From a virus, in the IMG/VR virus record IMGVR_UViG_3300036770_007174, positions 1 through 64,000 of that record: 64,000 nucleotides of DNA, one strand, 5' to 3'. Every line of letters begins with the position of its first letter. Positions within the stretch are counted from its first letter, which is position 1. The notes beneath the pieces are model-generated. The model was not told the origin of the DNA. It saw nothing but the letters and a program-made list of their open reading frames with translations, and did no database searches. A program made the translations under genes and the position numbers. Of this stretch, positions 1 through 64,000 are shown in pieces.

Positions 1-524
1 CCGGGCTTCGCCGCCAGGGCGGCGCGCAGGCGCTCGATCGCCTCGGGCAGGCCATACTGGTTGTTGTCCCGGTCGTCCCACTCCTCCAGCACCGCCGCGG
101 CGGCGTCGCGCAGGCTGGCGCGCGGGGCGGGCTGGGGCGCGCCCTGGGCGGCTTCCAGGGCCTCTGCCACCGCTAGGGCCTCCGCCTGCACCGAAGCCGC
201 GTCGGGCGCCGTCGGCGCGTCGGAGGCGGGGGTGTCGGCCTCTGCGTCGCTGCCCGGTGGGTCCAGGTTCAGGGCGCGGAAGCCGTCGTTCGTGATCCGG
301 AGGGCGATGCTGCAGCGCAGGTCGGCGTCGCTCTCGTCCGTCCGCCAGGCCAAGGGGTGGTTGAGCTCGACCGCGTCTTCGATCAGCAGCCCCTGCTTGA
401 GCAGGCTGCGCACCACCGCGTTGCGCGCGGCGGCGGGGAGGTGGTTGGGCGGCTCGGCGAGGCGGTCGTCGCGGGTGGCGGCCTTGTTGAGCAGGACCAG
501 GGCGGTGTCGGAAAGCTTGGCCAT
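1..524 (-). CDS. DUF3489-type phage protein, 3' end off window
   Basis: A leftward reading frame starts with ATG at 522-524 and stays open to base 1, so the C-terminal part lies outside the window. The first residues (MAKLSDTALVLLNKAATRDD) and the 'LPAAARNAVVRSLLKQGLL' stretch match what I know of DUF3489 proteins, small helix-turn-helix-like proteins found in alphaproteobacterial prophages. The visible middle (about residues 90-135) is rich in Ala, Pro and Glu and looks like a linker. The DNA-binding role is a family-level guess. It is read away from the terminase genes, with another leftward gene upstream of it. Confidence 0.6.
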   Translation of the reverse strand, partial: MAKLSDTALVLLNKAATRDDRLAEPPNHLPAAARNAVVRSLLKQGLLIEDAVELNHPLAWRTDESDADLRCSIALRITNDGFRALNLDPPGSDAEADTPASDAPTAPDAASVQAEALAVAEALEAAQGAPQPAPRASLRDAAAAVLEEWDDRDNNQYGLPEAIERLRAALAAKP

Positions 525-623
525 CGGGGTGTCTCCCTCTCGCGCCCCTGACCACCAGGGGCTGCTACTGCCTGGAGCCCCGCCGGGCGGAACCCGGTCG
601 GGGCGGTGGCGGAGGGAGGCGCG

Positions 624-992
624 TCAGTCGGTGGTGTCGGCCTCGATCTCGGCGTGCAGGACGTAGCCGGTGAGGTAGGGGAGCCCGCGGGGGATGCCGG
701 TCTCGTGGGCGGTGCGGGCGCTAATGCGCCAGCCCATCCAGGTGGTCGCGGCGGCGTTGATGGCGGAGGCCAGTCCCTGGCCCGCCGCCAGGTGGTTGCT
801 GACCTCGTCCGCGAAGTGGCGGCCGTGGCGGCTGTCGAGGAAGGCGCGGGTGGCGTCGGGGCTGCAGCCGGTGATCCCGGCGATGAAGGCCAGGGCGATG
901 TCCCAGGCGCGCTCGGGGTCGGCGTGGTGGGAGATGGTGCCGAAAAAGCCCCACTCTCGGTTCTGGGTCTGCGGGATTCTGGTGTTGGCCAT
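624..992 (-). CDS. hypothetical phage protein (122 aa)
   Basis: Leftward ORF of 122 residues starting MANTRIPQTQNREWGFFGTI. It has normal codon use for the region and no gap-ridden composition, unlike the overlapping frames. It contains a central 'FLDSRHGRHFADEVSNHL' segment and ends with acidic residues. I do not recognise a named domain. Proteins of this kind sit beside DUF3489 genes in alphaproteobacterial phages, so a shared early or regulatory role is possible, but nothing in the sequence shows it. It probably forms one leftward unit with the DUF3489 gene, 99 bases downstream. Confidence 0.6.
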   Translation of the reverse strand: MANTRIPQTQNREWGFFGTISHHADPERAWDIALAFIAGITGCSPDATRAFLDSRHGRHFADEVSNHLAAGQGLASAINAAATTWMGWRISARTAHETGIPRGLPYLTGYVLHAEIEADTTD

Positions 993-1169
993 CTCTGCTG
1001 CTCCTGCCTGGCGGGGCCTGGTCCCCTGCGCGTGATGGACACTTCGCGCTGGGGCGGGACGGAGCCAACTCAGAATGAGCGCAGAATGATTGCTTTGTTC
1101 AGGCGCACTCGATCAGATCGTGAGGCTGCCCTCGGCCGGGCCTGAGCGCGCGGCGGGAGGGGGCCGTTC
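993..1169. promoter_or_regulatory. divergent intergenic region before terminase genes; possible cos/TerS site
   Basis: This stretch separates the leftward genes from the rightward late operon and should hold promoters for both. It contains a direct repeat CAGAATGA at 1071-1078 and 1082-1089, an 11-base spacing of about one helical turn. In lambda the cohesive-end site and small-terminase binding sites lie just upstream of the small terminase gene, so these repeats could be a terminase or regulator site. A purine-rich run (GGGAGGGGG, near 1154-1162) precedes the terminase start at 1170. Confidence 0.3.
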
Positions 1170-1709
1170 ATGCCGGAATTCACCCCTTCGACCCGGGAGC
1201 TTGCCCGCCGCATCGGCGTCACCGAGACCGCCCTGCGCAAGGCGGAAACCAAGGGCCGCATCGAGCGTGAGCCGGATGGCCAATGGAATATGGAGAAGAC
1301 CCGCCGCCGCATGATCGAGTCTGCCGACCCGGTGCGATCGCCGCTCGCCGGCGCCGTTGGTGCCGGGACGACGCAGGCCGGACTGTCCGGCGATGCCACG
1401 CCCTATGCCCGGCTCCGCGTCGCCCAGTTGGCACTCAAAGTCGAAGCCCAGCGCCTAGCGCTGGACGAGGAGAAGGGCCGGCTGCTCGATGCGGTGGCGG
1501 CCAATGCCGCGATCGACGAGATCGCCGGCGCCATGCGCGACGCGCTGCTGAACTGGCCCGCCCGGGTGTCCGGCCTGATCGCCGCCGACCTCGGGGTGGA
1601 GCCGCACCTGGTGCAGACAGTGCTGCAGCAGCACGTCGCCGATCTACTGACGGAGGCCGCAGATCGCTTCGATCCCCCAGGCCTCGGAAACCGCGGCGCG
1701 GACCGCTGA
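1170..1709 (+). CDS. terminase small subunit
   Basis: 179 residues. It begins MPEFTPSTRELARRIGVTE, a winged-helix/HTH N-terminus (about residues 5-35) like lambda Nu1, which binds the packaging site. A long helical middle (about 80-115) and a C-terminal part that would contact the large subunit follow. Position is decisive: it directly precedes the large terminase gene. The start is the only ATG before the HTH and follows a G-rich Shine-Dalgarno-like run. It recognises phage DNA and hands it to the motor protein for packaging into proheads. Confidence 0.8.
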   Translation: MPEFTPSTRELARRIGVTETALRKAETKGRIEREPDGQWNMEKTRRRMIESADPVRSPLAGAVGAGTTQAGLSGDATPYARLRVAQLALKVEAQRLALDEEKGRLLDAVAANAAIDEIAGAMRDALLNWPARVSGLIAADLGVEPHLVQTVLQQHVADLLTEAADRFDPPGLGNRGADR

Positions 1710-1734
1710 GCATGTCCGCAGGCGCGCAGGCGCG

Positions 1735-3657
1735 ATGCTGCGTCCGCCGCCGCAGCTCACGGTCAGTGCCTGGGCCGACCAGCACCGGGTTCTGAGCACC
1801 CGCGCCTCGTCCGAACCGGGCCCGTGGCGCACATCGCGGACCCCATATCTGCGGGACATCATGGACGCACTGTCCGCGGTGCATCCCGCCCGGCGCGTGG
1901 TGTTCATGAAAGGTGCGCAGGTCGGCGCGAGCGAGGGGGGCAATTGTTGGTTGGGCTACATCATGCACCACGTGCCGGCGCCGGTGCTGGCAGTGCAGCC
2001 GACGGTGGAACTGGCCAAGCGCTTCAGCCGGCAGAGGATTGATCCCCTGCTGGAGGAGACGCCCGCCCTGCGCGAGCGGGTGGCGCCGGCGCGCGCCAGG
2101 GACAGCGGCAACACCATGCTGTCCAAGGAGTTTCCCGGCGGCATCCTGGTGCTGACCGGCGCCAACTCGGCGGTGGGGCTGCGCTCGATGACGGCGCGGT
2201 TCCTGTTCCTCGACGAAGTCGATGCCTATCCCGGCGACGTCGAGGGCGAGGGCGATCCGATTGCCCTGGCGGAGGCGCGGGCTCGCACCTTCGGCTGGCG
2301 GCGCAAGGCCTATCTGGTCTCGACGCCGACCATCGCGGGACGCAGCCGCATCGAGCGGGAGTACCTTGCGAGCGACCAGCGGCGGTTCTTCGTACCGTGC
2401 CCGCACTGCCAGGCGATGCAGTGGCTGCGGTTCGAGCAACTGATCTGGGAGAAGGGCAATCCGCCTTCGGTGGTCTACCACTGCGAGGCCTGTGATGCGG
2501 CGATCGGCGAGCACCACAAGACGGCAATGCTGTCCGGCGGGGAATGGCGAGCGACGGCCACATCGCAGGACCCGAACACGGTCGGGTTCCACATCTCGGC
2601 GCTCTACTCGCCGGTGGGCTGGCTGTCCTGGGAGCAGATTGCGCGCGATTGGGAGGCGGCACAGGGCAAGCCCGAGGACCTCAAGACCTTCCGCAACACG
2701 GTGCTCGGCGAGGTCTGGCAGGAACATGGCGAGGCGCCGGATTGGGAGCGGCTGGTCGAGCGGCGGGAGGACTTCGCCCTTGGCATCGTGCCCCAGGGTG
2801 TGCTGGCACTTACGGCCGGCGTCGACGTGCAGGACGACCGCATCGAGGTCGACGTTTGGGGTTGGGCCGAGGGATACACGTCCTGGCTCATCGATCATGT
2901 GGTGATCACTGGCAGCCCTCGGGAGCGGGAGCCGTGGGACGAGTTGGCGAAGCTGCTGGCCAGGGACTGGCCACGCGGTACTGCCGGCGCGATGCGCATC
3001 GCCAAGGTCTGCGTCGACACCGGTGGCCGGGACACGGCCTCGGTCTACGGCCACCTTCGGCATCTGCGGGATCCGCGAATCGCGCCAACCAAGGGCGTCG
3101 AGGGCTGGAACCGTGCACAGCCGGTGCAGGGGCCGACGCTGGTCGATGCCCTGGTCAATGGCCAGAAGCTGCGCCGCGGGTTGAAGCTGTGGACGGTGTC
3201 GGTCTCGACCTGGAAGGCGGACCTGTATCGCCGGCTCTGGCTGGGTCGCGGTGAGACAGAGGATTATCCGCAGGGCTGGGTGCATCTGCCGCGGACCATC
3301 GAGGTGGAGTGGGTGAAGCAGCTGGTCGCCGAGCAGTTGCGGACGACCAAGGACCGGCGAGGCTTTGCTCGGCAGGAATGGTCGAAGCTTAGGGAACGGA
3401 ACGAGGCACTGGACTGTGCCGTGTTGGCGCGCGCCGCGCTGTGGCTCCTGGGCGCCGATCGCTACGGGGAGCGGTTCTGGCAGCGGCTCCGGGAGGAACT
3501 GGCAGACGCGCCGATTGCCACCGCGGCTGCTGCCGCTAGCGAGGCAGCAGCACTCCTGGACCAGTCACACCCTCCGCCGCCCCCGCTGGCACCCAGCAAC
3601 TCGCCGACGATGCGACCGCGCAACTGGCTCGGTGCCCGCTCCGGCTGGCTGCGTTGA
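1735..3657 (+). CDS. terminase large subunit, GpA (lambda) family
   Basis: 640 residues, the usual size for lambda GpA-type large terminases. The ATPase N-terminal half has a Walker A-like loop (KGAQVGASEG, about residues 58-67), where this family replaces the classical P-loop, and Walker B with FLFLDEVDAYP (D160, E161). A zinc-binding CPHC...CEAC pair follows (about 222-250). The nuclease half begins near GVDVQDDRIEVDVWGW, whose aspartates fit the RNase H-like metal site. The protein cuts concatemeric DNA and pumps it into the prohead through the portal. The last 60 residues are a Pro/Ala-rich tail of unknown role. It lies 25 bases after the small subunit gene. Confidence 0.95.
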   Translation: MLRPPPQLTVSAWADQHRVLSTRASSEPGPWRTSRTPYLRDIMDALSAVHPARRVVFMKGAQVGASEGGNCWLGYIMHHVPAPVLAVQPTVELAKRFSRQRIDPLLEETPALRERVAPARARDSGNTMLSKEFPGGILVLTGANSAVGLRSMTARFLFLDEVDAYPGDVEGEGDPIALAEARARTFGWRRKAYLVSTPTIAGRSRIEREYLASDQRRFFVPCPHCQAMQWLRFEQLIWEKGNPPSVVYHCEACDAAIGEHHKTAMLSGGEWRATATSQDPNTVGFHISALYSPVGWLSWEQIARDWEAAQGKPEDLKTFRNTVLGEVWQEHGEAPDWERLVERREDFALGIVPQGVLALTAGVDVQDDRIEVDVWGWAEGYTSWLIDHVVITGSPREREPWDELAKLLARDWPRGTAGAMRIAKVCVDTGGRDTASVYGHLRHLRDPRIAPTKGVEGWNRAQPVQGPTLVDALVNGQKLRRGLKLWTVSVSTWKADLYRRLWLGRGETEDYPQGWVHLPRTIEVEWVKQLVAEQLRTTKDRRGFARQEWSKLRERNEALDCAVLARAALWLLGADRYGERFWQRLREELADAPIATAAAAASEAAALLDQSHPPPPPLAPSNSPTMRPRNWLGARSGWLR

Positions 3658-3668
3658 GGAGCAACACG

Positions 3669-3902
3669 ATGAACCCCGATGCCCTGGCGTGGGCCATTGC
3701 CCAGCCGATCGGCAACCGCTGGCGCGGCCTCGCCGATGCATACACCGGCGGCACGACCCGCGTGACCTTCGAGGGCCGCACCGTGGAGTACCGCTCGCTC
3801 GCCGAGATAGGCCAGGCGCTGGCTGCCGGCTACGCGGCCGAGAACCCGGCGCAACGGCGCCCTTGCATCACCCTGGCCCGCTTCTCGCGCGACCCCAGCT
3901 GA
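3669..3902 (+). CDS. gpW-like head-tail joining protein
   Basis: 77 residues starting MNPDALAWAIAQPIGNRWRG. The central 'TRVTFEGRTVEYRSLAEIGQAL' pattern (shown here in part) is typical of the small gpW-like joiners between terminase and portal genes: a beta-hairpin with 'V-x-F/Y' strands, then a helix. gpW-type proteins are needed to stabilise the filled head before tail attachment. I chose ATG 3669 over the in-frame ATG at 3654, which overlaps the terminase stop and has no ribosome site. Confidence 0.7.
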   Translation: MNPDALAWAIAQPIGNRWRGLADAYTGGTTRVTFEGRTVEYRSLAEIGQALAAGYAAENPAQRRPCITLARFSRDPS

Positions 3903-3919
3903 CCACAGGAGATCGACCA

Positions 3920-4099
3920 ATGTCCGAGGACGACGTCGCGCAAAAGCTCGCCGTCCACGAGGCGGTGTGCGCCGAACGGTGGAAGCAGGCCGAGGCACGT
4001 CTCAAGCGGATCGAACTCGTGCTGATCGCGATCGTCTTCCTGCTGCTGCTCGGCGAGGGCACGGCGCTGGAAGTCGTGAAGCGGCTGGTGGCGAAGTAG
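3920..4099 (+). CDS. small single-pass membrane protein (59 aa)
   Basis: 59 residues with a charged N-terminal helix (about 1-32) and one hydrophobic segment, LVLIAIVFLLLLGEG, near residues 34-48, ending in a short basic tail. A Shine-Dalgarno AGGAG lies just upstream of ATG 3920. Such proteins between the joiner and portal genes are common in these phages. A holin-like or membrane-anchor role is possible, but nothing confirms it. A separate holin-like gene occurs at 8146. Confidence 0.65.
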   Translation: MSEDDVAQKLAVHEAVCAERWKQAEARLKRIELVLIAIVFLLLLGEGTALEVVKRLVAK

Positions 4100-4115
4100 G
4101 ACGGGCAGAACAGCA

Positions 4116-5597
4116 ATGATCGCCAACCGCCTCCGCGACGCATGGCGCGCCCTGCGCGGCTATGCCGCGGCCCAGGACGCCCGAGCGTCCACTTGGGCGG
4201 CATCCGGTGGCAGCGCCAACAGCGAGGTGGCGAGCGCTTCGAGCACCATCACGCGCCGCGCCCGCGATGCCGTCCGGAATGATCCCTACGCCGCCCGTAT
4301 CATCGACCTATGGACCGGCAATGCCGTCGGCGCCGGGATCACCACGCGCTGGTCCGACAAGAAGCACGCCGATGCTTGGCGCCGCTGGGCGGAGAGCACG
4401 GCCTGTGACGCCGAGGGGCGGCTCGATCTTTATGGATTGCAGGCCCTGGTGATGCGCTCGGTGGTCGAGAGCGGCGAGTGCCTGGTGCGGCTGCTGACTA
4501 CCGAGCCGACGCCAACCAACCCGGTCGGCCTGCGGTTGCAGGTGCTGGAGAGCGACCATCTCGACGCCAGCCGCACTGGCACGATCGGCGGCACCATCAC
4601 CGTGCAGGGCATCACGCTCGACGCCACGGGTGCAGCCGCGGCCTATTGGCTGTTCCCACAGCACCCTGGTACTGCCTGGTATCTGCCGAGCAGCAACCAG
4701 TCCAGCGTGCCGGTCCCGGCCGCCGAGGTGCTGCACATCTATCGCAAGCGCCGGCCTGGCCAGCTGCGCGACGTGTCCTGGCTGGCGCCAATCCTGCTCC
4801 GCCTGCGCGACCTTGGCGACTACGAGGCGGCTCTGCTGATGAAGGCCAAGATCGAGGCGTGCCTGGCCGCGGTCGTCACCGAGGAGGGCGACGAGGTGCT
4901 GACTGGGCCAGCCGTAGGTCTGCTGCGGGATGCGCAGGGACGGCCGGTGGAAGCCTTCGAGCCGGGGATGATCCTGTATCGGCGCGGGGCCGGGTCGGTT
5001 GAGGTGGTGAACCCCTCGGGCGGCGGCAGCCACACCGCCTTCGCCCGGCGCGCGCTGGAAGCAGCGTCCGTTGGCGCCGGCCTCACCTATGACCAGGTGT
5101 CTGGCGATCTGACCCAGGCGAACTACTCCAGCCTGCGAGCGGGCAAGATCGAGTTCCGCCGGCTGTGCGAGCAGGTGCAGTACGGCATGCTGATCCCGAT
5201 GCTGGTGCGCCCCATCGCCGACCGTTTTCACCAGCAGGGCGCACTGCTGGGCCTGTGGGGAGCAGAGATCCCGGCCGACGTGGCGCATGTCCCGCCGGCA
5301 CACGAAATGATCGACCCACTGAAGGACACCACCGCCCTGATCGCCCAGGTGCGCGCGGGCTTCGTGCCGCAACCCGAGGCGGTGGGCTCCTTCGGCTACG
5401 ACTTCCGTCAGGCGGTGGAGATGATCCGCGAGGCCAACGCCCTGCTCGACGATGCCGGCATCTCGCTCGACAGCGACCCGCGTCGCGTCGCCAAGTCGGG
5501 CTCGGCGCAGGACGCAGCGCAGATGGCGGCCATCGAGATAGCCGCGACGGGAGCCGCGATGCCGGAGCGGCCCCAGGACCAGCAACCGCAAGGCTGA
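4116..5597 (+). CDS. portal protein, lambda gpB family
   Basis: 493 residues. The N-terminus has the ARDAVRNDPYAARIIDLWTGNAVGAGI-type pattern (about residues 50-75) of lambda-family portals, followed by GESLVRLL-like and LEVLESDHLD-like stretches. Here these read SGECLVRLL and LQVLESDHLD. A 'PGQLRDVSWLAPILLRLRDLGDYEAALLMKAK' region near 210-245 is also characteristic (quoted in part elsewhere as key residues PGQLRDVSW). It forms the dodecameric ring at one head vertex through which DNA enters and to which the tail joins. It starts 16 bases after the small membrane gene and is followed closely by the capsid gene. Confidence 0.95.
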   Translation: MIANRLRDAWRALRGYAAAQDARASTWAASGGSANSEVASASSTITRRARDAVRNDPYAARIIDLWTGNAVGAGITTRWSDKKHADAWRRWAESTACDAEGRLDLYGLQALVMRSVVESGECLVRLLTTEPTPTNPVGLRLQVLESDHLDASRTGTIGGTITVQGITLDATGAAAAYWLFPQHPGTAWYLPSSNQSSVPVPAAEVLHIYRKRRPGQLRDVSWLAPILLRLRDLGDYEAALLMKAKIEACLAAVVTEEGDEVLTGPAVGLLRDAQGRPVEAFEPGMILYRRGAGSVEVVNPSGGGSHTAFARRALEAASVGAGLTYDQVSGDLTQANYSSLRAGKIEFRRLCEQVQYGMLIPMLVRPIADRFHQQGALLGLWGAEIPADVAHVPPAHEMIDPLKDTTALIAQVRAGFVPQPEAVGSFGYDFRQAVEMIREANALLDDAGISLDSDPRRVAKSGSAQDAAQMAAIEIAATGAAMPERPQDQQPQG

Positions 5598-5601
5598 AAC
5601 C

Positions 5602-7677
5602 ATGACCGAACCTACCGATCCGGGCGGGAGCGATCCCGCGTTGGCGCCGATGCATGCCGATCGACTTCCCACCGGTGGGCATTCGATCACCGCAGCACGT
5701 GCGCTCTCGGCGCCCGTCACGGTCGACCGATCCGCCCGCACGGTGGAGGTGGTGTGGTCCACCGGCGCCCGTGCCCGCAACTACGTGCCGCCCCTCGGCC
5801 TGATCACCGAGGAACTCGACATGTCGCCCAATGCAGTGCGGATGCAGGGTTTGGTGGGCGGTGGCGCCCCGGTGCTCAACACCCATCGCAGCGGCGATGC
5901 CCGCGATGTCGTTGGCCGGGTCATCGCTGCCCGCCTCGAATCCGGCCGCGGCATCGCCACCCTGCAATTCTCGTCCGCCGCCGATGTCGAGCCGCTCTGG
6001 CAGCGCATCGCCGACGGCACGCTGCGCAGCGTCAGCGTCGGATACCGGGTGCATCGCTACCAGCCGATCCCCGATCCCATCGCCGGCACTGTGCACCGAG
6101 CGGTGGATTGGGAGCCCTACGAGATCTCCGTCGTCCCACTGCCGGTCGATCCCGCCGCCGCCGTGCGCGGTGCCAATGACGCCCCGCCCGCGCCGGCCGT
6201 CGAGCCGCCCATCCCTGATTCTATCCTCACCCAGGAGCCCGCCATGCCGGATCCGGCAGACATCACCACGACCACGCCCGCCACCCCCGAGGCGCCCACC
6301 ATGCCTGCACCCGCCGCGTCGCCGGCACCGCCCGCGTCCGTCCCCGACCTCGACGCCGTGCGCGCCGATGCCGAGCGCGCAGCGGTGGAACGCATCACCA
6401 GCTACGAGACCGTCCTCGCCGCCGCCCGTGGCCTGATGCCCGACGAGCAGATCGATGCCCAGCGCCAGGCCGCCATCCGTGAGCGCGTCTCGGCCGATGT
6501 GCTGCGGGGCCGGCTCTGGGATGCCTTCGCGCGGCAGGGACGCGCGGCCCCGCCGACGCTGCCCGCCAACCCGGCTGCCGGTCCGGCTGCCCAGGACCCG
6601 GAGATCGTCCGCGACGCCATGGCCGAGGCGCTGGCCGTGCGCGCCATGCCCGGCTACCAGCCGACCGGTGCCGCCGCCACACGCCACACCGAGTTCCTCG
6701 GCTGGCGTCCCTCGGACATGATGCGGGAACTGCTGACGTTGCGCGGCGAGCGCCAGGTTCCGCGCGATCCCGTCCGCCTCGCCGAGCGTGCCTTCAACAC
6801 CACCAGCGACTTCCCGGCCCTGCTCTCGGCCGCGGCCAACAAGATGCTTCTCGCCGCCTACGCGCCGGCCGCACCTACCTACCGCCAGGTCTTCCTGCGC
6901 CGCGACTTCCGCGACTTCAAGCCGCACCGCCACCTGCGCATCGGCGACTTCCCGGTGCTCCAGCCGCTGCTGGAGAACGGCGAGATCCAGGCTGGCACCA
7001 TGTCCGAGAGCCAGGAGATCGTCCTGCTACAGACCTTCGCCCGGCGCATCCGCGTGACCCGGCAGATGCTGGTGAACGACGACCTCGGCGCCTTCACCGA
7101 CTTCGCCGCGATGATCGGCCGCCGCGTCGCCGACTTCGAGAATGCCACCGCCTATGGGCTGATGAACCTGGCCAATGGTGACGGCCCGACCCTGCTGACC
7201 GGCAATGCCCCGGTGTTCGCCACCGCGGCAGCGCGGGCCAACAAGGCGGCCTCCGGCACGGCGCTGGATGAGACCAATATCGGCAAGGGGCGCGAGGCGA
7301 TCATGAAGCAGCGCTCGCTCGACGGGCTGCCGATCGCGCTCGGCCGCAGCATGCGCGTGCTGGTCGGTCCTTCGCTGGAACTCTCCGCCCTGAAACTCAC
7401 GGCGGCGATCACCCCGGGCAGTTCGGGCAACGTGAACCCCTATGTCGGGCTGCTGCAGCCGGTGGTCGAGCCGCTGATCCCGGCCAACCGCTGGTATCTG
7501 TTCGCCGAGCCGCCGACGACACCGGTCTATGTCTACGGCTACCTCAATGGCGCCGAGGGGCCGCAGGTCACCACGGGCCCAGTGTCCGGGGTCGACGGCG
7601 TCGAGGTGTCGGTGATCTTCGACTTTGGCGTCGGCGCCATCGACTGGCGCGGTGCCTGGTTCAACCCGGGAACCTGA
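5602..7677 (+). CDS. prohead protease-major capsid protein fusion
   Basis: 691 residues in two parts. Residues about 30-200 are an HK97-type prohead protease. They include GAPVLNTHR (about residue 90), with a conserved His, then SVSVGYRVHRY (about residues 141-151), which holds the catalytic-type Ser, and a WEPYEISVVPLPVDP stretch. A Pro/Ala/Thr-rich linker (about 195-250) and a helical scaffold-like segment (about 250-330) follow. Residues about 360-691 are an HK97-fold major capsid protein. The fusion implies that the precursor cleaves itself to free the scaffold and mature capsid. Family databases recognise such fusions, so the single reading frame is real and not a frameshift. Confidence 0.92.
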   Translation: MTEPTDPGGSDPALAPMHADRLPTGGHSITAARALSAPVTVDRSARTVEVVWSTGARARNYVPPLGLITEELDMSPNAVRMQGLVGGGAPVLNTHRSGDARDVVGRVIAARLESGRGIATLQFSSAADVEPLWQRIADGTLRSVSVGYRVHRYQPIPDPIAGTVHRAVDWEPYEISVVPLPVDPAAAVRGANDAPPAPAVEPPIPDSILTQEPAMPDPADITTTTPATPEAPTMPAPAASPAPPASVPDLDAVRADAERAAVERITSYETVLAAARGLMPDEQIDAQRQAAIRERVSADVLRGRLWDAFARQGRAAPPTLPANPAAGPAAQDPEIVRDAMAEALAVRAMPGYQPTGAAATRHTEFLGWRPSDMMRELLTLRGERQVPRDPVRLAERAFNTTSDFPALLSAAANKMLLAAYAPAAPTYRQVFLRRDFRDFKPHRHLRIGDFPVLQPLLENGEIQAGTMSESQEIVLLQTFARRIRVTRQMLVNDDLGAFTDFAAMIGRRVADFENATAYGLMNLANGDGPTLLTGNAPVFATAAARANKAASGTALDETNIGKGREAIMKQRSLDGLPIALGRSMRVLVGPSLELSALKLTAAITPGSSGNVNPYVGLLQPVVEPLIPANRWYLFAEPPTTPVYVYGYLNGAEGPQVTTGPVSGVDGVEVSVIFDFGVGAIDWRGAWFNPGT

Positions 7678-7680
7678 TGC

Positions 7681-7755
7681 CGGGCTGATCCAGCCCGCCT
7701 GATCCTTCTCTCCATCCTCATCGTCTCGCGAACGGGCGGCCTTCGGGTCGCCCGT
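7681..7755 (+). terminator. two hairpins after the capsid gene, one with a UUCG tetraloop
   Basis: Directly after the capsid stop, CGGGCTG (7681-7687) pairs with CAGCCCG (7691-7697) around a 3-base loop. A second stem pairs ACGGGCGGCC (7732-7741) with GGTCGCCCGT (7746-7755), with one G-U pair, closed by the very stable TTCG loop. The run that follows (CGCGTTTCTGG) has only three Ts. This is either a partial terminator or an RNA stabiliser that sets capsid mRNA levels above those of downstream genes. Confidence 0.55.
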
Positions 7756-7777
7756 CGCGTTTCTGGAGCTCCACAGC

Positions 7778-8119
7778 ATGAAGAACTTCGTCCAGCCGGG
7801 CCTCTCGGTTCCGCTGCCCATGCCCTACGACCGCACCTCCGGCCAGGGCGTGCTGGTCGGCGCTCTTTTCGGTGTCGTCGCCGTCGATGCGCTCTCCGGC
7901 GTATCCGCCGAGGTGGCGGTGAACGGCGTGTTCGACATCACCAAGGAGGCGCCGCTGGTGATCGCGGTCGGTGCACGGGTGTTCTGGGACAACACCAACA
8001 AACGGGTCACCACCACCGCCACCGGCAACGTCGCCATCGGCCATGCCGTCGTGGCCGCAGCCTCCGCCGACACCACGGTCCGGGTCCGTCTCTCCGGCTC
8101 CACTGCGGCCGGCACCTGA
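7778..8119 (+). CDS. DUF2190 family capsid decoration/stabilisation protein
   Basis: 113 residues. The pattern is that of the DUF2190 family: an N-terminal FVQPGLSVPLPMPYDRTSGQ segment, then a Gly/Val-rich beta barrel with 'GQGVLVGALFGVVAVDA', 'GVFDITKEA', and the closing 'VFWDNTNKRVTTTATGNVAIGHA' (key residues WDNT and GHA). DUF2190 proteins sit next to capsid genes, and some are capsid decoration proteins. It starts 23 bases after the UUCG hairpin, with GGAGCT as a possible ribosome site. Confidence 0.85.
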   Translation: MKNFVQPGLSVPLPMPYDRTSGQGVLVGALFGVVAVDALSGVSAEVAVNGVFDITKEAPLVIAVGARVFWDNTNKRVTTTATGNVAIGHAVVAAASADTTVRVRLSGSTAAGT

Positions 8120-8145
8120 TGCCGCTTCACCCCAGGAACCCCGCC

Positions 8146-8322
8146 ATGACCTATCTGATCGCCCGCTTCCGCGAGGCCAGCACCTATGGTGCGCTCACCG
8201 GCGTGCTGGCCGCCCTCGGCCTGCATCTCGATCCCGGCGTGATGCAGAACATCACCCTGATCGGAACCGGCATCGCCGGTCTTCTTGGCGTCCTGCTTCG
8301 CGACCGGGGCGCCAGCGCATGA
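8146..8322 (+). CDS. holin-like small membrane protein
   Basis: 58 residues starting MTYLIARFREASTYGALTGV. There are two hydrophobic segments (about residues 12-24 and 33-50), and it ends with a basic RDRGASA tail. It overlaps the M15 endopeptidase gene by four bases (ATGA), the classic holin-endolysin coupling, so holin is the likely role: a timed hole in the inner membrane that lets the endolysin out. I prefer ATG 8146, which follows an AGGA ribosome site, over the in-frame ATG 8119, which lies in the previous stop codon. Confidence 0.7.
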   Translation: MTYLIARFREASTYGALTGVLAALGLHLDPGVMQNITLIGTGIAGLLGVLLRDRGASA

Positions 8323-8699
8323 TGACGCCGCGCGACAAGGCCCGGCTCGCCGGCGTGCACCCCGATCTGGTGGCGGTGGTCGAGGCGGCACGGCAGCAAG
8401 TGCCCTTCATCGTGGTGGAGGGGATGCGCACCCGCGAGCGCCAGGCGCAGCTGGTCAAGTCCGGCGCCAGCCGCACCATGGACAGCCGGCACTTGACCGG
8501 CCACGCCGTCGATCTCGCCCCGACCGTCGATGGCGAGGTGCGGTGGGATTGGCCGCTGTTTTACCCGATGGCCAAGGCGGTGAAGGACGCGGCGAAGGCC
8601 CGTGGCGTTGCCTTGGTCTGGGGCGGCGACTGGCCCCGCTTCCGCGACGGCCCGCACTTCGAGCTCAACCGCGATGCCTATCCGGCGGGGACCGTCTGA
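8319..8699 (+). CDS. M15-family peptidase, phage endolysin
   Basis: 126 residues. The zinc-peptidase motifs of the VanY/M15A (L-Ala-D-Glu peptidase) family are visible. SRHLTGHAVDLAP (about residues 53-65) carries the first His and Asp ligands. WGGDWPRFRDGPHFEL near the C-terminus carries the third His, with the catalytic acid in the GGDW...D region. It would cut cell-wall peptide stems at lysis. It starts at ATG 8319 inside the holin stop; ATG 8322 is an equally possible start. There is no signal peptide, consistent with holin-dependent release. Confidence 0.9.
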   Translation: MMTPRDKARLAGVHPDLVAVVEAARQQVPFIVVEGMRTRERQAQLVKSGASRTMDSRHLTGHAVDLAPTVDGEVRWDWPLFYPMAKAVKDAAKARGVALVWGGDWPRFRDGPHFELNRDAYPAGTV

Positions 8700-9016
8700 T
8701 GTCGGCCTTCGCCGCGGCACTGGCCGCTGTGCATGCCGACACGAACATCGGCACCCCTGCTGATTTCCGCCGGCCACCCGGTCCATGGGTGCCAGCCCGG
8801 ATGGTGCTGTCCAGGCCGACCGACACCATCGGCGGGCTGGCCGGCCTCGGCACCCGGGCTGGCAGCCTGACCGCTACCATCCTCGCCGGGGACATCGCGC
8901 CGTTGGAGCCGCAGCGCGGCGACGAGGTGCGGATTGGCACCGCAGTGCACCGCGTCGAGGACGCCGAGCGCGATCCTCTCGGCCTGTCCTGGCGCCTGAT
9001 CCTAGCGGAGACCTGA
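8699..9016 (+). CDS. head-tail attachment protein (gpFII-like)
   Basis: 105 residues, with its start overlapping the endolysin stop by one base. The N-terminal part is helical. The rest is a small beta-barrel with the 'GDEVRIGTAVHRVEDAERDP' pattern (about 78-97) and closing 'LSWRLILAET'. This size, fold pattern and place between capsid and tail genes fit the lambda FII-like head-tail connector. The identification rests on context and pattern rather than a catalytic motif. Confidence 0.6.
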   Translation: MSAFAAALAAVHADTNIGTPADFRRPPGPWVPARMVLSRPTDTIGGLAGLGTRAGSLTATILAGDIAPLEPQRGDEVRIGTAVHRVEDAERDPLGLSWRLILAET

Positions 9017-9018
9017 CC

Positions 9019-9471
9019 ATGCCGATACCGATCCGCGAGGCCGCACTGGCGGCGATCGCCGAACGCCTGACCGCCGAACTGCCTGGCGTCGTGCTGGAAC
9101 GTGCGCGCCGTGCCCCGGTGGACACCAACAAGGAGCCGCTACCGTGCCTGGTGCTCACCGGCACCGATTGGGAGGCGGACGAGACCGCCGAACCCGGCAG
9201 CACCCACTACGGCCTCGGCTTCGCCGTGGCCGGCTACGTACGGGACGCGACGGACCTCGGCGTGGAGCAGGGACTGTCGGATCTGCACGCCTCGCTGATC
9301 GCCGCCCTCGCCGGCTGGACGCCTGCCCTTGATGGCCTCGGCGAGGTCTCCGAGCAGGGTGCCGAGTTCCGGCTCTACGACACCGACGAGAGCGCCAAGC
9401 CTGCCGGCGAGGTCCTGGCCCGCTTCACCATGCTCGCCATCGCGCCGCTGGGCTCTCCCTACCTCCCCTGA
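9019..9471 (+). CDS. tail terminator/completion protein (gpU-like)
   Basis: 150 residues starting MPIPIREAALAAIAERLTAE, an N-terminal helix followed by an alpha/beta core with 'EPLPCLVLTGTDWEAD' and a strand ending in ARFTMLAIAP. This is the usual layout of gpU-like tail terminator proteins, which cap the tail tube and make the head-binding interface. The gene lies 2 bases after the head-tail attachment gene and precedes the tail-tube gene. Confidence 0.6.
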   Translation: MPIPIREAALAAIAERLTAELPGVVLERARRAPVDTNKEPLPCLVLTGTDWEADETAEPGSTHYGLGFAVAGYVRDATDLGVEQGLSDLHASLIAALAGWTPALDGLGEVSEQGAEFRLYDTDESAKPAGEVLARFTMLAIAPLGSPYLP

Positions 9472-9511
9472 GCCGCGGCTCTCCCATAACAACCGGCGAT
9501 GCCCGCTCTCA

Positions 9512-9562
9512 CTGGTGCAAGTGCACCAGCTGCCGCGGGCTTGCCGAAACCTGAAAGGTTTC
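9512..9562 (+). promoter_or_regulatory. two perfect hairpins in the tail-tube leader, one covering the ribosome site
   Basis: CTGGTGCA (9512-9519) pairs with TGCACCAG (9522-9529). Further on, GAAACCT (9546-9552) pairs with AGGTTTC (9556-9562) around a GAA loop. The AAAGG at 9554-9558 is the best Shine-Dalgarno for the GTG start at 9567, and it lies in the loop and 3' arm of the second hairpin. Translation of the tail-tube protein may therefore be controlled by RNA folding. Confidence 0.5.
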
Positions 9563-9566
9563 GTCA

Positions 9567-10733
9567 GTGAGCACTAACCTCGTGCGCATGAAGTTCGCCG
9601 CCGTTGCGGCCAAGATCGAGGTGGCACCCGGCACCGACGCCATCGGCGGCACCCCCGCGGCCGCGGACTGGATCGCGTCCGAGATGGAGGTCCAGTTCGA
9701 CCCCACCATCATCGAACTGCCCGAGCTGACTGGCTCACTCGACAAGGCCTCCGCGGTGGTCGGCGGCCTTAAGCCGCGCCTGCGCCTGCGCATGCCCCTG
9801 CGCGGGTCCGGTGCCGCCGGCACCGCGCCGGACTTCGGCAAGCTGCTGCGCTGCTGCACCTTCTCCGAACTGGTGACCGCCTCGGCGATCGGCGCACCCA
9901 CCGCGGCCACCGCCGGCACCACGACGACGGTCACCGCCGCGACACCCTTCGGCACCACCGCCCAGCAGTATCGGGGCATGCCGCTCATCGTCACCGGCAT
10001 TGCCGCTGGCACCACCGGGATCGTCGACTATACCGCGGCGCGGGTCATCACCACGGGCGATACCGCCGGGACGGCCTACACCACCGGCAGCCTGCTGCAG
10101 ATCCCGATCAACGTCCTCTACAGCCCGACCTCGGACGAGAGCGTCTACAAGACCGCGACGATCTACTTCTACGCCGACGGCCTGCTCTGGACCTTCACCG
10201 GGGCGCTGGGCACCGCCTCGCTCGAGCTCACCACCGGGGGCATCGGCTTCATCACCTTCGAGATGCGCGCCCAGTTCGCCAGCAAGACCGCCACCGCCGT
10301 GCCGGCCGGTGCCGCCGCCGTGCTGCGTCCGACGCCGCCCCGCTTCGTCGGCGGAAAGTGCCAGTTCAACAAGGCACTGGCCCAGGTGCGGACGCTCACC
10401 ATCAATGCCGGCGTCAATGTCATCCTGCCGGACGATCCCGAGAGTGCCGAGGGGTATGGCGCCGCCCTGCCGATCGAGCGCGACGTCGCCGGAAACCTCG
10501 ATCCCTACATGAACACCACCAACTCGGTGGCGCTGTTCAACGCCTTCCGGGCGGGGACATCGATGTCGCTGATGGCGATCATCGGCAGCACGCCTGGCAA
10601 CCGCTTCGTGGCCATCGTGCCCAACGCCAAGGCGATCGGCATGGACCCAGGCCAGCGTGACGGACTCGGCCAGCACGGCATCGGCTTCCAGGGCGATGGC
10701 GCCGACAGCGCCTTCTACCTGGCCCAGTTCTGA
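9567..10733 (+). CDS. major tail tube protein
   Basis: 388 residues with a GTG start. It opens with a beta-rich segment (ASEMEVQFDPTIIELPELTG, near residues 33-52), typical of tail-tube proteins of the lambda gpV/TP901 type. A Thr/Ala-rich insert domain (about 110-170) and a second beta-rich half follow. It ends with a fold closing in DGADSAFYLAQF. Position before the tail-assembly chaperone and tape measure supports the role. It would stack in hexamers around the tape measure to form the tail tube. The first 15-30 residues (MKFAAVAAKIEVAPGTD) may be part of the same sandwich. Confidence 0.75.
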   Translation: MSTNLVRMKFAAVAAKIEVAPGTDAIGGTPAAADWIASEMEVQFDPTIIELPELTGSLDKASAVVGGLKPRLRLRMPLRGSGAAGTAPDFGKLLRCCTFSELVTASAIGAPTAATAGTTTTVTAATPFGTTAQQYRGMPLIVTGIAAGTTGIVDYTAARVITTGDTAGTAYTTGSLLQIPINVLYSPTSDESVYKTATIYFYADGLLWTFTGALGTASLELTTGGIGFITFEMRAQFASKTATAVPAGAAAVLRPTPPRFVGGKCQFNKALAQVRTLTINAGVNVILPDDPESAEGYGAALPIERDVAGNLDPYMNTTNSVALFNAFRAGTSMSLMAIIGSTPGNRFVAIVPNAKAIGMDPGQRDGLGQHGIGFQGDGADSAFYLAQF

Positions 10734-10755
10734 CCCCTCCACCAGGAGCCCCATC

Positions 10756-11400
10756 ATGGATAGCATGACCGCCCCGCCGGTGTTCTCGGCGCACGACCTC
10801 GTGGCCTTCACCCCGCCGGGCAGCCCGCGCACCTATCGCCTGGCGCCGCTCACCTATCGCGAGCGCATCGCCTTCCGCGCCGCGCTCGCCAGGGAGGCCG
10901 GCATGCGCCCCTCGCCCCAGGACGTCAGCAATGGCCTGCGTGCTGCGCTCCGTGAGATCGGTCCGGCCAACCTCGACGAGGCCCTCGCCGTCGTGGACGA
11001 GGCCGACGCCGCCCGTGAAGCCGTGGACGCCACGCCGGATGATGCGGCGCTCAAGACCAAGCTGGCCGAGGCACAGGCGCGGCTGGCCGTGATCATCACC
11101 GCCTGCATGGACGTGCCGGTCTATGCCGAACTGCGTGCGGCCGGCGAGCGCTGGACCGGCATGGCACCGTGGGTGGCATGCCGGCATGCGCTGCGCGGCT
11201 GGGATGGTCCCGGGCTGCCCGCCTTTCGGCGAGACAAGGGACTGGTGCCCGAGGAGCTGCTCGATGCGCTGCCGGCAAGCGAGGTCACAGCCATGGGCTG
11301 GCGAGCCTTCCTGCTGGTGTCGTTGGACCGGAGTGCGGAGGGAAACTCCGCGGCGCCCTCGCCGTCGCCCGAGACCCCGACGCCTTCGCCGGAGGGTTGA
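10756..11400 (+). CDS. tail assembly chaperone (gpG-like)
   Basis: 214 residues in the zero frame. It is largely helical with an N-terminal beta part (PPGSPRTYRLAPLTYRERIA) and ends in a Ser/Pro/Thr-rich tail, usual for gpG-type chaperones. It lies between the tail tube and tape measure genes, as expected. A perfect slippery heptamer, G GGA AAC, occurs in the correct reading phase at 11340-11346, 55 bases before the stop. ATG 10756 follows an AGGAGC ribosome site. The protein should coat the tape measure during tail assembly together with the longer frameshifted form. Confidence 0.75.
   Translation: MDSMTAPPVFSAHDLVAFTPPGSPRTYRLAPLTYRERIAFRAALAREAGMRPSPQDVSNGLRAALREIGPANLDEALAVVDEADAAREAVDATPDDAALKTKLAEAQARLAVIITACMDVPVYAELRAAGERWTGMAPWVACRHALRGWDGPGLPAFRRDKGLVPEELLDALPASEVTAMGWRAFLLVSLDRSAEGNSAAPSPSPETPTPSPEG
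11340..11346 (+). promoter_or_regulatory. slippery heptamer for -1 programmed frameshift
   Basis: GGGAAAC is read as G GGA AAC in the chaperone frame (GGA at 11341-11343, AAC at 11344-11346). It fits X XXY YYZ exactly and closely resembles the lambda G/GT site GGGAAAG. Slipping back one base gives GGG AAA and then enters the -1 frame that stays open to 11669. Confidence 0.75.
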
Positions 11401-11669
11401 CGCCGGAGGACGGCTCCGACTGGATGGTCGCGGGCGAGCCGTGGCCGGGTGGCAACCCAAGGCTGACGGTGGCCGCGGCCTGGCATGACGTTGTCCGGCT
11501 CTGGGCGGCCTGCCGCGATCCCGAGGGCGGCATCTCGCATTGGCCGGATGCCGGAGGCGTCGGCGACCAGGCAGCATGGCTCGTTGATGTCTTTGCCACC
11601 CTGGGCACGATCTACGCCAAGATGGTCGAGAGCGAGGCGCGGCTCCGGGGCCAGTCGGTCAGCGCGTGA
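11340..11669 (+). CDS. -1 frameshift extension of tail chaperone (gpGT-like T domain)
   Basis: The -1 frame is open across the slippery site and continues to a stop at 11667-11669. The joined product from 10756 would be 304 residues. The added part begins KLRGALAVARDPDAFAGG and contains 'LTPEDGSDWMVAGEPWPGGN', a compact domain rich in Trp and helices, which looks like real coding sequence. There is no good start codon for it alone. By analogy with lambda gpGT, the extension would bind the tail tube protein while the G part binds the tape measure. Its 3' end overlaps the convergent nitrilase gene by 11 bases. Confidence 0.7.
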   Translation, partial: GKLRGALAVARDPDAFAGGLTPEDGSDWMVAGEPWPGGNPRLTVAAAWHDVVRLWAACRDPEGGISHWPDAGGVGDQAAWLVDVFATLGTIYAKMVESEARLRGQSVSA

Positions 11670-12552
11670 GGGCGCCGTAGGTCTCGGGACGGCGATGCTC
11701 GTCGAACTTCCACGTCGCCTTCACCTCGCGGACGACATCGAGGTCGATATCGGCCACCACCAACGCATCGCGATCGTCCGGTCCCTGGGCCAGGATGCGG
11801 CCACGCGGATCCGCCACATAGCTCGACCCGTAGAACTCGCCGATCGCCCAGGGTTCCTCGACACCGACGCGGTTGATGGCACCGACGTAGAAACCATTGG
11901 CAACCGCGGCCGCCGGTTGTTCCAGGGTCCAGAGGTGCTGGCTCAACCCCTTCCAGGTTGCCGAGGGATTCACGACATACTCGGCACCCGCCAGACCGAG
12001 GGCACGCCAGCCTTCGGGGAAGTGGCGGTCGTAGCAAATGTAGACGCCCAGCTTCAGGTAGCGCGTCTGGAACACCGGGAACCCTGTGGTCCCTGGCTCG
12101 AACCAGAAGCGCTCGGTGCCGCGCTCCTCATTGCCGATCATCGTGTGCAGGTGGCTGCCGATGGTCGGGATATGGGTTTTCTCGTAGGTGCCCAGGACCG
12201 AGCCATCGGCGTCGATCACCACCGCAGTGTTGGTCTTGCGGCCATCATCGTGGCGCCGGTAGAGCGGCACCACGATCACCATGCTGTGCTTGCGGGCAAG
12301 CTGGCACATCAACTGCGTGGTCGGCCCCTCCGGCACCCGTTCCGCCGCTTCCAGCCAGCGTGGCTCGGCCACGGGGCAGAAGTAGGGGGAATTGAACACC
12401 TCCTGGAAGCAGATCACCTGCACGCCCTGCTCCGCCGCCTGGCGCACCTGTTCGGCGTGGGCGGCATTCATCGCGTCGCGGATCTCTGCGACCGGCGCCG
12501 AAGTCGGTGCCTTCAGCGCCATCTGGACCAAACCAACACGCACCACGCTCAT
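11659..12552 (-). CDS. nitrilase-superfamily carbon-nitrogen hydrolase (cargo gene)
   Basis: 297 residues on the strand opposite to the phage genes. The catalytic triad of the nitrilase superfamily is intact: E51 (CFQEVFNSPYF), K125 (YEKTHIP) and C173 (YICYDRHFPEGWR). The sequence around the Cys (CYDRHFPEGWRALGLAGAE) resembles the N-carbamoyl-amine/beta-ureidopropionase branch, which hydrolyses N-carbamoyl groups to amine, CO2 and ammonia; the exact substrate cannot be read from sequence. It is not a virion protein. It is a complete metabolic gene inserted tail-to-tail against the tail chaperone gene. Its promoter should lie within 12553-12681. Confidence 0.88.
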   Translation of the reverse strand: MSVVRVGLVQMALKAPTSAPVAEIRDAMNAAHAEQVRQAAEQGVQVICFQEVFNSPYFCPVAEPRWLEAAERVPEGPTTQLMCQLARKHSMVIVVPLYRRHDDGRKTNTAVVIDADGSVLGTYEKTHIPTIGSHLHTMIGNEERGTERFWFEPGTTGFPVFQTRYLKLGVYICYDRHFPEGWRALGLAGAEYVVNPSATWKGLSQHLWTLEQPAAAVANGFYVGAINRVGVEEPWAIGEFYGSSYVADPRGRILAQGPDDRDALVVADIDLDVVREVKATWKFDEHRRPETYGALTR

Positions 12553-12681
12553 CTGCCCACTCCCCAGGTCGCTTCCATGCGGCGGTCGGGACCGATCCGA
12601 GCCGAGCCCCAGGACGCAGCGTAGCCACGCAACCCGGGCATCGGCCAGCACAAGCGTGGGAGCATCTCCAGGAACCACTCC

Positions 12682-13431
12682 ATGTTCGTCCGCGCTGCCG
12701 TGTTTGGCCGCCTGCGTGAGGCGATGCAGGCCGAGGTGCGTGCGGTGGCAGGTGGCCTGCGCCGTGCCGTCGCCGCGACCGGCCGCGAGGTACAGTCCGA
12801 GTTGCGGGCGCAGGCGCGATCGGCCGGCTTCAAGGATGGCGGCCGCAGCATCGCCAATGCCTGGCGCCTGAACCTCTATCCGGCCGCAGGGACGGCACCC
12901 ACGACCTTCAAGCCGGCGGCGCTGGTCTGGTCGCGCATGCCGACCGTCGTCACCGCCTTCGATCGTGGCGCCACCATCGTCGCCCGCGGCCGCACCTACA
13001 TGGCCATCCCCACCGGCTACAACGCCATCGGCGGCCGCAGGGCGGGCCGGCGTGGCGGGCTGCGCATCACCCCGGCCCAGATGATCCAGGCGGGGCGTCG
13101 CGGCGCGGCTTTCGTGCTGCCCAGCCGGTCGCGTCCTGGCACCGCGCTGTGGTGCCTGCACGTGGCCGCCGCCACCGGCACCTCGCGTCGCACCCGCAAC
13201 CGGCTGCGGCTCTTCGTCGGCAGCGGCACCGAGGTGCTGACCGGGCACCGCAAGGGCCAGGCCCAGCGCCGCCAGGAGATCCTGGCCCAGGGCTTCGTGC
13301 CGATGTTTCTGCTGCTCAAGCGAGTGACCCTGCGCAAGCGGTTGGACGTCGCCGGCGTCCGACGGCGCGTGCCGAGCCTGTTGGCCCGCAACACCATCCT
13401 GGAACTTCGCGGTCGGGAGGCGTCTCGATGA
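12682..13431 (+). CDS. DUF6441 family phage tail protein
   Basis: 249 residues starting MFVRAAVFGRLREAMQAEVR. There is an N-terminal helical region, then 'RARSIANAWRLNLYP'-like sequence (here GGRSIANAWRLNLYP), a beta part with 'MPTVVTAFDRGATI' and 'TYMAIPTGYN', and a basic, arginine-rich C-terminal third. The pattern matches DUF6441 proteins, found just before tape measure genes in alphaproteobacterial phages. Function is not known; a tail-completion or minor tail role is likely from position. It overlaps the tape measure start by four bases (ATGA). Confidence 0.7.
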   Translation: MFVRAAVFGRLREAMQAEVRAVAGGLRRAVAATGREVQSELRAQARSAGFKDGGRSIANAWRLNLYPAAGTAPTTFKPAALVWSRMPTVVTAFDRGATIVARGRTYMAIPTGYNAIGGRRAGRRGGLRITPAQMIQAGRRGAAFVLPSRSRPGTALWCLHVAAATGTSRRTRNRLRLFVGSGTEVLTGHRKGQAQRRQEILAQGFVPMFLLLKRVTLRKRLDVAGVRRRVPSLLARNTILELRGREASR

Positions 13432-16400
13432 GCGGTAGCGTCGCCCGCACCGTCGGCATCCGCGTCTCCACTGAGGGCGCCGACCGTGCCCGCCGCGAGC
13501 TCGAGCAGTTCGGCACCGCCGGTGAGGCGGCGTTGCGCCGCGTCGAGGTCGCCTCGGCCGCGGCTTCGCCTGGGTTGCAGCGCTTGGCCGGCGCGTCGGA
13601 CATTGCCACCCGCGCCTTCCAGGGCATGGGCGGGAGCCTTGGCACTGTCGGGAGCACGTTTGCCGGCGTCTCCGTCGCCGCGGGTGGGCTGACCGCCGGG
13701 ATCGTGGCGATGGGCGCCGCCGCGGTCGCCGCCGGGGTCCAGATCGCCAAGGCCGGCGACACCGCCACGGCCGTGCTGGCCCGCCTGGCCAGTGCTACAG
13801 GGTCTGCCTCCGCGGCCGAGCGCGCCTTCGAGGGGCTCTTCCGGCTCTCACAGCAGACCGGCATCGCGGTCGCCGACAGTGCCGGCGCCTTTGCCCGCTT
13901 CGCCGTCGCAGCCAAGGAGGTCGGTGCCACCAACGACCAGGTGCTCAAGCTGGTCGGCGGCCTGCAGAAGGCTGGCATCGTCGCCGGGGCCTCGGCCGAG
14001 GAGACCGGCGCCGCCACCCAGCAATTGGCCCAGGCGCTGGCCTCCGGCGTGCTGCAGGGCGACGAGCTCCGCTCCCTGCTGGAGAACATGCCGCAGCTGG
14101 CCCAAGCGCTGGCCCGCGAACTGGGCGTCGGCATCGGCCAGCTGCGGCAGATGGGCAGCGAGGGCAAGCTCACCGCCGACCGTGTCCTGCCGGCGTTGAT
14201 CGCCGCCGGAGAGAAGCTCGCCGCCGAGTTCGACAAGCTGCCGCCAACTATGGGCCGCGCCTTCGGCGTGCTCGGCGCGGCGATGGACAACTTCGCCAGC
14301 CAGCTCGACAAGGCACTCGGCCTTTCCCAGGCCATCGCCAAGGCGGCCATGGAGGCGGCCGCCGCGGTCAACGCCGTGCAACGCTATGTCGCCCCCACCG
14401 ACCGCCAGGCAGCAGAGAACGATGTCGCCCGCACCCGTGCCCGGTTGGAAGGCCTGCGCGCGGCCCCTGCGATGGACGATGGTTCCGACCCGGCCCGTGG
14501 CTACTCCCCGGTCCAGCGTGCCCAGTTGCAGGCCGCCGCCACAGCCCGGCAAACCGCCCTGCGCCAGGCGGAGAGCGAGTATCGAGCCGCCAATGATCGC
14601 CTGGCCGAGATCGAGCGCGAGGGCCAACGCGAGCGCTTCGGCGACTTCGTCACCGCCCAGGCCAAGGCCGCCGATGCAGCCCGTGTCCGTGCCGCCCAGG
14701 ACGTGCGCGAGGTTGTCGAGGCCAACGACAAGAAGCTCAAGGCAACCCGCGAATACCAGGAGCAACTGCAGAAGATCGCCCGCGCCGAGGCCGCCGGCGT
14801 CACCACCCTGCCGGGTGGCGCAGCCTTCGATGCCACCCGTGCGCGGGCAGATGCACTGCGCGAGTACCAGGACAAGCTGGCCAAGGCCAATGAGGAGGGC
14901 CAGAAGGCCACCAAGCTGGCCGACGAGCAGGCGGCCAAGGTCGGCAAGGTCTCCGAGGCCCTGGCCATCGAGCTCGACCGGCAGACCCGGCTGGCCGACG
15001 CACAGCGCCAGGGGACCGGCGCGATCCAGGCTCTCAACACGGAACTGGAGATTGAACGCCAGCTGCGCGAGGCCGGCATCCCGCCGATCGAGAAGCGCAC
15101 CGTCGCCCAGCAGCGCGAAGCCGACGCTATCGAGAAGACGGTACGCCAGATCGAGGCGCAGCGTGCCGCAGTGAAGTCCGCCCAGGACGATCAGAAGAAA
15201 CTCGACGACGCCCGGCGCGAGCAAGAGCAGCAGGTCAAATCCACCACCGATGATGTGGTGCACTATGCCGGCGATCGCTTCGCCGACCTGTTCTCCCGCA
15301 CTGGCCGCGGCTGGGCCGGTTTGATGGACGATCTCTACCGCCTAGCGGTGTCGACTTTTGCCCGCATCGCGGCGGAGGCGATGATCCGGCCGATCGTCAC
15401 GCCGATCGTCCAGGGTATCTTTGGCGGTGGGATCGGCGGTATCGCCGGTGTGGGTGGGACATCAGGCGGCACGTCGCTCCTCGGCCTGCTCGGCCTTGGC
15501 AACCTCGGCGAGACGCTGGGGCTGACGGGCCCCGGTGGTCTGCTCTCCAGCATCGGCTCCGGCCTTGGCCTCACCGGTGCCGGCGGGTTGTTGGGGGCGA
15601 CCGCCATCACCGGCTGGGGCACCTCCACCAGTGCCGCGCTGGGCGCCATGGGGGGCGCCTATGGTCCGGCGTCGCTCGCCCAGTTGCAGGCCTTTGGTGG
15701 CGGTGGGCTGTTCGGTGGTACCGGAGCCACCTTCGGGTCGCTGCTCGGCGGCGCGGGGGCCGGCTTCGGGGCCGGCATGCTGCTCAACGGCCTGCTCGGC
15801 GGCAACCAGACCGGCGGCATGGTGGGCTCCGGTATCGGCGCCGCCGCGGGCGCCGCGCTGGGCAGCATCATCCCTGGGATCGGCACGCTGCTCGGGGGCA
15901 TCCTTGGTGGGGCCGCCGGCGGCGGGCTCGGGGGACTGTTCGGCCCCGGCGAGAGCGTGCGCGGCTTCGGGCTTCGGTTGCAGAGCGCCGGCTGGGGACC
16001 AGACGCGACGCCCTCGAACGCCATGGCTGACCAGCTGCTACCGATCGACTACCGCTACTACAACGACAGCGGCAAGACGGTCTTCGCGCAGGCGGAGCAG
16101 GTCGTCGCCGCCACCAACGCCTACCTGGCCCAGCGGGGCCTGCAGGTGGGTGGTGTCAGCGTCATCGGTGGCAACAAGAATGGCGCCGACTATTCCTGGG
16201 CGGACGCCGGCTCGGTCGAGGAGGCGTACACAAGGCTGCGCTTCGCCTCGCGCGACAATGCGGACCTCACCCGCTCGCTGCAGGGCAAGACCTTCTCCGG
16301 CGTGGACAAGCTGGCGCAATGGGTCGACGGCTTCCTCGCTGCGCAGGCCGAGATCGACAAGCTCGGCACGGCGCCGCTGGCGGCCTTCACGCAGCAGGTC

Positions 16401-18443
16401 GAGGCGATCAACGCTGCCTTCGACAAGGCGATCGAGACCGCCCGTACGTACGGGCTCGCCGAGGATAAGCTCAACACGGAGCGGGCGCGGCAGATCGCGG
16501 CACTGGAAGCCCAGCGCGCGGAGACGCTGCGTCAGGGCGAGGTGGCACTGGCGATCCGTCGCCTGACCGCCGAGGGCAACAGCGAGGCCGCCGACCTGGC
16601 CAGGCAGACCGAGGCGGCCCGGCAGGAGACGCAGGCCTTCACCGAGCAGCTCGAGGCGCTCGCCATCGCCGCGGCCGAGAAGTCCCGCCTTCTCGTCGAA
16701 CTGGAGGAGACCCAGGCCGCCGAGCGGGCAGCGATCATAGAACGCTATGCCGACCAGGCACGGGATGCGCTGCTGCGCACCGGCGGGTCTATCCGCGCCT
16801 ATCTCGACAACCTGCGTGCTGGTGCAAGCGGTGGCGCGTCGCCGACCGATCGCCTCGTCGAGGCACAGAACGCCTTTGGGCGGGACCTGGCGCTGGCGCG
16901 CGGTGGGGATGCCGATGCCCTGGCCCGGATCACGCAGACCGCGGACACGCTGCTTACCGCCAGCCGGGCGATGGACGCCTCGGGGGCCGACTTTCAGGCT
17001 CTGCGGCAGTTCGTCATCTCCAGCCTGGAGAACCTGCCGGCCACCCAGTCCTACGACGCGCAAATCCTCGCCGCCCTGCAGCGCCTCGGCGGCTCGGTGA
17101 ATGTGCAGGTCGGTGTCGAGGTCATCCGCGTCATCACCGAGGCGCTGAACGCCCTGCCGGACGCCGACCGGACGCGGTTGGTGCAGAGCGCCACCGTGCT
17201 GCGTACCGTCGAGGAACGGATGGGCCGGTTGCTGTCTGACGTCGAGGTCGACGCCCTGGTGCAGGGCGCCGTCATCCGTCGCGACGTCGAGCAATCGATG
17301 CAGCGCGACCTCTCCGTCGCCGAGCGTGCCGGGCTGGTGCAGGCCGCGGACATCACCCGGGCCATCCAGCAGGCCATGGCGCGCGACCTGTCGCCCGCAG
17401 AGCGGGCCGGGCTGCTGTGGGACGCCGACATCACTCGCGCCGTCCAGCAGGCGATGGGACGCGACCTGTCCGCGGCTGAGCGTGCGAGGCTCGTGCAGGC
17501 CAGCGAGGTCCTGCGTAGCATCGAGCAGACGATCGGGCGGAACCTCTCTGACGTCGAGCGTGACACCCTGGTGCAGGGCGCCAGCGTCGAACGGGTGATC
17601 GAGCAGGCCATCGGACGCGACCTCTCCGTCGAGGAGCGTGCCGGGCTGGTCCAGGCCGCCAGTGTCATCCGCACCGTGGAGCAGCAGCTGGGCCGGCAGC
17701 TCACTGCCGCCGAGCGGGCGCTGGTCTACGAGAGCACCACCGTGGTGCGCGGGATCAGCCAGACCATCTTCCCCGCCACCGGCACCATCATCGTGCCGGA
17801 GAATGAGGCGGTACTGCGCGGCATCTTCCAGCAGGTGCTCGCGGCGACCGGGGCGCAACTTCTGACCGACGAGAGCATCACCCGCATCATCCGCCAGGCG
17901 GTCGAGACCACAGAGACCATCCAGATCAGCCGCTCGATCGACGACAAGCTGTCCGGACTGCTCACCACGGCCAACGCCATCCTGGCCACCATGCGCGACG
18001 ACATCGCCGCCACGCGGGGCTTCACCAACCAGGTGGTGCAGAACACCCAGACGCTGATCGACGGTCGCCCCGGCGATGGCGGCGAAGGTGGTGCCTTCGC
18101 CTTCGGTGGCGTGTTTGCCGGCGGCAATGTGATCCCCTTCGCGCGGGGCGGTGTGCCCGACCTGGTGCACCAGCCGACCATGGCGCCCATGGCGTTGTTC
18201 GGCGAGGCCGGTCCCGAGGCGATCATGCCGCTGCGCCGTGGCAGCGATGGCCGGCTCGGTGTGCAGGCCCGTGTCCCGGCACTCGATCTCGGAGCACTGG
18301 TCGCCGCCATCGATCGCCTGGAGCGCGCTATACGCGAGGTCGGCGCCCTGCAGGCCAGCGAGACGCGCGCCGGTGTGGCCTCTGTCGTCGACGAACTGCA
18401 GCGGGTCACCGCCCCGCTCCGCCGCCTCGCGCAGGCCAGCTGA
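13428..18443 (+). CDS. tail tape measure protein
   Basis: 1671 residues, the longest late gene. The first about 30 residues (VGIRVSTEGADRARRELEQFG) open the usual tape-measure head. A tape-measure N-terminal domain follows, with 'LFRLSQQTGIAVADSAGAF' and 'ALASGVLQGDELRSLLENMP' (about 140-235). Coiled coil follows (about 330-610), then a long glycine-rich hydrophobic stretch (about 665-845) that could insert in the host membrane. Residues about 1229-1436 hold eight copies of a 26-residue repeat. The C-terminus contains 'GGVPDLVHQPTMAPMALFGEAGPEAIMPL' (key residues LFGEAGPEAIMPL), a hallmark of phage tape measures. At roughly 0.15 nm per residue it would set a tail near 250 nm, a rule-of-thumb estimate. 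Confidence 0.93.
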   Translation: MSGSVARTVGIRVSTEGADRARRELEQFGTAGEAALRRVEVASAAASPGLQRLAGASDIATRAFQGMGGSLGTVGSTFAGVSVAAGGLTAGIVAMGAAAVAAGVQIAKAGDTATAVLARLASATGSASAAERAFEGLFRLSQQTGIAVADSAGAFARFAVAAKEVGATNDQVLKLVGGLQKAGIVAGASAEETGAATQQLAQALASGVLQGDELRSLLENMPQLAQALARELGVGIGQLRQMGSEGKLTADRVLPALIAAGEKLAAEFDKLPPTMGRAFGVLGAAMDNFASQLDKALGLSQAIAKAAMEAAAAVNAVQRYVAPTDRQAAENDVARTRARLEGLRAAPAMDDGSDPARGYSPVQRAQLQAAATARQTALRQAESEYRAANDRLAEIEREGQRERFGDFVTAQAKAADAARVRAAQDVREVVEANDKKLKATREYQEQLQKIARAEAAGVTTLPGGAAFDATRARADALREYQDKLAKANEEGQKATKLADEQAAKVGKVSEALAIELDRQTRLADAQRQGTGAIQALNTELEIERQLREAGIPPIEKRTVAQQREADAIEKTVRQIEAQRAAVKSAQDDQKKLDDARREQEQQVKSTTDDVVHYAGDRFADLFSRTGRGWAGLMDDLYRLAVSTFARIAAEAMIRPIVTPIVQGIFGGGIGGIAGVGGTSGGTSLLGLLGLGNLGETLGLTGPGGLLSSIGSGLGLTGAGGLLGATAITGWGTSTSAALGAMGGAYGPASLAQLQAFGGGGLFGGTGATFGSLLGGAGAGFGAGMLLNGLLGGNQTGGMVGSGIGAAAGAALGSIIPGIGTLLGGILGGAAGGGLGGLFGPGESVRGFGLRLQSAGWGPDATPSNAMADQLLPIDYRYYNDSGKTVFAQAEQVVAATNAYLAQRGLQVGGVSVIGGNKNGADYSWADAGSVEEAYTRLRFASRDNADLTRSLQGKTFSGVDKLAQWVDGFLAAQAEIDKLGTAPLAAFTQQVEAINAAFDKAIETARTYGLAEDKLNTERARQIAALEAQRAETLRQGEVALAIRRLTAEGNSEAADLARQTEAARQETQAFTEQLEALAIAAAEKSRLLVELEETQAAERAAIIERYADQARDALLRTGGSIRAYLDNLRAGASGGASPTDRLVEAQNAFGRDLALARGGDADALARITQTADTLLTASRAMDASGADFQALRQFVISSLENLPATQSYDAQILAALQRLGGSVNVQVGVEVIRVITEALNALPDADRTRLVQSATVLRTVEERMGRLLSDVEVDALVQGAVIRRDVEQSMQRDLSVAERAGLVQAADITRAIQQAMARDLSPAERAGLLWDADITRAVQQAMGRDLSAAERARLVQASEVLRSIEQTIGRNLSDVERDTLVQGASVERVIEQAIGRDLSVEERAGLVQAASVIRTVEQQLGRQLTAAERALVYESTTVVRGISQTIFPATGTIIVPENEAVLRGIFQQVLAATGAQLLTDESITRIIRQAVETTETIQISRSIDDKLSGLLTTANAILATMRDDIAATRGFTNQVVQNTQTLIDGRPGDGGEGGAFAFGGVFAGGNVIPFARGGVPDLVHQPTMAPMALFGEAGPEAIMPLRRGSDGRLGVQARVPALDLGALVAAIDRLERAIREVGALQASETRAGVASVVDELQRVTAPLRRLAQAS
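17112..17735 (+). repeat. eight tandem 78-bp coding repeats (26 residues) in the tape measure
   Basis: Copies start at 17112, 17190, 17268, 17346, 17424, 17502, 17580 and 17658. A decayed ninth follows. The protein consensus is roughly x-x-V-I-R-x-V-E-Q-x-M-G-R-D-L-S-x-x-E-R-x-x-L-V-Q-x. DNA copies differ at many third positions, so the array is old or under protein-level selection. It lies fully in frame inside the tape measure. Confidence 0.85.
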
Positions 18444-18503
18444 GTCGGACAGCTCGCCAGCGACACACGCACCAACGTCCATCCCACACTCCTGGAGCCC
18501 AGC

Positions 18504-20594
18504 ATGGCGGACGGTCTCGTCACCCTGGTGGAGGCGACGGCCTACGATCCGTCCGTCTCCAACAAGCTGATCCGCTCCGAGGAACTGGACAACGCCGGCT
18601 GGGGCAAGAGCGGCGCCACCATCACGGCCAATGCCACCCTCGCCCCAGACGGCACCGGCACCGCCGACACCATCGTCGAGACCGCCACGAACGCCTTCCA
18701 CGTCGTCTCGCAATACGTGAGCGGCATCACTGCCGGCGTACCGGTCATGGCTTCGGGACACCTCAAGGCCGCCGGCCGCAGCCGCGTGCGCATCCAGACC
18801 GATACCAGCCCCAACAACGGCACCGCCGACTTCGACCTCGCCACCGGCACCATCTCCGGCACCACCGGCATCGCCTCCGCCCCACGCCTCATCCCGCTCG
18901 GCGATGGCTGGTGGCGTTTTGCCGTGCTCTGGACCCCGACCGGCTCCGTCGCCCTCGGCATCAAGCTGATCCTCGCCGCTGGGTCCTTCGGCATCGCCTA
19001 TGCCGGCGACGGTATCTCCGGCATGCACGCCTGGGGGTTCATGCTCGACCCCTCCGGGCAGCTCAACGACTACATCCGCACGACCGGCGTCGCCGGGCCC
19101 GGCATCCGCATGCTGCGCTTTGCCAGTGGCCGCGGCCGCACGACTGGTCCCGCCGACACGCCGCCGCACGTGCACTTCGAGCCGCGGTTGCAGCAGCCGG
19201 TCAACTTCAGCCGCACCCTGTTCAGCAATGCCCGCGTCACTGGCGGTGCCTCGATCGGTGCCGGCGAGATCGTGCTCAACAACACCGACCAGGCCCTGGC
19301 CTCCTTGCGCACCCTTGGCCTCGACGGTCGCGACATCACCGTCCGCGTCGGCGCCCAGGACGCGCCGTACCCCAGCGGCTTCACCACCTTCCTGACCGGC
19401 ACTGCCGAGCAGGTGGAGATTGGCGCCCGCACGGCGACGATCCGCCTCCGCGACCGGCTTCAGCTGCTGTCCCTGCCGCTCCAGTCCAACCGCTACGCCG
19501 GGAGCAACGTGCTGCCCTCCGGGGCGGAGGGCACCGCTGACGACATCAAGGGCCAGCCCAAGCCACTGCTCTATGGCCGGCGCTACCAGGTGCCGCCGGT
19601 GCTGGTGAACACTGCCAAGCTCACCTACCAGCTGCATGACGGGCCGATGCAGGCGGTCGACGGCGTCTACGACATGGGCGTCGCGCTCACCGCCGGCGCC
19701 GACTTCGCCAACCTTGCCGCCCTCGAAGCGGCCACCCCGGGCGCCGGCACCTACATCACCTGCTTGGCGCTCGGCTTGTTCCGCCTGGGTGCCGCACCAG
19801 CTGGACGGGTCACAGCCGATGCTCGCGGCGATAGCACAGGCGGCTATGTCGGCAAGGCCGGGGAGATCACCCAGCGCATCCTGACCGGTCGCTGCGGCGT
19901 CGCAGTCGGCGATCTGGATGCGGCGTCCTTCACCGCACTGAACACCACGGCTCCTGGGGAATGCGGTGTGTTCCTGACCGGCGAGACGAACCGACAGCAG
20001 GCGATCGACCTGCTGCTCGCCTCCGTCGGCGCTTGGCTGGCGCCGACGCGGACAGGGACATGGCAGGTGGGACAATTGGCCGCCCCGTCCGGGTCGCCGG
20101 TTGCCACTCTGACCGATGTCGAGATCCTGTCGCTCGACAGCCGCGCCACCAATGACGACACGCGCGGGGTGCCGGTCTGGCGAGTCACCGTTCGCTACAA
20201 GCCCTACAGCCAGGCGTCCGCTGCCGATATCGCCGGCAGCGTATCCGCAGCCCGCTGCGCAGAACTGCTCCAGACCTGGCGCGACACCACCGCCAGCGAT
20301 GCCACCATCCAGACCAAGCACCTCCTGGCCCAAGAACTGATTCGCGAGACGGCTTTGACCACTGCCGGCGACGCGGCCACCGAAGCGGCCCGGCTGCTCG
20401 CCCTGCACGGCGTGCGGCGGGACTTCGTCCAGGCCGAAGTCTGGCTGTCCGAGAGCGCGGCCGCCCTCGACCTAGGCCAGGTCGTGCGCCTCGTCACGCC
20501 GCGCCTAGGCTACGGGCCCAGGCGGGACTTCGTGGTGGTCGGCATCGCGCTGGATGGTCGCCGCCAGCGCCTGACCCTCGACTTGTGGGGATGA
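18504..20594 (+). CDS. tail-tip/baseplate protein with N-terminal carbohydrate-binding-like module
   Basis: 696 residues. Residues about 15-200 form a jelly-roll-like module (LIRSEELDNAGWGK, APDGTGTADT, GDGWWRFAV, GMHAWGFML). The same pattern recurs in the fibre protein at 23263. The rest (about 230-696) is beta-rich with 'GFTTFLTGTAEQVEIGARTATIRLRDR'-type sequence (key residues TGTAEQVE, RLRDRLQLL). It ends in 'LDLGQVVRLVTPRLGYGPRRDFVVVGIALD', as in tail hub/baseplate proteins that follow tape measures. It probably joins tail tube and fibres and touches cell-surface glycans. The ribosome site is CTGGAG before ATG 18504. Confidence 0.65.
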   Translation: MADGLVTLVEATAYDPSVSNKLIRSEELDNAGWGKSGATITANATLAPDGTGTADTIVETATNAFHVVSQYVSGITAGVPVMASGHLKAAGRSRVRIQTDTSPNNGTADFDLATGTISGTTGIASAPRLIPLGDGWWRFAVLWTPTGSVALGIKLILAAGSFGIAYAGDGISGMHAWGFMLDPSGQLNDYIRTTGVAGPGIRMLRFASGRGRTTGPADTPPHVHFEPRLQQPVNFSRTLFSNARVTGGASIGAGEIVLNNTDQALASLRTLGLDGRDITVRVGAQDAPYPSGFTTFLTGTAEQVEIGARTATIRLRDRLQLLSLPLQSNRYAGSNVLPSGAEGTADDIKGQPKPLLYGRRYQVPPVLVNTAKLTYQLHDGPMQAVDGVYDMGVALTAGADFANLAALEAATPGAGTYITCLALGLFRLGAAPAGRVTADARGDSTGGYVGKAGEITQRILTGRCGVAVGDLDAASFTALNTTAPGECGVFLTGETNRQQAIDLLLASVGAWLAPTRTGTWQVGQLAAPSGSPVATLTDVEILSLDSRATNDDTRGVPVWRVTVRYKPYSQASAADIAGSVSAARCAELLQTWRDTTASDATIQTKHLLAQELIRETALTTAGDAATEAARLLALHGVRRDFVQAEVWLSESAAALDLGQVVRLVTPRLGYGPRRDFVVVGIALDGRRQRLTLDLWG

Positions 20595-20596
20595 CC

Positions 20597-21640
20597 TCAG
20601 GCGATCCCCAGCAGACGCTCAGCCGTCCCACCCAAGATCGCAGCCCGCTGCTCGTCTGTCAGGTCGGGCGTTTTCATCACCAGGTCCACCTCGGTGCTGG
20701 TCCAGGGGAACGGATAGTCGGTGCCCATCACCACGTGCTCGGCGCCGACCTCGGCGATCAGGTGCCGCAGCGCCTCCGGCGTGAACACGATCGTGTCGAA
20801 GAACAGCTGGCCATCCCTGAGGTAGGCGGTGGGCGGCTTCTTCGGCAGCGGACCGACCCGATGGGGAAAGGTGCGGATCACTGCATCGGACCGATTGGCA
20901 TAGGAGGGCAGGTATCCGCCGCCATGTGCGGCGCAAATGCGCAGGCCGGGATAGCGATCGAGCGTGCCCTCAAAGATCAGATGCGACAGCGCGATCGTCG
21001 TCTCCAGCGGGTTGCCGATCGTGTTCGACAGCAGCCCATTGCCCTTCAGACGGCCGGAGGCATCGAGTTCCCGCGTCCCCTGGGGGTGCAGGAAGACCAG
21101 CGCGCCCAGCTCGTCGCACTTAGCCCAGAACGGGTTGAATTTCGGGTCCGCCAGTTCCAACCCTTCGACACTGCCGCCGACACCCACGCCGCGGAAGCCG
21201 AGCTTCTTCACCGCGTGCTCCACCTGCTCGGCGGCAAGCTCCGGATGCTGCAGGGCCACAGTGGCAAAGGCGGTGAACCACTCCGGGTTGGCATCCCGAA
21301 ACCCTGCCAGGGCCTCATTCTGGATACGGATAATCTCCGCAGCCGCATCGCGCTCGGTGGCATACCACCAGGGATTGATCGACAGGACCTCCATGTCGAT
21401 GCCCTGCGCATCCATGGCCGCGACGCGGCTGGACGTATCGGACAGCAGCAGATCGCGAGCGTCTATGCGCCGGCCAAGCACCGCATGGGCTTCGGGCACT
21501 TCGCAGTGGGCATGGATATCGATGGTCCGCACGCGGCGGCCACCGATCATCACCTCGCGGCGACGCGGTTGGCTGTGCCCCTGGCGGTGGCCTTCCGCTG
21601 CGCGGGTGAATGCGCAGCCGCAGAACATGATGCCTGCCAT
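20597..21640 (-). CDS. amidohydrolase family 2 (ACMSD-like) enzyme (cargo gene)
   Basis: 347 residues on the opposite strand. Metal-site motifs of the ACMSD/gamma-resorcylate decarboxylase branch are present: TIDIHAHC (H43, H45), LVFLHPQG (His), ICAAHGGGYLP (His) and VMGTDYPFPW (Asp). These are zinc-dependent decarboxylases or hydrolases acting on aromatic or muconate-type acids; the substrate here is unknown. The start at 21640 keeps an N-terminal FCGCAF motif seen in related proteins; ATG 21550 is a shorter option. The stop lies two bases past the tail-tip gene stop, so the two genes converge. It is the second inverted metabolic gene in the tail module. Confidence 0.88.
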   Translation of the reverse strand: MAGIMFCGCAFTRAAEGHRQGHSQPRRREVMIGGRRVRTIDIHAHCEVPEAHAVLGRRIDARDLLLSDTSSRVAAMDAQGIDMEVLSINPWWYATERDAAAEIIRIQNEALAGFRDANPEWFTAFATVALQHPELAAEQVEHAVKKLGFRGVGVGGSVEGLELADPKFNPFWAKCDELGALVFLHPQGTRELDASGRLKGNGLLSNTIGNPLETTIALSHLIFEGTLDRYPGLRICAAHGGGYLPSYANRSDAVIRTFPHRVGPLPKKPPTAYLRDGQLFFDTIVFTPEALRHLIAEVGAEHVVMGTDYPFPWTSTEVDLVMKTPDLTDEQRAAILGGTAERLLGIA

Positions 21641-21824
21641 GTCGACGTCCTCCAGTTTCGCCGACTCTCGCCCAGCGCCTGCAACGGTTCAATGGCTGCC
21701 GCAGCGCCCATCATCAGAAGCGCTCCAGCGATTGAGCGCCCCGTCGCCAACTTGCCCAGCCGACAGACGCTCGCGCCGGAACCAGCAATGCAGGGCGGAC
21801 CCAACACGAGAGGACTGAACGGAG

Positions 21825-22682
21825 ATGGCAAAGCTCCAGCTCTCCCTCGCCAACGTCGCGGACGGCGGGACGCTTTCCGGCGGCCTCTGGCTCGGCACCG
21901 CGCCGCTGGCCAACCTGCAACAGCGCTTGCTGTCCAAGGTCGCTCGCTCCGTCGACCTGCTCGCCACTAGCACGCGCCTTGATGTCGACCTCGGCACCGC
22001 CAGCACCATCGTGCGCTTCGTGGGCCTCGCCCGGCACAACCTCACCACGGCGGCGACCTATCGCATCACCGCCGGCACCACGGTCGGTGGGACGGACCTC
22101 TACGACAGCACCACCCTGCCGGTCTGGCCCGCCGTCTATCTCCCCGAGGACCTCGAATGGGAGGATGACAACTGGTGGGAGGGGCAGATCACTGCCGCTG
22201 AGGCCGAAGGCTACCCCATCGCCCTGGAACACGACGTCGGCAGCAACATCCGTGCCCGCTATTGGCGCATCGCCTTCTCTGACCTCACCAACCCGGCTGG
22301 CTACGTCGAGCTCGCCCGCCTGTGGATGGGTCCGCTCTGGTCGCCACAGCGCAACCTCAGCTACGGCGCCGGCCTCACCTGGGAAGCGCGGTCCATCGCC
22401 GAATACTCCCTCGGCGGCGTGCTGTTCAGCGAGCCGCGCCCACCCGCCCGCGTGCTGCGCCTCACCCTCAACGCCCTGAACGACGCCGAAGCCTACGGCA
22501 CCATCCTCGATGCCCAGCGCCGTGTCGGCACCGACGGCGAGGTCTGGGTCATCCCCAATTGGGACGACGCCGCCCGGCGCTTCAAGCGGGACTTCCTCGC
22601 CCGCTTCCGCCGCTTCGATCCCATCGCCCAGGTCCACAACCGCCTGCACGAGACCAGCTTCGAACTGGAGGAGCGTCTATGA
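21825..22682 (+). CDS. phage tail-associated protein (285 aa, unknown domain)
   Basis: 285 residues starting MAKLQLSLANVADGGTLSGG. The sequence is beta-rich, with a discoidin/galactose-binding-like look: paired aromatic patches such as EWEDDNWWEG and a repeated 'YWRIAFSDLTNPAGYVELARL' type strand (key residues YWRIAF, YVELARL). It ends in a 'RFRRFDPIAQVHNRLHETSFELEE' closing strand common in tail-tip structural proteins. I cannot name a family. Context after the tail-tip protein suggests a baseplate or receptor-contact component. It overlaps the next gene by four bases. Confidence 0.6.
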   Translation: MAKLQLSLANVADGGTLSGGLWLGTAPLANLQQRLLSKVARSVDLLATSTRLDVDLGTASTIVRFVGLARHNLTTAATYRITAGTTVGGTDLYDSTTLPVWPAVYLPEDLEWEDDNWWEGQITAAEAEGYPIALEHDVGSNIRARYWRIAFSDLTNPAGYVELARLWMGPLWSPQRNLSYGAGLTWEARSIAEYSLGGVLFSEPRPPARVLRLTLNALNDAEAYGTILDAQRRVGTDGEVWVIPNWDDAARRFKRDFLARFRRFDPIAQVHNRLHETSFELEERL

Positions 22683-23260
22683 GTACGAATGATTGGGCAT
22701 TGCTCCAGGCACTGACCGACCAGAGTTTTGCCAACGGCGCCTTCCGGCAGACCCTGCGCCCCGCCTTCAATGCCGTCGGCGCCACCGGACAGGATGCCGC
22801 CGCCTACGCCGAACTCGCCCTTGCCTATGCCACCGCCGGGGCGGGCAGTCTGGCTACGCAACTGGCTCTCGGCACGCCGGCCAATGGCGTCGGAAACGAG
22901 CCGATGGACCTGCCGCGCCTAGCCTATCTCGACAGCGGCGGCTTCCGGCCGTGGGACATGGCGCTGTCGCTTTATCCCAACACCCAGAACGCCACCTATC
23001 AGATCACCCCCCACGACGCCGGCAAGCTGCTGCTCTGCACCAACGGCACCCGCACCTGGACCCTGCCGGTGGCCACCGATGTCTGGCTAGGCTGGACCTG
23101 CCGGCTGCGCAACCGCAGTGGTGCCACCCTGACCCTGAACACCGGTGCCGCCACCGACGCCATCAACGGCGGCACCGCCGGCGTCGGCATCACGGTCGCC
23201 ACCAGTTCCGCGATCCTCACCGTCGTCTGCACCGGCAGCGCATCCTTCGAGGTGGCATAA
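22679..23260 (+). CDS. phage tail fibre-like protein (193 aa)
   Basis: 193 residues starting MSTNDWALLQALTDQSFANG. It has an alpha-helical N-terminal part with 'FRQTLRPAFNAVGATGQDAAAYAELALAYA'-type sequence (key residues FRQTLRPAFN), then a beta-rich C-terminal half (about 110-193). That half contains 'TRTWTLP' and 'TCRLRNRSGATLTLNTG', a pattern seen in phage tail fibre and spike tips. No catalytic motif is visible. ATGA overlap with the upstream gene and a 2-base gap to the next show tight coupling. Confidence 0.55.
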   Translation: MSTNDWALLQALTDQSFANGAFRQTLRPAFNAVGATGQDAAAYAELALAYATAGAGSLATQLALGTPANGVGNEPMDLPRLAYLDSGGFRPWDMALSLYPNTQNATYQITPHDAGKLLLCTNGTRTWTLPVATDVWLGWTCRLRNRSGATLTLNTGAATDAINGGTAGVGITVATSSAILTVVCTGSASFEVA

Positions 23261-23262
23261 CC

Positions 23263-24510
23263 ATGTCCGTCGAACCCGCCATCAACTGGCAGTTCCACAA
23301 GGCGCCGGGGCTGATCGACCCGCGCGCCCGCTTCACCCGGACCGGGGCTGCCCGCAGTGTCGGGCGCACTGGCCTGCTTCGGGCCGTGCCGGCCAACACC
23401 GGCCGTTGGCAGCACCATCCCGTCACTGGCGTCTGTGAGGGGCTGCTGATCGAGCCACAGCGCACCAACCTACTGTTGCGCAGCGAGGAACTGGACACTG
23501 CTCCCTGGTCCGCGGCCAACCTGACCGTCACCCCCAATGCCACCACCGCCCCGGATGGCACCACGACGGCGGATACGCTCACCGCAACGGCCACCGGCGG
23601 CAAGCTGGCCCAAGCCGTCACCATCACCGCCGGGCGCGGCATTGCCTTCGTGGTGTTCGTCAAGGCAGCCGCGAGCGGCTTCGCGGTGCTGGAGCTGAGC
23701 GACGGCAGCAACACCATCCAAGTCTGGTTCAACCTGGTCAGCGGCGCCGTCGGAACCCACACCGCCGGTGCCGGCACGCTGCTCTACAGCGCCAAGACGA
23801 TCGAGGCGCAGGGGGCCGGCTGGTATCGCTGCGCCATCGAGGCCACCAGCACGACGGTCACCGCGATCGCCGCGTCGATCGCGCCCGCTGCGGCCGACAG
23901 CACCCAGCCGGCCGCCACCAACAGCATCCATGCCTGGGGCGCGCACCTGGAGGCGGAGGCCACACTCACCAACCCCACCAGCTACATCCCCACCACCACG
24001 GCCTCCGTTACCCGCGGGGCCGACAACCTCTACCTCGACGTCGACACGCGCTGGTTCAACCCCAGCGAGGGGACGATGATCTTCGAGTATGTCAACCGGA
24101 TCGTGCCGGGGCAGACCGGCGGCAGTGCGCTGGTCTATGGTGGCTTCGGACTGACCTTCAACGACACCTTCTACCTCTCGCGCTTCACCACCGGGCAGTT
24201 GGTTCTGAATACGCGGGCCGCCGGCACCGGTTATTCCGCCATCACCCGGCCGTTCGGCTTCGCCAACGCGGTGATCTTCCGCATGGCCATCGCCTGGGCG
24301 AACCTGGACGCAGCGTTCTGCCTCGATGGCGGCACGGTCAGCGGGCACGCACTATGCCCCTTGCCAGCCACGCCGGCGCGCATCGCCATTGGCGCGGCGC
24401 CCTGGTCGGAGCCGTCCTCGTCCTCGCTCGCCAACGCCACCTGCCGGGCGTTCCAGTACTTCCCGCGCCGGCTGTCCAATGCCCTGCTGCAGACGCTGAC
24501 GGCCCCATAG
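23263..24510 (+). CDS. phage spike/fibre protein with carbohydrate-binding-like and LamG-like modules
   Basis: 415 residues. After an N-terminal 'NWQFHKAPGLIDPRARFTRTGAARSVGRTG' segment (key residues ARFTRTG) comes a module at about 70-250 (LLLRSEELDTAPW, APDGTTTADT, GAGWYRCAIE, IHAWGAHLE) homologous to that in the 18504 gene. A concanavalin/LamG-like beta sandwich follows (about 255-415, GTMIFEYVNRIV, ALVYGGFG). This architecture matches proteins labelled 'phage head spike fibre domain'. The likely role is binding host-surface sugars. No enzyme motif is visible. Confidence 0.65.
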   Translation: MSVEPAINWQFHKAPGLIDPRARFTRTGAARSVGRTGLLRAVPANTGRWQHHPVTGVCEGLLIEPQRTNLLLRSEELDTAPWSAANLTVTPNATTAPDGTTTADTLTATATGGKLAQAVTITAGRGIAFVVFVKAAASGFAVLELSDGSNTIQVWFNLVSGAVGTHTAGAGTLLYSAKTIEAQGAGWYRCAIEATSTTVTAIAASIAPAAADSTQPAATNSIHAWGAHLEAEATLTNPTSYIPTTTASVTRGADNLYLDVDTRWFNPSEGTMIFEYVNRIVPGQTGGSALVYGGFGLTFNDTFYLSRFTTGQLVLNTRAAGTGYSAITRPFGFANAVIFRMAIAWANLDAAFCLDGGTVSGHALCPLPATPARIAIGAAPWSEPSSSSLANATCRAFQYFPRRLSNALLQTLTAP

Positions 24511-24521
24511 GAGCTCCCGCC

Positions 24522-25079
24522 ATGTGGATCACGACCTGCCACCGGTTCACCAGCCGGGCGGAGCTTCTCGCGGTGTGCCAGGCCGCAGGCTGGCCCTGTC
24601 CGCCGGGGCAGGATCCAGAGCCGCCGCCAGGTGTCGCGCTCGACATCCTAGGGCCGATCGTCAGCCCGCCAGAGATCGCTGCGGGCGGCGCGCCGATCCC
24701 AGGCGAGGTTCTCGATCCTCGTTACCACGTTAATCTCGCTTGGCATGGTCGCGAGATCGATCTGGCCTTCACGACGTCCTTGGTTGTGCCGGCGGCGCCG
24801 TCGCGCAGGTGGGACCTCACCTCAACTCCGATATCCCCACCGCCTGTGCCCACCAGCATTCCCGCCTGGAAGGGAAAAGCAGCACTACGGGAAGCAGGTT
24901 TGCTGGATGCCGTTGAGGCAGCCGTCGCGGCAATAGGCGGTCGTGTTGAGGACGCCTGGGCCGGCGCATCCGAATGGAGCCGAGACAGCGAATTTCTCGC
25001 ATCGTTGGCCGAGGACCTCGGACTGACTGAACAGCAAATCAACAGCCTGTTCCGCGCGGCCGGAGCCATGCAGAGTTAA
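24522..25079 (+). CDS. hypothetical late protein (185 aa)
   Basis: 185 residues, last of the late operon, 11 bases after the fibre gene. The N-terminal half is Pro-rich with 'CQAAGWPCPPGQDP'. The C-terminal half is helical and ends with 'FLASLAEDLGLTEQQINSLF', which resembles the short helical tail seen in several accessory proteins at the end of tail operons. I see no catalytic motif, and a tail-fibre accessory role is only a guess from place. Confidence 0.55.
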   Translation: MWITTCHRFTSRAELLAVCQAAGWPCPPGQDPEPPPGVALDILGPIVSPPEIAAGGAPIPGEVLDPRYHVNLAWHGREIDLAFTTSLVVPAAPSRRWDLTSTPISPPPVPTSIPAWKGKAALREAGLLDAVEAAVAAIGGRVEDAWAGASEWSRDSEFLASLAEDLGLTEQQINSLFRAAGAMQS

Positions 25080-25436
25080 AGAGGCGCCAGCCCCCCAAGG
25101 CAGAGTCAACAGCAAAGGCCCGAACGGACGGCGCACCGAAAACGGGATGGAACCTGCCGAGCCCCGCCGCGAATGCGAGGGCCGACGGAGACGACATGGC
25201 CCCAGGCGCCAAGCCGGGCTACTGGGCAGTTGTCCCGGACGATGCAAGCAGCACCGCATTTGCGTCGGGATACCATGTGTGGCCAAACATGTGGACGACG
25301 GCATGCTATCCTTCGCGCCGAGTCGGGACGAAATGGAGAAGCTATCTTGGATGCTCCGCGGACAGCGTCATTCCGGATGCGGCAACGCCGACTTGCCTTG
25401 AAGTGGAATGAATTCTATTAAATAAATTTGGTGACG
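25080..25436 (+). other. gap between phage late operon and defence island
   Basis: No gene I can support over about 350 bases. A short frame (25196-25411, 71 codons) starting MAPGAKPGYWAVVPDDASST has no ribosome site and no recognisable domain. Base composition drops sharply near 25400, and codon use changes. A promoter-like pair, TTGCCT (25393-25398) and TATTAA (25416-25421) with 17-base spacing, sits just before the GHKL ATPase gene and could start the island's transcript. Confidence 0.5.
25393..25421 (+). promoter_or_regulatory. candidate sigma-70 promoter for the Druantia-like operon
   Basis: TTGCCT at 25393-25398 and TATTAA at 25416-25421 are separated by 17 bases. Transcription would begin about 25428, only a few bases before GTG 25431 or ATG 25437, so the first mRNA would be almost leaderless. 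This AT-rich patch is conspicuous beside the GC-rich late operon. Confidence 0.4.
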
Positions 25437-27020
25437 ATGAATGAATTAGACAGAGCAGAACCAATGGTAAAGAGTCTTGGTGAAGATTACACGATCGTCG
25501 CTTTGGATAAATTTATCCAGGCTACCCGTGATTCCGGCTATAAGGGCACTGCAAGCGCTGTCGCAGAACTGATCGACAATTCCCTTCAAGCCGGAGCGAC
25601 CGAAATCGCCGTATCTATCACTGTGGATGAGAATGCCGACGAAAATCCGTTGATCCTGTCTGTTGTTGATAATGGATCCGGAATGGATGCCCGAACACTG
25701 CGGACCGCGTTGCGCTTCGGCGGCAGTTCCCGGTTCAATGATCGGAGCGGTCTCGGGCGCTATGGTATGGGGTTGCCGAACAGTTCGCTCAGTCAGGCGA
25801 AGCGCGTCACGGTTCATACATGGCAATCACGCAGCGGCCAGGTTCTTAGTTCGTACCTCGACATCGATGAGATCGCCGCCGGTGCGCTCATCACGGTTCC
25901 GGATCCGAAAGTCGTGCCTAGACCAAAATTCGTCGGTGGTCACGAGAGTGGCACCGCGGTCACTTGGTCCCGCTGCGACCGTCTGGATAATCGCCGTATA
26001 TCGACGCTCACCAGGCGCCTCCTGGTATCTCTAGGGCGCCGATTCCGGCATTTTCTTTGGGATGCGGTTTCGCTGAAGATCAACGGCGACATCGTCGAAC
26101 CGATCGATCCGCTGTATCTGCATCCAAGCAGCCGATTCTCTGGCGCGACGCAATTCGGAGATGAACTGGCAATTGAAGTTGCCGCAAGACCTGACGACCG
26201 CGCGACAACTGGGGTGGTGTACATCCGATTTTCTGAACTTCCCGTCGAGACATGGTCGAGCCTCGGAAACGACGAAAAGCGCTTTCGGGGTATCTCGAAG
26301 GGCGCTGGCGTGTCGGTCGTAAGGGCGGGCCGGGAGGTTGACTACGGCTGGTTCTTCCTGAACGGCAAGCGGCGGGAAAACTACGATGACTGGTGGCGCT
26401 GTGAGGTGCGATTTGACCCGGTGCTGGACGAAGCCTTCGGGATCACGCACAGCAAGCAGCAGATCCGTCCGATGTCCCACCTCGTCGAAGCTATCGCGCC
26501 AGACATAGAAGCGATCGCGAGAGCGCTCAACGTCCGTGCACGGAAGGCGCACCTTGCTGTCAAAACTGCTGAACGGTTCAGTGCATCCGAAGGTCGGGCG
26601 CGCGAAAAGGACATTATGCTTCCTCCGCTGCCGCCGCGGCGCCGACCTCGTGACGAGAAGGTCCTGGGCGGACTGGGGAAGAGTCTGCCTCCCAGCACTG
26701 ATGTGAGCGCTCCGCACCACAAGACAGAGTATCACATTCTTGCAAAGTCCCTCAGCGAGACGTTGTTTTTCAACTATGCCCGTGACGACGGAAGATTCGT
26801 GCTGGTCATCAATCCGGAGCACCCATTTTACAAGACCATATACAAACCCTTGCTTGATGCGGACACGCCGGCCGAGGCGGCCCTGCGAGGGCACCTCGAT
26901 CTTTTGCTCCTCGCTATGGCGCGAACTGAGGCCCTCCTAGAGAAGGAGACGGACATCAAGTTCGCGGAGGCTATTCGGAAGGGGTGGAGCGATACACTAG
27001 CAACACTCCTCGACTCCTGA
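25437..27020 (+). CDS. GHKL (Bergerat-fold) ATPase, first gene of Druantia-like operon
   Basis: 527 residues from ATG 25437; GTG 25431 is an alternative start. ATP-site motifs of the Hsp90/MutL/MORC superfamily are clear: N-box AELIDNS (E44, N48), G1 box VVDNGSGM (D78) and G2 box GLGRYGMGLPNSS (about 105-117). A transducer-like middle region follows, with 'SKGAGVSVVRAGREVDYGWF'-type sequence (key residues GVSVVRAGREVDYG) seen in MORC-like ATPases. The C-terminal third has no assigned domain. Such ATPases dimerise as ATP-driven clamps on DNA or RNA. GHKL ATPases are not core members of described Druantia types, so its place at the head of this operon is notable. The next gene starts 3 bases later. 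Confidence 0.85.
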   Translation: MNELDRAEPMVKSLGEDYTIVALDKFIQATRDSGYKGTASAVAELIDNSLQAGATEIAVSITVDENADENPLILSVVDNGSGMDARTLRTALRFGGSSRFNDRSGLGRYGMGLPNSSLSQAKRVTVHTWQSRSGQVLSSYLDIDEIAAGALITVPDPKVVPRPKFVGGHESGTAVTWSRCDRLDNRRISTLTRRLLVSLGRRFRHFLWDAVSLKINGDIVEPIDPLYLHPSSRFSGATQFGDELAIEVAARPDDRATTGVVYIRFSELPVETWSSLGNDEKRFRGISKGAGVSVVRAGREVDYGWFFLNGKRRENYDDWWRCEVRFDPVLDEAFGITHSKQQIRPMSHLVEAIAPDIEAIARALNVRARKAHLAVKTAERFSASEGRAREKDIMLPPLPPRRRPRDEKVLGGLGKSLPPSTDVSAPHHKTEYHILAKSLSETLFFNYARDDGRFVLVINPEHPFYKTIYKPLLDADTPAEAALRGHLDLLLLAMARTEALLEKETDIKFAEAIRKGWSDTLATLLDS

Positions 27021-27023
27021 CGG

Positions 27024-29075
27024 ATGAGTATGAGTTCCCTTCGTGAGTGGTTTGTGCTTGCGCCTTCACTGCCTGAAGAGGACGGGGCGCACGCAGCTTT
27101 CCTCGCACACGCAAAGCGACTGTCAAGCCTTTCGCAGCCTCTCGACGAGGGGACAGTGGAACGCATTACAAGCGAGGCAATGCATAGCCTCGGCGTCCTC
27201 TCACGCTCAGCACCATTGCGCGCTGCGCTTCTAATCCTGACAGACCTTGCTCATCAGCAGTGGGTCATTCGCGTGACAGCAAGCGGATCCGTCGAGGTCA
27301 GCCGTCCTGAAGAACAGCGCCTCGACCCGCTGGCCGAGAAGGAGCGCGTCCGAAAGCAGGAGTTGGTGAAGCGCGACGAGCAGTTGCGCGAGCCATCGAC
27401 CAGGCGGTTCGTCAGCGGGCTTGAAACGAGCTACCTCTACAAAGGCCGACGCGTCTCAATCTTTTCGCTGATGCGCGATGGCCGCGAACTCGCCGCTGGA
27501 CTTCGGCGTATCCGGGCGTCAGATCGGCAGATAAGCGCCGCAAGCCTCAGTCAGATCATCGACCCGTATCTCCAGTTTGTCGATGATGGCGTCGCGTGCG
27601 AGCACACTGGCCTCGCCCTCCAGGACGTTTGGCGGTATTTCCGCCATACCTGGACTAATCAATACACAAGCACACCGGGGCGGACGATGGCCTTCCTCGT
27701 CCGCGATCGTGCGTGCGATTACCATCCGGTCATCGGCATCGGAGCGCTCGGCAGCCCGATCGTACAAATTCGCGAGCGAGACGCCTGGATCGGCTGGCAC
27801 CCAGATGCTTTCCTCGATTTTGCAACCGAGGAAGGCTCGGCAGAGTTGGCTCATTGGCTGACCCTGACGGTCGATGCCAGTGTCAGCGAATGCTACGTTG
27901 AAGACTTCATCGAGGAGCAGTTGCTAACGCCGCGGGATTTCCGAGCCCCATCCATCGACGCCATCGCGCGACTCACCGCCTACGGCGAGTTGCAACGCGA
28001 CCTGCACCATAGGCTGGCGCGCAGCAAGGAAATGAAGCGCAGCACGCGATCGAGCGCCGAAAGCGACGAGGCACACTGGCGTAGCCAGGCACAGTCACAC
28101 CTGTATCGTAGTAAGCGGGCATTGGCGCTCGCGGATATGTTCCGCGTCAAGATCGCGCTCGCGAGGTTCTTGCCGGAGAACCCGACCGCGGACGACGTGC
28201 GTGCTATGCTGAAAGCTCCGGAGGGCCGACAGGCGGTCAAGACCGTGCTCCGGAAGGCTAAAGCCGCTCGCGTCGGAATCGCCATGGCCGACATTACGGT
28301 CTGCGGTGCAGTTGCACCTTACGGTCCCATTCTAGGTGGTAAGTTGATCTCCATGCTTGCTGCGAGCCCGGAAGTCATCGCAGCCTATCGGCATCGCTAT
28401 GCCAACCAACAGAGCGAGATCGCGTCGTCAATCGCCGGCCGCCCGATCGTGCGTCCATCTCATCTTGTGTTTCTTGGAACGACATCGCTCTACGGCGTCG
28501 GCTCGAGTCAGTATAACCGCCTACGGATGCCAGCCGCTCAGCTGGGCGGCAGAGATAGCGAGCAACTGGCCTTCCTCGAACTTGGCCGGTCCGGCTCTTA
28601 CGGAACGTCTCACTTCGGGTCCGCGACAGTCGAGGCGCTAGTCTCGCTCGTTCAGCAATCCCTCACCGGCCAGCGCGTGAACAGCATTTTTGGCGAGGGG
28701 GTAAGCCCGAAACTGCGGAAGATCCGAGATGGTCTGGACCGACTGAAACTGCCGACCGACGCGCTACTGATGCACGGCCGCCACCGCATCGTCTACGGCG
28801 TGCCGCTTATCCGGAACCTCCGCGAGTATCTGCTCGGGATGGACAGGGAGCCGGATTACCTCTTCGACTTAAGTGATCCGAAAGCGGGAACGCGCGCTGT
28901 CGTGTCCTGGTGGATGGAGAGGTGGCTCGTCGCTCGCCTTCAGAGCGACAACGCACTGCGGAAGGTGGCAAGCCACTCGCTTGTCCGTCCAATTCGACAT
29001 GGAGCCCGAGTCGTGCTCCCCCCGGAGGACCCAAACCAGACGTCGCTTTTCGACGATCTATCGCAATTCAACTGA
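27024..29075 (+). CDS. druA: DruA-like protein (DUF4338)
   Basis: 683 residues. The DUF4338 signature is spread over the middle and C-terminal parts: 'MAFLVRDRACDYHPVIGIGA' (about 215-235) with 'RERDAWIGW', then 'ITVCGAVAPYGPILGGKLIS' (about 428-447), 'RPSHLVFLGTTSLYGVGSSQ' (about 474-493) and 'YNRLRMP'. DUF4338 defines DruA of the Druantia anti-phage system. This is longer than the roughly 350-450 residue versions I know, with an extra N-terminal region of about 190 residues. Its biochemical role is not known; the fold has been likened to a degenerate transposase/nuclease. It is cotranscribed with the GHKL ATPase gene. Confidence 0.75.
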   Translation: MSMSSLREWFVLAPSLPEEDGAHAAFLAHAKRLSSLSQPLDEGTVERITSEAMHSLGVLSRSAPLRAALLILTDLAHQQWVIRVTASGSVEVSRPEEQRLDPLAEKERVRKQELVKRDEQLREPSTRRFVSGLETSYLYKGRRVSIFSLMRDGRELAAGLRRIRASDRQISAASLSQIIDPYLQFVDDGVACEHTGLALQDVWRYFRHTWTNQYTSTPGRTMAFLVRDRACDYHPVIGIGALGSPIVQIRERDAWIGWHPDAFLDFATEEGSAELAHWLTLTVDASVSECYVEDFIEEQLLTPRDFRAPSIDAIARLTAYGELQRDLHHRLARSKEMKRSTRSSAESDEAHWRSQAQSHLYRSKRALALADMFRVKIALARFLPENPTADDVRAMLKAPEGRQAVKTVLRKAKAARVGIAMADITVCGAVAPYGPILGGKLISMLAASPEVIAAYRHRYANQQSEIASSIAGRPIVRPSHLVFLGTTSLYGVGSSQYNRLRMPAAQLGGRDSEQLAFLELGRSGSYGTSHFGSATVEALVSLVQQSLTGQRVNSIFGEGVSPKLRKIRDGLDRLKLPTDALLMHGRHRIVYGVPLIRNLREYLLGMDREPDYLFDLSDPKAGTRAVVSWWMERWLVARLQSDNALRKVASHSLVRPIRHGARVVLPPEDPNQTSLFDDLSQFN

Positions 29076-29388
29076 CCCTAAGGGGATCTGTGGGCGGCCT
29101 GCACCGCACCGATCGCCTCCCGGCGGTCATGCAGAAGCCGACGTCGAAACGTAGGCTGTCAGCCCATGATCACTGGGCGTCTAACCAGTTCATCTGATCT
29201 GCGACACGAAAGGATCGCCGGGCCGCGATAGCACCTCCCTGGAGCAATGGATTTGCTTGCCAACCGAATACAGCGTGTTAAGCTCCTGCACGCCCTTACA
29301 GGGGTCCAGAAGGCGCTTAGGTGGGTTTTCGCATATTGCTCCAAGGATCAACACCAGACTCCACGATAGCAAGCCATCCCGCTCGACA
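29076..29388. other. intergenic gap inside the Druantia-like locus
   Basis: 313 bases without a supported gene, between the DruA-like gene and the 952-residue gene. An in-frame upstream extension of the next gene (from ATG 29257) exists. Its residues look non-conserved and have no ribosome site, so I treat it as leader. No clear terminator hairpin with a T run was seen. The gap may divide the locus into two transcripts. Confidence 0.4.
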
Positions 29389-32247
29389 ATGACGGAAGAC
29401 CTCAAGTACTGGCAGAAAAAACTTGAACGGCATTTCTCAAGTTTGCACCAAGCCAGAAAAGACAAGGGACTTCCTGTTTTCGCCCTTGAACATGGACTCA
29501 ACGAGGGTGAAAGGCGAACGATATCCGGGCTTCTGAGATCGAGTTTACAGAATTACGAAGCGCCCGGACACAGTTGGCTTCTCTGGGTGATCTATGCTGC
29601 CGAGCAAGGCTACGATTATGACGGCGATGAGTATTGGCGAACATATCAGGCGCGAACGCCGCTTTGGACTGAACGTGCAGATCGTGAGGCTCTGCGCCGC
29701 TGGTATCAGAAATTTCATACGACATACGGAGGCATAAAGCCAACCGGCTCTTGGGCGAGTTGGTTTTCTATTATTGCATGGCCGATCACCCATGCCTTGC
29801 TGCCGAGAGATCTTCAGTATCAGCTCGCTCGCGCGCTTTATCAACTTCGCTTTCCACTTGCGTCTCGGATCGACGAGCTGCCATCGGCCATCGGACATTA
29901 CATCGCAACGGCGTCCATCGAGTCGAGTTCCCGCTTCCAGAACTTTCTTCAGCAGGAAGAGCTAGTTGGGCGCATAGCGCTCGCCCTGCTCGGCGGACAC
30001 ACTGGTGGGGAACAACAGTTCATATATCCCCCAACGCTCGAGCGCATCGTAGAGGACATGCAGAGGGCGCGGGACGCGCGCGCCTGGTTGCGAGACGCTC
30101 GCCAGGCTGTCGAGAAGATCAGAATCAAGGGTGCCTTGCGCCACCCTCCGTTGAGGCGGGAGCACTCAGCCGGCGATCAACGAGCCAAGCACGAAGCGCA
30201 AGCGGCATCCTCTATCCGACCCAGCCTCACGCTCCGGCGCACATCTAAAACCGAATGGACGGTGGTCCTCGACCTGCCGAGTTTGCAACCGTTAGCCGAT
30301 CTCAATCCTGAACTCAGGCTCTTTCTTCGTAGGACACGGTGCACTGTGGCTGGGTCGCCCGGCATGCTTCCCGCTGGGTGGCTGTTGTCAGGCAGCCAGC
30401 ACCGGGTGGTTGTGCACTGGCCGCCGAGCAGCGCACCAGTGGTGCGATTTGAAGAGAGAAACGACCTCCTCGAGCATCTCCTCCAAAGCGACGGACGAAT
30501 TACAGCGGGTCCGTCATGGTTGTTTAAAGTGGGATCAGATGGCCTTGCGCGTGAGGTTGTAGGTCGCGTTGTACGACCGGGAGAACGTTACATTGTCGTC
30601 TCTACATCACAGGTTACTGAGTCCTCGCTTCTGCGGCGGGTGAACCTCAAGTGCAGCGGTGCTGCTGCTTGGGAGTTCGATTTACCTCCTCAACTCTCCC
30701 CCGAGCACTTGGCATGGCTGCGTGAACTTAGCCTCTCACTGGCTCAAACGGTACGCATCTGGCCGGCTGGCCTTGCCGCGCGCCGATGGGATGGAGAAGG
30801 TTTCGCGGAATGGCTCGAAGGTGAAACACCGTGCATTGCTCTTCACGCCGATCACCCGGTTTCTCATTTTGAACTGCAACTCGACGACGGCCAGCCAATC
30901 CGAGTCGCTCAGCCTCTGGCTGGGCAGCCGCTCTTCGTGGCACTTCCGGGCTTAGCGCGCGGCAGGCATCTTCTTGCCGTACGCGCTCAACGCGTCGACG
31001 TTACGGATCGAGGCGATCAGGCGCCTGCCGAGGGGTTTCTGTCGATCATCGTCCGCTTGCCCCGGCCTTGGGCAGCGGGAACCACGTCTCATAGTGGCCT
31101 TGTGGTGTCCACCAACCCTGCCGAACCAAGCTTGGATCAGTTGTGGAAGGGCGACATCGAATTGCAGATTCTAGGCCCCTCAGGCAAGCGCGTTCGCGTG
31201 TTCCTTGAGCTAAACAACAGTTCTGGCGAGACACTCTCAACCGAACAGATAACGGATCTGTTGCTGCCAGTCGCGCCGGGCTCTTGTGCCCGCGCCATGA
31301 GCGAATTCTTGCGCAAAGAGCCGAGTCCTTGGTCATACCTTAGCGCCAGCGGTGGCCACCTCCTTGTCGACGGCGAGGAGATGGGAACTCACCGTGTGCC
31401 CCTGCATCGAGACGTAAGTCCCTTGCGTTGGGTCTGGCCTGCAACGCAGCGCGCGACTGTGCTGCGCCTCGTCAACGATTGCGATAGCGCAGAGCCTCTC
31501 AGCGCTAGTTTCTATCCGTTCGAGACACCCATTGAGGGAAAGTCGCTAGCGCCTGCTCTCGTGACAGAGGCATGGACGCCGGAAGGAACGGGTGGCCTCT
31601 GCGTCGCTTCCTGCGGCGGTCACCGCCAAACACTTGTTGTAAGTATGCCTCAGGTAAGGGGCGGACTAGCTGGCCTTTTGATCGAGCCGACTATCCATAG
31701 GTTGCCACCTGGCGAAGCTGCCCTAGCGGCCTTGCTGGACTTGATTTCTGCCTGGTCCGGAGCTCGCGTCGTGGGACCGCTGGCCTCCGACAGGCGCACG
31801 AGAGTCGTGAACCGCCTCCGAGAGTATGTCCTTCGCCACCTATATGGGGCTGAGTGGGTACAAGCTGAAGCAAGTTATGAACGGTCGCAAAGGACAGAGC
31901 CGAACCTGCGACGATTGGCTGAGCAAATCGGCGGTAACCCCGCGTTTGGCTTCGTTCTCGCTCGCGATTTGGGAAGATACCGGAGCATGGACCCTAGCTT
32001 GCTGCTGAGCAGTCTGGCCGCCCTGGCCGGCCGCTACGGAGTAGCTTCTTACGATGCTTGTAAGGCGGCGATAGAACTCTGTGGGGGCCTTGAGCGAGGG
32101 GCGGTCTGGACGCGTCCTGTGCTCGAGCGCCTCCTGGCCGATGTAAGATCATGTCCGACGATCCTCAGGGGCGTACGGTTTGTCGCTGTCGCCAAGCCGA
32201 TACCATCGTCCGAGCAGTCGCGCGGCACGGCCCACGTGCGCAGATGA
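29389..32247 (+). CDS. unknown 952-residue protein of Druantia-like operon
   Basis: Start chosen at ATG 29389 (MTEDLKYWQKKLERHFSSLH). The N-terminal 200 residues form a Trp/Tyr-rich helical module, with 'HSWLLWVIYAAEQGYDYDGD' and 'ASWFSIIAWPITHALLPRD' as striking motifs. The middle (about 250-680) is beta-rich, like repeated Ig or beta-sandwich domains. The C-terminal 250 residues are helical with 'RVVNRLREYVLRHLYGAEW'. No nuclease, helicase or ATPase motif is visible. Its place between druA and the druE-like helicase suggests that it replaces the DruB/DruC components. Its stop overlaps the next start by four bases, showing coupled synthesis. Confidence 0.75.
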   Translation: MTEDLKYWQKKLERHFSSLHQARKDKGLPVFALEHGLNEGERRTISGLLRSSLQNYEAPGHSWLLWVIYAAEQGYDYDGDEYWRTYQARTPLWTERADREALRRWYQKFHTTYGGIKPTGSWASWFSIIAWPITHALLPRDLQYQLARALYQLRFPLASRIDELPSAIGHYIATASIESSSRFQNFLQQEELVGRIALALLGGHTGGEQQFIYPPTLERIVEDMQRARDARAWLRDARQAVEKIRIKGALRHPPLRREHSAGDQRAKHEAQAASSIRPSLTLRRTSKTEWTVVLDLPSLQPLADLNPELRLFLRRTRCTVAGSPGMLPAGWLLSGSQHRVVVHWPPSSAPVVRFEERNDLLEHLLQSDGRITAGPSWLFKVGSDGLAREVVGRVVRPGERYIVVSTSQVTESSLLRRVNLKCSGAAAWEFDLPPQLSPEHLAWLRELSLSLAQTVRIWPAGLAARRWDGEGFAEWLEGETPCIALHADHPVSHFELQLDDGQPIRVAQPLAGQPLFVALPGLARGRHLLAVRAQRVDVTDRGDQAPAEGFLSIIVRLPRPWAAGTTSHSGLVVSTNPAEPSLDQLWKGDIELQILGPSGKRVRVFLELNNSSGETLSTEQITDLLLPVAPGSCARAMSEFLRKEPSPWSYLSASGGHLLVDGEEMGTHRVPLHRDVSPLRWVWPATQRATVLRLVNDCDSAEPLSASFYPFETPIEGKSLAPALVTEAWTPEGTGGLCVASCGGHRQTLVVSMPQVRGGLAGLLIEPTIHRLPPGEAALAALLDLISAWSGARVVGPLASDRRTRVVNRLREYVLRHLYGAEWVQAEASYERSQRTEPNLRRLAEQIGGNPAFGFVLARDLGRYRSMDPSLLLSSLAALAGRYGVASYDACKAAIELCGGLERGAVWTRPVLERLLADVRSCPTILRGVRFVAVAKPIPSSEQSRGTAHVRR

Positions 32248-33308
32248 TTAAGGTTGTTGAGGATCAAGACGTGACCCGACTGGCGCGCGGCGATCTTCGG
32301 TTGGCGCAGGCCGGTGGAATCGATGATGGCTACATCGCCGGAGCGCTGCGCCGTCTCGCCGGCTTCCTGTGCCCATGCTCGCCAAAGACCTTGCTTCGAT
32401 CAATGGTGGAAAGCCACCGCGGCCTTGCAGGAGCGCCCGAAGATTTTGCTGCTCGTGTTGAAGACGTTCTTGAAGCGCTGGTAGCTGTTGGCGACCTGCT
32501 TGAGTTGCGCGACGTGACTACTCTCGACGAGACCGTCAAGGCAACATGGGTGTTTGCCGCGCCTCCTTCCTTCGTGCTGCGGCCATCAGGCAGTGCGTAC
32601 ATTCTTGGGCTCGCAATGGACGAGGCAACGCCGCTGCCGGGAGACCTGCTGCAGAGGCTGCAGGTGCGCGGCGCGACGCGCACGATCGGTTCCCTGCCGG
32701 GCGAGGACCTTGGGAGCCTGCTCCGCAGGCTCAGCCTGCGCGAGTTGTCGAGTGAGGCCTGGCTGCGGCATCCAAAGCGCGAGGAACCCGGGGCGTTGGT
32801 GGCGGCGCTAAATGCGCAACTCGATCGCCAGCGTCCGGCTGGCGAGTTGGCGGAGTTGCGCGTCTTGGACGGCGCGCGCCGTGCGCGGAGTTATCGGAAC
32901 CGCTGGTGTGAGCCAGGATCGCTCACCGGCCGCTTCATCGTTCGTCGCCCGCAGGCCTATGGCGCCGATCTGTGGGCATACGCAGAGCTTGACGAAGGCA
33001 GAGCCGTCAAAGCGCTCGATTTTCCGCCCCCAGGAAGCCGCTGGCGAGGCTGCGACTTGGCCTGGCGCGCCCAGATGGCAATGGATGCTCTCAATGGTGA
33101 CCATCAGCGCTACCGGCAGACATCGGAAAATGGCACTGCGACCTTCGATTTTTTCTCGCCAATTCCGGACTGGGCACGGCGGCGCCTTGCCTGCATTGGG
33201 GAGCAAGTCGAGTCAGAAGCCAGCTTGCTCTGTTTTCGGATTCCCGAAAATGAGGCGCCCGCAGAAGAAGCCTTTCTTCAAGAATTTCTCTTCCTGAGAC
33301 GCGAATAG
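32244..33308 (+). CDS. unknown 354-residue protein of Druantia-like operon
   Basis: The start at ATG 32244 overlaps the previous stop (ATGA); the longer frame from 32151 would overlap by 97 bases. The N-terminal half is helical (ALRRLAGFLCPCSPKTLLRS near 33-52), possibly a winged-helix or HTH-like region. The C-terminal half has mixed strands with 'GSLTGRFIVRRPQAYGADLWAYA' (key residues GRFIVRRPQ, LWAYAEL). I recognise no family. The coupling to the 952-residue protein and to the helicase gene 21 bases downstream suggests that it works with both. Confidence 0.7.
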   Translation: MIKVVEDQDVTRLARGDLRLAQAGGIDDGYIAGALRRLAGFLCPCSPKTLLRSMVESHRGLAGAPEDFAARVEDVLEALVAVGDLLELRDVTTLDETVKATWVFAAPPSFVLRPSGSAYILGLAMDEATPLPGDLLQRLQVRGATRTIGSLPGEDLGSLLRRLSLRELSSEAWLRHPKREEPGALVAALNAQLDRQRPAGELAELRVLDGARRARSYRNRWCEPGSLTGRFIVRRPQAYGADLWAYAELDEGRAVKALDFPPPGSRWRGCDLAWRAQMAMDALNGDHQRYRQTSENGTATFDFFSPIPDWARRRLACIGEQVESEASLLCFRIPENEAPAEEAFLQEFLFLRRE

Positions 33309-33329
33309 AGACCACGGAGACGGACGCAG

Positions 33330-36300
33330 ATGACACGGACGATCCAAGAGACTATCGACGAACTACACGCGTCCTTGAAGGATTACATTGAGGCGACATA
33401 TCACATCGGGGACGCTAAGCTGATTGGCCAGAGACGCAGGCTACTCAGCCAAGTCGGCGTCACCCGTCAGGTGCCTTACTTAGAGTCGACGCCGCGCTAT
33501 TGTCTCGGAGAACGGTTCTGCAACATGGCTGGCTTGCCTCCCGCCGCCCTTGCGGTGTACGAGGCGCTCGCGACGGCCAAGGACGGTAAGCCACGGCTAT
33601 TGTTCGACCCGCCGTACCGGCACCAAGCTGAAGCCATCCGCCACGCTCTGATCGGCGGGAAGAACCTGATGGTCATGACCGGTACCGGCTCGGGGAAAAC
33701 CGAATCCTTTCTTCTTCCCATCCTTGGCAAGTTTGCGCATGAGGCTGCCGAACGGCCCAAAGCGTTCAGTCAGCATGCAGTGCGCGCCATCCTGCTCTAC
33801 CCGATGAATGCGCTCGTCAACGATCAACTCGGTCGGCTGCGTGCTCTATTCGGCGACCCGCGCCTCGTCCGCATGTTCAGCAAGTGGTCAGGCAGGCCGC
33901 CGACCTTCGCGAGGTACACCAGCCGGACACCCTATGCAGGGGTACGGACGGCAAAGCGAGACGGCAAGAAACTGGCGTCGTTCGAAGAGTTCTTCGTCGA
34001 GATCGAGAGGCAAGCGGCGGACGGCGCGCCCGACGAGCAGGCTGCAGCGCGCAAGCTTCGTGACCAGCTCAAGGCGCGCGGGAAGTGGCCGGCAAAGCCG
34101 GATCTAGCCGAGTGGTTTGGCCCCAAGAACGGTCGTTGGGTTGATCAAAAGACCAAGGCTTTCTTGCGGGCTGTTACCTTACCCGGTGATTCCGAACTTC
34201 TGACGCGCCACGAGGTGCAGGAGGCAGCGCCTGACCTCCTGGTCACCAACTATTCCATGTTGGAATACATGCTCATGCGGCCGATCGAGCGGCCGATTTT
34301 CGACCAGACCCGTGCGTGGCTCGCTGGAAACCCGCACGAGAAGATCACCGTGGTGCTCGACGAGGCCCACCTTTACCGTGGCGCCGGAGGGGCCGAGGTC
34401 GCCCTGCTTCTACGCCGGTTGCGAGATCGTCTCGACATCACGCCTGATCGGTTCCAGGTCATCTGCGCAACCGCAAGCTTCGGTAGCCGCGAATACGCGA
34501 GAGACTTCGGCTCGCAGTTGACCGGCGTGCCAGCGGAGACCATTGAACCGGTCACAGGCGATCTTGATCTACGAGCGCACGCCGCTCCAGGTACTCAGGA
34601 CGACGCCGCGGCTTTAGCAAACCTAGATCTCGAGCGCTTCTACTCAGCCGACGCGAGAGAGCGCGCCGACGCAATCACTCCCCTGCTCGCCTACCGATCT
34701 ACCGAAGCGACAGGCAACGTCGAACGGGATCTGCATGCGGCGCTCGCAGACTTTGAGCCGCTCGGACTCTTGGTAAACCTTACTATGAAGGCCGCGCGTG
34801 CAGTGGCGAGTCTCGGTCCGGCTCTTTTCCCGGACAGCCCTGGCATCGCCGACCGGGCAGTGACGGCCTTACTGGCCCTCGGTAGCGTCGCTCGGGAGAC
34901 ACCGGACGCTGCCGGCCTTCTCCCATGCCGCATCCACAATTTCTACCGCGGGCTGCCAGGCCTGTGGGTGTGCATGGATCCTAATTGCACGGAAATTGCG
35001 ACCAACGAACGGTCTGGATTATGCGGACGCATGTACAGTCAGCCGCGCGAGGCCTGTGGATGCGGCGCGCGAGTATTGCAGTTCTATACATGCAGGAACT
35101 GTGGCGCGGCCCATGCGCGAGCATACACCGATGACGTCGACCGGCCAAACGCGCTTTGGCCCGAACCGGGTCGTAAATTGAAGATGCAAGGTGGCGAAAC
35201 CAGCCCATTGCTCGACCTAGACCTCCTACTCGAGGAGCCACGCCTCGCCGAGTTGGCAGAAATTGCAGACTACGATCTCGAGACAGGACGGCTTAACCCA
35301 GCAGTACTTGGAGAACGTCGACGATCAGTTTATATTCGCAAGGATCGCATAGCGCCGGCGGCTGGCGACGATGGCGAAGTCGACACTCGGCTGGAAGTAA
35401 GAGGCCAATTCATCCCGTGCGCCGTGTGCGGCGAGAGTGCCGCGTTCGGTAGGTCGTCTGTTCAGGATCACCAAACGAAGGGCGATCAACCGTTCCAGGC
35501 ACTGGTCGCGCGCCAAATTCAGGTGCAACCGCCCGGGCCGCAGCCTTCAACGACCTTTGCGCCACTGCGCGGCCGGAAGGTCCTAGTCTTCTCAGACTCG
35601 CGTCAGGTCGCTGCGCGACTGGCGCCTAATCTGCAAATGTACTCCGTGCGTGATGCACTTCGTTCGCTGATCGTGTGGGGGTTCAACCGCCTACGCAAAC
35701 ATCCGCTCGTCACGGGCATGCTTAACCTCGACGACCTGTATCTCGCTACGCTGCTTGCGTCGCGCAGCCTGGGAGTTCGCCTTCGACCGGAGCTAAAGGC
35801 CGGCGAGAGCTTCGCGGCCGATGCAGTTGTCGAGGCGGCCGTGAAGGATGGCGCACTCAGCGATGACCAAAAGCTCCAAATGCTTTGGATGGAAATTCGC
35901 AGCGACACACCCCCTGAAGCTCTACTCGACGACATCGTCAAGACAGTACGGGACCGCTATCTCGGGCTTGAGGCTTTGGCGCTAGCATCCGTGCGCGAAA
36001 TCGCTAGCAAGACGAAGGATCTACACGCCCTGCCACCTATCAGCGGCATCGCAAGTACGAATGACGAGAAGGTGGCACTCGCCCGTGCTTGGTTGCGGTG
36101 CTGGCGGTCCGAGGGCTTCTGGTTGAACGCGATGCCACCGACTTGGCACAAAGTCAAAGTGCGGGCGCGCAAAGGGTCGTTCCAGGCAATGCGCAAGATC
36201 TTGCCAGACAAAGGAGCCCACAAGATCTTTGAGAAAGCCTGGCATCCTGCGCTAATGTCCATCTTCACTACAGAAATGGAAAGCGGCTACCGGCGTCTGG

Positions 36301-38870
36301 CTGGGAAGAATCTCTCGCTCGAACTCGACGGGCTTTGGGTGCGCTGCGCCTCCTGCCGTTCCGTGCACCGGCCCGTACCGAAAATCCCGCACTGCTTGGA
36401 TTGCGGCGCGGCAGGCGTCGTCCCGCTCGACCCGAGTTCCGACAAGGTTTTCACAGCACGCAAGGGTTACTACCGGGGCCCAGTGACCGCAGCCATGGGC
36501 AATCCGGCGCTTCCGCCCATGGCGCTGGTTGCTGCCGAGCACACAGCGCAGTTGAACGCACCGCAAAGCGAGGACGTGTTCTCCAAGGCGGAAGAGAATG
36601 AGCTGCTGTTCCAAGATGTCGAACTGTCCTGGGGAAACGGCGGAAAGCGCATAACGGCCATTGACGTGCTCTCGAGCACCACAACGATGGAAGTCGGTAT
36701 TGATATCGGCGCCCTGTCGGGCGTTGCGCTTCGCAACATGCCGCCGGGACGGGCGAACTACCAGCAGCGAGCTGGTAGAGCCGGCCGGCGTGGTAACGCG
36801 GTTGCGACCGTCGTCGCTTTCGGCAGCGCCGACAGTCACGACGAGCACTACTTCAGCAAGCCTGACGCCATGATTGCTGGGCCGGTTGTCGATCCGAAGC
36901 TCACGCTGGAAAACCCCGATATAGCTCGCCGCCACATACGAGCCTTCCTCTTACAGAGATACCATCAGGACAGAATTCTCGCTTTCGACCCCGCCGCAAA
37001 TCCCGACCTCTTCTCAGTTCTCGGTACCGTTTCGGACTTTCAGAGCGTGACTGCGCGGCTCAACCGGACGGACTTTGCCAAGTGGCTCGCCCAGCACGCG
37101 TCCGTGCTGAGGGAGCGCGTCGCAAGTTGGATTCCAGACAAACTGAGTGAAGCTGACCGCAAACAACTTCTCGAAAACATGGCGGCAGATTGCCTCGACG
37201 CGATCGACGAAGCGCTCGGCGGGACTGCGCCGACTGGACAGAAGATACTGGAGGATGCGGGAGCGGGGGACACCTCTGAAGAGGAAGGAGAAGCACCTCC
37301 AGAGGCAGGCGAGGAGACGTCCGGGCAAAAGACGCTCAACGGGAAACTGCTCGACCGTCTGCTCTACAAAGGGGTGCTTCCCCGCTATGCATTCCCAACT
37401 GACGTCGCGGCCTTCAGTGTCTTCGACGTTGATCGATCGACTTCCCACCGGCCGGTCATGAAATTCGCGCCGTCCCAGAGCTTGCCGGTGGCGCTTTCAC
37501 AATACGCCCCTGGCAAACAAGTTTGGATCTCCGGAAAGTGCTATACTTCGGGAGCGGTTTATTCGCCTATGGCGGAGGACCGCTATCGTGCTTGGCAGAA
37601 CCGTAGGCTCTACCGGGAATGCGTAGAGTGCAGTTTCGCTGAGACGGTACCGGTAGACGCGGGCGTCAAGACGGGCGATTCTCACGACTGCTACGCCTGT
37701 GGTGCGCTCGGCTCATTCGGCCCGACGCGATACTGGCTTCGACCGCCAGGTTTCGCACATCCGGCTTATGCGCCTGAGGTCACGTCGCCGGACGACATGC
37801 CCGAGACCGCGTATGCGACACGCGCCAAACTGACCATGCCGACCCCGGCGGACAGCGCGAAATGGATTGACGTGAACGGCCGCATACGCGTGATGGCCGA
37901 CCGCAAGCACCTTCTCGTATCGAACACCGGTCCGCGACGGGACGGTTACGACTACTGTACCAAGTGCGGCCGAATTGAAGCGTCTGCCGAAGCGTCTGGC
38001 GTGTTGGCCGGACCCCACCAGAAGCCGTTCCCGGACGAGAAAGAGCAAACCTGCCCGGGCGCTGGTACGACGCGCCACCTGATGTTGGGGACAGACTTCA
38101 TCACGGATATCGCCTTGCTCTCGCTGCGAGTGGCAGCACCCTTGAAGTTGAAGCCAGGCTTCTACCCCACCGACGTCGCCCTTCGAACGGTGAGCGAGGC
38201 GCTGGCCAAGGCCGCTTGCGAGATGCTTGAGATCGAAGCGGGCGAACTGCTGGCGGAATACAGACCGGCACTGACGCCAGGCGGCCGGAATGGCTTGGAG
38301 GCCGAGATCTTCCTCTACGACACGCTACCTGGCGGTGCCGGCTTCGCAAGCCAACTGACGAGCAGAGGGGAAGAACTGTTTCAGCGTGCACTTTCGCTGA
38401 TGAAGTGCTGCCCAGAGGGCTGCGACGCATCGTGTTACCGATGCCTACGCAGCTTCAAAAACAAGTTCGAGCACACCGTCCTAGACCGACATGTCGGCGC
38501 CGAATTGGTCGAGTATCTCATGAATGGAGAAATGCGGCCCTTTGACGCAAGGCGCATCAGGGCTTCGACTGAACTGCTGCTGAAGGACTTGCAGCGGCAG
38601 GCCGATGGCACCCGCTTCGAACTGGAGAAGGAGTTCGACATACCTGGCGTCGGTAAGGTCACCGTCCCAATCTTGGCGACGCGCTCAACAGGAGACCAGT
38701 TTGCGATTGCTCTAACCGGTGCACTGACGAATGAGCATCCGGCAGATCCAGCCATCGCTCGCATGCGCGAGGAGTGGGACGCACTCCGCGTGGTCACTGT
38801 GAATGAGTTGCTTGTTCGTGGGAATCTGCCTGCGGCAACGCGAGGTGTTTTGAGTCAGTTTGCGCAGTGA
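33330..38870 (+). CDS. druE: DruE-like giant DEAH helicase with DUF1998 domain
   Basis: 1846 residues, in the size range of DruE proteins. The superfamily 2 helicase core has Walker A MTGTGSGKTES (about 115-125), motif II VVLDEAHLYRG (D344-E-A-H347), and a C-terminal helicase lobe with TTTMEVGIDIG and YQQRAGRAGRRGN (about 1150-1170). A large insert (about 540-700) carries several Cys pairs (CMDPNC, CGCGAR, CRNCGAAHAR) for zinc. The DUF1998 domain near the end has CCPEGCDASCYRC, another zinc centre, then the LPGGAGFA motif before it. DruE helicases are the hallmark of all Druantia types and are needed for phage defence. The ribosome site is GGAGACGG. Confidence 0.88.
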   Translation: MTRTIQETIDELHASLKDYIEATYHIGDAKLIGQRRRLLSQVGVTRQVPYLESTPRYCLGERFCNMAGLPPAALAVYEALATAKDGKPRLLFDPPYRHQAEAIRHALIGGKNLMVMTGTGSGKTESFLLPILGKFAHEAAERPKAFSQHAVRAILLYPMNALVNDQLGRLRALFGDPRLVRMFSKWSGRPPTFARYTSRTPYAGVRTAKRDGKKLASFEEFFVEIERQAADGAPDEQAAARKLRDQLKARGKWPAKPDLAEWFGPKNGRWVDQKTKAFLRAVTLPGDSELLTRHEVQEAAPDLLVTNYSMLEYMLMRPIERPIFDQTRAWLAGNPHEKITVVLDEAHLYRGAGGAEVALLLRRLRDRLDITPDRFQVICATASFGSREYARDFGSQLTGVPAETIEPVTGDLDLRAHAAPGTQDDAAALANLDLERFYSADARERADAITPLLAYRSTEATGNVERDLHAALADFEPLGLLVNLTMKAARAVASLGPALFPDSPGIADRAVTALLALGSVARETPDAAGLLPCRIHNFYRGLPGLWVCMDPNCTEIATNERSGLCGRMYSQPREACGCGARVLQFYTCRNCGAAHARAYTDDVDRPNALWPEPGRKLKMQGGETSPLLDLDLLLEEPRLAELAEIADYDLETGRLNPAVLGERRRSVYIRKDRIAPAAGDDGEVDTRLEVRGQFIPCAVCGESAAFGRSSVQDHQTKGDQPFQALVARQIQVQPPGPQPSTTFAPLRGRKVLVFSDSRQVAARLAPNLQMYSVRDALRSLIVWGFNRLRKHPLVTGMLNLDDLYLATLLASRSLGVRLRPELKAGESFAADAVVEAAVKDGALSDDQKLQMLWMEIRSDTPPEALLDDIVKTVRDRYLGLEALALASVREIASKTKDLHALPPISGIASTNDEKVALARAWLRCWRSEGFWLNAMPPTWHKVKVRARKGSFQAMRKILPDKGAHKIFEKAWHPALMSIFTTEMESGYRRLAGKNLSLELDGLWVRCASCRSVHRPVPKIPHCLDCGAAGVVPLDPSSDKVFTARKGYYRGPVTAAMGNPALPPMALVAAEHTAQLNAPQSEDVFSKAEENELLFQDVELSWGNGGKRITAIDVLSSTTTMEVGIDIGALSGVALRNMPPGRANYQQRAGRAGRRGNAVATVVAFGSADSHDEHYFSKPDAMIAGPVVDPKLTLENPDIARRHIRAFLLQRYHQDRILAFDPAANPDLFSVLGTVSDFQSVTARLNRTDFAKWLAQHASVLRERVASWIPDKLSEADRKQLLENMAADCLDAIDEALGGTAPTGQKILEDAGAGDTSEEEGEAPPEAGEETSGQKTLNGKLLDRLLYKGVLPRYAFPTDVAAFSVFDVDRSTSHRPVMKFAPSQSLPVALSQYAPGKQVWISGKCYTSGAVYSPMAEDRYRAWQNRRLYRECVECSFAETVPVDAGVKTGDSHDCYACGALGSFGPTRYWLRPPGFAHPAYAPEVTSPDDMPETAYATRAKLTMPTPADSAKWIDVNGRIRVMADRKHLLVSNTGPRRDGYDYCTKCGRIEASAEASGVLAGPHQKPFPDEKEQTCPGAGTTRHLMLGTDFITDIALLSLRVAAPLKLKPGFYPTDVALRTVSEALAKAACEMLEIEAGELLAEYRPALTPGGRNGLEAEIFLYDTLPGGAGFASQLTSRGEELFQRALSLMKCCPEGCDASCYRCLRSFKNKFEHTVLDRHVGAELVEYLMNGEMRPFDARRIRASTELLLKDLQRQADGTRFELEKEFDIPGVGKVTVPILATRSTGDQFAIALTGALTNEHPADPAIARMREEWDALRVVTVNELLVRGNLPAATRGVLSQFAQ

Positions 38871-38900
38871 GGTCTAGCCTGGGAGCGCGCGGCAAACCTA

Positions 38901-40892
38901 ATGATCCACATTATCGGTGTCCGTGAAGGGCAGGAATATGAGGCCGCCGTCCACCTTCGGAGGCTTCTCTTAAATCTCTGGCCGGATTTGGCGCAAAGCA
39001 AAGATGATGTTGTCAAGATATTTGTTGGCTTTAAGATGTACGGTTACAAAGTCGAGGATCTCGACCTTGTTGTCATTGGCAGATTTTCTGCTCCCCGACC
39101 ATTTGACATCGAGTTTCAGTTCTACCCGAGAGATGGCGATCCGTTTGTGCCAAGGAGCGCCAGCATAGCGAATTTTGCGCTCGTCATTGAGGTTAAGTCG
39201 CATGACGCGAGCGGCGTCCGCTTTGAAAACAAAGTCGCATCAGTGCGCTACATCCGGAATGGACGCGCAGTCTGGGAGTGCGTGACTGAAAAAAATCGCA
39301 TGCAGATGTTCGAATTTAAGAAGTACCTTGGACGGCAGGGACTTGGAAAAGTTCATGTTCAGGATTTGGTCCTTTTCACGGGGCTGCGTGAGAGCGACCT
39401 CCCGAAGCGTCCGCACAATTGCGTAGCAGGGGACGCGAGCTTTGAGCGCGTTCTAAACGTGCTCGGGCAAATCTCGCGGCCAATCCGGCATGGTACTCAG
39501 GTAAACCTGATTTTCGGGTCCGACGACGCCTTTCAGGATCTGCTATGCTCGGATTTTCCGTTGTTTGATGAAATCGAGCCAACGTCGCTCGACCGGCGAA
39601 GGATGGACATGATCGCCCGCCGAGCGCTGCCAGATGAGTGGCTCGACGATCTTGGGGAGCGCCAGATTGTCCTGAGAGGCCGCGGAGGCGTCGGGAAGAC
39701 CGTCCTCCTCCTGCAGATGGCCTACCGCGCGTTCGAGTCCAGGCAAATGCGTTCATTGGTTTTGACATTCAACAAGGCTTTGGTCGCGGACCTGAGGCGC
39801 ACCATGGCATTGCTCGGAGTACCACATAGTGCCGAGAAGGGCGGAATTGCTGTCGAAACCGCACACGCGTTCTTTGGGCGCTTGATGCGAGGTTTAGGTA
39901 TCATTGAAAATTACGAGGGCTATCTCGAAGGCTACACCGCGCTCAAAGCGACACTTCTCACGTATCTCCAGACGGAAGCGATTAGCCGCGACGACATAAA
40001 CAGTCTGCTTTCGGGTCAGTCGCTGGATTTCGACTGGGATCTGGTTCTTGTTGATGAGGGCCAGGATTGGCCGGCCGACGAGATTGAAATCTTGCGCACC
40101 ATTTACGGCGAATCAAAGATGGTCGTATCGGATGGTGTTGATCAGTTTGTCCGCGAATCTGTCGCAGACTGGTCGCGGGGGCTGGCTAAGTCAGCCACGA
40201 AATCGCGGCGGCTGACACGCTGCATGCGCATGAAGGCTAACCTAGCGACCTTTGTTGGCGAGATGGCGGAGGAACTCCAACTTTCAGGTTGGGACCTAGA
40301 GCCGAACGCTATGGCAGTTGGCGGCAAAGTGGTTGTGTTCGAAGGCGACCTGGCATCCAGCCCGATGGTCATTCAGCGGCTCACGGCGGAAGCAGTCGCT
40401 TTAGGCAACCACCCCGTCGATATGCTTGCGTGCGTGCCGCCATCGATGGTCGATCCGACGGCGGATGGTCAGGTCTGCAGGCCCGCCGCCTTGTTTGCGG
40501 CCGCTGGCGGTTGCGTTTGGGACGGCACGTCGCGAGATGTGCGCGAGCATTTTCCGACAGAGCGCCAGCAATTGCGCTTTGTCCAATACGACTCCTGTCG
40601 TGGGCTGGAAGGATGGGCGACTATCAACTACGCACTTGACGAGCTATGGGAATATAAGCGCGGTCAATGGCTTGCTGGTGACTACCGAACTGACGGGCTC
40701 GACAAATCTCCAGACGAATTGGCAGAACTTCATGCTTCGAGATGGCTGATGATCCCGCTGACTCGCGCCATCGATACATTGGTGGTGAACGTTGGCACGA
40801 ATGAGAGCGCCGTGAAAACGATGCTTCGGAGAGTTGCGAAGAGGCGGGGTGACTTCATCGAATGGATTACCAGTGGCGAGCACTTGGCGTGA
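38901..40892 (+). CDS. NERD/PD-(D/E)XK-like nuclease fused to UvrD-like helicase
   Basis: 663 residues. The N-terminal 150 residues look like a nuclease of the NERD/PD-(D/E)XK kind: D55 in VEDLDLVVIG and E97-x-K99 in ALVIEVKSHD. The rest is a superfamily 1 ATPase with Walker A LRGRGGVGKTVLLLQ (K266) and Walker B LVLVDEGQDW (D385-E386-G-Q-D389), and a C-terminal part with 'RAIDTLVVNVG'. It lies 30 bases after the helicase gene, so it is probably the last gene of the same operon and could degrade or unwind DNA exposed by the others. Compared with Gabija GajB, it joins nuclease and helicase in one chain. Confidence 0.75.
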   Translation: MIHIIGVREGQEYEAAVHLRRLLLNLWPDLAQSKDDVVKIFVGFKMYGYKVEDLDLVVIGRFSAPRPFDIEFQFYPRDGDPFVPRSASIANFALVIEVKSHDASGVRFENKVASVRYIRNGRAVWECVTEKNRMQMFEFKKYLGRQGLGKVHVQDLVLFTGLRESDLPKRPHNCVAGDASFERVLNVLGQISRPIRHGTQVNLIFGSDDAFQDLLCSDFPLFDEIEPTSLDRRRMDMIARRALPDEWLDDLGERQIVLRGRGGVGKTVLLLQMAYRAFESRQMRSLVLTFNKALVADLRRTMALLGVPHSAEKGGIAVETAHAFFGRLMRGLGIIENYEGYLEGYTALKATLLTYLQTEAISRDDINSLLSGQSLDFDWDLVLVDEGQDWPADEIEILRTIYGESKMVVSDGVDQFVRESVADWSRGLAKSATKSRRLTRCMRMKANLATFVGEMAEELQLSGWDLEPNAMAVGGKVVVFEGDLASSPMVIQRLTAEAVALGNHPVDMLACVPPSMVDPTADGQVCRPAALFAAAGGCVWDGTSRDVREHFPTERQQLRFVQYDSCRGLEGWATINYALDELWEYKRGQWLAGDYRTDGLDKSPDELAELHASRWLMIPLTRAIDTLVVNVGTNESAVKTMLRRVAKRRGDFIEWITSGEHLA

Positions 40893-41563
40893 AGGGATCA
40901 GGCTAGGGTCACCTCAGCTTATCTATGTCGTCTTGAAGACTGGTTCAGAATGTCTGCGCGAGGGTCGCGGTGGAGCTTCCGTCCTTGCCACGAGAAGGGC
41001 TCGGCTGACGCTGGTGACATCAGCTAACGCGACAGCGATCACGGGGCGAAAGAGAACCGCGGAAACGTCCCGTGCGGTGTTCTCGACGGTCTCTCGGCTG
41101 TACGCGGATCGTTGATGGGACCGGGGTGTCAGGACCAAAGCAGAGATCGCTTGGTATGCGATCGGAGCGCATAGCGTCCTTCGCGTAAAGCGGCAACCCA
41201 GAGAATGTTGGTCCCCGGCTTCGACCGCCGCTCCAATGACCACCACCCCACCTTTCTCTCCAGGCGGATGGGCCACGTAGAACCCCAAGAAATTTGGGGG
41301 TTTTTCGCGTGGGGTTGGGGGTGGCTTGGGCGCCAGAACCCCGCTTTCGCTCTCCGGAGGGGCATTTCTCTCCGAAGCTTGGGGGTAGGCGGATTTACAC
41401 CCAAGGTTTCAACACGCTGAAATCAGGACATTTTTTTCAAGGAGCACCTTGGGAGTTGCGTGTGTCGACTGGCCGGGTGGATGCGCTGCAAGACGAATGA
41501 TTCAGTCCCAAGCGGCATAGCCTTCTTCTGGGTCACGTCCCCGCTAATCGTGTAGAATATGCC
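40893..41563. other. 671-base gap between the Druantia-like operon and the Argonaute genes; G-rich
   Basis: No supported gene. Short frames on both strands here lack domains and ribosome sites. At 41282-41303 a CCCCAA...TTTGGGGG hairpin is followed by TTTTT, a plausible terminator. Close by, G runs at 41295-41299, 41311-41314, 41317-41321 and 41328-41330 could form a four-stranded G structure. Another stem pairs CTTGGGGGT (41378-41386) imperfectly with ACACCCAAG (41397-41405). The stretch may mark the join of two independently acquired defence cassettes. Confidence 0.45.
41282..41303 (+). terminator. likely rho-independent terminator
   Basis: AACCCCAA pairs with TTTGGGGG across a short GAAA-like loop and runs straight into TTTTT. 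It would end transcription from the nuclease-helicase gene before the Argonaute cassette. The stem is short with one bulge. Confidence 0.5.
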
Positions 41564-43861
41564 ATGTCGAATCGATTCGCAGCGGCCGCGCGACCCATGC
41601 TCGCGCTAAACGCGATCCGCCTCAGTCATCCGGAAACGCCGCTTCCTGCGGCGTTGGTTCCGTTCGAGCGGACGCAGTTCCATGCCTATCTGGACCGGCC
41701 TGCCCAGGACGTGTTCGCAACTCGGCACGGCGAGACGGACATGGCGATAGTACCTCTCAAGGGCGCAGCGGAACTACCGGGCCCATTGAGTAAGTTGCCT
41801 GTTGCCGAAAACATAAGGCTATTCGCAACTCTAGCCCGCGAATCCGTATTCCGGCATCTTCTGACTTTGCCTAGCAGCTACCGTGTAGTCAGCCGCCGAC
41901 CACCGATTGTTGAGTCCGCAAAGCAGGATAACGTCATTCCGCCATCAATTGGGCTGCCTGCCTGGCTCAAGAAGCGCACGGCTTTGGTCTTCGAGACACG
42001 GATAGTTAAGCATCCCAGCGAAGCGCCCTATGTCGTATTGACTTGCAGCAACCGGCTTCGAAACGTGATCGAAGCAGATTGCGGTCAGTTGCACAGCATC
42101 GGCGTCCCTCTGGTAGGAAACTACGTCTCTGCCTGGACCGACGATCCTGATCCGAAAGTGGCCAAACGTCTCCGTCTTGCTGGGCGAGTGATCGCCAACG
42201 ATGGCGCTGTTCTAAAACTTGCGGATTTTGGTAGTGGCCCTGAAGAACTGGCCATCAATTCGGCCTTCCTTGAACCGACTCGCGCCAATTTCAATGCGGT
42301 CGTGCTAGCATTAATGCAGGGCCGGGCAGAGCGAGTGCTTAAGGAAGTTCAGGAGGCCGAAGGCGGGCTCCGGGCAGGTAAGGCGAGTCTCGACGCTATT
42401 CAGTCCGCGTTACGATATTTTGGCCGGGCCGGCCTCCATATCGCACATGAGGTGCCACTGCGGTTCGAGAGCTTACTCGACCAGAGCGACCGGGCCGTGT
42501 TTCCGCCTATTGAAATGTTCCCGAGGCCGACTTTTGCATTTGATCCGAGCGGTTCTCGCAACGACAATTGGCCGCAGAGGCAACTCGATGCGACCGGGCC
42601 ATACGATAGAGCAACCTTCGAGCGGAAGCGACCCAGGATAGCCGTCATCTGCGAGTCGCGCCGGCGCGGCAATGTATCGGAGACAATCGCTCACTTCCTT
42701 GAAGGTCTCCCCGACGTCAAATCGCACAAGGGGCTCGTTCCTCATGGGACAGGGCTACTTGGTCGTTTCAGACTCCAGAAGCCTCAAGTTGAGTTCTTCG
42801 AGGCCAACGACGACACCGCCTCTGCCTATGCTGAAGCAGCGCGAAACGCTCTGTCGGTGGCAGCCAATCGAAATCAACCTTGGGATCTCGCAATAATACA
42901 AGTGCAAAGAGCTTGGAAGGACAGGCTCCCAAACAATAGTCCCTACTGGTCAGCGAAGGCCACTTTCCTGCGGCGGGACGTGCCCGTACAAGCTATGTCA
43001 TCCGAAATGCTTCAATTAAGCGATTTTGAATATGCATGCGCGCTGGCAAACGCCAGTTTAGCCACTTACGCGAAACTTGGCGGCACTCCTTGGCTGTTGA
43101 AGGCCCGGCCCTCGACGGATCACGAGCTGATATTTGGCCTTGGGTCTCATACTCGCAAGGAAGGCAGGCGGGGTGCCGGGGAACGGATCGTGGGGATCAC
43201 CACGGTGTTCTCCAGCCAAGGCACCTATCTACTTGACGCTCGAACCGCAGCGGTGCCGTTCGAACGCTACCCAGAGGCCTTGCGCGATACGCTGGTCACG
43301 GCGGTCGAGCGTGTGCGCAAAGAAGAGGCGTGGCGCGCTGGCGATACGGTACGCTTGGTGTTCCACGCATTTACCCAGCTCCGCCAAGAAACCGCCGACG
43401 CAGTAGTGGCCGCCGTGGCGAGCATGGGCCTTGCTGGCGTGAAGTTTGCTTTTCTCCATGTGGTCGAAGACCATCCATTCACGGCTTTCGATCATTCCTC
43501 GCCGACCGGGAGAGGTGCCTATGGTCCCGAGCGAGGTCAGGCAATTGAGCTGAACGAACATGAATGGCTACTCGCCCTCACAGGCCGGGATCAGATCAAG
43601 GCAGCATTCCAGGGCATCCCCGATCCCGTGCTGCTACGCTTGCACGAAAAATCTACATTCCGTGATATGAGAACCTTGACACGACAGGTATCTGACTTCG
43701 CCTGTCATTCTTGGCGGACCTACGATCGTGTCCGACTTCCTATCACACTTCTCTACGCCGATGAGATTGCAAAGCAATTGGCCGGCCTTGAGCGAACACC
43801 AGGGTGGGATCCAGATGCTGCGGTGGTTGGTCCGGTGATGCGCAGACCTTGGTTCTTGTGA
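41564..43861 (+). CDS. long-B prokaryotic Argonaute, catalytically inactive PIWI
   Basis: 765 residues with full-length pAgo layout: N and PAZ-like regions (about 1-350), a MID domain (about 365-510) with 'YWSAKATFLRRDVPVQAMSS' near its end, and PIWI (about 510-765). The MID-PIWI join 'LGGTPWLLKARPSTDHELIFG' is typical (key residues GGTPWLLK, HELIFGLGS). In active pAgos the first catalytic Asp lies after the Gly-Ile-Gly/Asp strand; here it reads GLGS with S528 instead. The third acidic site is also absent (LVFHAFTQ). So this is a guide-binding, non-cleaving long-B pAgo, which recognises invader DNA and triggers a partner effector. Low-GC codon use suggests separate acquisition from the phage genes. 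Confidence 0.87.
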   Translation: MSNRFAAAARPMLALNAIRLSHPETPLPAALVPFERTQFHAYLDRPAQDVFATRHGETDMAIVPLKGAAELPGPLSKLPVAENIRLFATLARESVFRHLLTLPSSYRVVSRRPPIVESAKQDNVIPPSIGLPAWLKKRTALVFETRIVKHPSEAPYVVLTCSNRLRNVIEADCGQLHSIGVPLVGNYVSAWTDDPDPKVAKRLRLAGRVIANDGAVLKLADFGSGPEELAINSAFLEPTRANFNAVVLALMQGRAERVLKEVQEAEGGLRAGKASLDAIQSALRYFGRAGLHIAHEVPLRFESLLDQSDRAVFPPIEMFPRPTFAFDPSGSRNDNWPQRQLDATGPYDRATFERKRPRIAVICESRRRGNVSETIAHFLEGLPDVKSHKGLVPHGTGLLGRFRLQKPQVEFFEANDDTASAYAEAARNALSVAANRNQPWDLAIIQVQRAWKDRLPNNSPYWSAKATFLRRDVPVQAMSSEMLQLSDFEYACALANASLATYAKLGGTPWLLKARPSTDHELIFGLGSHTRKEGRRGAGERIVGITTVFSSQGTYLLDARTAAVPFERYPEALRDTLVTAVERVRKEEAWRAGDTVRLVFHAFTQLRQETADAVVAAVASMGLAGVKFAFLHVVEDHPFTAFDHSSPTGRGAYGPERGQAIELNEHEWLLALTGRDQIKAAFQGIPDPVLLRLHEKSTFRDMRTLTRQVSDFACHSWRTYDRVRLPITLLYADEIAKQLAGLERTPGWDPDAAVVGPVMRRPWFL

Positions 43862-45063
43862 CCTGCGGTCCCACCATTCCCCAAATTAGGGCTGGTTTAG
43901 TTGCAGCAGCTGAACCGACCTCTTCAACAGCCGTCCACGTCCAAGCTCTTAGGGCATGGCTCCTAGACGACTATGAGCGATTGGCAAAGCTGTCGGCGGA
44001 GGCAGCCACCAATTTTAATGCGGGTGCCGGGCGATCTGTCCGGCATGTCGCGACCCTTGGCTATATGGCCGCGACCGGGCGACAATTTGTCCAGCTTCAA
44101 CCTGTCCTGGCTGAAGGCCTCGCATGGTTGGGAGAGCGCACATGGTTTCGGCCAAATCAAGCGCATACCTTGGAAGCAGACGGTGTTGCTGCACTCGGTG
44201 TGGCACTCGGTATCCGCGACCGCCACTCGAGCTCCCGAGCAGACTGGCTGCAGAGTCTTGTTGTAAGGAGCGCTAGGTCGCCCGACCTTTCAGTTCTTGA
44301 CCGAGCACTATTTATCGCTGCGGCGCACGTGATTGGTGCGGATGGGCGCCAAGACAGCGCTATGATGCTCCCAGAGGCTCGGTTGGCGCTCTCGCGGCTC
44401 GATCTCGGTACTATCGATGATACCTGCTACATGGAGGCTTGGCGCCGGATCCTACACTTCGACGCAGGAGAGCAGATGGTGCCAGAAGCGGTGTTACTGC
44501 TTAAGGCATTCGACTCGCTGATGGAGCGGACCTTACCGACCCGCTTGGGGCGCCTTGACCCGCGAGACGTACTGCATGTGCTAGAAGGAGTGGGGCGTTC
44601 ATTTAGACGGTGGAGCTGGGAGACTGTCCCTCGGACCCGAAGATCTGCAGCCGCACGTTGGGAGATCGAAAACGAGTACCACGTTCAGAACGTATTGTGG
44701 GCGGTGCTGGCACCCCTGTTCCCAGATTTGAACGACGAAGAAACGTTAGCTCCAATAGGTCAGAAGAGTCCGCGGGTCGATCTCACTATTCCTAGTCTTG
44801 GAACTGTTGTGGAGGTGAAGTTCATGCGAATTACGACCTCTTTTCAAGATGTAATTGAGGAGATCGCTGCTGACGCAAGTCTCTACGCGACAGACCCCCG
44901 TTGGACGTCGATTATTCCATTCGTGTGGGATGACTCAAGGCGTATGGAGGAGCACCAGAAGCTAGTTGCGGGGCTCAAGCAGCTTCCGGGCGTCATCGGT
45001 GCTGTCGTTGTCTCACGCCCAGGAAAGATGGGCCGACCAAATGAAGATTCGTCAAGAGATTGA
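43858..45063 (+). CDS. pAgo-associated PD-(D/E)XK nuclease effector
   Basis: 401 residues from GTG 43858, which overlaps the Argonaute stop (GTGA); an upstream GTG at 43804 would overlap by 58 bases. The N-terminal 270 residues are helical with no recognised domain. The C-terminal domain carries a restriction-like nuclease core: D308 in PRVDLTIPS, then E319-V-K321 in TVVEVKFMR. Translational coupling to an inactive long-B pAgo fits the described arrangement in which target recognition by pAgo activates a partner nuclease that destroys cell DNA (abortive defence). The helical region probably contacts pAgo or regulates the nuclease. Confidence 0.82.
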   Translation: MTCGPTIPQIRAGLVAAAEPTSSTAVHVQALRAWLLDDYERLAKLSAEAATNFNAGAGRSVRHVATLGYMAATGRQFVQLQPVLAEGLAWLGERTWFRPNQAHTLEADGVAALGVALGIRDRHSSSRADWLQSLVVRSARSPDLSVLDRALFIAAAHVIGADGRQDSAMMLPEARLALSRLDLGTIDDTCYMEAWRRILHFDAGEQMVPEAVLLLKAFDSLMERTLPTRLGRLDPRDVLHVLEGVGRSFRRWSWETVPRTRRSAAARWEIENEYHVQNVLWAVLAPLFPDLNDEETLAPIGQKSPRVDLTIPSLGTVVEVKFMRITTSFQDVIEEIAADASLYATDPRWTSIIPFVWDDSRRMEEHQKLVAGLKQLPGVIGAVVVSRPGKMGRPNEDSSRD

Positions 45064-45322
45064 CGACAACGCCGCTCTTTCATGGCGTCGCTTCCCCGGT
45101 GATGGCGTAACCCCTCTGCCAGTGGTCGACATGCCCGCGCCCTTAGCGGGGCGCCGGAGATGGTTATCGGATCAGTCGTTTACGCCCGGTTTCCAGGACA
45201 CGCACGGGCTCCGCCGCAATCCGCCTGAACTCACTGATTTCGACCAAGAATGCGGTTTCCCTGAGCGTTGCTTCGCGGACTCTCCCCGCGTAGTGTGCGA
45301 AGCAGGTGACGGAGAGATTCGC
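45064..45322. other. leader region before the methyltransferase gene
   Basis: About 260 bases between the Argonaute effector and the chosen methyltransferase start. The methyltransferase frame is open through here from ATG 45041, but those residues look unlike the family and lack a ribosome site, whereas GGAGAG at 45311-45316 lies 6 bases before ATG 45323. No separate control gene is present. Confidence 0.4.
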
Positions 45323-47191
45323 ATGGCGCGGGCGAGAAGGATCGCGGAGTCGGGTGGTAACGCCGCCCAACTGACGCGGACCGAGCGAGCCGAGGCGCTG
45401 ATAGCATCTGTCCGGGCGGATGGTATCGACATGGCCCGTGCCATCGCGCGAGAAGTGGCCGAGGGGTGGTTTGACACCAAGGCCGAGTCCGTTATCGACA
45501 TAGTCGCATTCGACTTGACTCTTCCTGTCCTTTCTACTGCGACCGCTGAACAGGCGCGCGCCCTAGGGCGTGACCTGGCCGATTTGGCGATTGGTGAGGC
45601 CATTAGCGAGATCGGACGCATCTACACGCGCTCACTGCCTGCCGACCATCGATCTGCGCATGGTGTCTATTACACTCCGCCCACCCTGGTTCAGCGGCTT
45701 CTGGACCGCGCCGAGGGCGCTGGTGTGGATTGGCTTACCGCCAGGGTAATCTCACCATCATGCGGCGCAGGTGCCTTCCTAGTCGAGGACGCTGCCCGGA
45801 TGGTTGCGGCGATGGACGGGGCCGAACCGGCGATCGTCGTCGCGTCTGTCGGGGCACGCCTCCGCGGATGGGATATCGACCCCTTCGCTGTGTGGTTGTC
45901 TCAGGTCGCCGTCGAGGCTGTGGTGTTGCCGCAGGTCGTCGCGTCTGGCAAGCGATTGCCTCCCATCACCGAGCGCCGCGATAGCCTCATGGATGACTGG
46001 GGCGGGCATGTCGGTGCCTACGACCTGGTCAACGACAACCCCGCCTTCGGTAAGGTCACCAAGACGGACGCGATCACCGAACGTTTCGCCCGAAGTCAGA
46101 AGGGCCACATTAACCTGTACGGGTTGTTCATAGACGTAGCGGTCCACCTGGCTAAACCTAGAGGCGGCGTCATCGCCTATTTGACGCCGACCTCCTATCT
46201 CGGTGGCAACTACTTCGCCCAGCTTCGTTCACTGCTGGTGTCGGAGGCTCGCCCAGCTAGCATTGACCTCGTCGAGAGTCGCCAGGAAGTGTTCCCGGAT
46301 GTTCTCCAGGAGGTGGCCCTCTCCGTATTCGTGCGTGGCCGCCGGTCGCTGACGGCCTCATGCGCTGTGGTGCATGTCGAGCCAACCGGCCTCCGGATCC
46401 AAGATGTCGGACCGCTGGTCGTACCAAAGGACTTGCGGGGCCCTTGGATAATTGCCCGAGACCCTACCAGTGTGCCGTTGGTAGCGGCGATGCAGAAAAT
46501 GGACGCCCGCCTCCTTGACTGGGGTTGGACAGTAAAGACTGGGCCATTGGTGCCCCACAAGAACGCAGAGCGCATGCAAGACGCTCCTGGACCGGGACGT
46601 GTGCCAGTTATCTGGGCCGAAAGCATCTCGGCGATCGGGGGGCGCTTCTCCATCGTCTGCGGTCGTCCGGGCCGAAAAGCATGGTATGCCGCAAGGCAGG
46701 GGAAAGACAGCAACGTCAGCACTGGCGCCGCCCTCTTGCTCCAGCGGACGACGGCGAAGGAGCAGCATCGCAGGCTGATCGGCGCCGTCATGTCGCAGGC
46801 GGCGGTCGATGCGGTTGGCGGGCGGGTTGCAGTGGAGAACCACGTCAATATGCTGTTGCCTACGGGGCCGAAGCCGCAGGTGTCGCTGGCCAGGCTTGCC
46901 GCATTTTTTGCTTCGGAAGCAGCCGACCGGGCGTTCCGATGCATCAGCGGATCCGTCGCCGTCAGCGCAACCGAGTTGGAAGCGTTGCCTCTGCCTAAAG
47001 TAGGTGATCTTATAAAGGCGCTCGCCGCCCCAGAGTCGGAGGCAGCTCTGCTCCGCCTTTACGGGATCCAGCATGGCGAAACTTGCGAAGCCACTGACGA
47101 AGAAGGCCACGGTCACACCGAAGAAGGCCCTGCTCCAGGAAGGGCCGCTGCCGCCGCTTCTGCCGGTCGACGAAATCAGGACGCGGCTTGA
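45323..47191 (+). CDS. type II N6-adenine DNA methyltransferase (BsuBI/PstI-type M)
   Basis: 622 residues from ATG 45323. The S-adenosylmethionine motif I appears as ISPSCGAGAFLVED (about 142-155), and the catalytic motif IV as NDNPAFG (about 237-243), where NPPF/Y is usual; the Pro to Ala change is noteworthy. 'RSAHGVYYTPPTLVQRLLDRA' (key residues GVYYTPP) precedes motif I, as in gamma-type N6 enzymes. The C-terminal part is a target-recognition domain. It protects host DNA by adenine methylation at the site its partner cuts. The 3' end overlaps the restriction gene by 119 bases in another frame. Confidence 0.82.
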   Translation: MARARRIAESGGNAAQLTRTERAEALIASVRADGIDMARAIAREVAEGWFDTKAESVIDIVAFDLTLPVLSTATAEQARALGRDLADLAIGEAISEIGRIYTRSLPADHRSAHGVYYTPPTLVQRLLDRAEGAGVDWLTARVISPSCGAGAFLVEDAARMVAAMDGAEPAIVVASVGARLRGWDIDPFAVWLSQVAVEAVVLPQVVASGKRLPPITERRDSLMDDWGGHVGAYDLVNDNPAFGKVTKTDAITERFARSQKGHINLYGLFIDVAVHLAKPRGGVIAYLTPTSYLGGNYFAQLRSLLVSEARPASIDLVESRQEVFPDVLQEVALSVFVRGRRSLTASCAVVHVEPTGLRIQDVGPLVVPKDLRGPWIIARDPTSVPLVAAMQKMDARLLDWGWTVKTGPLVPHKNAERMQDAPGPGRVPVIWAESISAIGGRFSIVCGRPGRKAWYAARQGKDSNVSTGAALLLQRTTAKEQHRRLIGAVMSQAAVDAVGGRVAVENHVNMLLPTGPKPQVSLARLAAFFASEAADRAFRCISGSVAVSATELEALPLPKVGDLIKALAAPESEAALLRLYGIQHGETCEATDEEGHGHTEEGPAPGRAAAAASAGRRNQDAA

Positions 47192-48209
47192 GGCGATCTT
47201 TCCTCCCGGCATCCAATCGCGCGAGTTTGTAATCAGGGAGAACGCGGCCAAGACGGTCCTCGCGTCGCTTGTCGTGGGCGCCATCGAGGGGCGTGGCCGG
47301 TGGCTCGCGCCTCGCCATATCTATCGGCTTCGTCAGTCGGTCGTTGAGGCAACTGATCCAGCGGATAGGCTGGCCTACTATCGCCGGGTGCCGAGGGCGT
47401 CAGAGGAGGCGGCCTACGCTGACAATAGTCGCGAGGGGGCCAGGGACGAGGCCATACGTCGAGGCCTGATACCGCTAAATGCGATGGTGCTAAGGACCGA
47501 TGTCAGCGTGACATCGATGGAGGGACGCTATGCGCTGACGGAGGACTTCACGCGCCTGTTCGACCCAGCGTTGAAGGACGCAGCCTTCGATGCTGCCGCA
47601 AGAGCATGGCAGGGCAAATACCTGTCGGGCGCCGCGCTCGCCCGGGCAGCGGTCCTCCAGGGAATTGACGCCGGGGGTGTAGAGATCGCTCTGCCACAGG
47701 GTGGTGCCGTGGTGCTTCCTGCCGGTGAAAGCCCCGTCATGACGAAGCACGTGGTGGAGCAGTTCGCGAAACGTTTCTTGGTCAACCCGGTTGTAGTTTG
47801 GATCAGCGACAGCCGCGAGAAGGTATACCAGCACGACACACTCGTGAAGGCGATGCAGGTGCAAATGGACGCCGCACGGCTGCTACCCGATGTGGTCCTC
47901 GTCGACCTTGCTCCCCCGGGCAGACAAGGACGTCTCCTTGTCGTCTTTGTGGAGGTTGTCTTTTCAGATGGTCCGGTGGACGAAGGAAGGCGCGAGCAGC
48001 TCTGGAAACTCCTGGAGGCAAGCCCGAAGGGCTACAAGCCCGAAGATGCGGCTTATGTTACAGTCTACACGGACAGGACCAGTTCCCGCCCCGCCGCCAG
48101 GGCACCGCGTGAACTGGCCTGGAATTCATTTGCATGGTTCGTTACAGAACCGGACTGCATCGTTCAGTACAGGGGTGGGCCGCCGGTCATGCTGGCATCG
48201 TTGCTTTGA
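47073..48209 (+). CDS. BsuBI/PstI-family type II restriction endonuclease
   Basis: 378 residues. The N-terminal half is helical, with 'LEAIFPPGIQSREFVIRENA' and 'RWLAPRHIYRL'. The C-terminal half is the BsuBI_PstI_RE domain: 'NPVVVWISDSREKVYQHDTL', 'LLPDVVLVDLAPPGRQGRLL' with an acidic residue and 'VVFVEVVFSDGPVDEGRREQ' (E and D of the PD-(D/E)XK-like site). 'AYVTVYTDR' then leads into the 'AWNSFAWFVTEPD' end typical of the family. BsuBI and PstI recognise CTGCAG; specificity here is unknown. The start lies inside the methyltransferase gene, so the two are cotranscribed. Confidence 0.88.
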   Translation: MAKLAKPLTKKATVTPKKALLQEGPLPPLLPVDEIRTRLEAIFPPGIQSREFVIRENAAKTVLASLVVGAIEGRGRWLAPRHIYRLRQSVVEATDPADRLAYYRRVPRASEEAAYADNSREGARDEAIRRGLIPLNAMVLRTDVSVTSMEGRYALTEDFTRLFDPALKDAAFDAAARAWQGKYLSGAALARAAVLQGIDAGGVEIALPQGGAVVLPAGESPVMTKHVVEQFAKRFLVNPVVVWISDSREKVYQHDTLVKAMQVQMDAARLLPDVVLVDLAPPGRQGRLLVVFVEVVFSDGPVDEGRREQLWKLLEASPKGYKPEDAAYVTVYTDRTSSRPAARAPRELAWNSFAWFVTEPDCIVQYRGGPPVMLASLL

Positions 48210-48377
48210 CACGTTTTCGTCGGAGACCCTTACCCTGGATGACTGCGAGTGCGATGCTATTGACGGTTGGGTGACGACGAAGATCCGCCTCCGGGCGCCC
48301 CAGTGCGATGGCTACGGCGGTCAGCATGACGACGGCGCTGGCGATGACGATGATGGTCGCTTGCAGTTCCCGCAGAA
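48210..48377. other. convergent gap at the end of the defence island; possible attP region
   Basis: 168 bases between the convergent restriction and recombinase-accessory genes. No gene is seen. Serine-recombinase attachment sites are usually found next to the recombinase operon, so the crossover site may lie here or on the other side of that operon, but no core sequence can be identified from one copy. Confidence 0.3.
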
Positions 48378-48761
48378 CTACTCGCCAGATACTGGTTTGC
48401 TCCACTGCACTCCCACCCCCTTCATCAGCGCTGGCAACGTCACCCCCTCCTCCTGCCGCCCCTCCAGGATCGCCTCCACGATCGCAGGCGCAAGCAGCGT
48501 CAGCCGCAACACGTCGCCGACGTATGTCCGGTCCAGCTTTTCGGCCCGCGCGATATCGGAGACGGAGGCGTAGGTGCCGTCGTCCAGAAGCCGCTTCCAC
48601 CGGAAGGCCCGCCCCAGCGCCTTCAGCAGCGACGGATCGGCGTTGGTCGCAAACTGCCGCGGCGCGGTGGTCAGCACGGACCCTTCCGGCGACACCACCA
48701 CCTTCCGCCCGCCCCGCTTCCGGATCGCCAGCGGCACCCGCACTGTCACCGTGTCGGCCAT
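48378..48761 (-). CDS. small HTH protein of the recombinase operon (127 aa)
   Basis: 127 residues. The N-terminal MADTVTVRVPLAIRKRGGRK is followed by a helical part with 'ASVSDIARAEKLDRTYVGDV', a clear helix-turn-helix (about residues 64-90) like that in ParB/Spo0J-related DNA-binding proteins. It is a regular companion of DUF2924-linked serine recombinases. Its start overlaps the recombinase stop by one base. It likely helps the recombinase choose sites or direction, which is inferred from context. Confidence 0.65.
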   Translation of the reverse strand: MADTVTVRVPLAIRKRGGRKVVVSPEGSVLTTAPRQFATNADPSLLKALGRAFRWKRLLDDGTYASVSDIARAEKLDRTYVGDVLRLTLLAPAIVEAILEGRQEEGVTLPALMKGVGVQWSKPVSGE

Positions 48762-50095
48762 CAGGCTGCCTCGCGCATTGCGTCGCTACCCCGCAGGTCC
48801 CGCACCAGGCTCGACAGCCCGTCGACCCGCAGCTTGATGTCCGCGCCGGTCGGGCCAATGGTCACCCGCTCCACCAGCAGCTGCACCAGCCGTGCCTGCT
48901 CGGCCGGGAACAGCTCATCCCACATCGGCTCTAGCTGCTCCAGCGCCTCGCGGACCTCGGCCTCAGTCACGTCTGGCGCCTCCTCGCGGCAGGCTTTCCA
49001 GGTGCCAACGATCACCTCCGGCTGCCGCACCAGAGCCCGGACCTGGGCAAGCACCACCTGCTCGATCTCGGCTGCGGCAATGCGACGTACGATGTCCGGG
49101 TTGGTGGTGTTCTGATCCTTCAGCACCGCCTGCGCCACGTAGTAGCGGTACTGCCTGCCGCCCTTGCGCGTGTGCGTCGGCGACAGGGCACGACCATCCA
49201 GCCCGAAGATCAGGCCCTTCAGCAGCGCCGGCGATTGCGCCCGGGCCTGGTTGGCCCTGACTCGCGGGCTGACCTGCAGCACGGCGTGCGCCCGATCCCA
49301 GAGGTCCCGAGACACAATGGCCTCGTGCTCGCCAGCGTGAATCCTCCCCTTGTGCGGCGCCTCGCCCAGGTAGGTCCGGTTGGCGAGTAGCCGGTAGAGG
49401 TAACCCTTGTCGATCGGCATCCCGGTCTTCGACAGGACGCCCTGCTGCCGCAGTTCCTGGGCCAGCTTTGTGGCGGACCTAAGCACGACGAACCGCTCGA
49501 AGATCGCCCGCACCTGCCGGGCCTCGCTCTCGACCACGATAAGCTTGCGGGCCTCGACCCGATAGCCGAGCGGCACCTTCCCGCCCATCCACATGCCGCG
49601 GGCGCGGGACGCGGCGAACTTGTCCCTGATTCTCTCGCCAATCAATTCTCTTTCGAACTGAGCAAAGCTGAGCAGGATGTTCAGCGTCAGTCGGCCCATC
49701 GAGGTCGTTGTGTTAAAGGATTGAGTGACGCTCACAAACGTGACGTTGTGCGCCTCCATGGTCTCGACGAGCTTCGCGAAATCCGTCAGCGAGCGGCTGA
49801 GCCGATCGATCTTGTGAACCACAATGACATCGATCCGCCCTTGCTCGATATCGGCCAGTAGCCGCTTCAGCGCCGGACGCTCCAGGGTGCCGCCCGAGAA
49901 GCCTCCGTCATCGTAGTAGTCCGGCACCTCGATCCAGCCTTCCTGGCGCTGGCTGGCGATGTACGCAGCGCAGGCATCGCGCTGGGCGTCCAGCGTGTTG
50001 AACTCCTTCTCCAGCCCCTCGTCGGTGCTCTTGCGGGTGTAGATGGCGCAGCGGATCTTGCGGATCTGCGCGGTGGCCGCGGATTTCTTGCTCAT
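48761..50095 (-). CDS. large serine recombinase (integrase)
   Basis: 444 residues from the ATG at 50095. The resolvase/invertase catalytic domain has 'CAIYTRKSTDEGLEKEFNTL', with the nucleophile at Ser23, the 'DYYDDGGFSGGTLERPAL' and 'VVHKIDRLSRSLTDF' motifs, and the helix 'FAQFERELIGERIRDK' that links to DNA-binding domains. A Recombinase domain (about 165-265, MPIDKGYLYRLLANRTYLGE) and a C-terminal coiled segment follow. It would integrate and excise the element by strand exchange. It overlaps the DUF2924 gene by four bases (ATGA). Confidence 0.9.
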   Translation of the reverse strand: MSKKSAATAQIRKIRCAIYTRKSTDEGLEKEFNTLDAQRDACAAYIASQRQEGWIEVPDYYDDGGFSGGTLERPALKRLLADIEQGRIDVIVVHKIDRLSRSLTDFAKLVETMEAHNVTFVSVTQSFNTTTSMGRLTLNILLSFAQFERELIGERIRDKFAASRARGMWMGGKVPLGYRVEARKLIVVESEARQVRAIFERFVVLRSATKLAQELRQQGVLSKTGMPIDKGYLYRLLANRTYLGEAPHKGRIHAGEHEAIVSRDLWDRAHAVLQVSPRVRANQARAQSPALLKGLIFGLDGRALSPTHTRKGGRQYRYYVAQAVLKDQNTTNPDIVRRIAAAEIEQVVLAQVRALVRQPEVIVGTWKACREEAPDVTEAEVREALEQLEPMWDELFPAEQARLVQLLVERVTIGPTGADIKLRVDGLSSLVRDLRGSDAMREAA

Positions 50096-50562
50096 GCCAG
50101 CCCCCGTTGGTTCTTGAGGCCGAAGAAGGTGAAGCCGTTCCACCGGGTGCCGGTGATGGCGCGGGCGACGGCCGACAGGGACTGGTACGGCCGCCCCTCC
50201 CATCCATAGCCGTTGGCGAGCACGGTCACTGTTTGCTCCACCCCTTTCCACTCGCGGATGAGGCGGGTGCCAGCGATCGGCTTATCCTGGTGGCGGATGC
50301 GGCGGATGATGGCGTTGCCACCGTCCAGCTGCTCGCCGATGGCCTCGAGCTTCGCCACCGTCTCGGGCTTGAGGCCGCCGTATGCAAGCTCCTGTATGCG
50401 GTAAGATAGCCGGCTCTGGATATACGTCCGGCTGAAGGGCGGCGGCTCCTTGCCGAACAGCTCACGCCATTGCTGCTTCAGCTGGGCGATGGGCATGGCG
50501 TGCAGCGCGGCCAGCCGCGCCAGGACCGTGTCCTTGGGGATGGAAGTGATCAACGTGGTCAT
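50092..50562 (-). CDS. DUF2924 domain protein
   Basis: 156 residues. The DUF2924 pattern is clear: 'MPIAQLKQQWRELFGKEPPP', 'SRLSYRIQELAYGG', 'RLIREWKGVEQTVTVLANGY', 'GWEGRPYQSLSAVARAITGT', then 'WNGFTFFGL' at the end. The last strand-rich part resembles DUF4357/RAMA-type modules. DUF2924 genes stand upstream of this recombinase class in alphaproteobacterial phages and islands; their function is unknown, perhaps a recombination directionality or accessory factor. Confidence 0.82.
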   Translation of the reverse strand: MTTLITSIPKDTVLARLAALHAMPIAQLKQQWRELFGKEPPPFSRTYIQSRLSYRIQELAYGGLKPETVAKLEAIGEQLDGGNAIIRRIRHQDKPIAGTRLIREWKGVEQTVTVLANGYGWEGRPYQSLSAVARAITGTRWNGFTFFGLKNQRGLA

Positions 50563-50783
50563 GCGACTCCCTTTCTCTTGGGGTTCGCATGGACGCGCTG
50601 CCGGGCGGTGGAGTGTAGGCGAATGTCTCCACGCTCCCGAGCCTGGGCGGGGCTGTTTGCACTTTCCGCGGCCATGCGGCTGCGCAGCCGCAGGATGCCC
50701 AAGGCGAGGATGGCGCAGACCTCGCGGAGGTCGGGCGGCAGTAGGGTCGGGAGGGCAATCGAAGGGCGCTGCGGGGTGTGCAT
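50559..50783 (-). CDS. small hypothetical protein heading the recombinase operon (74 aa)
   Basis: 74 residues from the ATG at 50783 (MHTPQRPSIALPTLLPPDLR); an in-frame ATG at 50798 is possible. The 'EVCAILALGILRLRSRMAAE' helix resembles small proteins that regularly precede DUF2924 genes. The stop overlaps the DUF2924 start by four bases. No function can be read. Operator-like sequences lie just upstream (50785-50838). Confidence 0.55.
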   Translation of the reverse strand: MHTPQRPSIALPTLLPPDLREVCAILALGILRLRSRMAAESANSPAQARERGDIRLHSTARQRVHANPKRKGVA

Positions 50784-50784
50784 C

Positions 50785-50838
50785 GCGCTACGATACACAT
50801 TGGCACGCCGTCGGGGAGTGCGTATTTGTAGCGCTACA
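50785..50838 (-). promoter_or_regulatory. operator-like sites at the recombinase operon promoter
   Basis: A perfect 12-base palindrome, TGTAGCGCTACA (50827-50838), lies between the repressor stop and the recombinase operon. A half site, GCGCTAC, recurs at 50785-50791. The same GTAGCGC core occurs twice upstream of the repressor gene, so these are probably repressor operators that shut the recombinase operon in the lysogen. Confidence 0.55.
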
Positions 50839-50861
50839 TGATGCGCCGCGGATTCGGCGCG

Positions 50862-51638
50862 TTACGACCCGATCTGCCGTCCCAGCCAGATCACGCGCCC
50901 AACCACGGTGAGGTCCTCCGGACGTATCCCGTGCTGCGCCTCGTATGCCTTGTTGTCCGACAGCACGACCAAATGTTTGCTCGCGAGATCGACCTGCAGT
51001 CGCTTCACCTGCAATCCACCATCGGTGCGAATGACGTAGATGCCATCCTTCCGCTGGGGCCGCTTCTGCCCGAAGTCGACCAGTACCGTGTCCCCCTGGC
51101 GCAGGGTTGGCTCCATCGAATCGCCGTCGACGGCGATCACGGCCAAGTCCTCGAGTGGTGCTGCGGTCACCGAGCGCACCCACTCTTCGCGAAAGGCGAT
51201 GCGGTAGATCACCGTCTCGTTGTCAATTTCGCGGCCAGGGCCGGCCGAAGCGCGTGTGTCGTAGACTGGCAAGAGCGCCCAGGAGTCCCCTCCCATGCTG
51301 ACGATCTCAGCGGGGAGGTTGCCAGCAGACGGTGATCGTGGTGCCCGCGGCTTGCGGCTTGTCCGCTGATCCAGAAGGGCGGAGGCCTGCTCAGCGGTTG
51401 TGACCGCGCCTTGCAGTGCCGGCGCATCCTTGCCGAACAGCAGCGCCTGCCAGGTGATCCCCAATGCGGCGGCCAACTCGCGTGCTGCCCGCGGCGTCAG
51501 GGGGCGCCGCCCGCTTTCATAGGCTCGATAAGTGGCCTCCGGAACGCCTGACATGCGCGCCAGTTCGGCGCCACTGCCAATGCCATGCTCCTCCCGGAGC
51601 CGCTTGAGACGGTCTGCTGTCGATTCCATGCGTTGCAT
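50862..51638 (-). CDS. CI-like phage repressor, HTH plus S24 peptidase
   Basis: 258 residues. The N-terminal HTH (about 4-65) reads 'LKRLREEHGIGSGAELARMS' and 'GVPEATYRAYESGRRPLTPR'. The C-terminal S24 (LexA/UmuD-like) autoprotease has VDGDSMEPTLRQGDTVLVDFG with the nucleophilic Ser, and the general-base Lys in GGLQVKRLQVD. RecA-stimulated self-cleavage would induce the prophage after DNA damage. The start could also be the ATG at 51629. It is divergent from the early operon and parallel to the recombinase operon, with operator-like repeats on both sides. Confidence 0.9.
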   Translation of the reverse strand: MQRMESTADRLKRLREEHGIGSGAELARMSGVPEATYRAYESGRRPLTPRAARELAAALGITWQALLFGKDAPALQGAVTTAEQASALLDQRTSRKPRAPRSPSAGNLPAEIVSMGGDSWALLPVYDTRASAGPGREIDNETVIYRIAFREEWVRSVTAAPLEDLAVIAVDGDSMEPTLRQGDTVLVDFGQKRPQRKDGIYVIRTDGGLQVKRLQVDLASKHLVVLSDNKAYEAQHGIRPEDLTVVGRVIWLGRQIGS

Positions 51639-51640
51639 TA

Positions 51641-51671
51641 TGTAGCGCTTTCTGCGCGCTTGTGTAGCCCT
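51641..51671 (+). promoter_or_regulatory. operator-like pair between repressor and early genes
   Basis: TGTAGCGCT begins at 51641 and TGTAGCCCT at 51663, 22 bases (two helical turns) apart, in the repressor-early intergenic region. They match half of the palindrome at 50827. On the minus strand, TTGAAG and TACACA with 17-base spacing could be the repressor promoter, with the second site overlapping its -10. Confidence 0.5.
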
Positions 51672-51728
51672 AAAATTTTCCTACTTCAAGTCTTGTGAAT
51701 GTGCCGCGACAGTCTGTATCTGTTGCGC

Positions 51729-52052
51729 ATGAGCCCCAGCGCATCCCTCCGGTCCGCAGCCGCCGTCAGCGACCCCGCCACCACCGGCGATGAGGTGCGA
51801 CGCCGTGCGGTGGCAGCGCCGGTCATCCCGCCGCGCAGCTTCGCCGAGGTGATCGCCCTGTGGCCGAGCGCCGCGGAGCTGGCCGAGGTCCTCGATGTCG
51901 AGGCGGTCACCGTGCGGGCCTGGCGCAAGCGCGGCATCCCCGCCCGCTACTGGACCGCGGTCGCCCGGGTCGCGCGCCTCAGCAACCGCCCGGTGGATGA
52001 GCGGCTGCTGGCCGAGATCGCGTCCATCCGCAGGAGCCGCGTCCATGGGTAA
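51729..52052 (+). CDS. Cro-like/YdaS-like HTH regulator
   Basis: 107 residues from ATG 51729. After a flexible N-terminus comes an HTH (about 35-80) with 'SAAELAEVLDVEAVTVRAWR' and 'RGIPARYWTAVARVARLSNR', the YdaS/Cro-like pattern of small phage regulators that face the repressor. It probably represses the repressor or tunes the early promoter. It overlaps the next gene by eight bases. Confidence 0.7.
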   Translation: MSPSASLRSAAAVSDPATTGDEVRRRAVAAPVIPPRSFAEVIALWPSAAELAEVLDVEAVTVRAWRKRGIPARYWTAVARVARLSNRPVDERLLAEIASIRRSRVHG

Positions 52053-52467
52053 GGCATCGCGCGACAAGGGGCTGCGCCGCGAGCGGGCCATCGTCGAGAT
52101 CCACACCAAGTCAGGGTTGCGGGCCGAGCGCGTGCCGCTCTCCGGAGCCAGCCGCTACCGCGGGAATGGTGCGGATGTTGACCTCTACATACGTGGCACC
52201 CAGCCGCTGAAGTCCGAGGTCAAGGCGCGCGGCGAGGGCACCGGCTTCCGCACGCTGGAGCGCTGGCTCGGGGACAACGACGCTCTGTTTCTCTGGCGCG
52301 ACCGTGCCGCCCCCTTCGTGGTGCTGCCCCTGCACGTCTGGCTCGAGGTCGCCGGGCGCAGCGCCCGCGCGGATGCGGATGGCGATGTCGATCGGCGGGA
52401 GCGCCGACGCGGTGTCGAACTCGGTCCGGTCGCGCCCACCGATCCCATCGCCCGCCAGGTTGCCTGA
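52045..52467 (+). CDS. Hjc-like Holliday junction resolvase/PDDEXK nuclease
   Basis: 140 residues. The N-terminal basic 'KASRDKGLRRERAIVEIHTK' is followed by 'RYRGNGADVDLYI' (Asp) and 'PLKSEVKARGEG' (Glu-x-Lys), the restriction-like nuclease core of archaeal Hjc and related phage resolvases. It would cut branched DNA during phage replication and recombination. The C-terminal 40 residues are charged and probably disordered. Confidence 0.72.
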   Translation: MGKASRDKGLRRERAIVEIHTKSGLRAERVPLSGASRYRGNGADVDLYIRGTQPLKSEVKARGEGTGFRTLERWLGDNDALFLWRDRAAPFVVLPLHVWLEVAGRSARADADGDVDRRERRRGVELGPVAPTDPIARQVA

Positions 52468-52494
52468 CCCCAGCCCCGCCACCCAGGAGTTTCC

Positions 52495-52971
52495 ATGACG
52501 AGCAACCGCACCACCCTGGCCGAGCTGCGCACCATGGACGTGCAGCAGCTGGCCGCCCTCCCCATCGATCATCTCGCCCTGCTCGCAGACGACGTCGCCA
52601 CGCTCAAGTCCGATGCCAAGACGCTCGGCGACAAGCTCGCCACCGCGCTGCACAGCCGCTTCGGCGACCACGCCGCGGTCACCCGGCGCATTGAGGGCAA
52701 GGACACCGGCCGCGTGCGGTTCCAGGTCGGCGGCTTCGAGATCGTCGCTGATCTGCCGAAGCGCACCGAATGGGACCAGAGCCGGCTGCGGGACGCCGTG
52801 GCCGTCCTGCGCGGCTGGGGCGAGGACCCCACCGACTATGTGGCGGTCGAGATGAGCGTCCCCGAGAGCCGCTACGCCGCCTGGCCACCGCGCATCCGCG
52901 CCCTGTTCGAACCGGCCCGCACCGTGGGCACCGGACGACCGACCTACACCCTCAGGAGCACCGAGCCATGA
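52495..52971 (+). CDS. hypothetical early phage protein (158 aa)
   Basis: 158 residues starting MTSNRTTLAELRTMDVQQLA. The N-terminal half is a helix with heptad-like spacing (about 15-60). The C-terminal half has strands with 'GRVRFQVGGFEIVADLPKRTEWDQ' (key residues RFQVGGFEIVADLPKR). No named domain is recognised. It sits in the recombination block, with the next gene overlapping by four bases. Confidence 0.6.
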   Translation: MTSNRTTLAELRTMDVQQLAALPIDHLALLADDVATLKSDAKTLGDKLATALHSRFGDHAAVTRRIEGKDTGRVRFQVGGFEIVADLPKRTEWDQSRLRDAVAVLRGWGEDPTDYVAVEMSVPESRYAAWPPRIRALFEPARTVGTGRPTYTLRSTEP

Positions 52972-53174
52972 ATTCCTTCGTCCCCCTCGGCCAGCGCGTC
53001 CGCGACGCCGGCGACCAAGCCGTGCCGATGCTGGTCGACATCATCATCAAGGCCGCCGCGCAGGCGGGCATGGCCCTCGATGCCCTGAGCGAAGAGATCA
53101 CCTCGCGGGACCTCGAGGAGGTCGACCGCCGGCTGACCAACGTGCTGCGCATCCTGCTGACGGGAGAGAAGTGA
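52968..53174 (+). CDS. small early protein (68 aa)
   Basis: 68 residues starting MNSFVPLGQRVRDAGDQAVP, mostly helical, with 'MLVDIIIKAAAQAGMALDAL' as a mildly hydrophobic helix. ATGA overlap with the previous gene and one-base overlap with the next indicate a coupled set. No function is visible. Confidence 0.5.
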   Translation: MNSFVPLGQRVRDAGDQAVPMLVDIIIKAAAQAGMALDALSEEITSRDLEEVDRRLTNVLRILLTGEK

Positions 53175-53356
53175 TGCACGAGTTGCGCATCCAGGTCGCC
53201 ATTCCCCTGGCGGGCGACGCCATGGCCAGGGCCAAGGACGTCGCGGCCTTTGAGCCGACGCTGGACAGCTTCACCGAGGCCGTCGCGCGCGCCGGCGGGC
53301 AGATCGAGGTGGACGTCGTTAAGGCCAAGTCGCGGCCGAGCCGGGAGGTGGTGTGA
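53174..53356 (+). CDS. small early protein (60 aa)
   Basis: 60 residues starting MHELRIQVAIPLAGDAMARA. It has strand-helix-strand character (LRIQVAIPL then FTEAVARAGGQIEVDVVKA) resembling a small ferredoxin-like fold. The start and stop both overlap neighbours by one base. Function is not known. Confidence 0.5.
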   Translation: MHELRIQVAIPLAGDAMARAKDVAAFEPTLDSFTEAVARAGGQIEVDVVKAKSRPSREVV

Positions 53357-54141
53357 TGGCCATTTCCCTTGCATCCCTCCGGCGCGGTGGTGAAGCACAG
53401 CCGCCCCGGCTCCTGGTCTATGGCGTCGCCGGTGTCGGCAAGACCAAGCTCGCGGCGGCCGCACCCAACCCGGTGTTCCTGCAGACCGAGGATGGGCTCG
53501 GTGGCATCGACGCCGCGACCTTCGGCGTGCTGCGCAGCTACGGCGACGTCCAGGACGCGCTGGACGTGTTGTATGGCCAGTCGCACGATTTCCAGACGGT
53601 GGTGCTCGACAGCCTCGACTGGCTGGAGCCGATGATCTGGCAGCACACCTGCGCGATCCAGCCCACCCCGTGGGCGTCGATCGAGCAGCCGGGCTTCGGC
53701 AAGGGCTACACCGCCGCGGTCGATACCTGGCGCGGCTTCCTCGACGGGCTGAACCTGCTGCGCAATGAGCGTGGCATGGGCGTGATCCTGATCGCCCATG
53801 CCGACATCAAGCGCTTCGACAGCCCTGAGACTGAACCCTACGACCGGTACCAGCCCAAGCTGCACGCCCGCGCCGCGGCGCTGGTGCAGGAGCACGTCGA
53901 TGCCGTGCTGTTCGCCAACTACCGGATCAGCACGCTCAAGTCCGACGCCGGCTTCGGCAAGAAGGTCGTGCGTGGCGTGAGCGGCGGCGACCGGCTGCTC
54001 CACACCACCGAGCGACCCGCATACCTCGCCAAGAACCGCTTCGGCCTGCCCGACACATTGGCCCTCGACTGGCCGGCGCTCGCCGCGGGCATCCCCTTCT
54101 ACACCGGAGAGACCGCGGCCGCCGCGGAGGAGGTCCACTGA
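53356..54141 (+). CDS. Sak4-like RecA-type ATPase
   Basis: 261 residues. Walker A LVYGVAGVGKTKLAAA lies near residues 21-36, with Walker B-like 'FQTVVLDSLDWLEP' (about 80-93) and the later 'MGVILIAHADIKRF' strand typical of RecA-like folds. Phage ATPases of this size next to DUF669/SSB genes are called Sak4 and anneal single strands in recombination. No DNA-binding extension is present. It is translationally linked to the small gene before it. Confidence 0.8.
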   Translation: MAISLASLRRGGEAQPPRLLVYGVAGVGKTKLAAAAPNPVFLQTEDGLGGIDAATFGVLRSYGDVQDALDVLYGQSHDFQTVVLDSLDWLEPMIWQHTCAIQPTPWASIEQPGFGKGYTAAVDTWRGFLDGLNLLRNERGMGVILIAHADIKRFDSPETEPYDRYQPKLHARAAALVQEHVDAVLFANYRISTLKSDAGFGKKVVRGVSGGDRLLHTTERPAYLAKNRFGLPDTLALDWPALAAGIPFYTGETAAAAEEVH

Positions 54142-54142
54142 C

Positions 54143-54682
54143 ATGGCCCAGCTCAACCAGCATTTCGACGCCAACACAGTTGAGCCAGCCGCGCCCTACG
54201 AGCTGCTCCCGCCCGGGCGATACGTCGCGCAGATTGTGCAGAGCGAGATGCGCCCGACCAAGGCCGGCAACGGCCAGCTGCTCTGGCTCGAGCTCGATGT
54301 GCTCGAAGGCGCCCACCAGGGCCGCAAGATCTGGGATCAGCTCAACCTGGTGAATCCGAACCAGCAGACGGTGGAGATCGCGCAGCGTGCGCTGTCTGCG
54401 ATCTGCCATGCGGTGGGGCAGCTCCAGGTCAGCGACAGCGAGCAGCTACACCTGCGGCCGCTCCAGGTGACGGTCGCGGTCGAGCCCGACAGCCGGGACA
54501 AGCATCTTCAGCCGCACGAGCAGCGCAAGCAGAACAAGATCAAGGGCTATGCTCCGCTCGGTCCTGCGGCCGCCGCGCGTCCCCCTGTGCCGCAGTCGAG
54601 CGCGCCGCGCACGGCTCCTCCCCCGCCGCGTCCGGCGCCGGCAGCGGCAGCCACCACCCCGCCCTGGCGCCGTGCGGGCTGA
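54143..54682 (+). CDS. DUF669 single-strand-binding-like protein
   Basis: 179 residues starting MAQLNQHFDANTVEPAAPYE. The DUF669 pattern 'LPPGRYVAQIVQSEMRPTKA' then 'GQLLWLELDVLEGAHQGRKI' and 'WDQLNLVNPN' is clear (about 20-75), an OB-like core. The C-terminal 45 residues are a Pro/Ala-rich tail ending TTPPWRRAG. DUF669 proteins act with Sak4 ATPases as phage single-strand binding proteins. The spacing to both neighbours is 1-2 bases. Confidence 0.82.
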   Translation: MAQLNQHFDANTVEPAAPYELLPPGRYVAQIVQSEMRPTKAGNGQLLWLELDVLEGAHQGRKIWDQLNLVNPNQQTVEIAQRALSAICHAVGQLQVSDSEQLHLRPLQVTVAVEPDSRDKHLQPHEQRKQNKIKGYAPLGPAAAARPPVPQSSAPRTAPPPPRPAPAAAATTPPWRRAG

Positions 54683-54684
54683 CC

Positions 54685-55614
54685 ATGGTCGCTCTGCCTC
54701 CTCCCCCCGAACTGACCGTCGCGGCGATCTATGCCGCGTACGAAGCCGACAGCGCCGATGGGTATCGCGCCCATCTCGGCGCGTCGGTGATCGGGGGCAC
54801 CTGTGACCGGGCCATCTGGTATGGCTTCCGGTGGGCAGGCCGGGCGCGGCACACCGGCCGGCTGCTGCGGTTGTTCGAGACCGGGAATTTGGCGGAGGCG
54901 CGCTTCGTCGCCAATCTCCGCCGCATCGGTGTCACCGTGCTCGACCTCGACCCGAGCACCGGACGGCAGTGGACGCTTCGCGACGCCACGGGCCACTTCG
55001 GTGGCAGCATGGACGCGGTGGCCATCGGCCTGCCGGAGGCGCCGAAGACCTGGCACGTCTGCGAGTTCAAGACGCATAGCGAGAAGTCGTTCCTCGCCCT
55101 GCAGAAGGACGGCGTCGCCGCCTCGAAGCCAGCACACTGGACGCAGATGCAGGTCTATATGCACCTCGCCGGCCTCGATCGGGCCTTCTATCTCGCGGTC
55201 AACAAGAATACCGACGAGCTCTACCAGGAGCGCGTGCGCGCCGACGGGGAGGCTGGCCTCCGCCTCCTGGCCAAGGCCGAGCGCATCATCCTGGCGGCGC
55301 GCCCACCGGCCCGCATCAGCGACGATCCCACCTGGTGGCAATGCCGGTTCTGCGACCACCATGCGCTCTGCCACGGCGATGCCATGCCGGAGCGCCATTG
55401 CCGCTCCTGCCTCCACAGCACACCGGTCGCAGACGGCCAGTGGCACTGTGCCCGGCACGCGTGCCTGCTGTCGCTGGACGACCAGCGCCGCGGTTGTGCC
55501 GCCCACCTGCTGATCCCCGACCTGGTCCCAGGCCTGCAGACCGATGTCGGTGAGGACTGGGTGAGCTATCGCATGTCGGACGGCGCGGAATGGCGCGACG
55601 GGGTGCCAGCATGA
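54685..55614 (+). CDS. Cas4/RecB-like PD-(D/E)XK exonuclease with Cys cluster
   Basis: 309 residues. The nuclease core is visible: 'GHFGGSMDAVAIG' (Asp), 'WHVCEFKTHSEKS' (Glu-x-Lys), and a following 'WTQMQVYMHLAG' (QxxxY motif). A Cys at GGTCDRAIWYGF near the N-terminus and three in CRFCDHHALCHG (about 213-224) fit the four-Cys iron-sulphur site of Cas4/AddB-type nucleases. More Cys follow (CRSC, CARHAC). It would process DNA ends for Sak4-dependent recombination. The gene overlaps the helicase by four bases. Confidence 0.8.
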   Translation: MVALPPPPELTVAAIYAAYEADSADGYRAHLGASVIGGTCDRAIWYGFRWAGRARHTGRLLRLFETGNLAEARFVANLRRIGVTVLDLDPSTGRQWTLRDATGHFGGSMDAVAIGLPEAPKTWHVCEFKTHSEKSFLALQKDGVAASKPAHWTQMQVYMHLAGLDRAFYLAVNKNTDELYQERVRADGEAGLRLLAKAERIILAARPPARISDDPTWWQCRFCDHHALCHGDAMPERHCRSCLHSTPVADGQWHCARHACLLSLDDQRRGCAAHLLIPDLVPGLQTDVGEDWVSYRMSDGAEWRDGVPA

Positions 55615-57194
55615 CCATTTCCCTGCGCCCATATCAGCGCGCCGCCGTTGACGCGCTATATGCCTACTTCGCCGAGCACACCGGCAACCCGCTGGTCATC
55701 ATGCCAACCGGGACCGGCAAGTCCGTCGTCATCGCCGGCTTCATCCGACAGGCCATTGAAAGCTACCGCGACACGCGGGTGCTGGTCCTGACCCACGTCA
55801 AGGAGCTGATCCAACAGAATTTCCTGGCGCTGATGCGCGCCTGGCCCGAGGCGCCTGCCGGCATCTACTCAGCGGGTCTCTCCCGCCGCGACATCCGCGC
55901 GCAGATCCTGTTCGCCGGAATCCAGTCGATCCACCGCCACGCCTACAAGGTGCAGCGGTGCGACCTGGTGTTGATCGACGAGGCGCACCTGCTCGGCCGC
56001 AGCGACAGCGGCATGTATCGCTCCTTCCTGACCCAACTGAACGAGATCAATGCCGGCATGCTGAAGGTCGTCGGCTTCACCGCTACGCCCTACCGCCTGG
56101 ACAGCGGGATGCTGCACGAGGGCAAGGATCGGCTATTCACCGACATCGCCTACGAGGTGCCGGTGCTGGACATGATCCAGCAGGGATACCTCTCGCCGGT
56201 CGTCCCGAAGCAGACCGACACCCAGCTCGATGTCGCCGGCGTCGGCAGCCGCGGCGGCGAGTTCATCGCCAAAGACCTCGAAGCTGCCGTGGATCGCGAC
56301 GAGGTCACGCAGGCAGCCGTCTCCGAGATCGTGCAGCATGGCGAGGGGCGCGGCTCCTGGCTGGTGTTCTGCGCGGGCGTTGCTCATGCCCTCCACGTCC
56401 GTGACGCGATCCGCGAGCACGGCATCACCTGCGAGACCGTCACCGGCGACACCCCGGGGCCCGAGCGCGATCGTATCCTCGCTGCTTTCAAGGCGGGGCG
56501 GCTGCGCTGCGTCACCAACGCCAACGTGCTGACCACCGGATTCGACGCCCCCGGCGTGGACCTCATCGCCCTGCTACGCCCCACCAAAAGTGTCGGCCTC
56601 TATGTCCAGATGGTTGGCCGCGGCACCCGCCTCGCCGAGGGCAAGGAAGATTGCCTGGTCCTCGACTTCGCCGGCAACACGGCTCGGCACGGTCCGATCG
56701 ACATGGTCGACGGCAGGAAGAAGGAACCCGCCGGCGACGGCGCGGCGCCCATCAAGGTCTGTCCCGACTGCCAGACCATCAACCACGCCAGCACGCGGCA
56801 GTGCATCGAATGCGATCACGAGTTCCCGCCGCCGGTTGTGAATGTGTCGGCAGTCGCCGCAACTAATGCGCTGCTGTCAACGCAAATCCAAGCCACATGG
56901 TGCGATGTGACCGGCGTCAGCTACGCCGTCCACGAGAAGCCCGGCAAGCCGGCCTCACTTCGCGTCACCTATGAAAGTGGGCTGGCGCGGCACAGTGAAT
57001 GGGTGTGCTTCGAGCATACCGGCTTTCCACGACAGAAGGCCGTGGCGTGGTGGCGACATCGTGCGCCGCACTTGCCGGCACCCTCCACCGTCCAGGAGGC
57101 GATGCGGCACCAAGACGACCTTCGACAGCCCATCGCCATCCAGACCCGCCCGGCGGGCCAGTACATCGAGATCGTCAGCATGAGGTTCGTGTGA
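55611..57194 (+). CDS. DEAD/DEAH-box helicase (superfamily 2) with zinc finger
   Basis: 527 residues from ATG 55611. Motifs: LVIMPTGTGKSVV (Walker A, about 26-38), LVLIDEAHLLGR (DEAH), FTATPYRL, TNANVLTTGFDAPG, and QMVGRGTRLAEG in the second lobe. A zinc ribbon CPDC...CIEC (about 385-405) follows the core. This matches the phage DNA-repair/replication helicases next to Cas4-like nucleases. It unwinds DNA during replication or recombination. Confidence 0.88.
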   Translation: MTISLRPYQRAAVDALYAYFAEHTGNPLVIMPTGTGKSVVIAGFIRQAIESYRDTRVLVLTHVKELIQQNFLALMRAWPEAPAGIYSAGLSRRDIRAQILFAGIQSIHRHAYKVQRCDLVLIDEAHLLGRSDSGMYRSFLTQLNEINAGMLKVVGFTATPYRLDSGMLHEGKDRLFTDIAYEVPVLDMIQQGYLSPVVPKQTDTQLDVAGVGSRGGEFIAKDLEAAVDRDEVTQAAVSEIVQHGEGRGSWLVFCAGVAHALHVRDAIREHGITCETVTGDTPGPERDRILAAFKAGRLRCVTNANVLTTGFDAPGVDLIALLRPTKSVGLYVQMVGRGTRLAEGKEDCLVLDFAGNTARHGPIDMVDGRKKEPAGDGAAPIKVCPDCQTINHASTRQCIECDHEFPPPVVNVSAVAATNALLSTQIQATWCDVTGVSYAVHEKPGKPASLRVTYESGLARHSEWVCFEHTGFPRQKAVAWWRHRAPHLPAPSTVQEAMRHQDDLRQPIAIQTRPAGQYIEIVSMRFV

Positions 57195-57793
57195 TGTCCG
57201 CACCATGGAGAAGGCCAACAGACACGGCGCCTGCGCCGCCGGTCCCGATGACCGAGGCAGAAAAGGTGGCCGACAAGAAGAGAAGGAATCGGGAAGCGCA
57301 GGAGCGATATCGCGAGGCGAATCGCGAGAAGATCCTGGCGAGGCAAAGGGAATACCGCGCCGCCAACCCAGAGAAGACCCGACTGCAGCGAGAGCAGTCG
57401 ATGAAGCGCTGGAAGGAACGTAATCCGGAGAAGGCCATCGCCAAGTACGTTCTGCGGTACGAAGCCGTTGGGGATCGCGAGCGTGCGGCGTCCCGGCTGC
57501 GGGCGCAGGAGAGACGCGAGCGGGATCGCGAGGCCGCGCGGGAATATGACCGGAAGTATCGAGCCGAAAACTTGGAGCGGATGAGAGCTCAGGCACGTGC
57601 ACGTTACGCGCGCAGAAAGCAGTTGAAGGCGGCCGGTGGCAATGCGCAGCGAACCGATGGCATGCCGGACGTGTGGGAATCCAGCACGGCACTGGGACTG
57701 GTTCCGCCGCGAGCGCGGCCTGCGGGCGCACTGGACCGTGCCGACCTGCTCGCGGGTGTGCCTCGAGATCCGGAAGGAGCGGCGGATGGTTGA
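57194..57793 (+). CDS. charged coiled-coil phage protein (199 aa)
   Basis: 199 residues, start overlapping the helicase stop by one base. About residues 25-145 are extremely rich in Arg, Glu and Lys, with two 'NPEK' motifs (AANPEKTRLQ, ERNPEKAIAK), likely a long coiled coil that binds nucleic acid. The last 45 residues overlap the next gene and look like shadow-style composition, so the functional protein may be the first 155. No family named. Confidence 0.55.
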   Translation: MSAPWRRPTDTAPAPPVPMTEAEKVADKKRRNREAQERYREANREKILARQREYRAANPEKTRLQREQSMKRWKERNPEKAIAKYVLRYEAVGDRERAASRLRAQERRERDREAAREYDRKYRAENLERMRAQARARYARRKQLKAAGGNAQRTDGMPDVWESSTALGLVPPRARPAGALDRADLLAGVPRDPEGAADG

Positions 57794-58007
57794 TCCAAAC
57801 GAGTTCGAACTCGCCGCCATGCGCCGCGCTGGCGAGGCCGCGGGCGAGTTCATCGACGCCCTCGGCCGCACCGACATGGCGCGGTGGACGCCGGCGGAGT
57901 GGGTCAGCTTCGTGGAAACGATCTGCGGCGCGTACGTCGATGCGCTGATCGACCAACAGGTCGCGGTCAATGCCGCGGCGACCAAGGTGCAAGGGCTGCC
58001 GGGATGA
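57657..58007 (+). CDS. DUF6511-like protein (116 aa)
   Basis: 116 residues from ATG 57657. A Cys-rich N-terminus (CRTCGNPARHWDW, then CSRVCLE), probably a zinc site, is followed by 'MVDPNEFELAAMRRAGEAAG' and 'TDMARWTPAEWVSFVETICG'. This pairing fits DUF6511, a family of small phage proteins of unknown role. It overlaps the coiled-coil gene by 137 bases and the primase gene by four. Confidence 0.7.
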   Translation: MACRTCGNPARHWDWFRRERGLRAHWTVPTCSRVCLEIRKERRMVDPNEFELAAMRRAGEAAGEFIDALGRTDMARWTPAEWVSFVETICGAYVDALIDQQVAVNAAATKVQGLPG

Positions 58008-60334
58008 GCGAGCCGAGCTTCATGGCCCGGTTCGGCGCCCAGTTGGTGGACAACGGCTACGCGGTGATCCCGATTATGCCGGGCAGCAAGGTGCCCGGCC
58101 GGTTCACCAGGGGACGCTGGCTCCCCTACACCGGATGGACGAAGCACGCCGATCGCGCCACCACGCTCGACGAGATCGAGATCTGGTCGTCCTGGCCGGA
58201 CTGCGGCGTCGGCATCGCGACCGGCGGCACGGTGGCACTCGACATCGATGTGCCCGATGCCCCTACCGCGCATGCGCTCACCGACTTGGCCGTCCAGCAT
58301 CTCGGCGCGACGCCGTGCCTGCGGATCGGCCAGGCACCGAAGCGGCTGCTGCTCTACCGGACCGAGAGACCCTTCGCCGGGCGGAAGCGGGCCCCGCTAG
58401 AGGTCCTCGCCCACGGCCAGCAGTTCGTCGCCTACGCCATCCACCCCGGCACCGGGCAACCCTATTCCTGGCCCGATGAGAACCCGCTCGACGTGCCCTG
58501 GGACGCATTGCCGGTGTTCACTGAGGAGCAGGTTCTGGCATGGCTCGATGCCGCCCATGCGGCGGTGCCATCCGACCTGAGGCCCAAATCCCTCGCCGGC
58601 GCGGCCGCCCCCACGGTCTGGCGTGGTCCATCCGATCCCCGCGGCACCTATGACGCCGTCGCCGCCGCACTCGCCTGGATCCCAAACGACGATCTCGACG
58701 GGCATTCCTGGATCACCATCGGCAACGCCATCAAGGCGGCTCTGGGGGAGGAGGGGCGGCAGTTGTGGCTCGACTGGTCGAAGTCGAGCGCCAAGTCGGG
58801 CGCCTCGGGGCGAGGCGATACGCCGGAGCGCCGCTGGGCCACCCTGCGGCCGCACAGCGTCGGCGCCGGCAGGATCTATGGCCTGGCCATCGACCGCGGT
58901 TGGGTGCCGCCGCCCGAGGTCACGCTGAATGGCGACGCTGCCGAGCGGGCAAAGGAGGCACACCCCGCATCCGCGTTTCTGAAGAGGCTGGCACACAGCA
59001 CGCAGCAACCAGACAAGCCCCTCCCCTACCGCGTCCCTCCCGAATTGCTGGCGGTGGATGGTGCGCTGAAGCTGTTCGTCGATTACGCCACCGCCACGGC
59101 TGTCAGCCCGCAGCCCTTCCTCGCCCTTGGCGCCGCTCTCTGCCTGGCCGGCACCCTGGCTGGCCGCCGCTACTGCACGCCGACGGATCTGCGCAGCAAC
59201 CTCTATGCCGTGGGCATTGCCGACAGCGGTGGCGGCAAGGATCACGCCCGGCGCTGTACAAAGCGCGTGCTGCTGGCCGCCCACCTGGAACGATACCTCG
59301 GCGGCGAGGACCTCGCCTCTTCGGCAGGGCTGCTGTCGTCCTTGCAGCTGCACCCGGCCCGGCTGTTCCAGCTGGACGAATTCGGCCAGTTCCTGAAGCT
59401 TGTGCTGGCGCCGCGCGCACCCTTCCACAAAGCCGCGATCTGGTCCGAACTCACCAAGCTCTACACCTCGGCGGCAGAGCCCTACATCGGCACCGAGTAC
59501 GCCGACCAGGGCAAGCGTCCGCGCGTGACCATCGAGCAACCCTGTGCCTGCCTGTGGGGTGTGACCGTCCCTGGCCCGTTCTGGACGGCGCTGGAAGGTG
59601 GGGCCCTGGCCGATGGCTCGCTCGCCCGATTCCTGGTGTTCCTCACGGAGGACGACTACCCGGAGCGCAACGAGACGCCTGCCGCGTTGGACCCTCCTGC
59701 GGAACTGATCGCCGCTCTCCAAGCCATCGCCGCCGGTGCCGTGGATCATGACTACGGCGGGAACCTCGCTTCCATCATGGAGGCGAACGCCGCCATCAGG
59801 CCCTACACGGTGCCCCTGACGCCAGGAGCCGTGACCGCGATGGCGGCGGTGCGACGAGAGGCGACGGCGAAACTCCGCGCCCATCGCGGCACTCCGGCCA
59901 CGGCGCTATTCGGGCGCCAGGCTGAGAACACGGCGAAGCTGGCACTGCTGGCCGCCGTCAGCCGCAACCCGGCGCGGCCCGTCACCGAGGCGCACGACGT
60001 CACCTGGGCAGCGCGCCTGGTGGAGCACTGCATCGCCACCATGCTGCGGGAAGCCGATCGGCGCGTCGCCGACACCCCGGCGGAGAGCCGCGTGAAGAAA
60101 GTGCTCGAGGTGATCCGTGCCGCAGGGAGGATCAGCCGGAGCGACTTCGCGCGAAAGACCCAGTTCCTCACCCGGCACGAGCGCGAGGAGGCAGTGACCC
60201 TACTGCTGGAGAGCCGGCAGATCGCCCTCGTCGAAGTGCCGGGCGCGAAGGGGCCGGCCACAGGGTGGCTGTCGGCAGTGCCGGACCTTGAAGAGTTGGC
60301 CGAGATTGAAGGGAGGGCACGTGCAGGTGTCTGA
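58004..60334 (+). CDS. bifunctional Prim-Pol primase with C-terminal helicase-like domain
   Basis: 776 residues. The N-terminal Prim-Pol domain (about 5-180) has 'VIPIMPGSKVP', 'CGVGIATGGTVALDIDVPD' with the two metal-binding Asp residues, and a later His-containing 'GQAPKRLLLYRTE'. A PriCT-like region follows (about 210-285, LAWIPNDDLDGHSWITIGNA). The C-terminal half (about 340-740) resembles DUF3987-type ATPases, with ADSGGGKDHARR as a P-loop-like stretch. It ends in a winged-helix region. It would prime and help unwind phage DNA. The likely origin lies just downstream. Confidence 0.82.
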   Translation: MSEPSFMARFGAQLVDNGYAVIPIMPGSKVPGRFTRGRWLPYTGWTKHADRATTLDEIEIWSSWPDCGVGIATGGTVALDIDVPDAPTAHALTDLAVQHLGATPCLRIGQAPKRLLLYRTERPFAGRKRAPLEVLAHGQQFVAYAIHPGTGQPYSWPDENPLDVPWDALPVFTEEQVLAWLDAAHAAVPSDLRPKSLAGAAAPTVWRGPSDPRGTYDAVAAALAWIPNDDLDGHSWITIGNAIKAALGEEGRQLWLDWSKSSAKSGASGRGDTPERRWATLRPHSVGAGRIYGLAIDRGWVPPPEVTLNGDAAERAKEAHPASAFLKRLAHSTQQPDKPLPYRVPPELLAVDGALKLFVDYATATAVSPQPFLALGAALCLAGTLAGRRYCTPTDLRSNLYAVGIADSGGGKDHARRCTKRVLLAAHLERYLGGEDLASSAGLLSSLQLHPARLFQLDEFGQFLKLVLAPRAPFHKAAIWSELTKLYTSAAEPYIGTEYADQGKRPRVTIEQPCACLWGVTVPGPFWTALEGGALADGSLARFLVFLTEDDYPERNETPAALDPPAELIAALQAIAAGAVDHDYGGNLASIMEANAAIRPYTVPLTPGAVTAMAAVRREATAKLRAHRGTPATALFGRQAENTAKLALLAAVSRNPARPVTEAHDVTWAARLVEHCIATMLREADRRVADTPAESRVKKVLEVIRAAGRISRSDFARKTQFLTRHEREEAVTLLLESRQIALVEVPGAKGPATGWLSAVPDLEELAEIEGRARAGV

Positions 60335-60529
60335 AAACGCTACCAACCACTACTTTTCAACTCTTCACGCGCGCGCATATCGCGGACGGAAGGGTACGTG
60401 CGGGAGAACCCCGTTTGAAGAGTTGAATAGTAGTATATATAGAAATTATATAATTATATCAGCTCCCTACGGGACTCCCACCCCCCCACACGTCACTACT
60501 CTTCAAGGGCGGCATCCCAGGGGGCGGTC
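60335..60529. other. AT-rich repeat region, candidate replication origin
   Basis: Between the primase gene and the next start. An inverted repeat pairs 60349-60367 with 60416-60434 (19 bases, one mismatch, core TTCAACTCTTCA). A third copy of the left arm's CACTACTYTTCAA motif recurs at 60494-60506 in direct orientation. Between the second and third copies, bases 60421-60460 are almost entirely A and T. Repeats plus an easily melted AT tract next to a primase-helicase gene is the usual look of a phage origin. Confidence 0.55.
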
Positions 60530-60757
60530 GTGAGCATCCCTGGCGCACCCCGTCCGCCACGGTCCAGCCTGCATCGCGCCGGCAGCCCCACCAGCACCGC
60601 AGACCTCGAAGCCATGCGTGCAGCTGCCTGGCACCGCCATGGCGTGGCCGCCCTGCCCATCCACGACATTACCGACCCCTGGCTGCGCCAGGCCATCACC
60701 AACGAAGCCACCCGCCGCTGGGGGCGTCGCAAGGAGGGACAGACCGATGGCCGCTAG
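60530..60757 (+). CDS. small phage protein (75 aa)
   Basis: 75 residues with a GTG start at 60530. The N-terminus is Pro/Arg-rich, and the C-terminal helix reads 'WLRQAITNEATRRWGRRKEG'. 'GVAALPIHDITDPWLRQAIT' is the best-conserved-looking part. It precedes and overlaps the DUF6456 gene by 11 bases, which suggests a shared role in late control. No domain named. Confidence 0.5.
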   Translation: MSIPGAPRPPRSSLHRAGSPTSTADLEAMRAAAWHRHGVAALPIHDITDPWLRQAITNEATRRWGRRKEGQTDGR

Positions 60758-61295
60758 GAAGAACCGCCGGAAGAGCCCTGTCATCCTGGAGGACCTGTCC
60801 AAGCCATCGCAGTGGCGGTTGCAGCATGGCTCCTTCTCCGAGCCAGTCCGTGAGCCAGACCCGGAGAGCGGCGTGCCCCGGGCGCATCGCTATGCCATCG
60901 ACACGCTCGGCACCATGCTCGGTAACGGCACGATCACCGCCGAGATGCACGACGCGGGTGCGCTGTTCCGCCGGCACTTCCGTGCCGCCGCACTCGATCC
61001 GCTGCGTGGCATGTCGCTGCTCAAGATCCCGGGCGGCAGCGGCGACTCCCTCACCGAGCAGCAGCACTCCGGCCGGCGACGCGTGGCCGAGGCCATGGAA
61101 GCATTGGGCGGCTTCAACAGCGCCGGCGCATCCTGCGTCTGGCACGTGGTCGGCCTAGAATTCTCGATCACCGAATGGGCGCGCCGCCACGGGTGGGGTG
61201 GACGTCCGGTCGGCGCGACACAGGCCCAGGGCATGCTGGTCGTGGCGCTCGGTGTGTTGGCCGGTCACTATGGATTGACTCGATCCATCCAATAG
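60747..61295 (+). CDS. DUF6456 domain protein (possible late-gene regulator)
   Basis: 182 residues from ATG 60747, preceded by AAGGAGG. The DUF6456 pattern is clear: 'RYAIDTLGTMLGNGTITAEM', 'DAGALFRRHFRAAALDPLRG', 'GGFNSAGASCVWHVVGLE' and 'SITEWARRHGWGGRPVGATQ'. Proteins of this kind are common at the end of early operons, and several are treated as antitermination- or replication-linked regulators. The specific function here is unproven. Confidence 0.78.
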   Translation: MAARKNRRKSPVILEDLSKPSQWRLQHGSFSEPVREPDPESGVPRAHRYAIDTLGTMLGNGTITAEMHDAGALFRRHFRAAALDPLRGMSLLKIPGGSGDSLTEQQHSGRRRVAEAMEALGGFNSAGASCVWHVVGLEFSITEWARRHGWGGRPVGATQAQGMLVVALGVLAGHYGLTRSIQ

Positions 61296-61342
61296 GACGG
61301 AATTGATTCTTAGGTGACATCACGTCGCACTCCGCACCTCGA

Positions 61343-62350
61343 ATGAACAATATCATGATGGCTAGCACAGCACAGAATAGACGCCCTCAACGGCTCATCT
61401 TAGACACCAATGTGTGGCGATACATCGTAGACGGTAATGCCATTCCAAACTTACTGAAACACACCCGAAAATATGATGTGGACATCCTAATCACACCTAG
61501 TGTTCTGTACGAAGCAATTAGGTCTGTAGATATTAATCTCCGCCAAAATCTTGTTTCTTCGATGACTATGCAGAAGTGGTGCCGCCTCATGCCTGAGGCA
61601 TTTTCTGAAAGCCAAGAATTGTTGGAGGAAATTCGACGCGTTAGACCAGATTGGTTAAAAATTCCAAAGCAACCTCAGAAATTCATCCGACTGCGATATG
61701 ATTGGAGTCGAAGGAGCGGAGGATTTTGGGATCGTGCACGATTTAATACTGACCAAGAGGCTTCTTATATTTTTATGAGCAACGGCGACCTGGAAATTGC
61801 ACGCGAAGGGGCGCGCAACCGACGTGATGACTTGAAAAACTCGTCGTGGAAAGAGTCGCATCCATTGAAAGACGTGTGGGTCGATTTGCCTGTGCGCCCC
61901 GCGGGGTGGGCCAATAAGCCTGTTGAGGCCTGGCGAGCATTGGGTTGGATGGCGACAGGTAATGCCATATCGCGCGGGGATCATCCTTATCGTGAATGGC
62001 TATCAGACTTCGTTGATTTAGATAAGATTCAATTCGATTCGACAGGATGGGTCAAACTATGGCTTTCCGACATCGGTTTGCACAGAATGCCACGCGCTTG
62101 GCTTCGATGGGCATTTGAGCATTTACAACAGTTCAGAAAAGTCACCGATGGCGCGCCATGCGACGTTCAGCTCGCGACATACTTGCTCGATGCCGATTGT
62201 GTCGTTTCAGCCGACAAGACCTTCATCCAGTTGGTAGAGCGTGTCCGAACCGAGGCTCCGTTCACCATCGCTAGGGGCATATGCGTGCCAGGTGGCATTC
62301 CAGGGATAAAAGCGCTCTTTGAAGTGATGTCGACGTGCGGGCAGCGCTAA
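61343..62350 (+). CDS. PIN-domain-like protein, AT-rich cargo gene
   Basis: 335 residues, start ATG 61343; ATG 61355 or 61358 are alternatives. PIN signatures: RLILDTNVWRYI (D21), 'TPSVLYEAIRSV' (Glu), and near the end 'PCDVQLATYLLDADCVVSAD', whose acidic residues complete a PIN-type metal site. It is three times the size of toxin PIN domains, with a long middle insert (about 75-250). Codon use is far richer in A/T than all neighbours, indicating recent acquisition. A ribonuclease role, perhaps in defence or superinfection exclusion, is inferred. Confidence 0.65.
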   Translation: MNNIMMASTAQNRRPQRLILDTNVWRYIVDGNAIPNLLKHTRKYDVDILITPSVLYEAIRSVDINLRQNLVSSMTMQKWCRLMPEAFSESQELLEEIRRVRPDWLKIPKQPQKFIRLRYDWSRRSGGFWDRARFNTDQEASYIFMSNGDLEIAREGARNRRDDLKNSSWKESHPLKDVWVDLPVRPAGWANKPVEAWRALGWMATGNAISRGDHPYREWLSDFVDLDKIQFDSTGWVKLWLSDIGLHRMPRAWLRWAFEHLQQFRKVTDGAPCDVQLATYLLDADCVVSADKTFIQLVERVRTEAPFTIARGICVPGGIPGIKALFEVMSTCGQR

Positions 62351-62649
62351 ATCTGTCGAGCGCTACATCTTCGCACTCCCCAGCAAAACTGGGATCATGT
62401 AGTTTCTCGATAGTCGCTGTTGGTGGGCCACCGGCCCCGACGGCATTGAGCCTACCCAACCTGCATCGATCCCATGGTTCCTTCCTGGGCCGGATCGATG
62501 CGGGGGGACTGCGCGCGATAGACCCCTAGCGCCAGGTCTCAATTTTGGTGCGCGGTGCGCAGACACCACCAATCAGCCCGCGGAATTCCGCCACTTCTGA
62601 CCGCGCCTTTCCGCGCGCGGTTCGCACTCACTGCAACCCGGATGTTCCC
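62351..62649. other. gap after the PIN gene with an inverted repeat
   Basis: About 300 bases with no supported gene. GCATCGATCC (62463-62472) pairs with GGATCGATGC (62492-62501) around a 19-base loop. It has no T run after it, so it is a protein-binding or RNA-structure candidate rather than a classic terminator. Confidence 0.35.
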
Positions 62650-64000
62650 ATGCCCGTACCCTGGATGGCCGCGAAGATCGTGCTGCGTCCGGTGGGGGAA
62701 CTGCGCGCGCACGCCGGCAACGCCCGGCTGCATTCGGCAGAGCAGATCGACCAGATCAAGGCCAGCATGCTCGCCTTCGGCTTCACCAACCCGCTTCTGG
62801 TGGATGAGCATGGCGTGCTGATCGCCGGTCACGGCCGCCTCGAAGCGGCACAGGCGCTCGGCATCGCCAAGGTGCCGGTGGTCGTGCTGAAGCACCTGTC
62901 GCCGGCGCAGAAGGACGCCCTGCGGCTCGCCGACAACCGCATCGCCGAGAACGCCACCTGGGATCAGGCACTGCTGCGCGATGCGCTGGCCGGGCTGCAG
63001 CAGGCGGGCGAGCTCGATCTCGTGGCCATCGGCTTCTCGCAGGACGAGATCAGCGCGATCCTGGCCGCCGCGGACCAAGCCGTCACCGATGGCGATGCGC
63101 GAGACGAGCCGGAGAGCACCGATGTCGATGGGCCGGGTGCGACGGCGGCGGGCGGCGATGGCGACGACGAAGATCCCGCCGATGCCGCGCCGGAGCCGCC
63201 GCGCCAGGCTGTTGCCCGCGTCGGCGATGTCTGGTGCCTCGGGGATCATCGATTGGCCTGCGGCGACAGCACCGACCCGGCCATCATCGCCCGCCTGATG
63301 CGCGGCGAGGGAGCGGCGCTGCTGTTCACCTCCCCGCCGTATGGCAGCCAGAGGAACTACACCACCGGTGGCATCGGCGACTGGGATACGCTGATGCGCG
63401 GCGTGTTCCAGCACGCCGGCGAGGCCCTGCCCGCCGATGGCCAGATCCTGGTGAACCTCGGGCTCACCCATCGCGACAACGAGTGGCACCCCTATTGGCA
63501 GGGCTGGATCGAGTGGATGCGCACGATCGGCTGGCGTAGGTTCGGCTGGTATGTCTGGGACCAGGGTCCTGGCCTGCCCGGCGACTGGAATGGTCGCCTC
63601 GCGCCCAGCTTCGAGTTCCTGTTCCACTTCAACCGACAGGCCCGCAAGGCGAACAAGATCATCCCGTGCAAATGGGCCGGCGATCCGCTGCTGATGTCCG
63701 GACTGCGCCGGGCAGACGGCACGATGAGCGGCAACTCACATGAGGGGCGGCCGATCCAGGAATTCCGCATTCCGGACAACGTGGTGCGCATCACCCGGCA
63801 CAAGGAGCGGGGCATCGAGGTCGAGCACCCAGCGGTGTTCCCGGTGAAGCTGCCGGCCTTCGTCATGGAGGCGTTCTCCCAGCCCGGCGACGTGGTGTTC
63901 GAGCCCTTCTCCGGGTCCGGGACCACCATCCTGGCCGGCCAGCGCACCGGACGAGTGATCCGGGCGATCGAACTGGCGCCGGCCTATGTCGATCTCGCCA
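62650..64000 (+). CDS. ParB-domain DNA methyltransferase, 3' end off window
   Basis: At least 450 residues; the frame is open at the right edge. The N-terminal ParB-like nuclease domain (about 10-115) has 'VLIAGHGRLEAAQALGIAKV' with GHGR. After an acidic linker (about 155-185), the methyltransferase has the catalytic TSPPYGSQRNY (motif IV) and the SAM-binding FEPFSGSGTTILAG (motif I) late in the chain, so it is a beta-class N4-C or N6-A enzyme. Such fusions usually stand just upstream of terminase genes in alphaproteobacterial phages and are thought to protect phage DNA from host restriction. Confidence 0.88.
   Translation, partial: MPVPWMAAKIVLRPVGELRAHAGNARLHSAEQIDQIKASMLAFGFTNPLLVDEHGVLIAGHGRLEAAQALGIAKVPVVVLKHLSPAQKDALRLADNRIAENATWDQALLRDALAGLQQAGELDLVAIGFSQDEISAILAAADQAVTDGDARDEPESTDVDGPGATAAGGDGDDEDPADAAPEPPRQAVARVGDVWCLGDHRLACGDSTDPAIIARLMRGEGAALLFTSPPYGSQRNYTTGGIGDWDTLMRGVFQHAGEALPADGQILVNLGLTHRDNEWHPYWQGWIEWMRTIGWRRFGWYVWDQGPGLPGDWNGRLAPSFEFLFHFNRQARKANKIIPCKWAGDPLLMSGLRRADGTMSGNSHEGRPIQEFRIPDNVVRITRHKERGIEVEHPAVFPVKLPAFVMEAFSQPGDVVFEPFSGSGTTILAGQRTGRVIRAIELAPAYVDLA

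What the first reader, a model, noticed from the sequence alone, without database searches (positions are those of the whole stretch)
25437..40892. Extended Druantia-like operon with a GHKL ATPase, two unknown large proteins and a nuclease-helicase
The sequence shows a DUF4338/DruA-like protein and a 1846-residue DruE-like DUF1998 helicase in one locus. They come with a GHKL ATPase in front, two unrecognised proteins (952 and 354 residues) in the middle, and a NERD-like nuclease-helicase behind. Known Druantia types are defined by druE with druA-D, druM/F/G or druH. To my knowledge none combines a GHKL ATPase with a nuclease-helicase. This could be an undescribed Druantia subtype or a new system that shares the core.
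Basis: partly seen in the sequence, partly recalled or inferred. Interest (0 to 1): 0.85.

Follow-up and report, generated by a model that had tools for sequence, protein, structure and literature searches.

The report
Modular Druantia variant carried by prophage
A six-gene phage-defence operon sitting in the cargo region of a prophage is a previously unnamed version of the Druantia system, found in nine bacterial phyla, in which a DNA-clamp-type ATPase and a separate nuclease are swapped in and out as modules around a fixed helicase core.

Summary
The six genes are real and at the stated coordinates. Between DruA and DruD lies a 952-aa protein that no library knows; DruB and DruC are absent. 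Across 84 loci with the same core, the order 952-aa protein, DruD, DruE is constant. The DruA part exists in two exclusive forms: short DruA alone (39 loci) or long DruA always with a GHKL ATPase (37 loci), with no mixed case and about six swaps on the DruE tree. Directly behind DruE, half of the loci have a nuclease gene: a NERD-type nuclease-helicase (as here) or a Cas4-like nuclease, never both. The complete six-gene set occurs in ten other alphaproteobacteria. The GHKL protein is closest to MORC ATPases. The 952-aa protein is modelled as a helical head, an Ig-like array and a helical tail, and evolves fastest, like the Druantia III sensor DruH but without detectable homology. The operon is cargo between the tail genes of one prophage and the integrase of a second, next to an Argonaute pair and a restriction system. 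New variant of a known kind; the mechanism is inferred.

The parts
25437..27020 (+). GHKL ATPase of MORC/MutL type (always paired with long DruA)
   Evidence: Pfam HATPase_c_3 1.5e-22; profile matches MORC2 4.4e-14 ahead of MutL 7.5e-8 in PDB sequences; ATP-site residues E44, D47, N48, D78, G80, G82, G107, G110, G112 and K340 conserved
27024..29075 (+). DruA, long form (683 aa)
   Evidence: PADLOC PDLC00001 DruA 663 bits; Pfam DruA 3.4e-31; model pLDDT 88.6, no PDB fold match below E 0.3
29389..32247 (+). 952-aa core protein of unknown family, stands where DruB and DruC stand in type I
   Evidence: no Pfam, PADLOC or NCBIfam match; family found in 85 ORFs of the loci; AlphaFold model pLDDT 86.6: helical 5-246, beta-rich with Ig-like matches about 279-752, helical 776-934
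32244..33308 (+). DruD (354 aa), start overlaps the stop of the previous gene by 4 nt
   Evidence: PADLOC PDLC00012 DruD 509 bits
33330..38870 (+). DruE1, YprA-family helicase with MrfA Zn-binding (DUF1998) region
   Evidence: PADLOC PDLC00013 DruE1 2042 bits; DEAD, Helicase_C, MZB; helicase motifs invariant in A1; no conserved set of nuclease residues at the C-terminus over 77 loci
38901..40892 (+). NERD-like nuclease fused to a SF1 (UvrD-like) helicase, in the slot behind DruE
   Evidence: 17-row alignment: D53/D55, E97-x-K99, Walker A GRGGVGKT and DEGQDWP conserved; weak nuclease/helicase library matches; family directly behind DruE in 22 loci
41283..41299 (+). terminator-like hairpin with T run behind the operon
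   Evidence: consensus scan, 22 found against 14.0 expected by shuffling, so weak

Best explanation
This is a new, modular variant of Druantia (nearest to type I) that most likely attacks phage DNA. Shown by sequence: DruE helicase, DruD and a 952-aa protein form an invariant core without DruB/DruC; a MORC-type GHKL ATPase with a long DruA is an alternative to a short DruA; a nuclease gene occupies a fixed slot behind DruE. Inferred mechanism: (1) the 952-aa protein, a helical head followed by Ig-like domains, is the recognition part that senses an infection, as DruH is proposed to do in type III; (2) the GHKL ATPase closes around DNA as an ATP-dependent dimer, as MORC and MutL do, and with DruA marks or holds the target; (3) DruE loads on DNA with a 3' single strand and unwinds it, as measured for type III DruE; (4) because the C-terminal nuclease region of this DruE appears inactive, cutting is done in trans by the NERD nuclease-helicase, which other lineages replace by a Cas4-like nuclease. 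Identity and modularity I hold at about 0.95, DNA-targeting defence at about 0.8, and the division of labour in steps 1-4 at about 0.35.
For: DruA, DruD and DruE1 profiles. Core order in 80 of 84 loci from nine phyla; DruB and DruC profiles found only in the P. putida plasmid. GHKL with long DruA 37 of 37, with short DruA 0 of 39; six label changes on the DruE tree, five forced by strongly supported branches, against 25.7 when shuffled. Exclusive nuclease slot: NERD-helicase 22, Cas4-like 22 (Pfam PDDEXK_1 down to 8e-21, PADLOC DruK 1e-12), never both. MORC2 as best PDB relative of the GHKL profile. The 952-aa protein is the least conserved core part: median identity 30% against 34% for DruD and 54% for DruE over 77 loci; its beta-rich middle matches multi-Ig proteins, best E 2.3e-5. 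Same defence neighbourhood: Argonaute, helical REase, type II RM. Type III DruE helicase and DruH sensor data and the inactive Vsr domain of type I DruE are from PMC13192584 and PMC12458937.
Against: No experiment on this variant. No sequence homology between the 952-aa protein and DruH (hhalign probability 0.2), so the sensor role rests on shape and rate only; Ig arrays are common and the Foldseek hits have low TM-scores (about 0.1). GHKL is also fast-evolving and could be the sensor. Many short-DruA loci have no nuclease gene in the slot (20 none), so a trans nuclease is not always linked and DruE or DruA may cut by itself. DruA has no recognisable fold.
Confidence: 0.55

Rival explanations
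1. It is ordinary Druantia type I with two accessory genes: the 952-aa protein is a diverged fusion of DruB and DruC, and GHKL and the nuclease are neighbouring defence genes that happen to be next to it.
For: DruA, DruD and DruE score against PADLOC type I models; the 952-aa gene sits where DruB-DruC sit in P. putida.
Against: Profile comparison of the 952-aa family with DruB and DruC gives probability 0.4 and 0.2 percent (single DruB and DruC sequences only); PADLOC DruB/DruC models miss four tested members; GHKL is never absent from long-DruA loci and never present with short DruA, in parallel orders and in convergent ones.
Confidence: 0.2
2. GHKL-DruA is the infection sensor and switch: phage DNA state is read by the clamp ATPase and DruA, and the 952-aa protein is only a scaffold that holds DruD and DruE.
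For: The cassette is exchanged as a unit around a constant core, as expected of a specificity or trigger module; GHKL is nearly as diverged as the 952-aa protein among six-gene loci (median identity 53% and 47%).
Against: The short-DruA loci do without GHKL, so sensing by GHKL cannot be general; the 952-aa protein is the least conserved part of the core.
Confidence: 0.25
3. The locus is a decaying cargo block of the prophage with no present function.
For: Some relatives are broken, such as the Sinorhizobium medicae copy interrupted by IS elements.
Against: All six frames are open here, catalytic motifs are intact and close relatives keep the same set.
Confidence: 0.05

Closest known systems
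Druantia type I (druABCDE)
   Same: DruA, DruD and DruE1 present and in the same relative order; PADLOC type I models match with 663, 509 and 2042 bits
   Different: No DruB or DruC; a 952-aa protein in their place; long DruA tied to a GHKL ATPase; NERD nuclease-helicase behind DruE
Druantia type III (druH-druE; mechanism in PMC13192584)
   Same: YprA-family DruE with a large, fast-evolving partner that has Ig-like domains
   Different: No DruH homology; no PLD nuclease match in this DruE; separate nuclease gene
Prokaryotic MORC / paraMORC operons (Iyer 2008, PMC2292703)
   Same: MORC-like GHKL ATPase with a superfamily II helicase and a nuclease in one operon
   Different: That paper's text does not mention DUF1998, DUF4338 or NERD
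ARMADA, BRIGADE, TALON (PMC12458937)
   Same: YprA-family helicase core; TALON also has a NERD nuclease
   Different: No BrxHII-like helicase, PglX methylase, 7-deazaguanine genes, TPR-CSD or TBP among the six genes
MZA (MzaB)
   Same: GHKL domain similarity to MzaB, 59 bits over residues 26-146
   Different: NCBIfam MzaB score 81.8 against a cut-off of 850; no other Mza protein

Membership tests
Druantia (any type) | DruE, a YprA-family helicase with MrfA Zn-binding region | tested here: met
   PDLC00013 2042 bits over residues 2-1844; DEAD, Helicase_C, MZB
Druantia type I | DruA (DUF4338) | tested here: met
   PDLC00001 663 bits; Pfam DruA above cut-off
Druantia type I | DruB | tested here: not met
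   no PADLOC hit in the six proteins; hhalign of 952-aa family to P. putida DruB probability 0.4 percent
Druantia type I | DruC | tested here: not met
   no PADLOC hit; hhalign probability 0.2 percent
Druantia type I | DruD | tested here: met
   PDLC00012 509 bits
Druantia type II | DruM, DruF, DruG | tested here: not met
   no match to these names among PADLOC hits of the six proteins (for DruE only the best 25 of 31 families were shown)
Druantia type III | DruH | tested here: not met
   no PADLOC hit; hhalign with E. coli DruH probability 0.2 percent
PADLOC or DefenseFinder system rule for Druantia | minimum gene count and spacing | not testable with these tools
   profiles are at hand, the system rules are not
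Prokaryotic MORC ATPases | GHKL domain with intact ATP site, closest to MORC by sequence | tested here: met
   ATP-site residues conserved; MORC2 best by sequence profile
Prokaryotic MORC ATPases | GhXhhpXXRhl motif in the S5 domain | tested here: inconclusive
   GVSVVRAGREV fits the first nine positions; the tenth is E instead of a hydrophobic residue (sequence; motif)
MZA system | MzaB at NCBIfam cut-off | tested here: not met
   81.8 bits against 850
Anti-phage defence function | reduced plating of phage | not testable with these tools
   needs an experiment

The most novel reading that the evidence does not exclude
A separate class of Druantia in which target recognition (GHKL clamp with long DruA, or short DruA alone) and target cutting (NERD-helicase, Cas4-like nuclease, or others) are plug-in modules on a constant core of an Ig-array protein, DruD and a nuclease-dead DruE, so that the helicase works as a platform and the clamp ATPase loads it on DNA.
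Probability: 0.4. Interest if true: 0.8.

Novelty: new variant of a known kind. Interest (0 to 1): 0.62.

Why it matters
I found no mechanism for Druantia type I in the open library searched. Comparing two natural forms that differ by one cassette (short DruA, or long DruA plus a MORC-type ATPase) and by one nuclease gives a ready-made way to find out which part senses, which part loads and which part cuts. It would also put a MORC-like clamp ATPase, a family known for silencing transposons in animals and plants, into a defined bacterial immunity operon, and it shows that PADLOC's Druantia profiles miss three of the six genes of this form.

Tried and rejected
DruB/DruC fusion for the 952-aa protein: rejected by profile comparison, with the caveat that only one DruB and one DruC sequence were available. 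DruH homology: rejected at sequence level. PDB sequence search for the 952-aa protein, DruD, DruA and the nuclease-helicase: nothing convincing. DruA fold in PDB: best E 0.3, nothing. Viral structure library for the 952-aa protein: only Ig/FnIII-type and tail proteins with low TM-scores. Viral contig search with DruD alone: no relatives. Promoter scan: four sites against 4.2 expected, uninformative. DruB prevalence in 399 Pseudomonadota: zero, but the control genomes also gave zero, so no conclusion.

Full report
What is there. Six + strand ORFs occupy 25437-40892 exactly as described. PADLOC profiles identify 27024-29075 as DruA (663 bits, the 675-position long-DruA model), 32244-33308 as DruD (509 bits) and 33330-38870 as DruE1 (2042 bits). 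The first gene is a GHKL ATPase (Pfam HATPase_c_3, 1.5e-22). The last has a NERD-like nuclease head and a SF1 helicase body; libraries see it only weakly, but in 17 relatives the D-x-D, E-x-K, GRGGVGKT and DEGQDWP residues are kept. The 952-aa protein matches nothing in Pfam, PADLOC or NCBIfam. DruB and DruC are absent.

How it is distributed. A scan of 84,980 species genomes with a DruE alignment kept the best 80 loci, and IMG/VR gave 15 more, several of them distant. I built profiles for each gene and mapped every neighbourhood. In 84 loci with the 952-aa protein or DruD, 80 have both with DruE, always in the order 952-DruD-DruE. They come from Pseudomonadota, Acidobacteriota, Actinomycetota, Gemmatimonadota, Planctomycetota, Chloroflexota, Bacteroidota, Myxococcota and Thermodesulfobacteriota. 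A rough frequency is low: apart from the centre genome itself, 2 of 398 Pseudomonadota species have the 952-aa family, one of them only its N-terminal part.

Two exclusive DruA modules. Of the 76 core loci in which a DruA is visible, 37 have a long DruA and all 37 have a GHKL gene with it; 39 have a short DruA and none has GHKL. The short DruA usually stands directly before the 952-aa gene. The GHKL+long DruA pair stands either before the core (as in the window) or, more often, convergent behind it. On a DruE tree of 88 rows the label changes six times, at least five of them forced by strongly supported branches, against 25.7 for shuffled labels (a quick tree with some long branches; deep placements are uncertain). 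So the pair moves as a cassette.

A nuclease slot. Directly behind DruE, in the same direction and within about 80 nt, lies the NERD-helicase (22 loci) or a 400-450-aa Cas4-like PD-(D/E)XK nuclease (22 loci), never both; in seven Streptomyces loci a PDC-M02 pair with a DUF4365 gene lies there instead. Of the long-DruA loci 26 of 37 have one of the two nucleases; of the short-DruA loci 16 of 39, with 20 clearly empty and three cut by the contig end. PADLOC's DruK, a nuclease of another Druantia type, is a distant relative of the Cas4-like family. The C-terminal end of DruE has no conserved nuclease residues over 77 loci, in agreement with the published statement that type I DruE carries an inactivated Vsr domain (PMC12458937). 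A nuclease supplied in trans is therefore a reasonable reading.

The exact six-gene set is complete in ten other alphaproteobacteria: Sphingomonas (two), Aureimonas, Novosphingobium (two), Phenylobacterium, Rhizobium giardinii, Azospirillum, Sphingobium and Propylenella. Propylenella has the same order as the window and the closest DruE (79%).

A more distant lineage (Leisingera, Paracoccus; DruE 39% identical) again has GHKL, long DruA, DruE and a NERD protein in this order, then a protein with a weak DruD match (1.3e-5), then a convergent SNF2 helicase and a full-length homologue of the 952-aa protein. The parts therefore belong together beyond the close family.

What the parts may do. The GHKL profile finds MORC2 (4.4e-14) ahead of MutL (7.5e-8) among solved structures, with the ATP-site residues conserved. 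MORC-type ATPases were earlier predicted to work with SFII helicases and nucleases in restriction operons (PMC2292703). The model of the 952-aa protein (mean pLDDT 86.6, pTM 0.48, so the domains are reliable but not their arrangement) has a helical head, a long beta-rich region whose matches are multi-Ig proteins (best E 2.3e-5, low TM-score) and a helical tail. It is the least conserved core component (30% median identity against 54% for DruE). In Druantia III, DruH has helical ends, Ig-like domains and fast evolution, and is proposed as sensor, while DruE loads on 3'-tailed DNA (PMC13192584). I found no sequence homology to DruH, so this is an analogy. DruA has a confident model (pLDDT 88.6, pTM 0.89) with no match in the PDB.

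Where it sits. The window is 1-64000 of a 92,335-base virus record. Left of the operon are terminase, portal, head, tape-measure and tail genes; right of it, after an Argonaute with helical REase and a type II restriction system, are a serine integrase, a CI-type repressor, exonuclease, helicase and primase. Beyond 64 kb a second terminase (91% identical), portal and head set follows. The record thus most likely holds two related prophages in tandem, and the defence block lies between the tail end of one and the integrase of the next. In a related viral record (G001) the integrase and tail genes (88% and 87% identical) enclose other defence genes (ZorC- and ZorD-like, an LmuA-like protein), so this place looks like an exchangeable cargo slot of this phage family. 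Which of the two prophages owns the block is not settled.

Known or new. No paper in the library holds Druantia together with GHKL or MORC, and the one that holds Druantia, DruE, helicase and NERD uses NERD for TALON. The 2025 YprA survey says that type I and II Druantia are more diverse than known, but its main text gives no such gene set; its supplement was not readable here. I did not look up the original 2018 description, so what defines the types rests on my own knowledge and the papers cited. I file this as a new variant of Druantia, not as type I, because DruB and DruC were tested and not found.

Noticed in passing
window 1-25079 and 48761-64000; L191: Probably two related tailed prophages in tandem (TerL 91% identical) with a 23-kb lower-GC defence block between tail genes of one and the serine integrase of the next.
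   Followed up: partly
window 41564-45063: Argonaute (PADLOC pAgo_II 740 bits) with helical-REase partner (397 bits); a 77%/70% identical pair lies behind the same integrase family in L120:17943-21452.
   Followed up: partly
window 44966-48209: Type II restriction-modification pair: Eco57I-like methylase and BsuBI/PstI-type endonuclease.
   Followed up: no
window 41196-41412; L113:16386-16602: A 217-bp stretch behind the operon is 92% identical at a cargo boundary of a related phage that carries other defence genes; it includes a terminator-like hairpin. Possible exchange point for cargo cassettes.
   Followed up: no
L003:2823-17879, L004:1431-15033: A homologue of the 952-aa protein stands with other helicases beside DrmA/DrmB-like genes, a UvrD helicase and a NERD protein (L003), a DISARM-like set that does not match the DISARM gene sets I know.
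   Followed up: partly
L044:18-3726, L094:17016-20445, L009:3697-7979: Two adjacent GHKL genes before long DruA, which suggests a heterodimer as in MutL-alpha.
   Followed up: no
L060, L063, L067, L070, L086, L089, L090: Streptomyces loci carry PADLOC candidate genes PDC-M02A/B between DruE and the convergent long DruA.
   Followed up: partly
L060:21140-21682 and similar in L067, L068, L070, L083, L087: A 150-245-aa protein next to GHKL in six actinobacterial loci, weakly (E 0.004, below cut-off) like the Fapy-glycosylase N-terminal domain.
   Followed up: no
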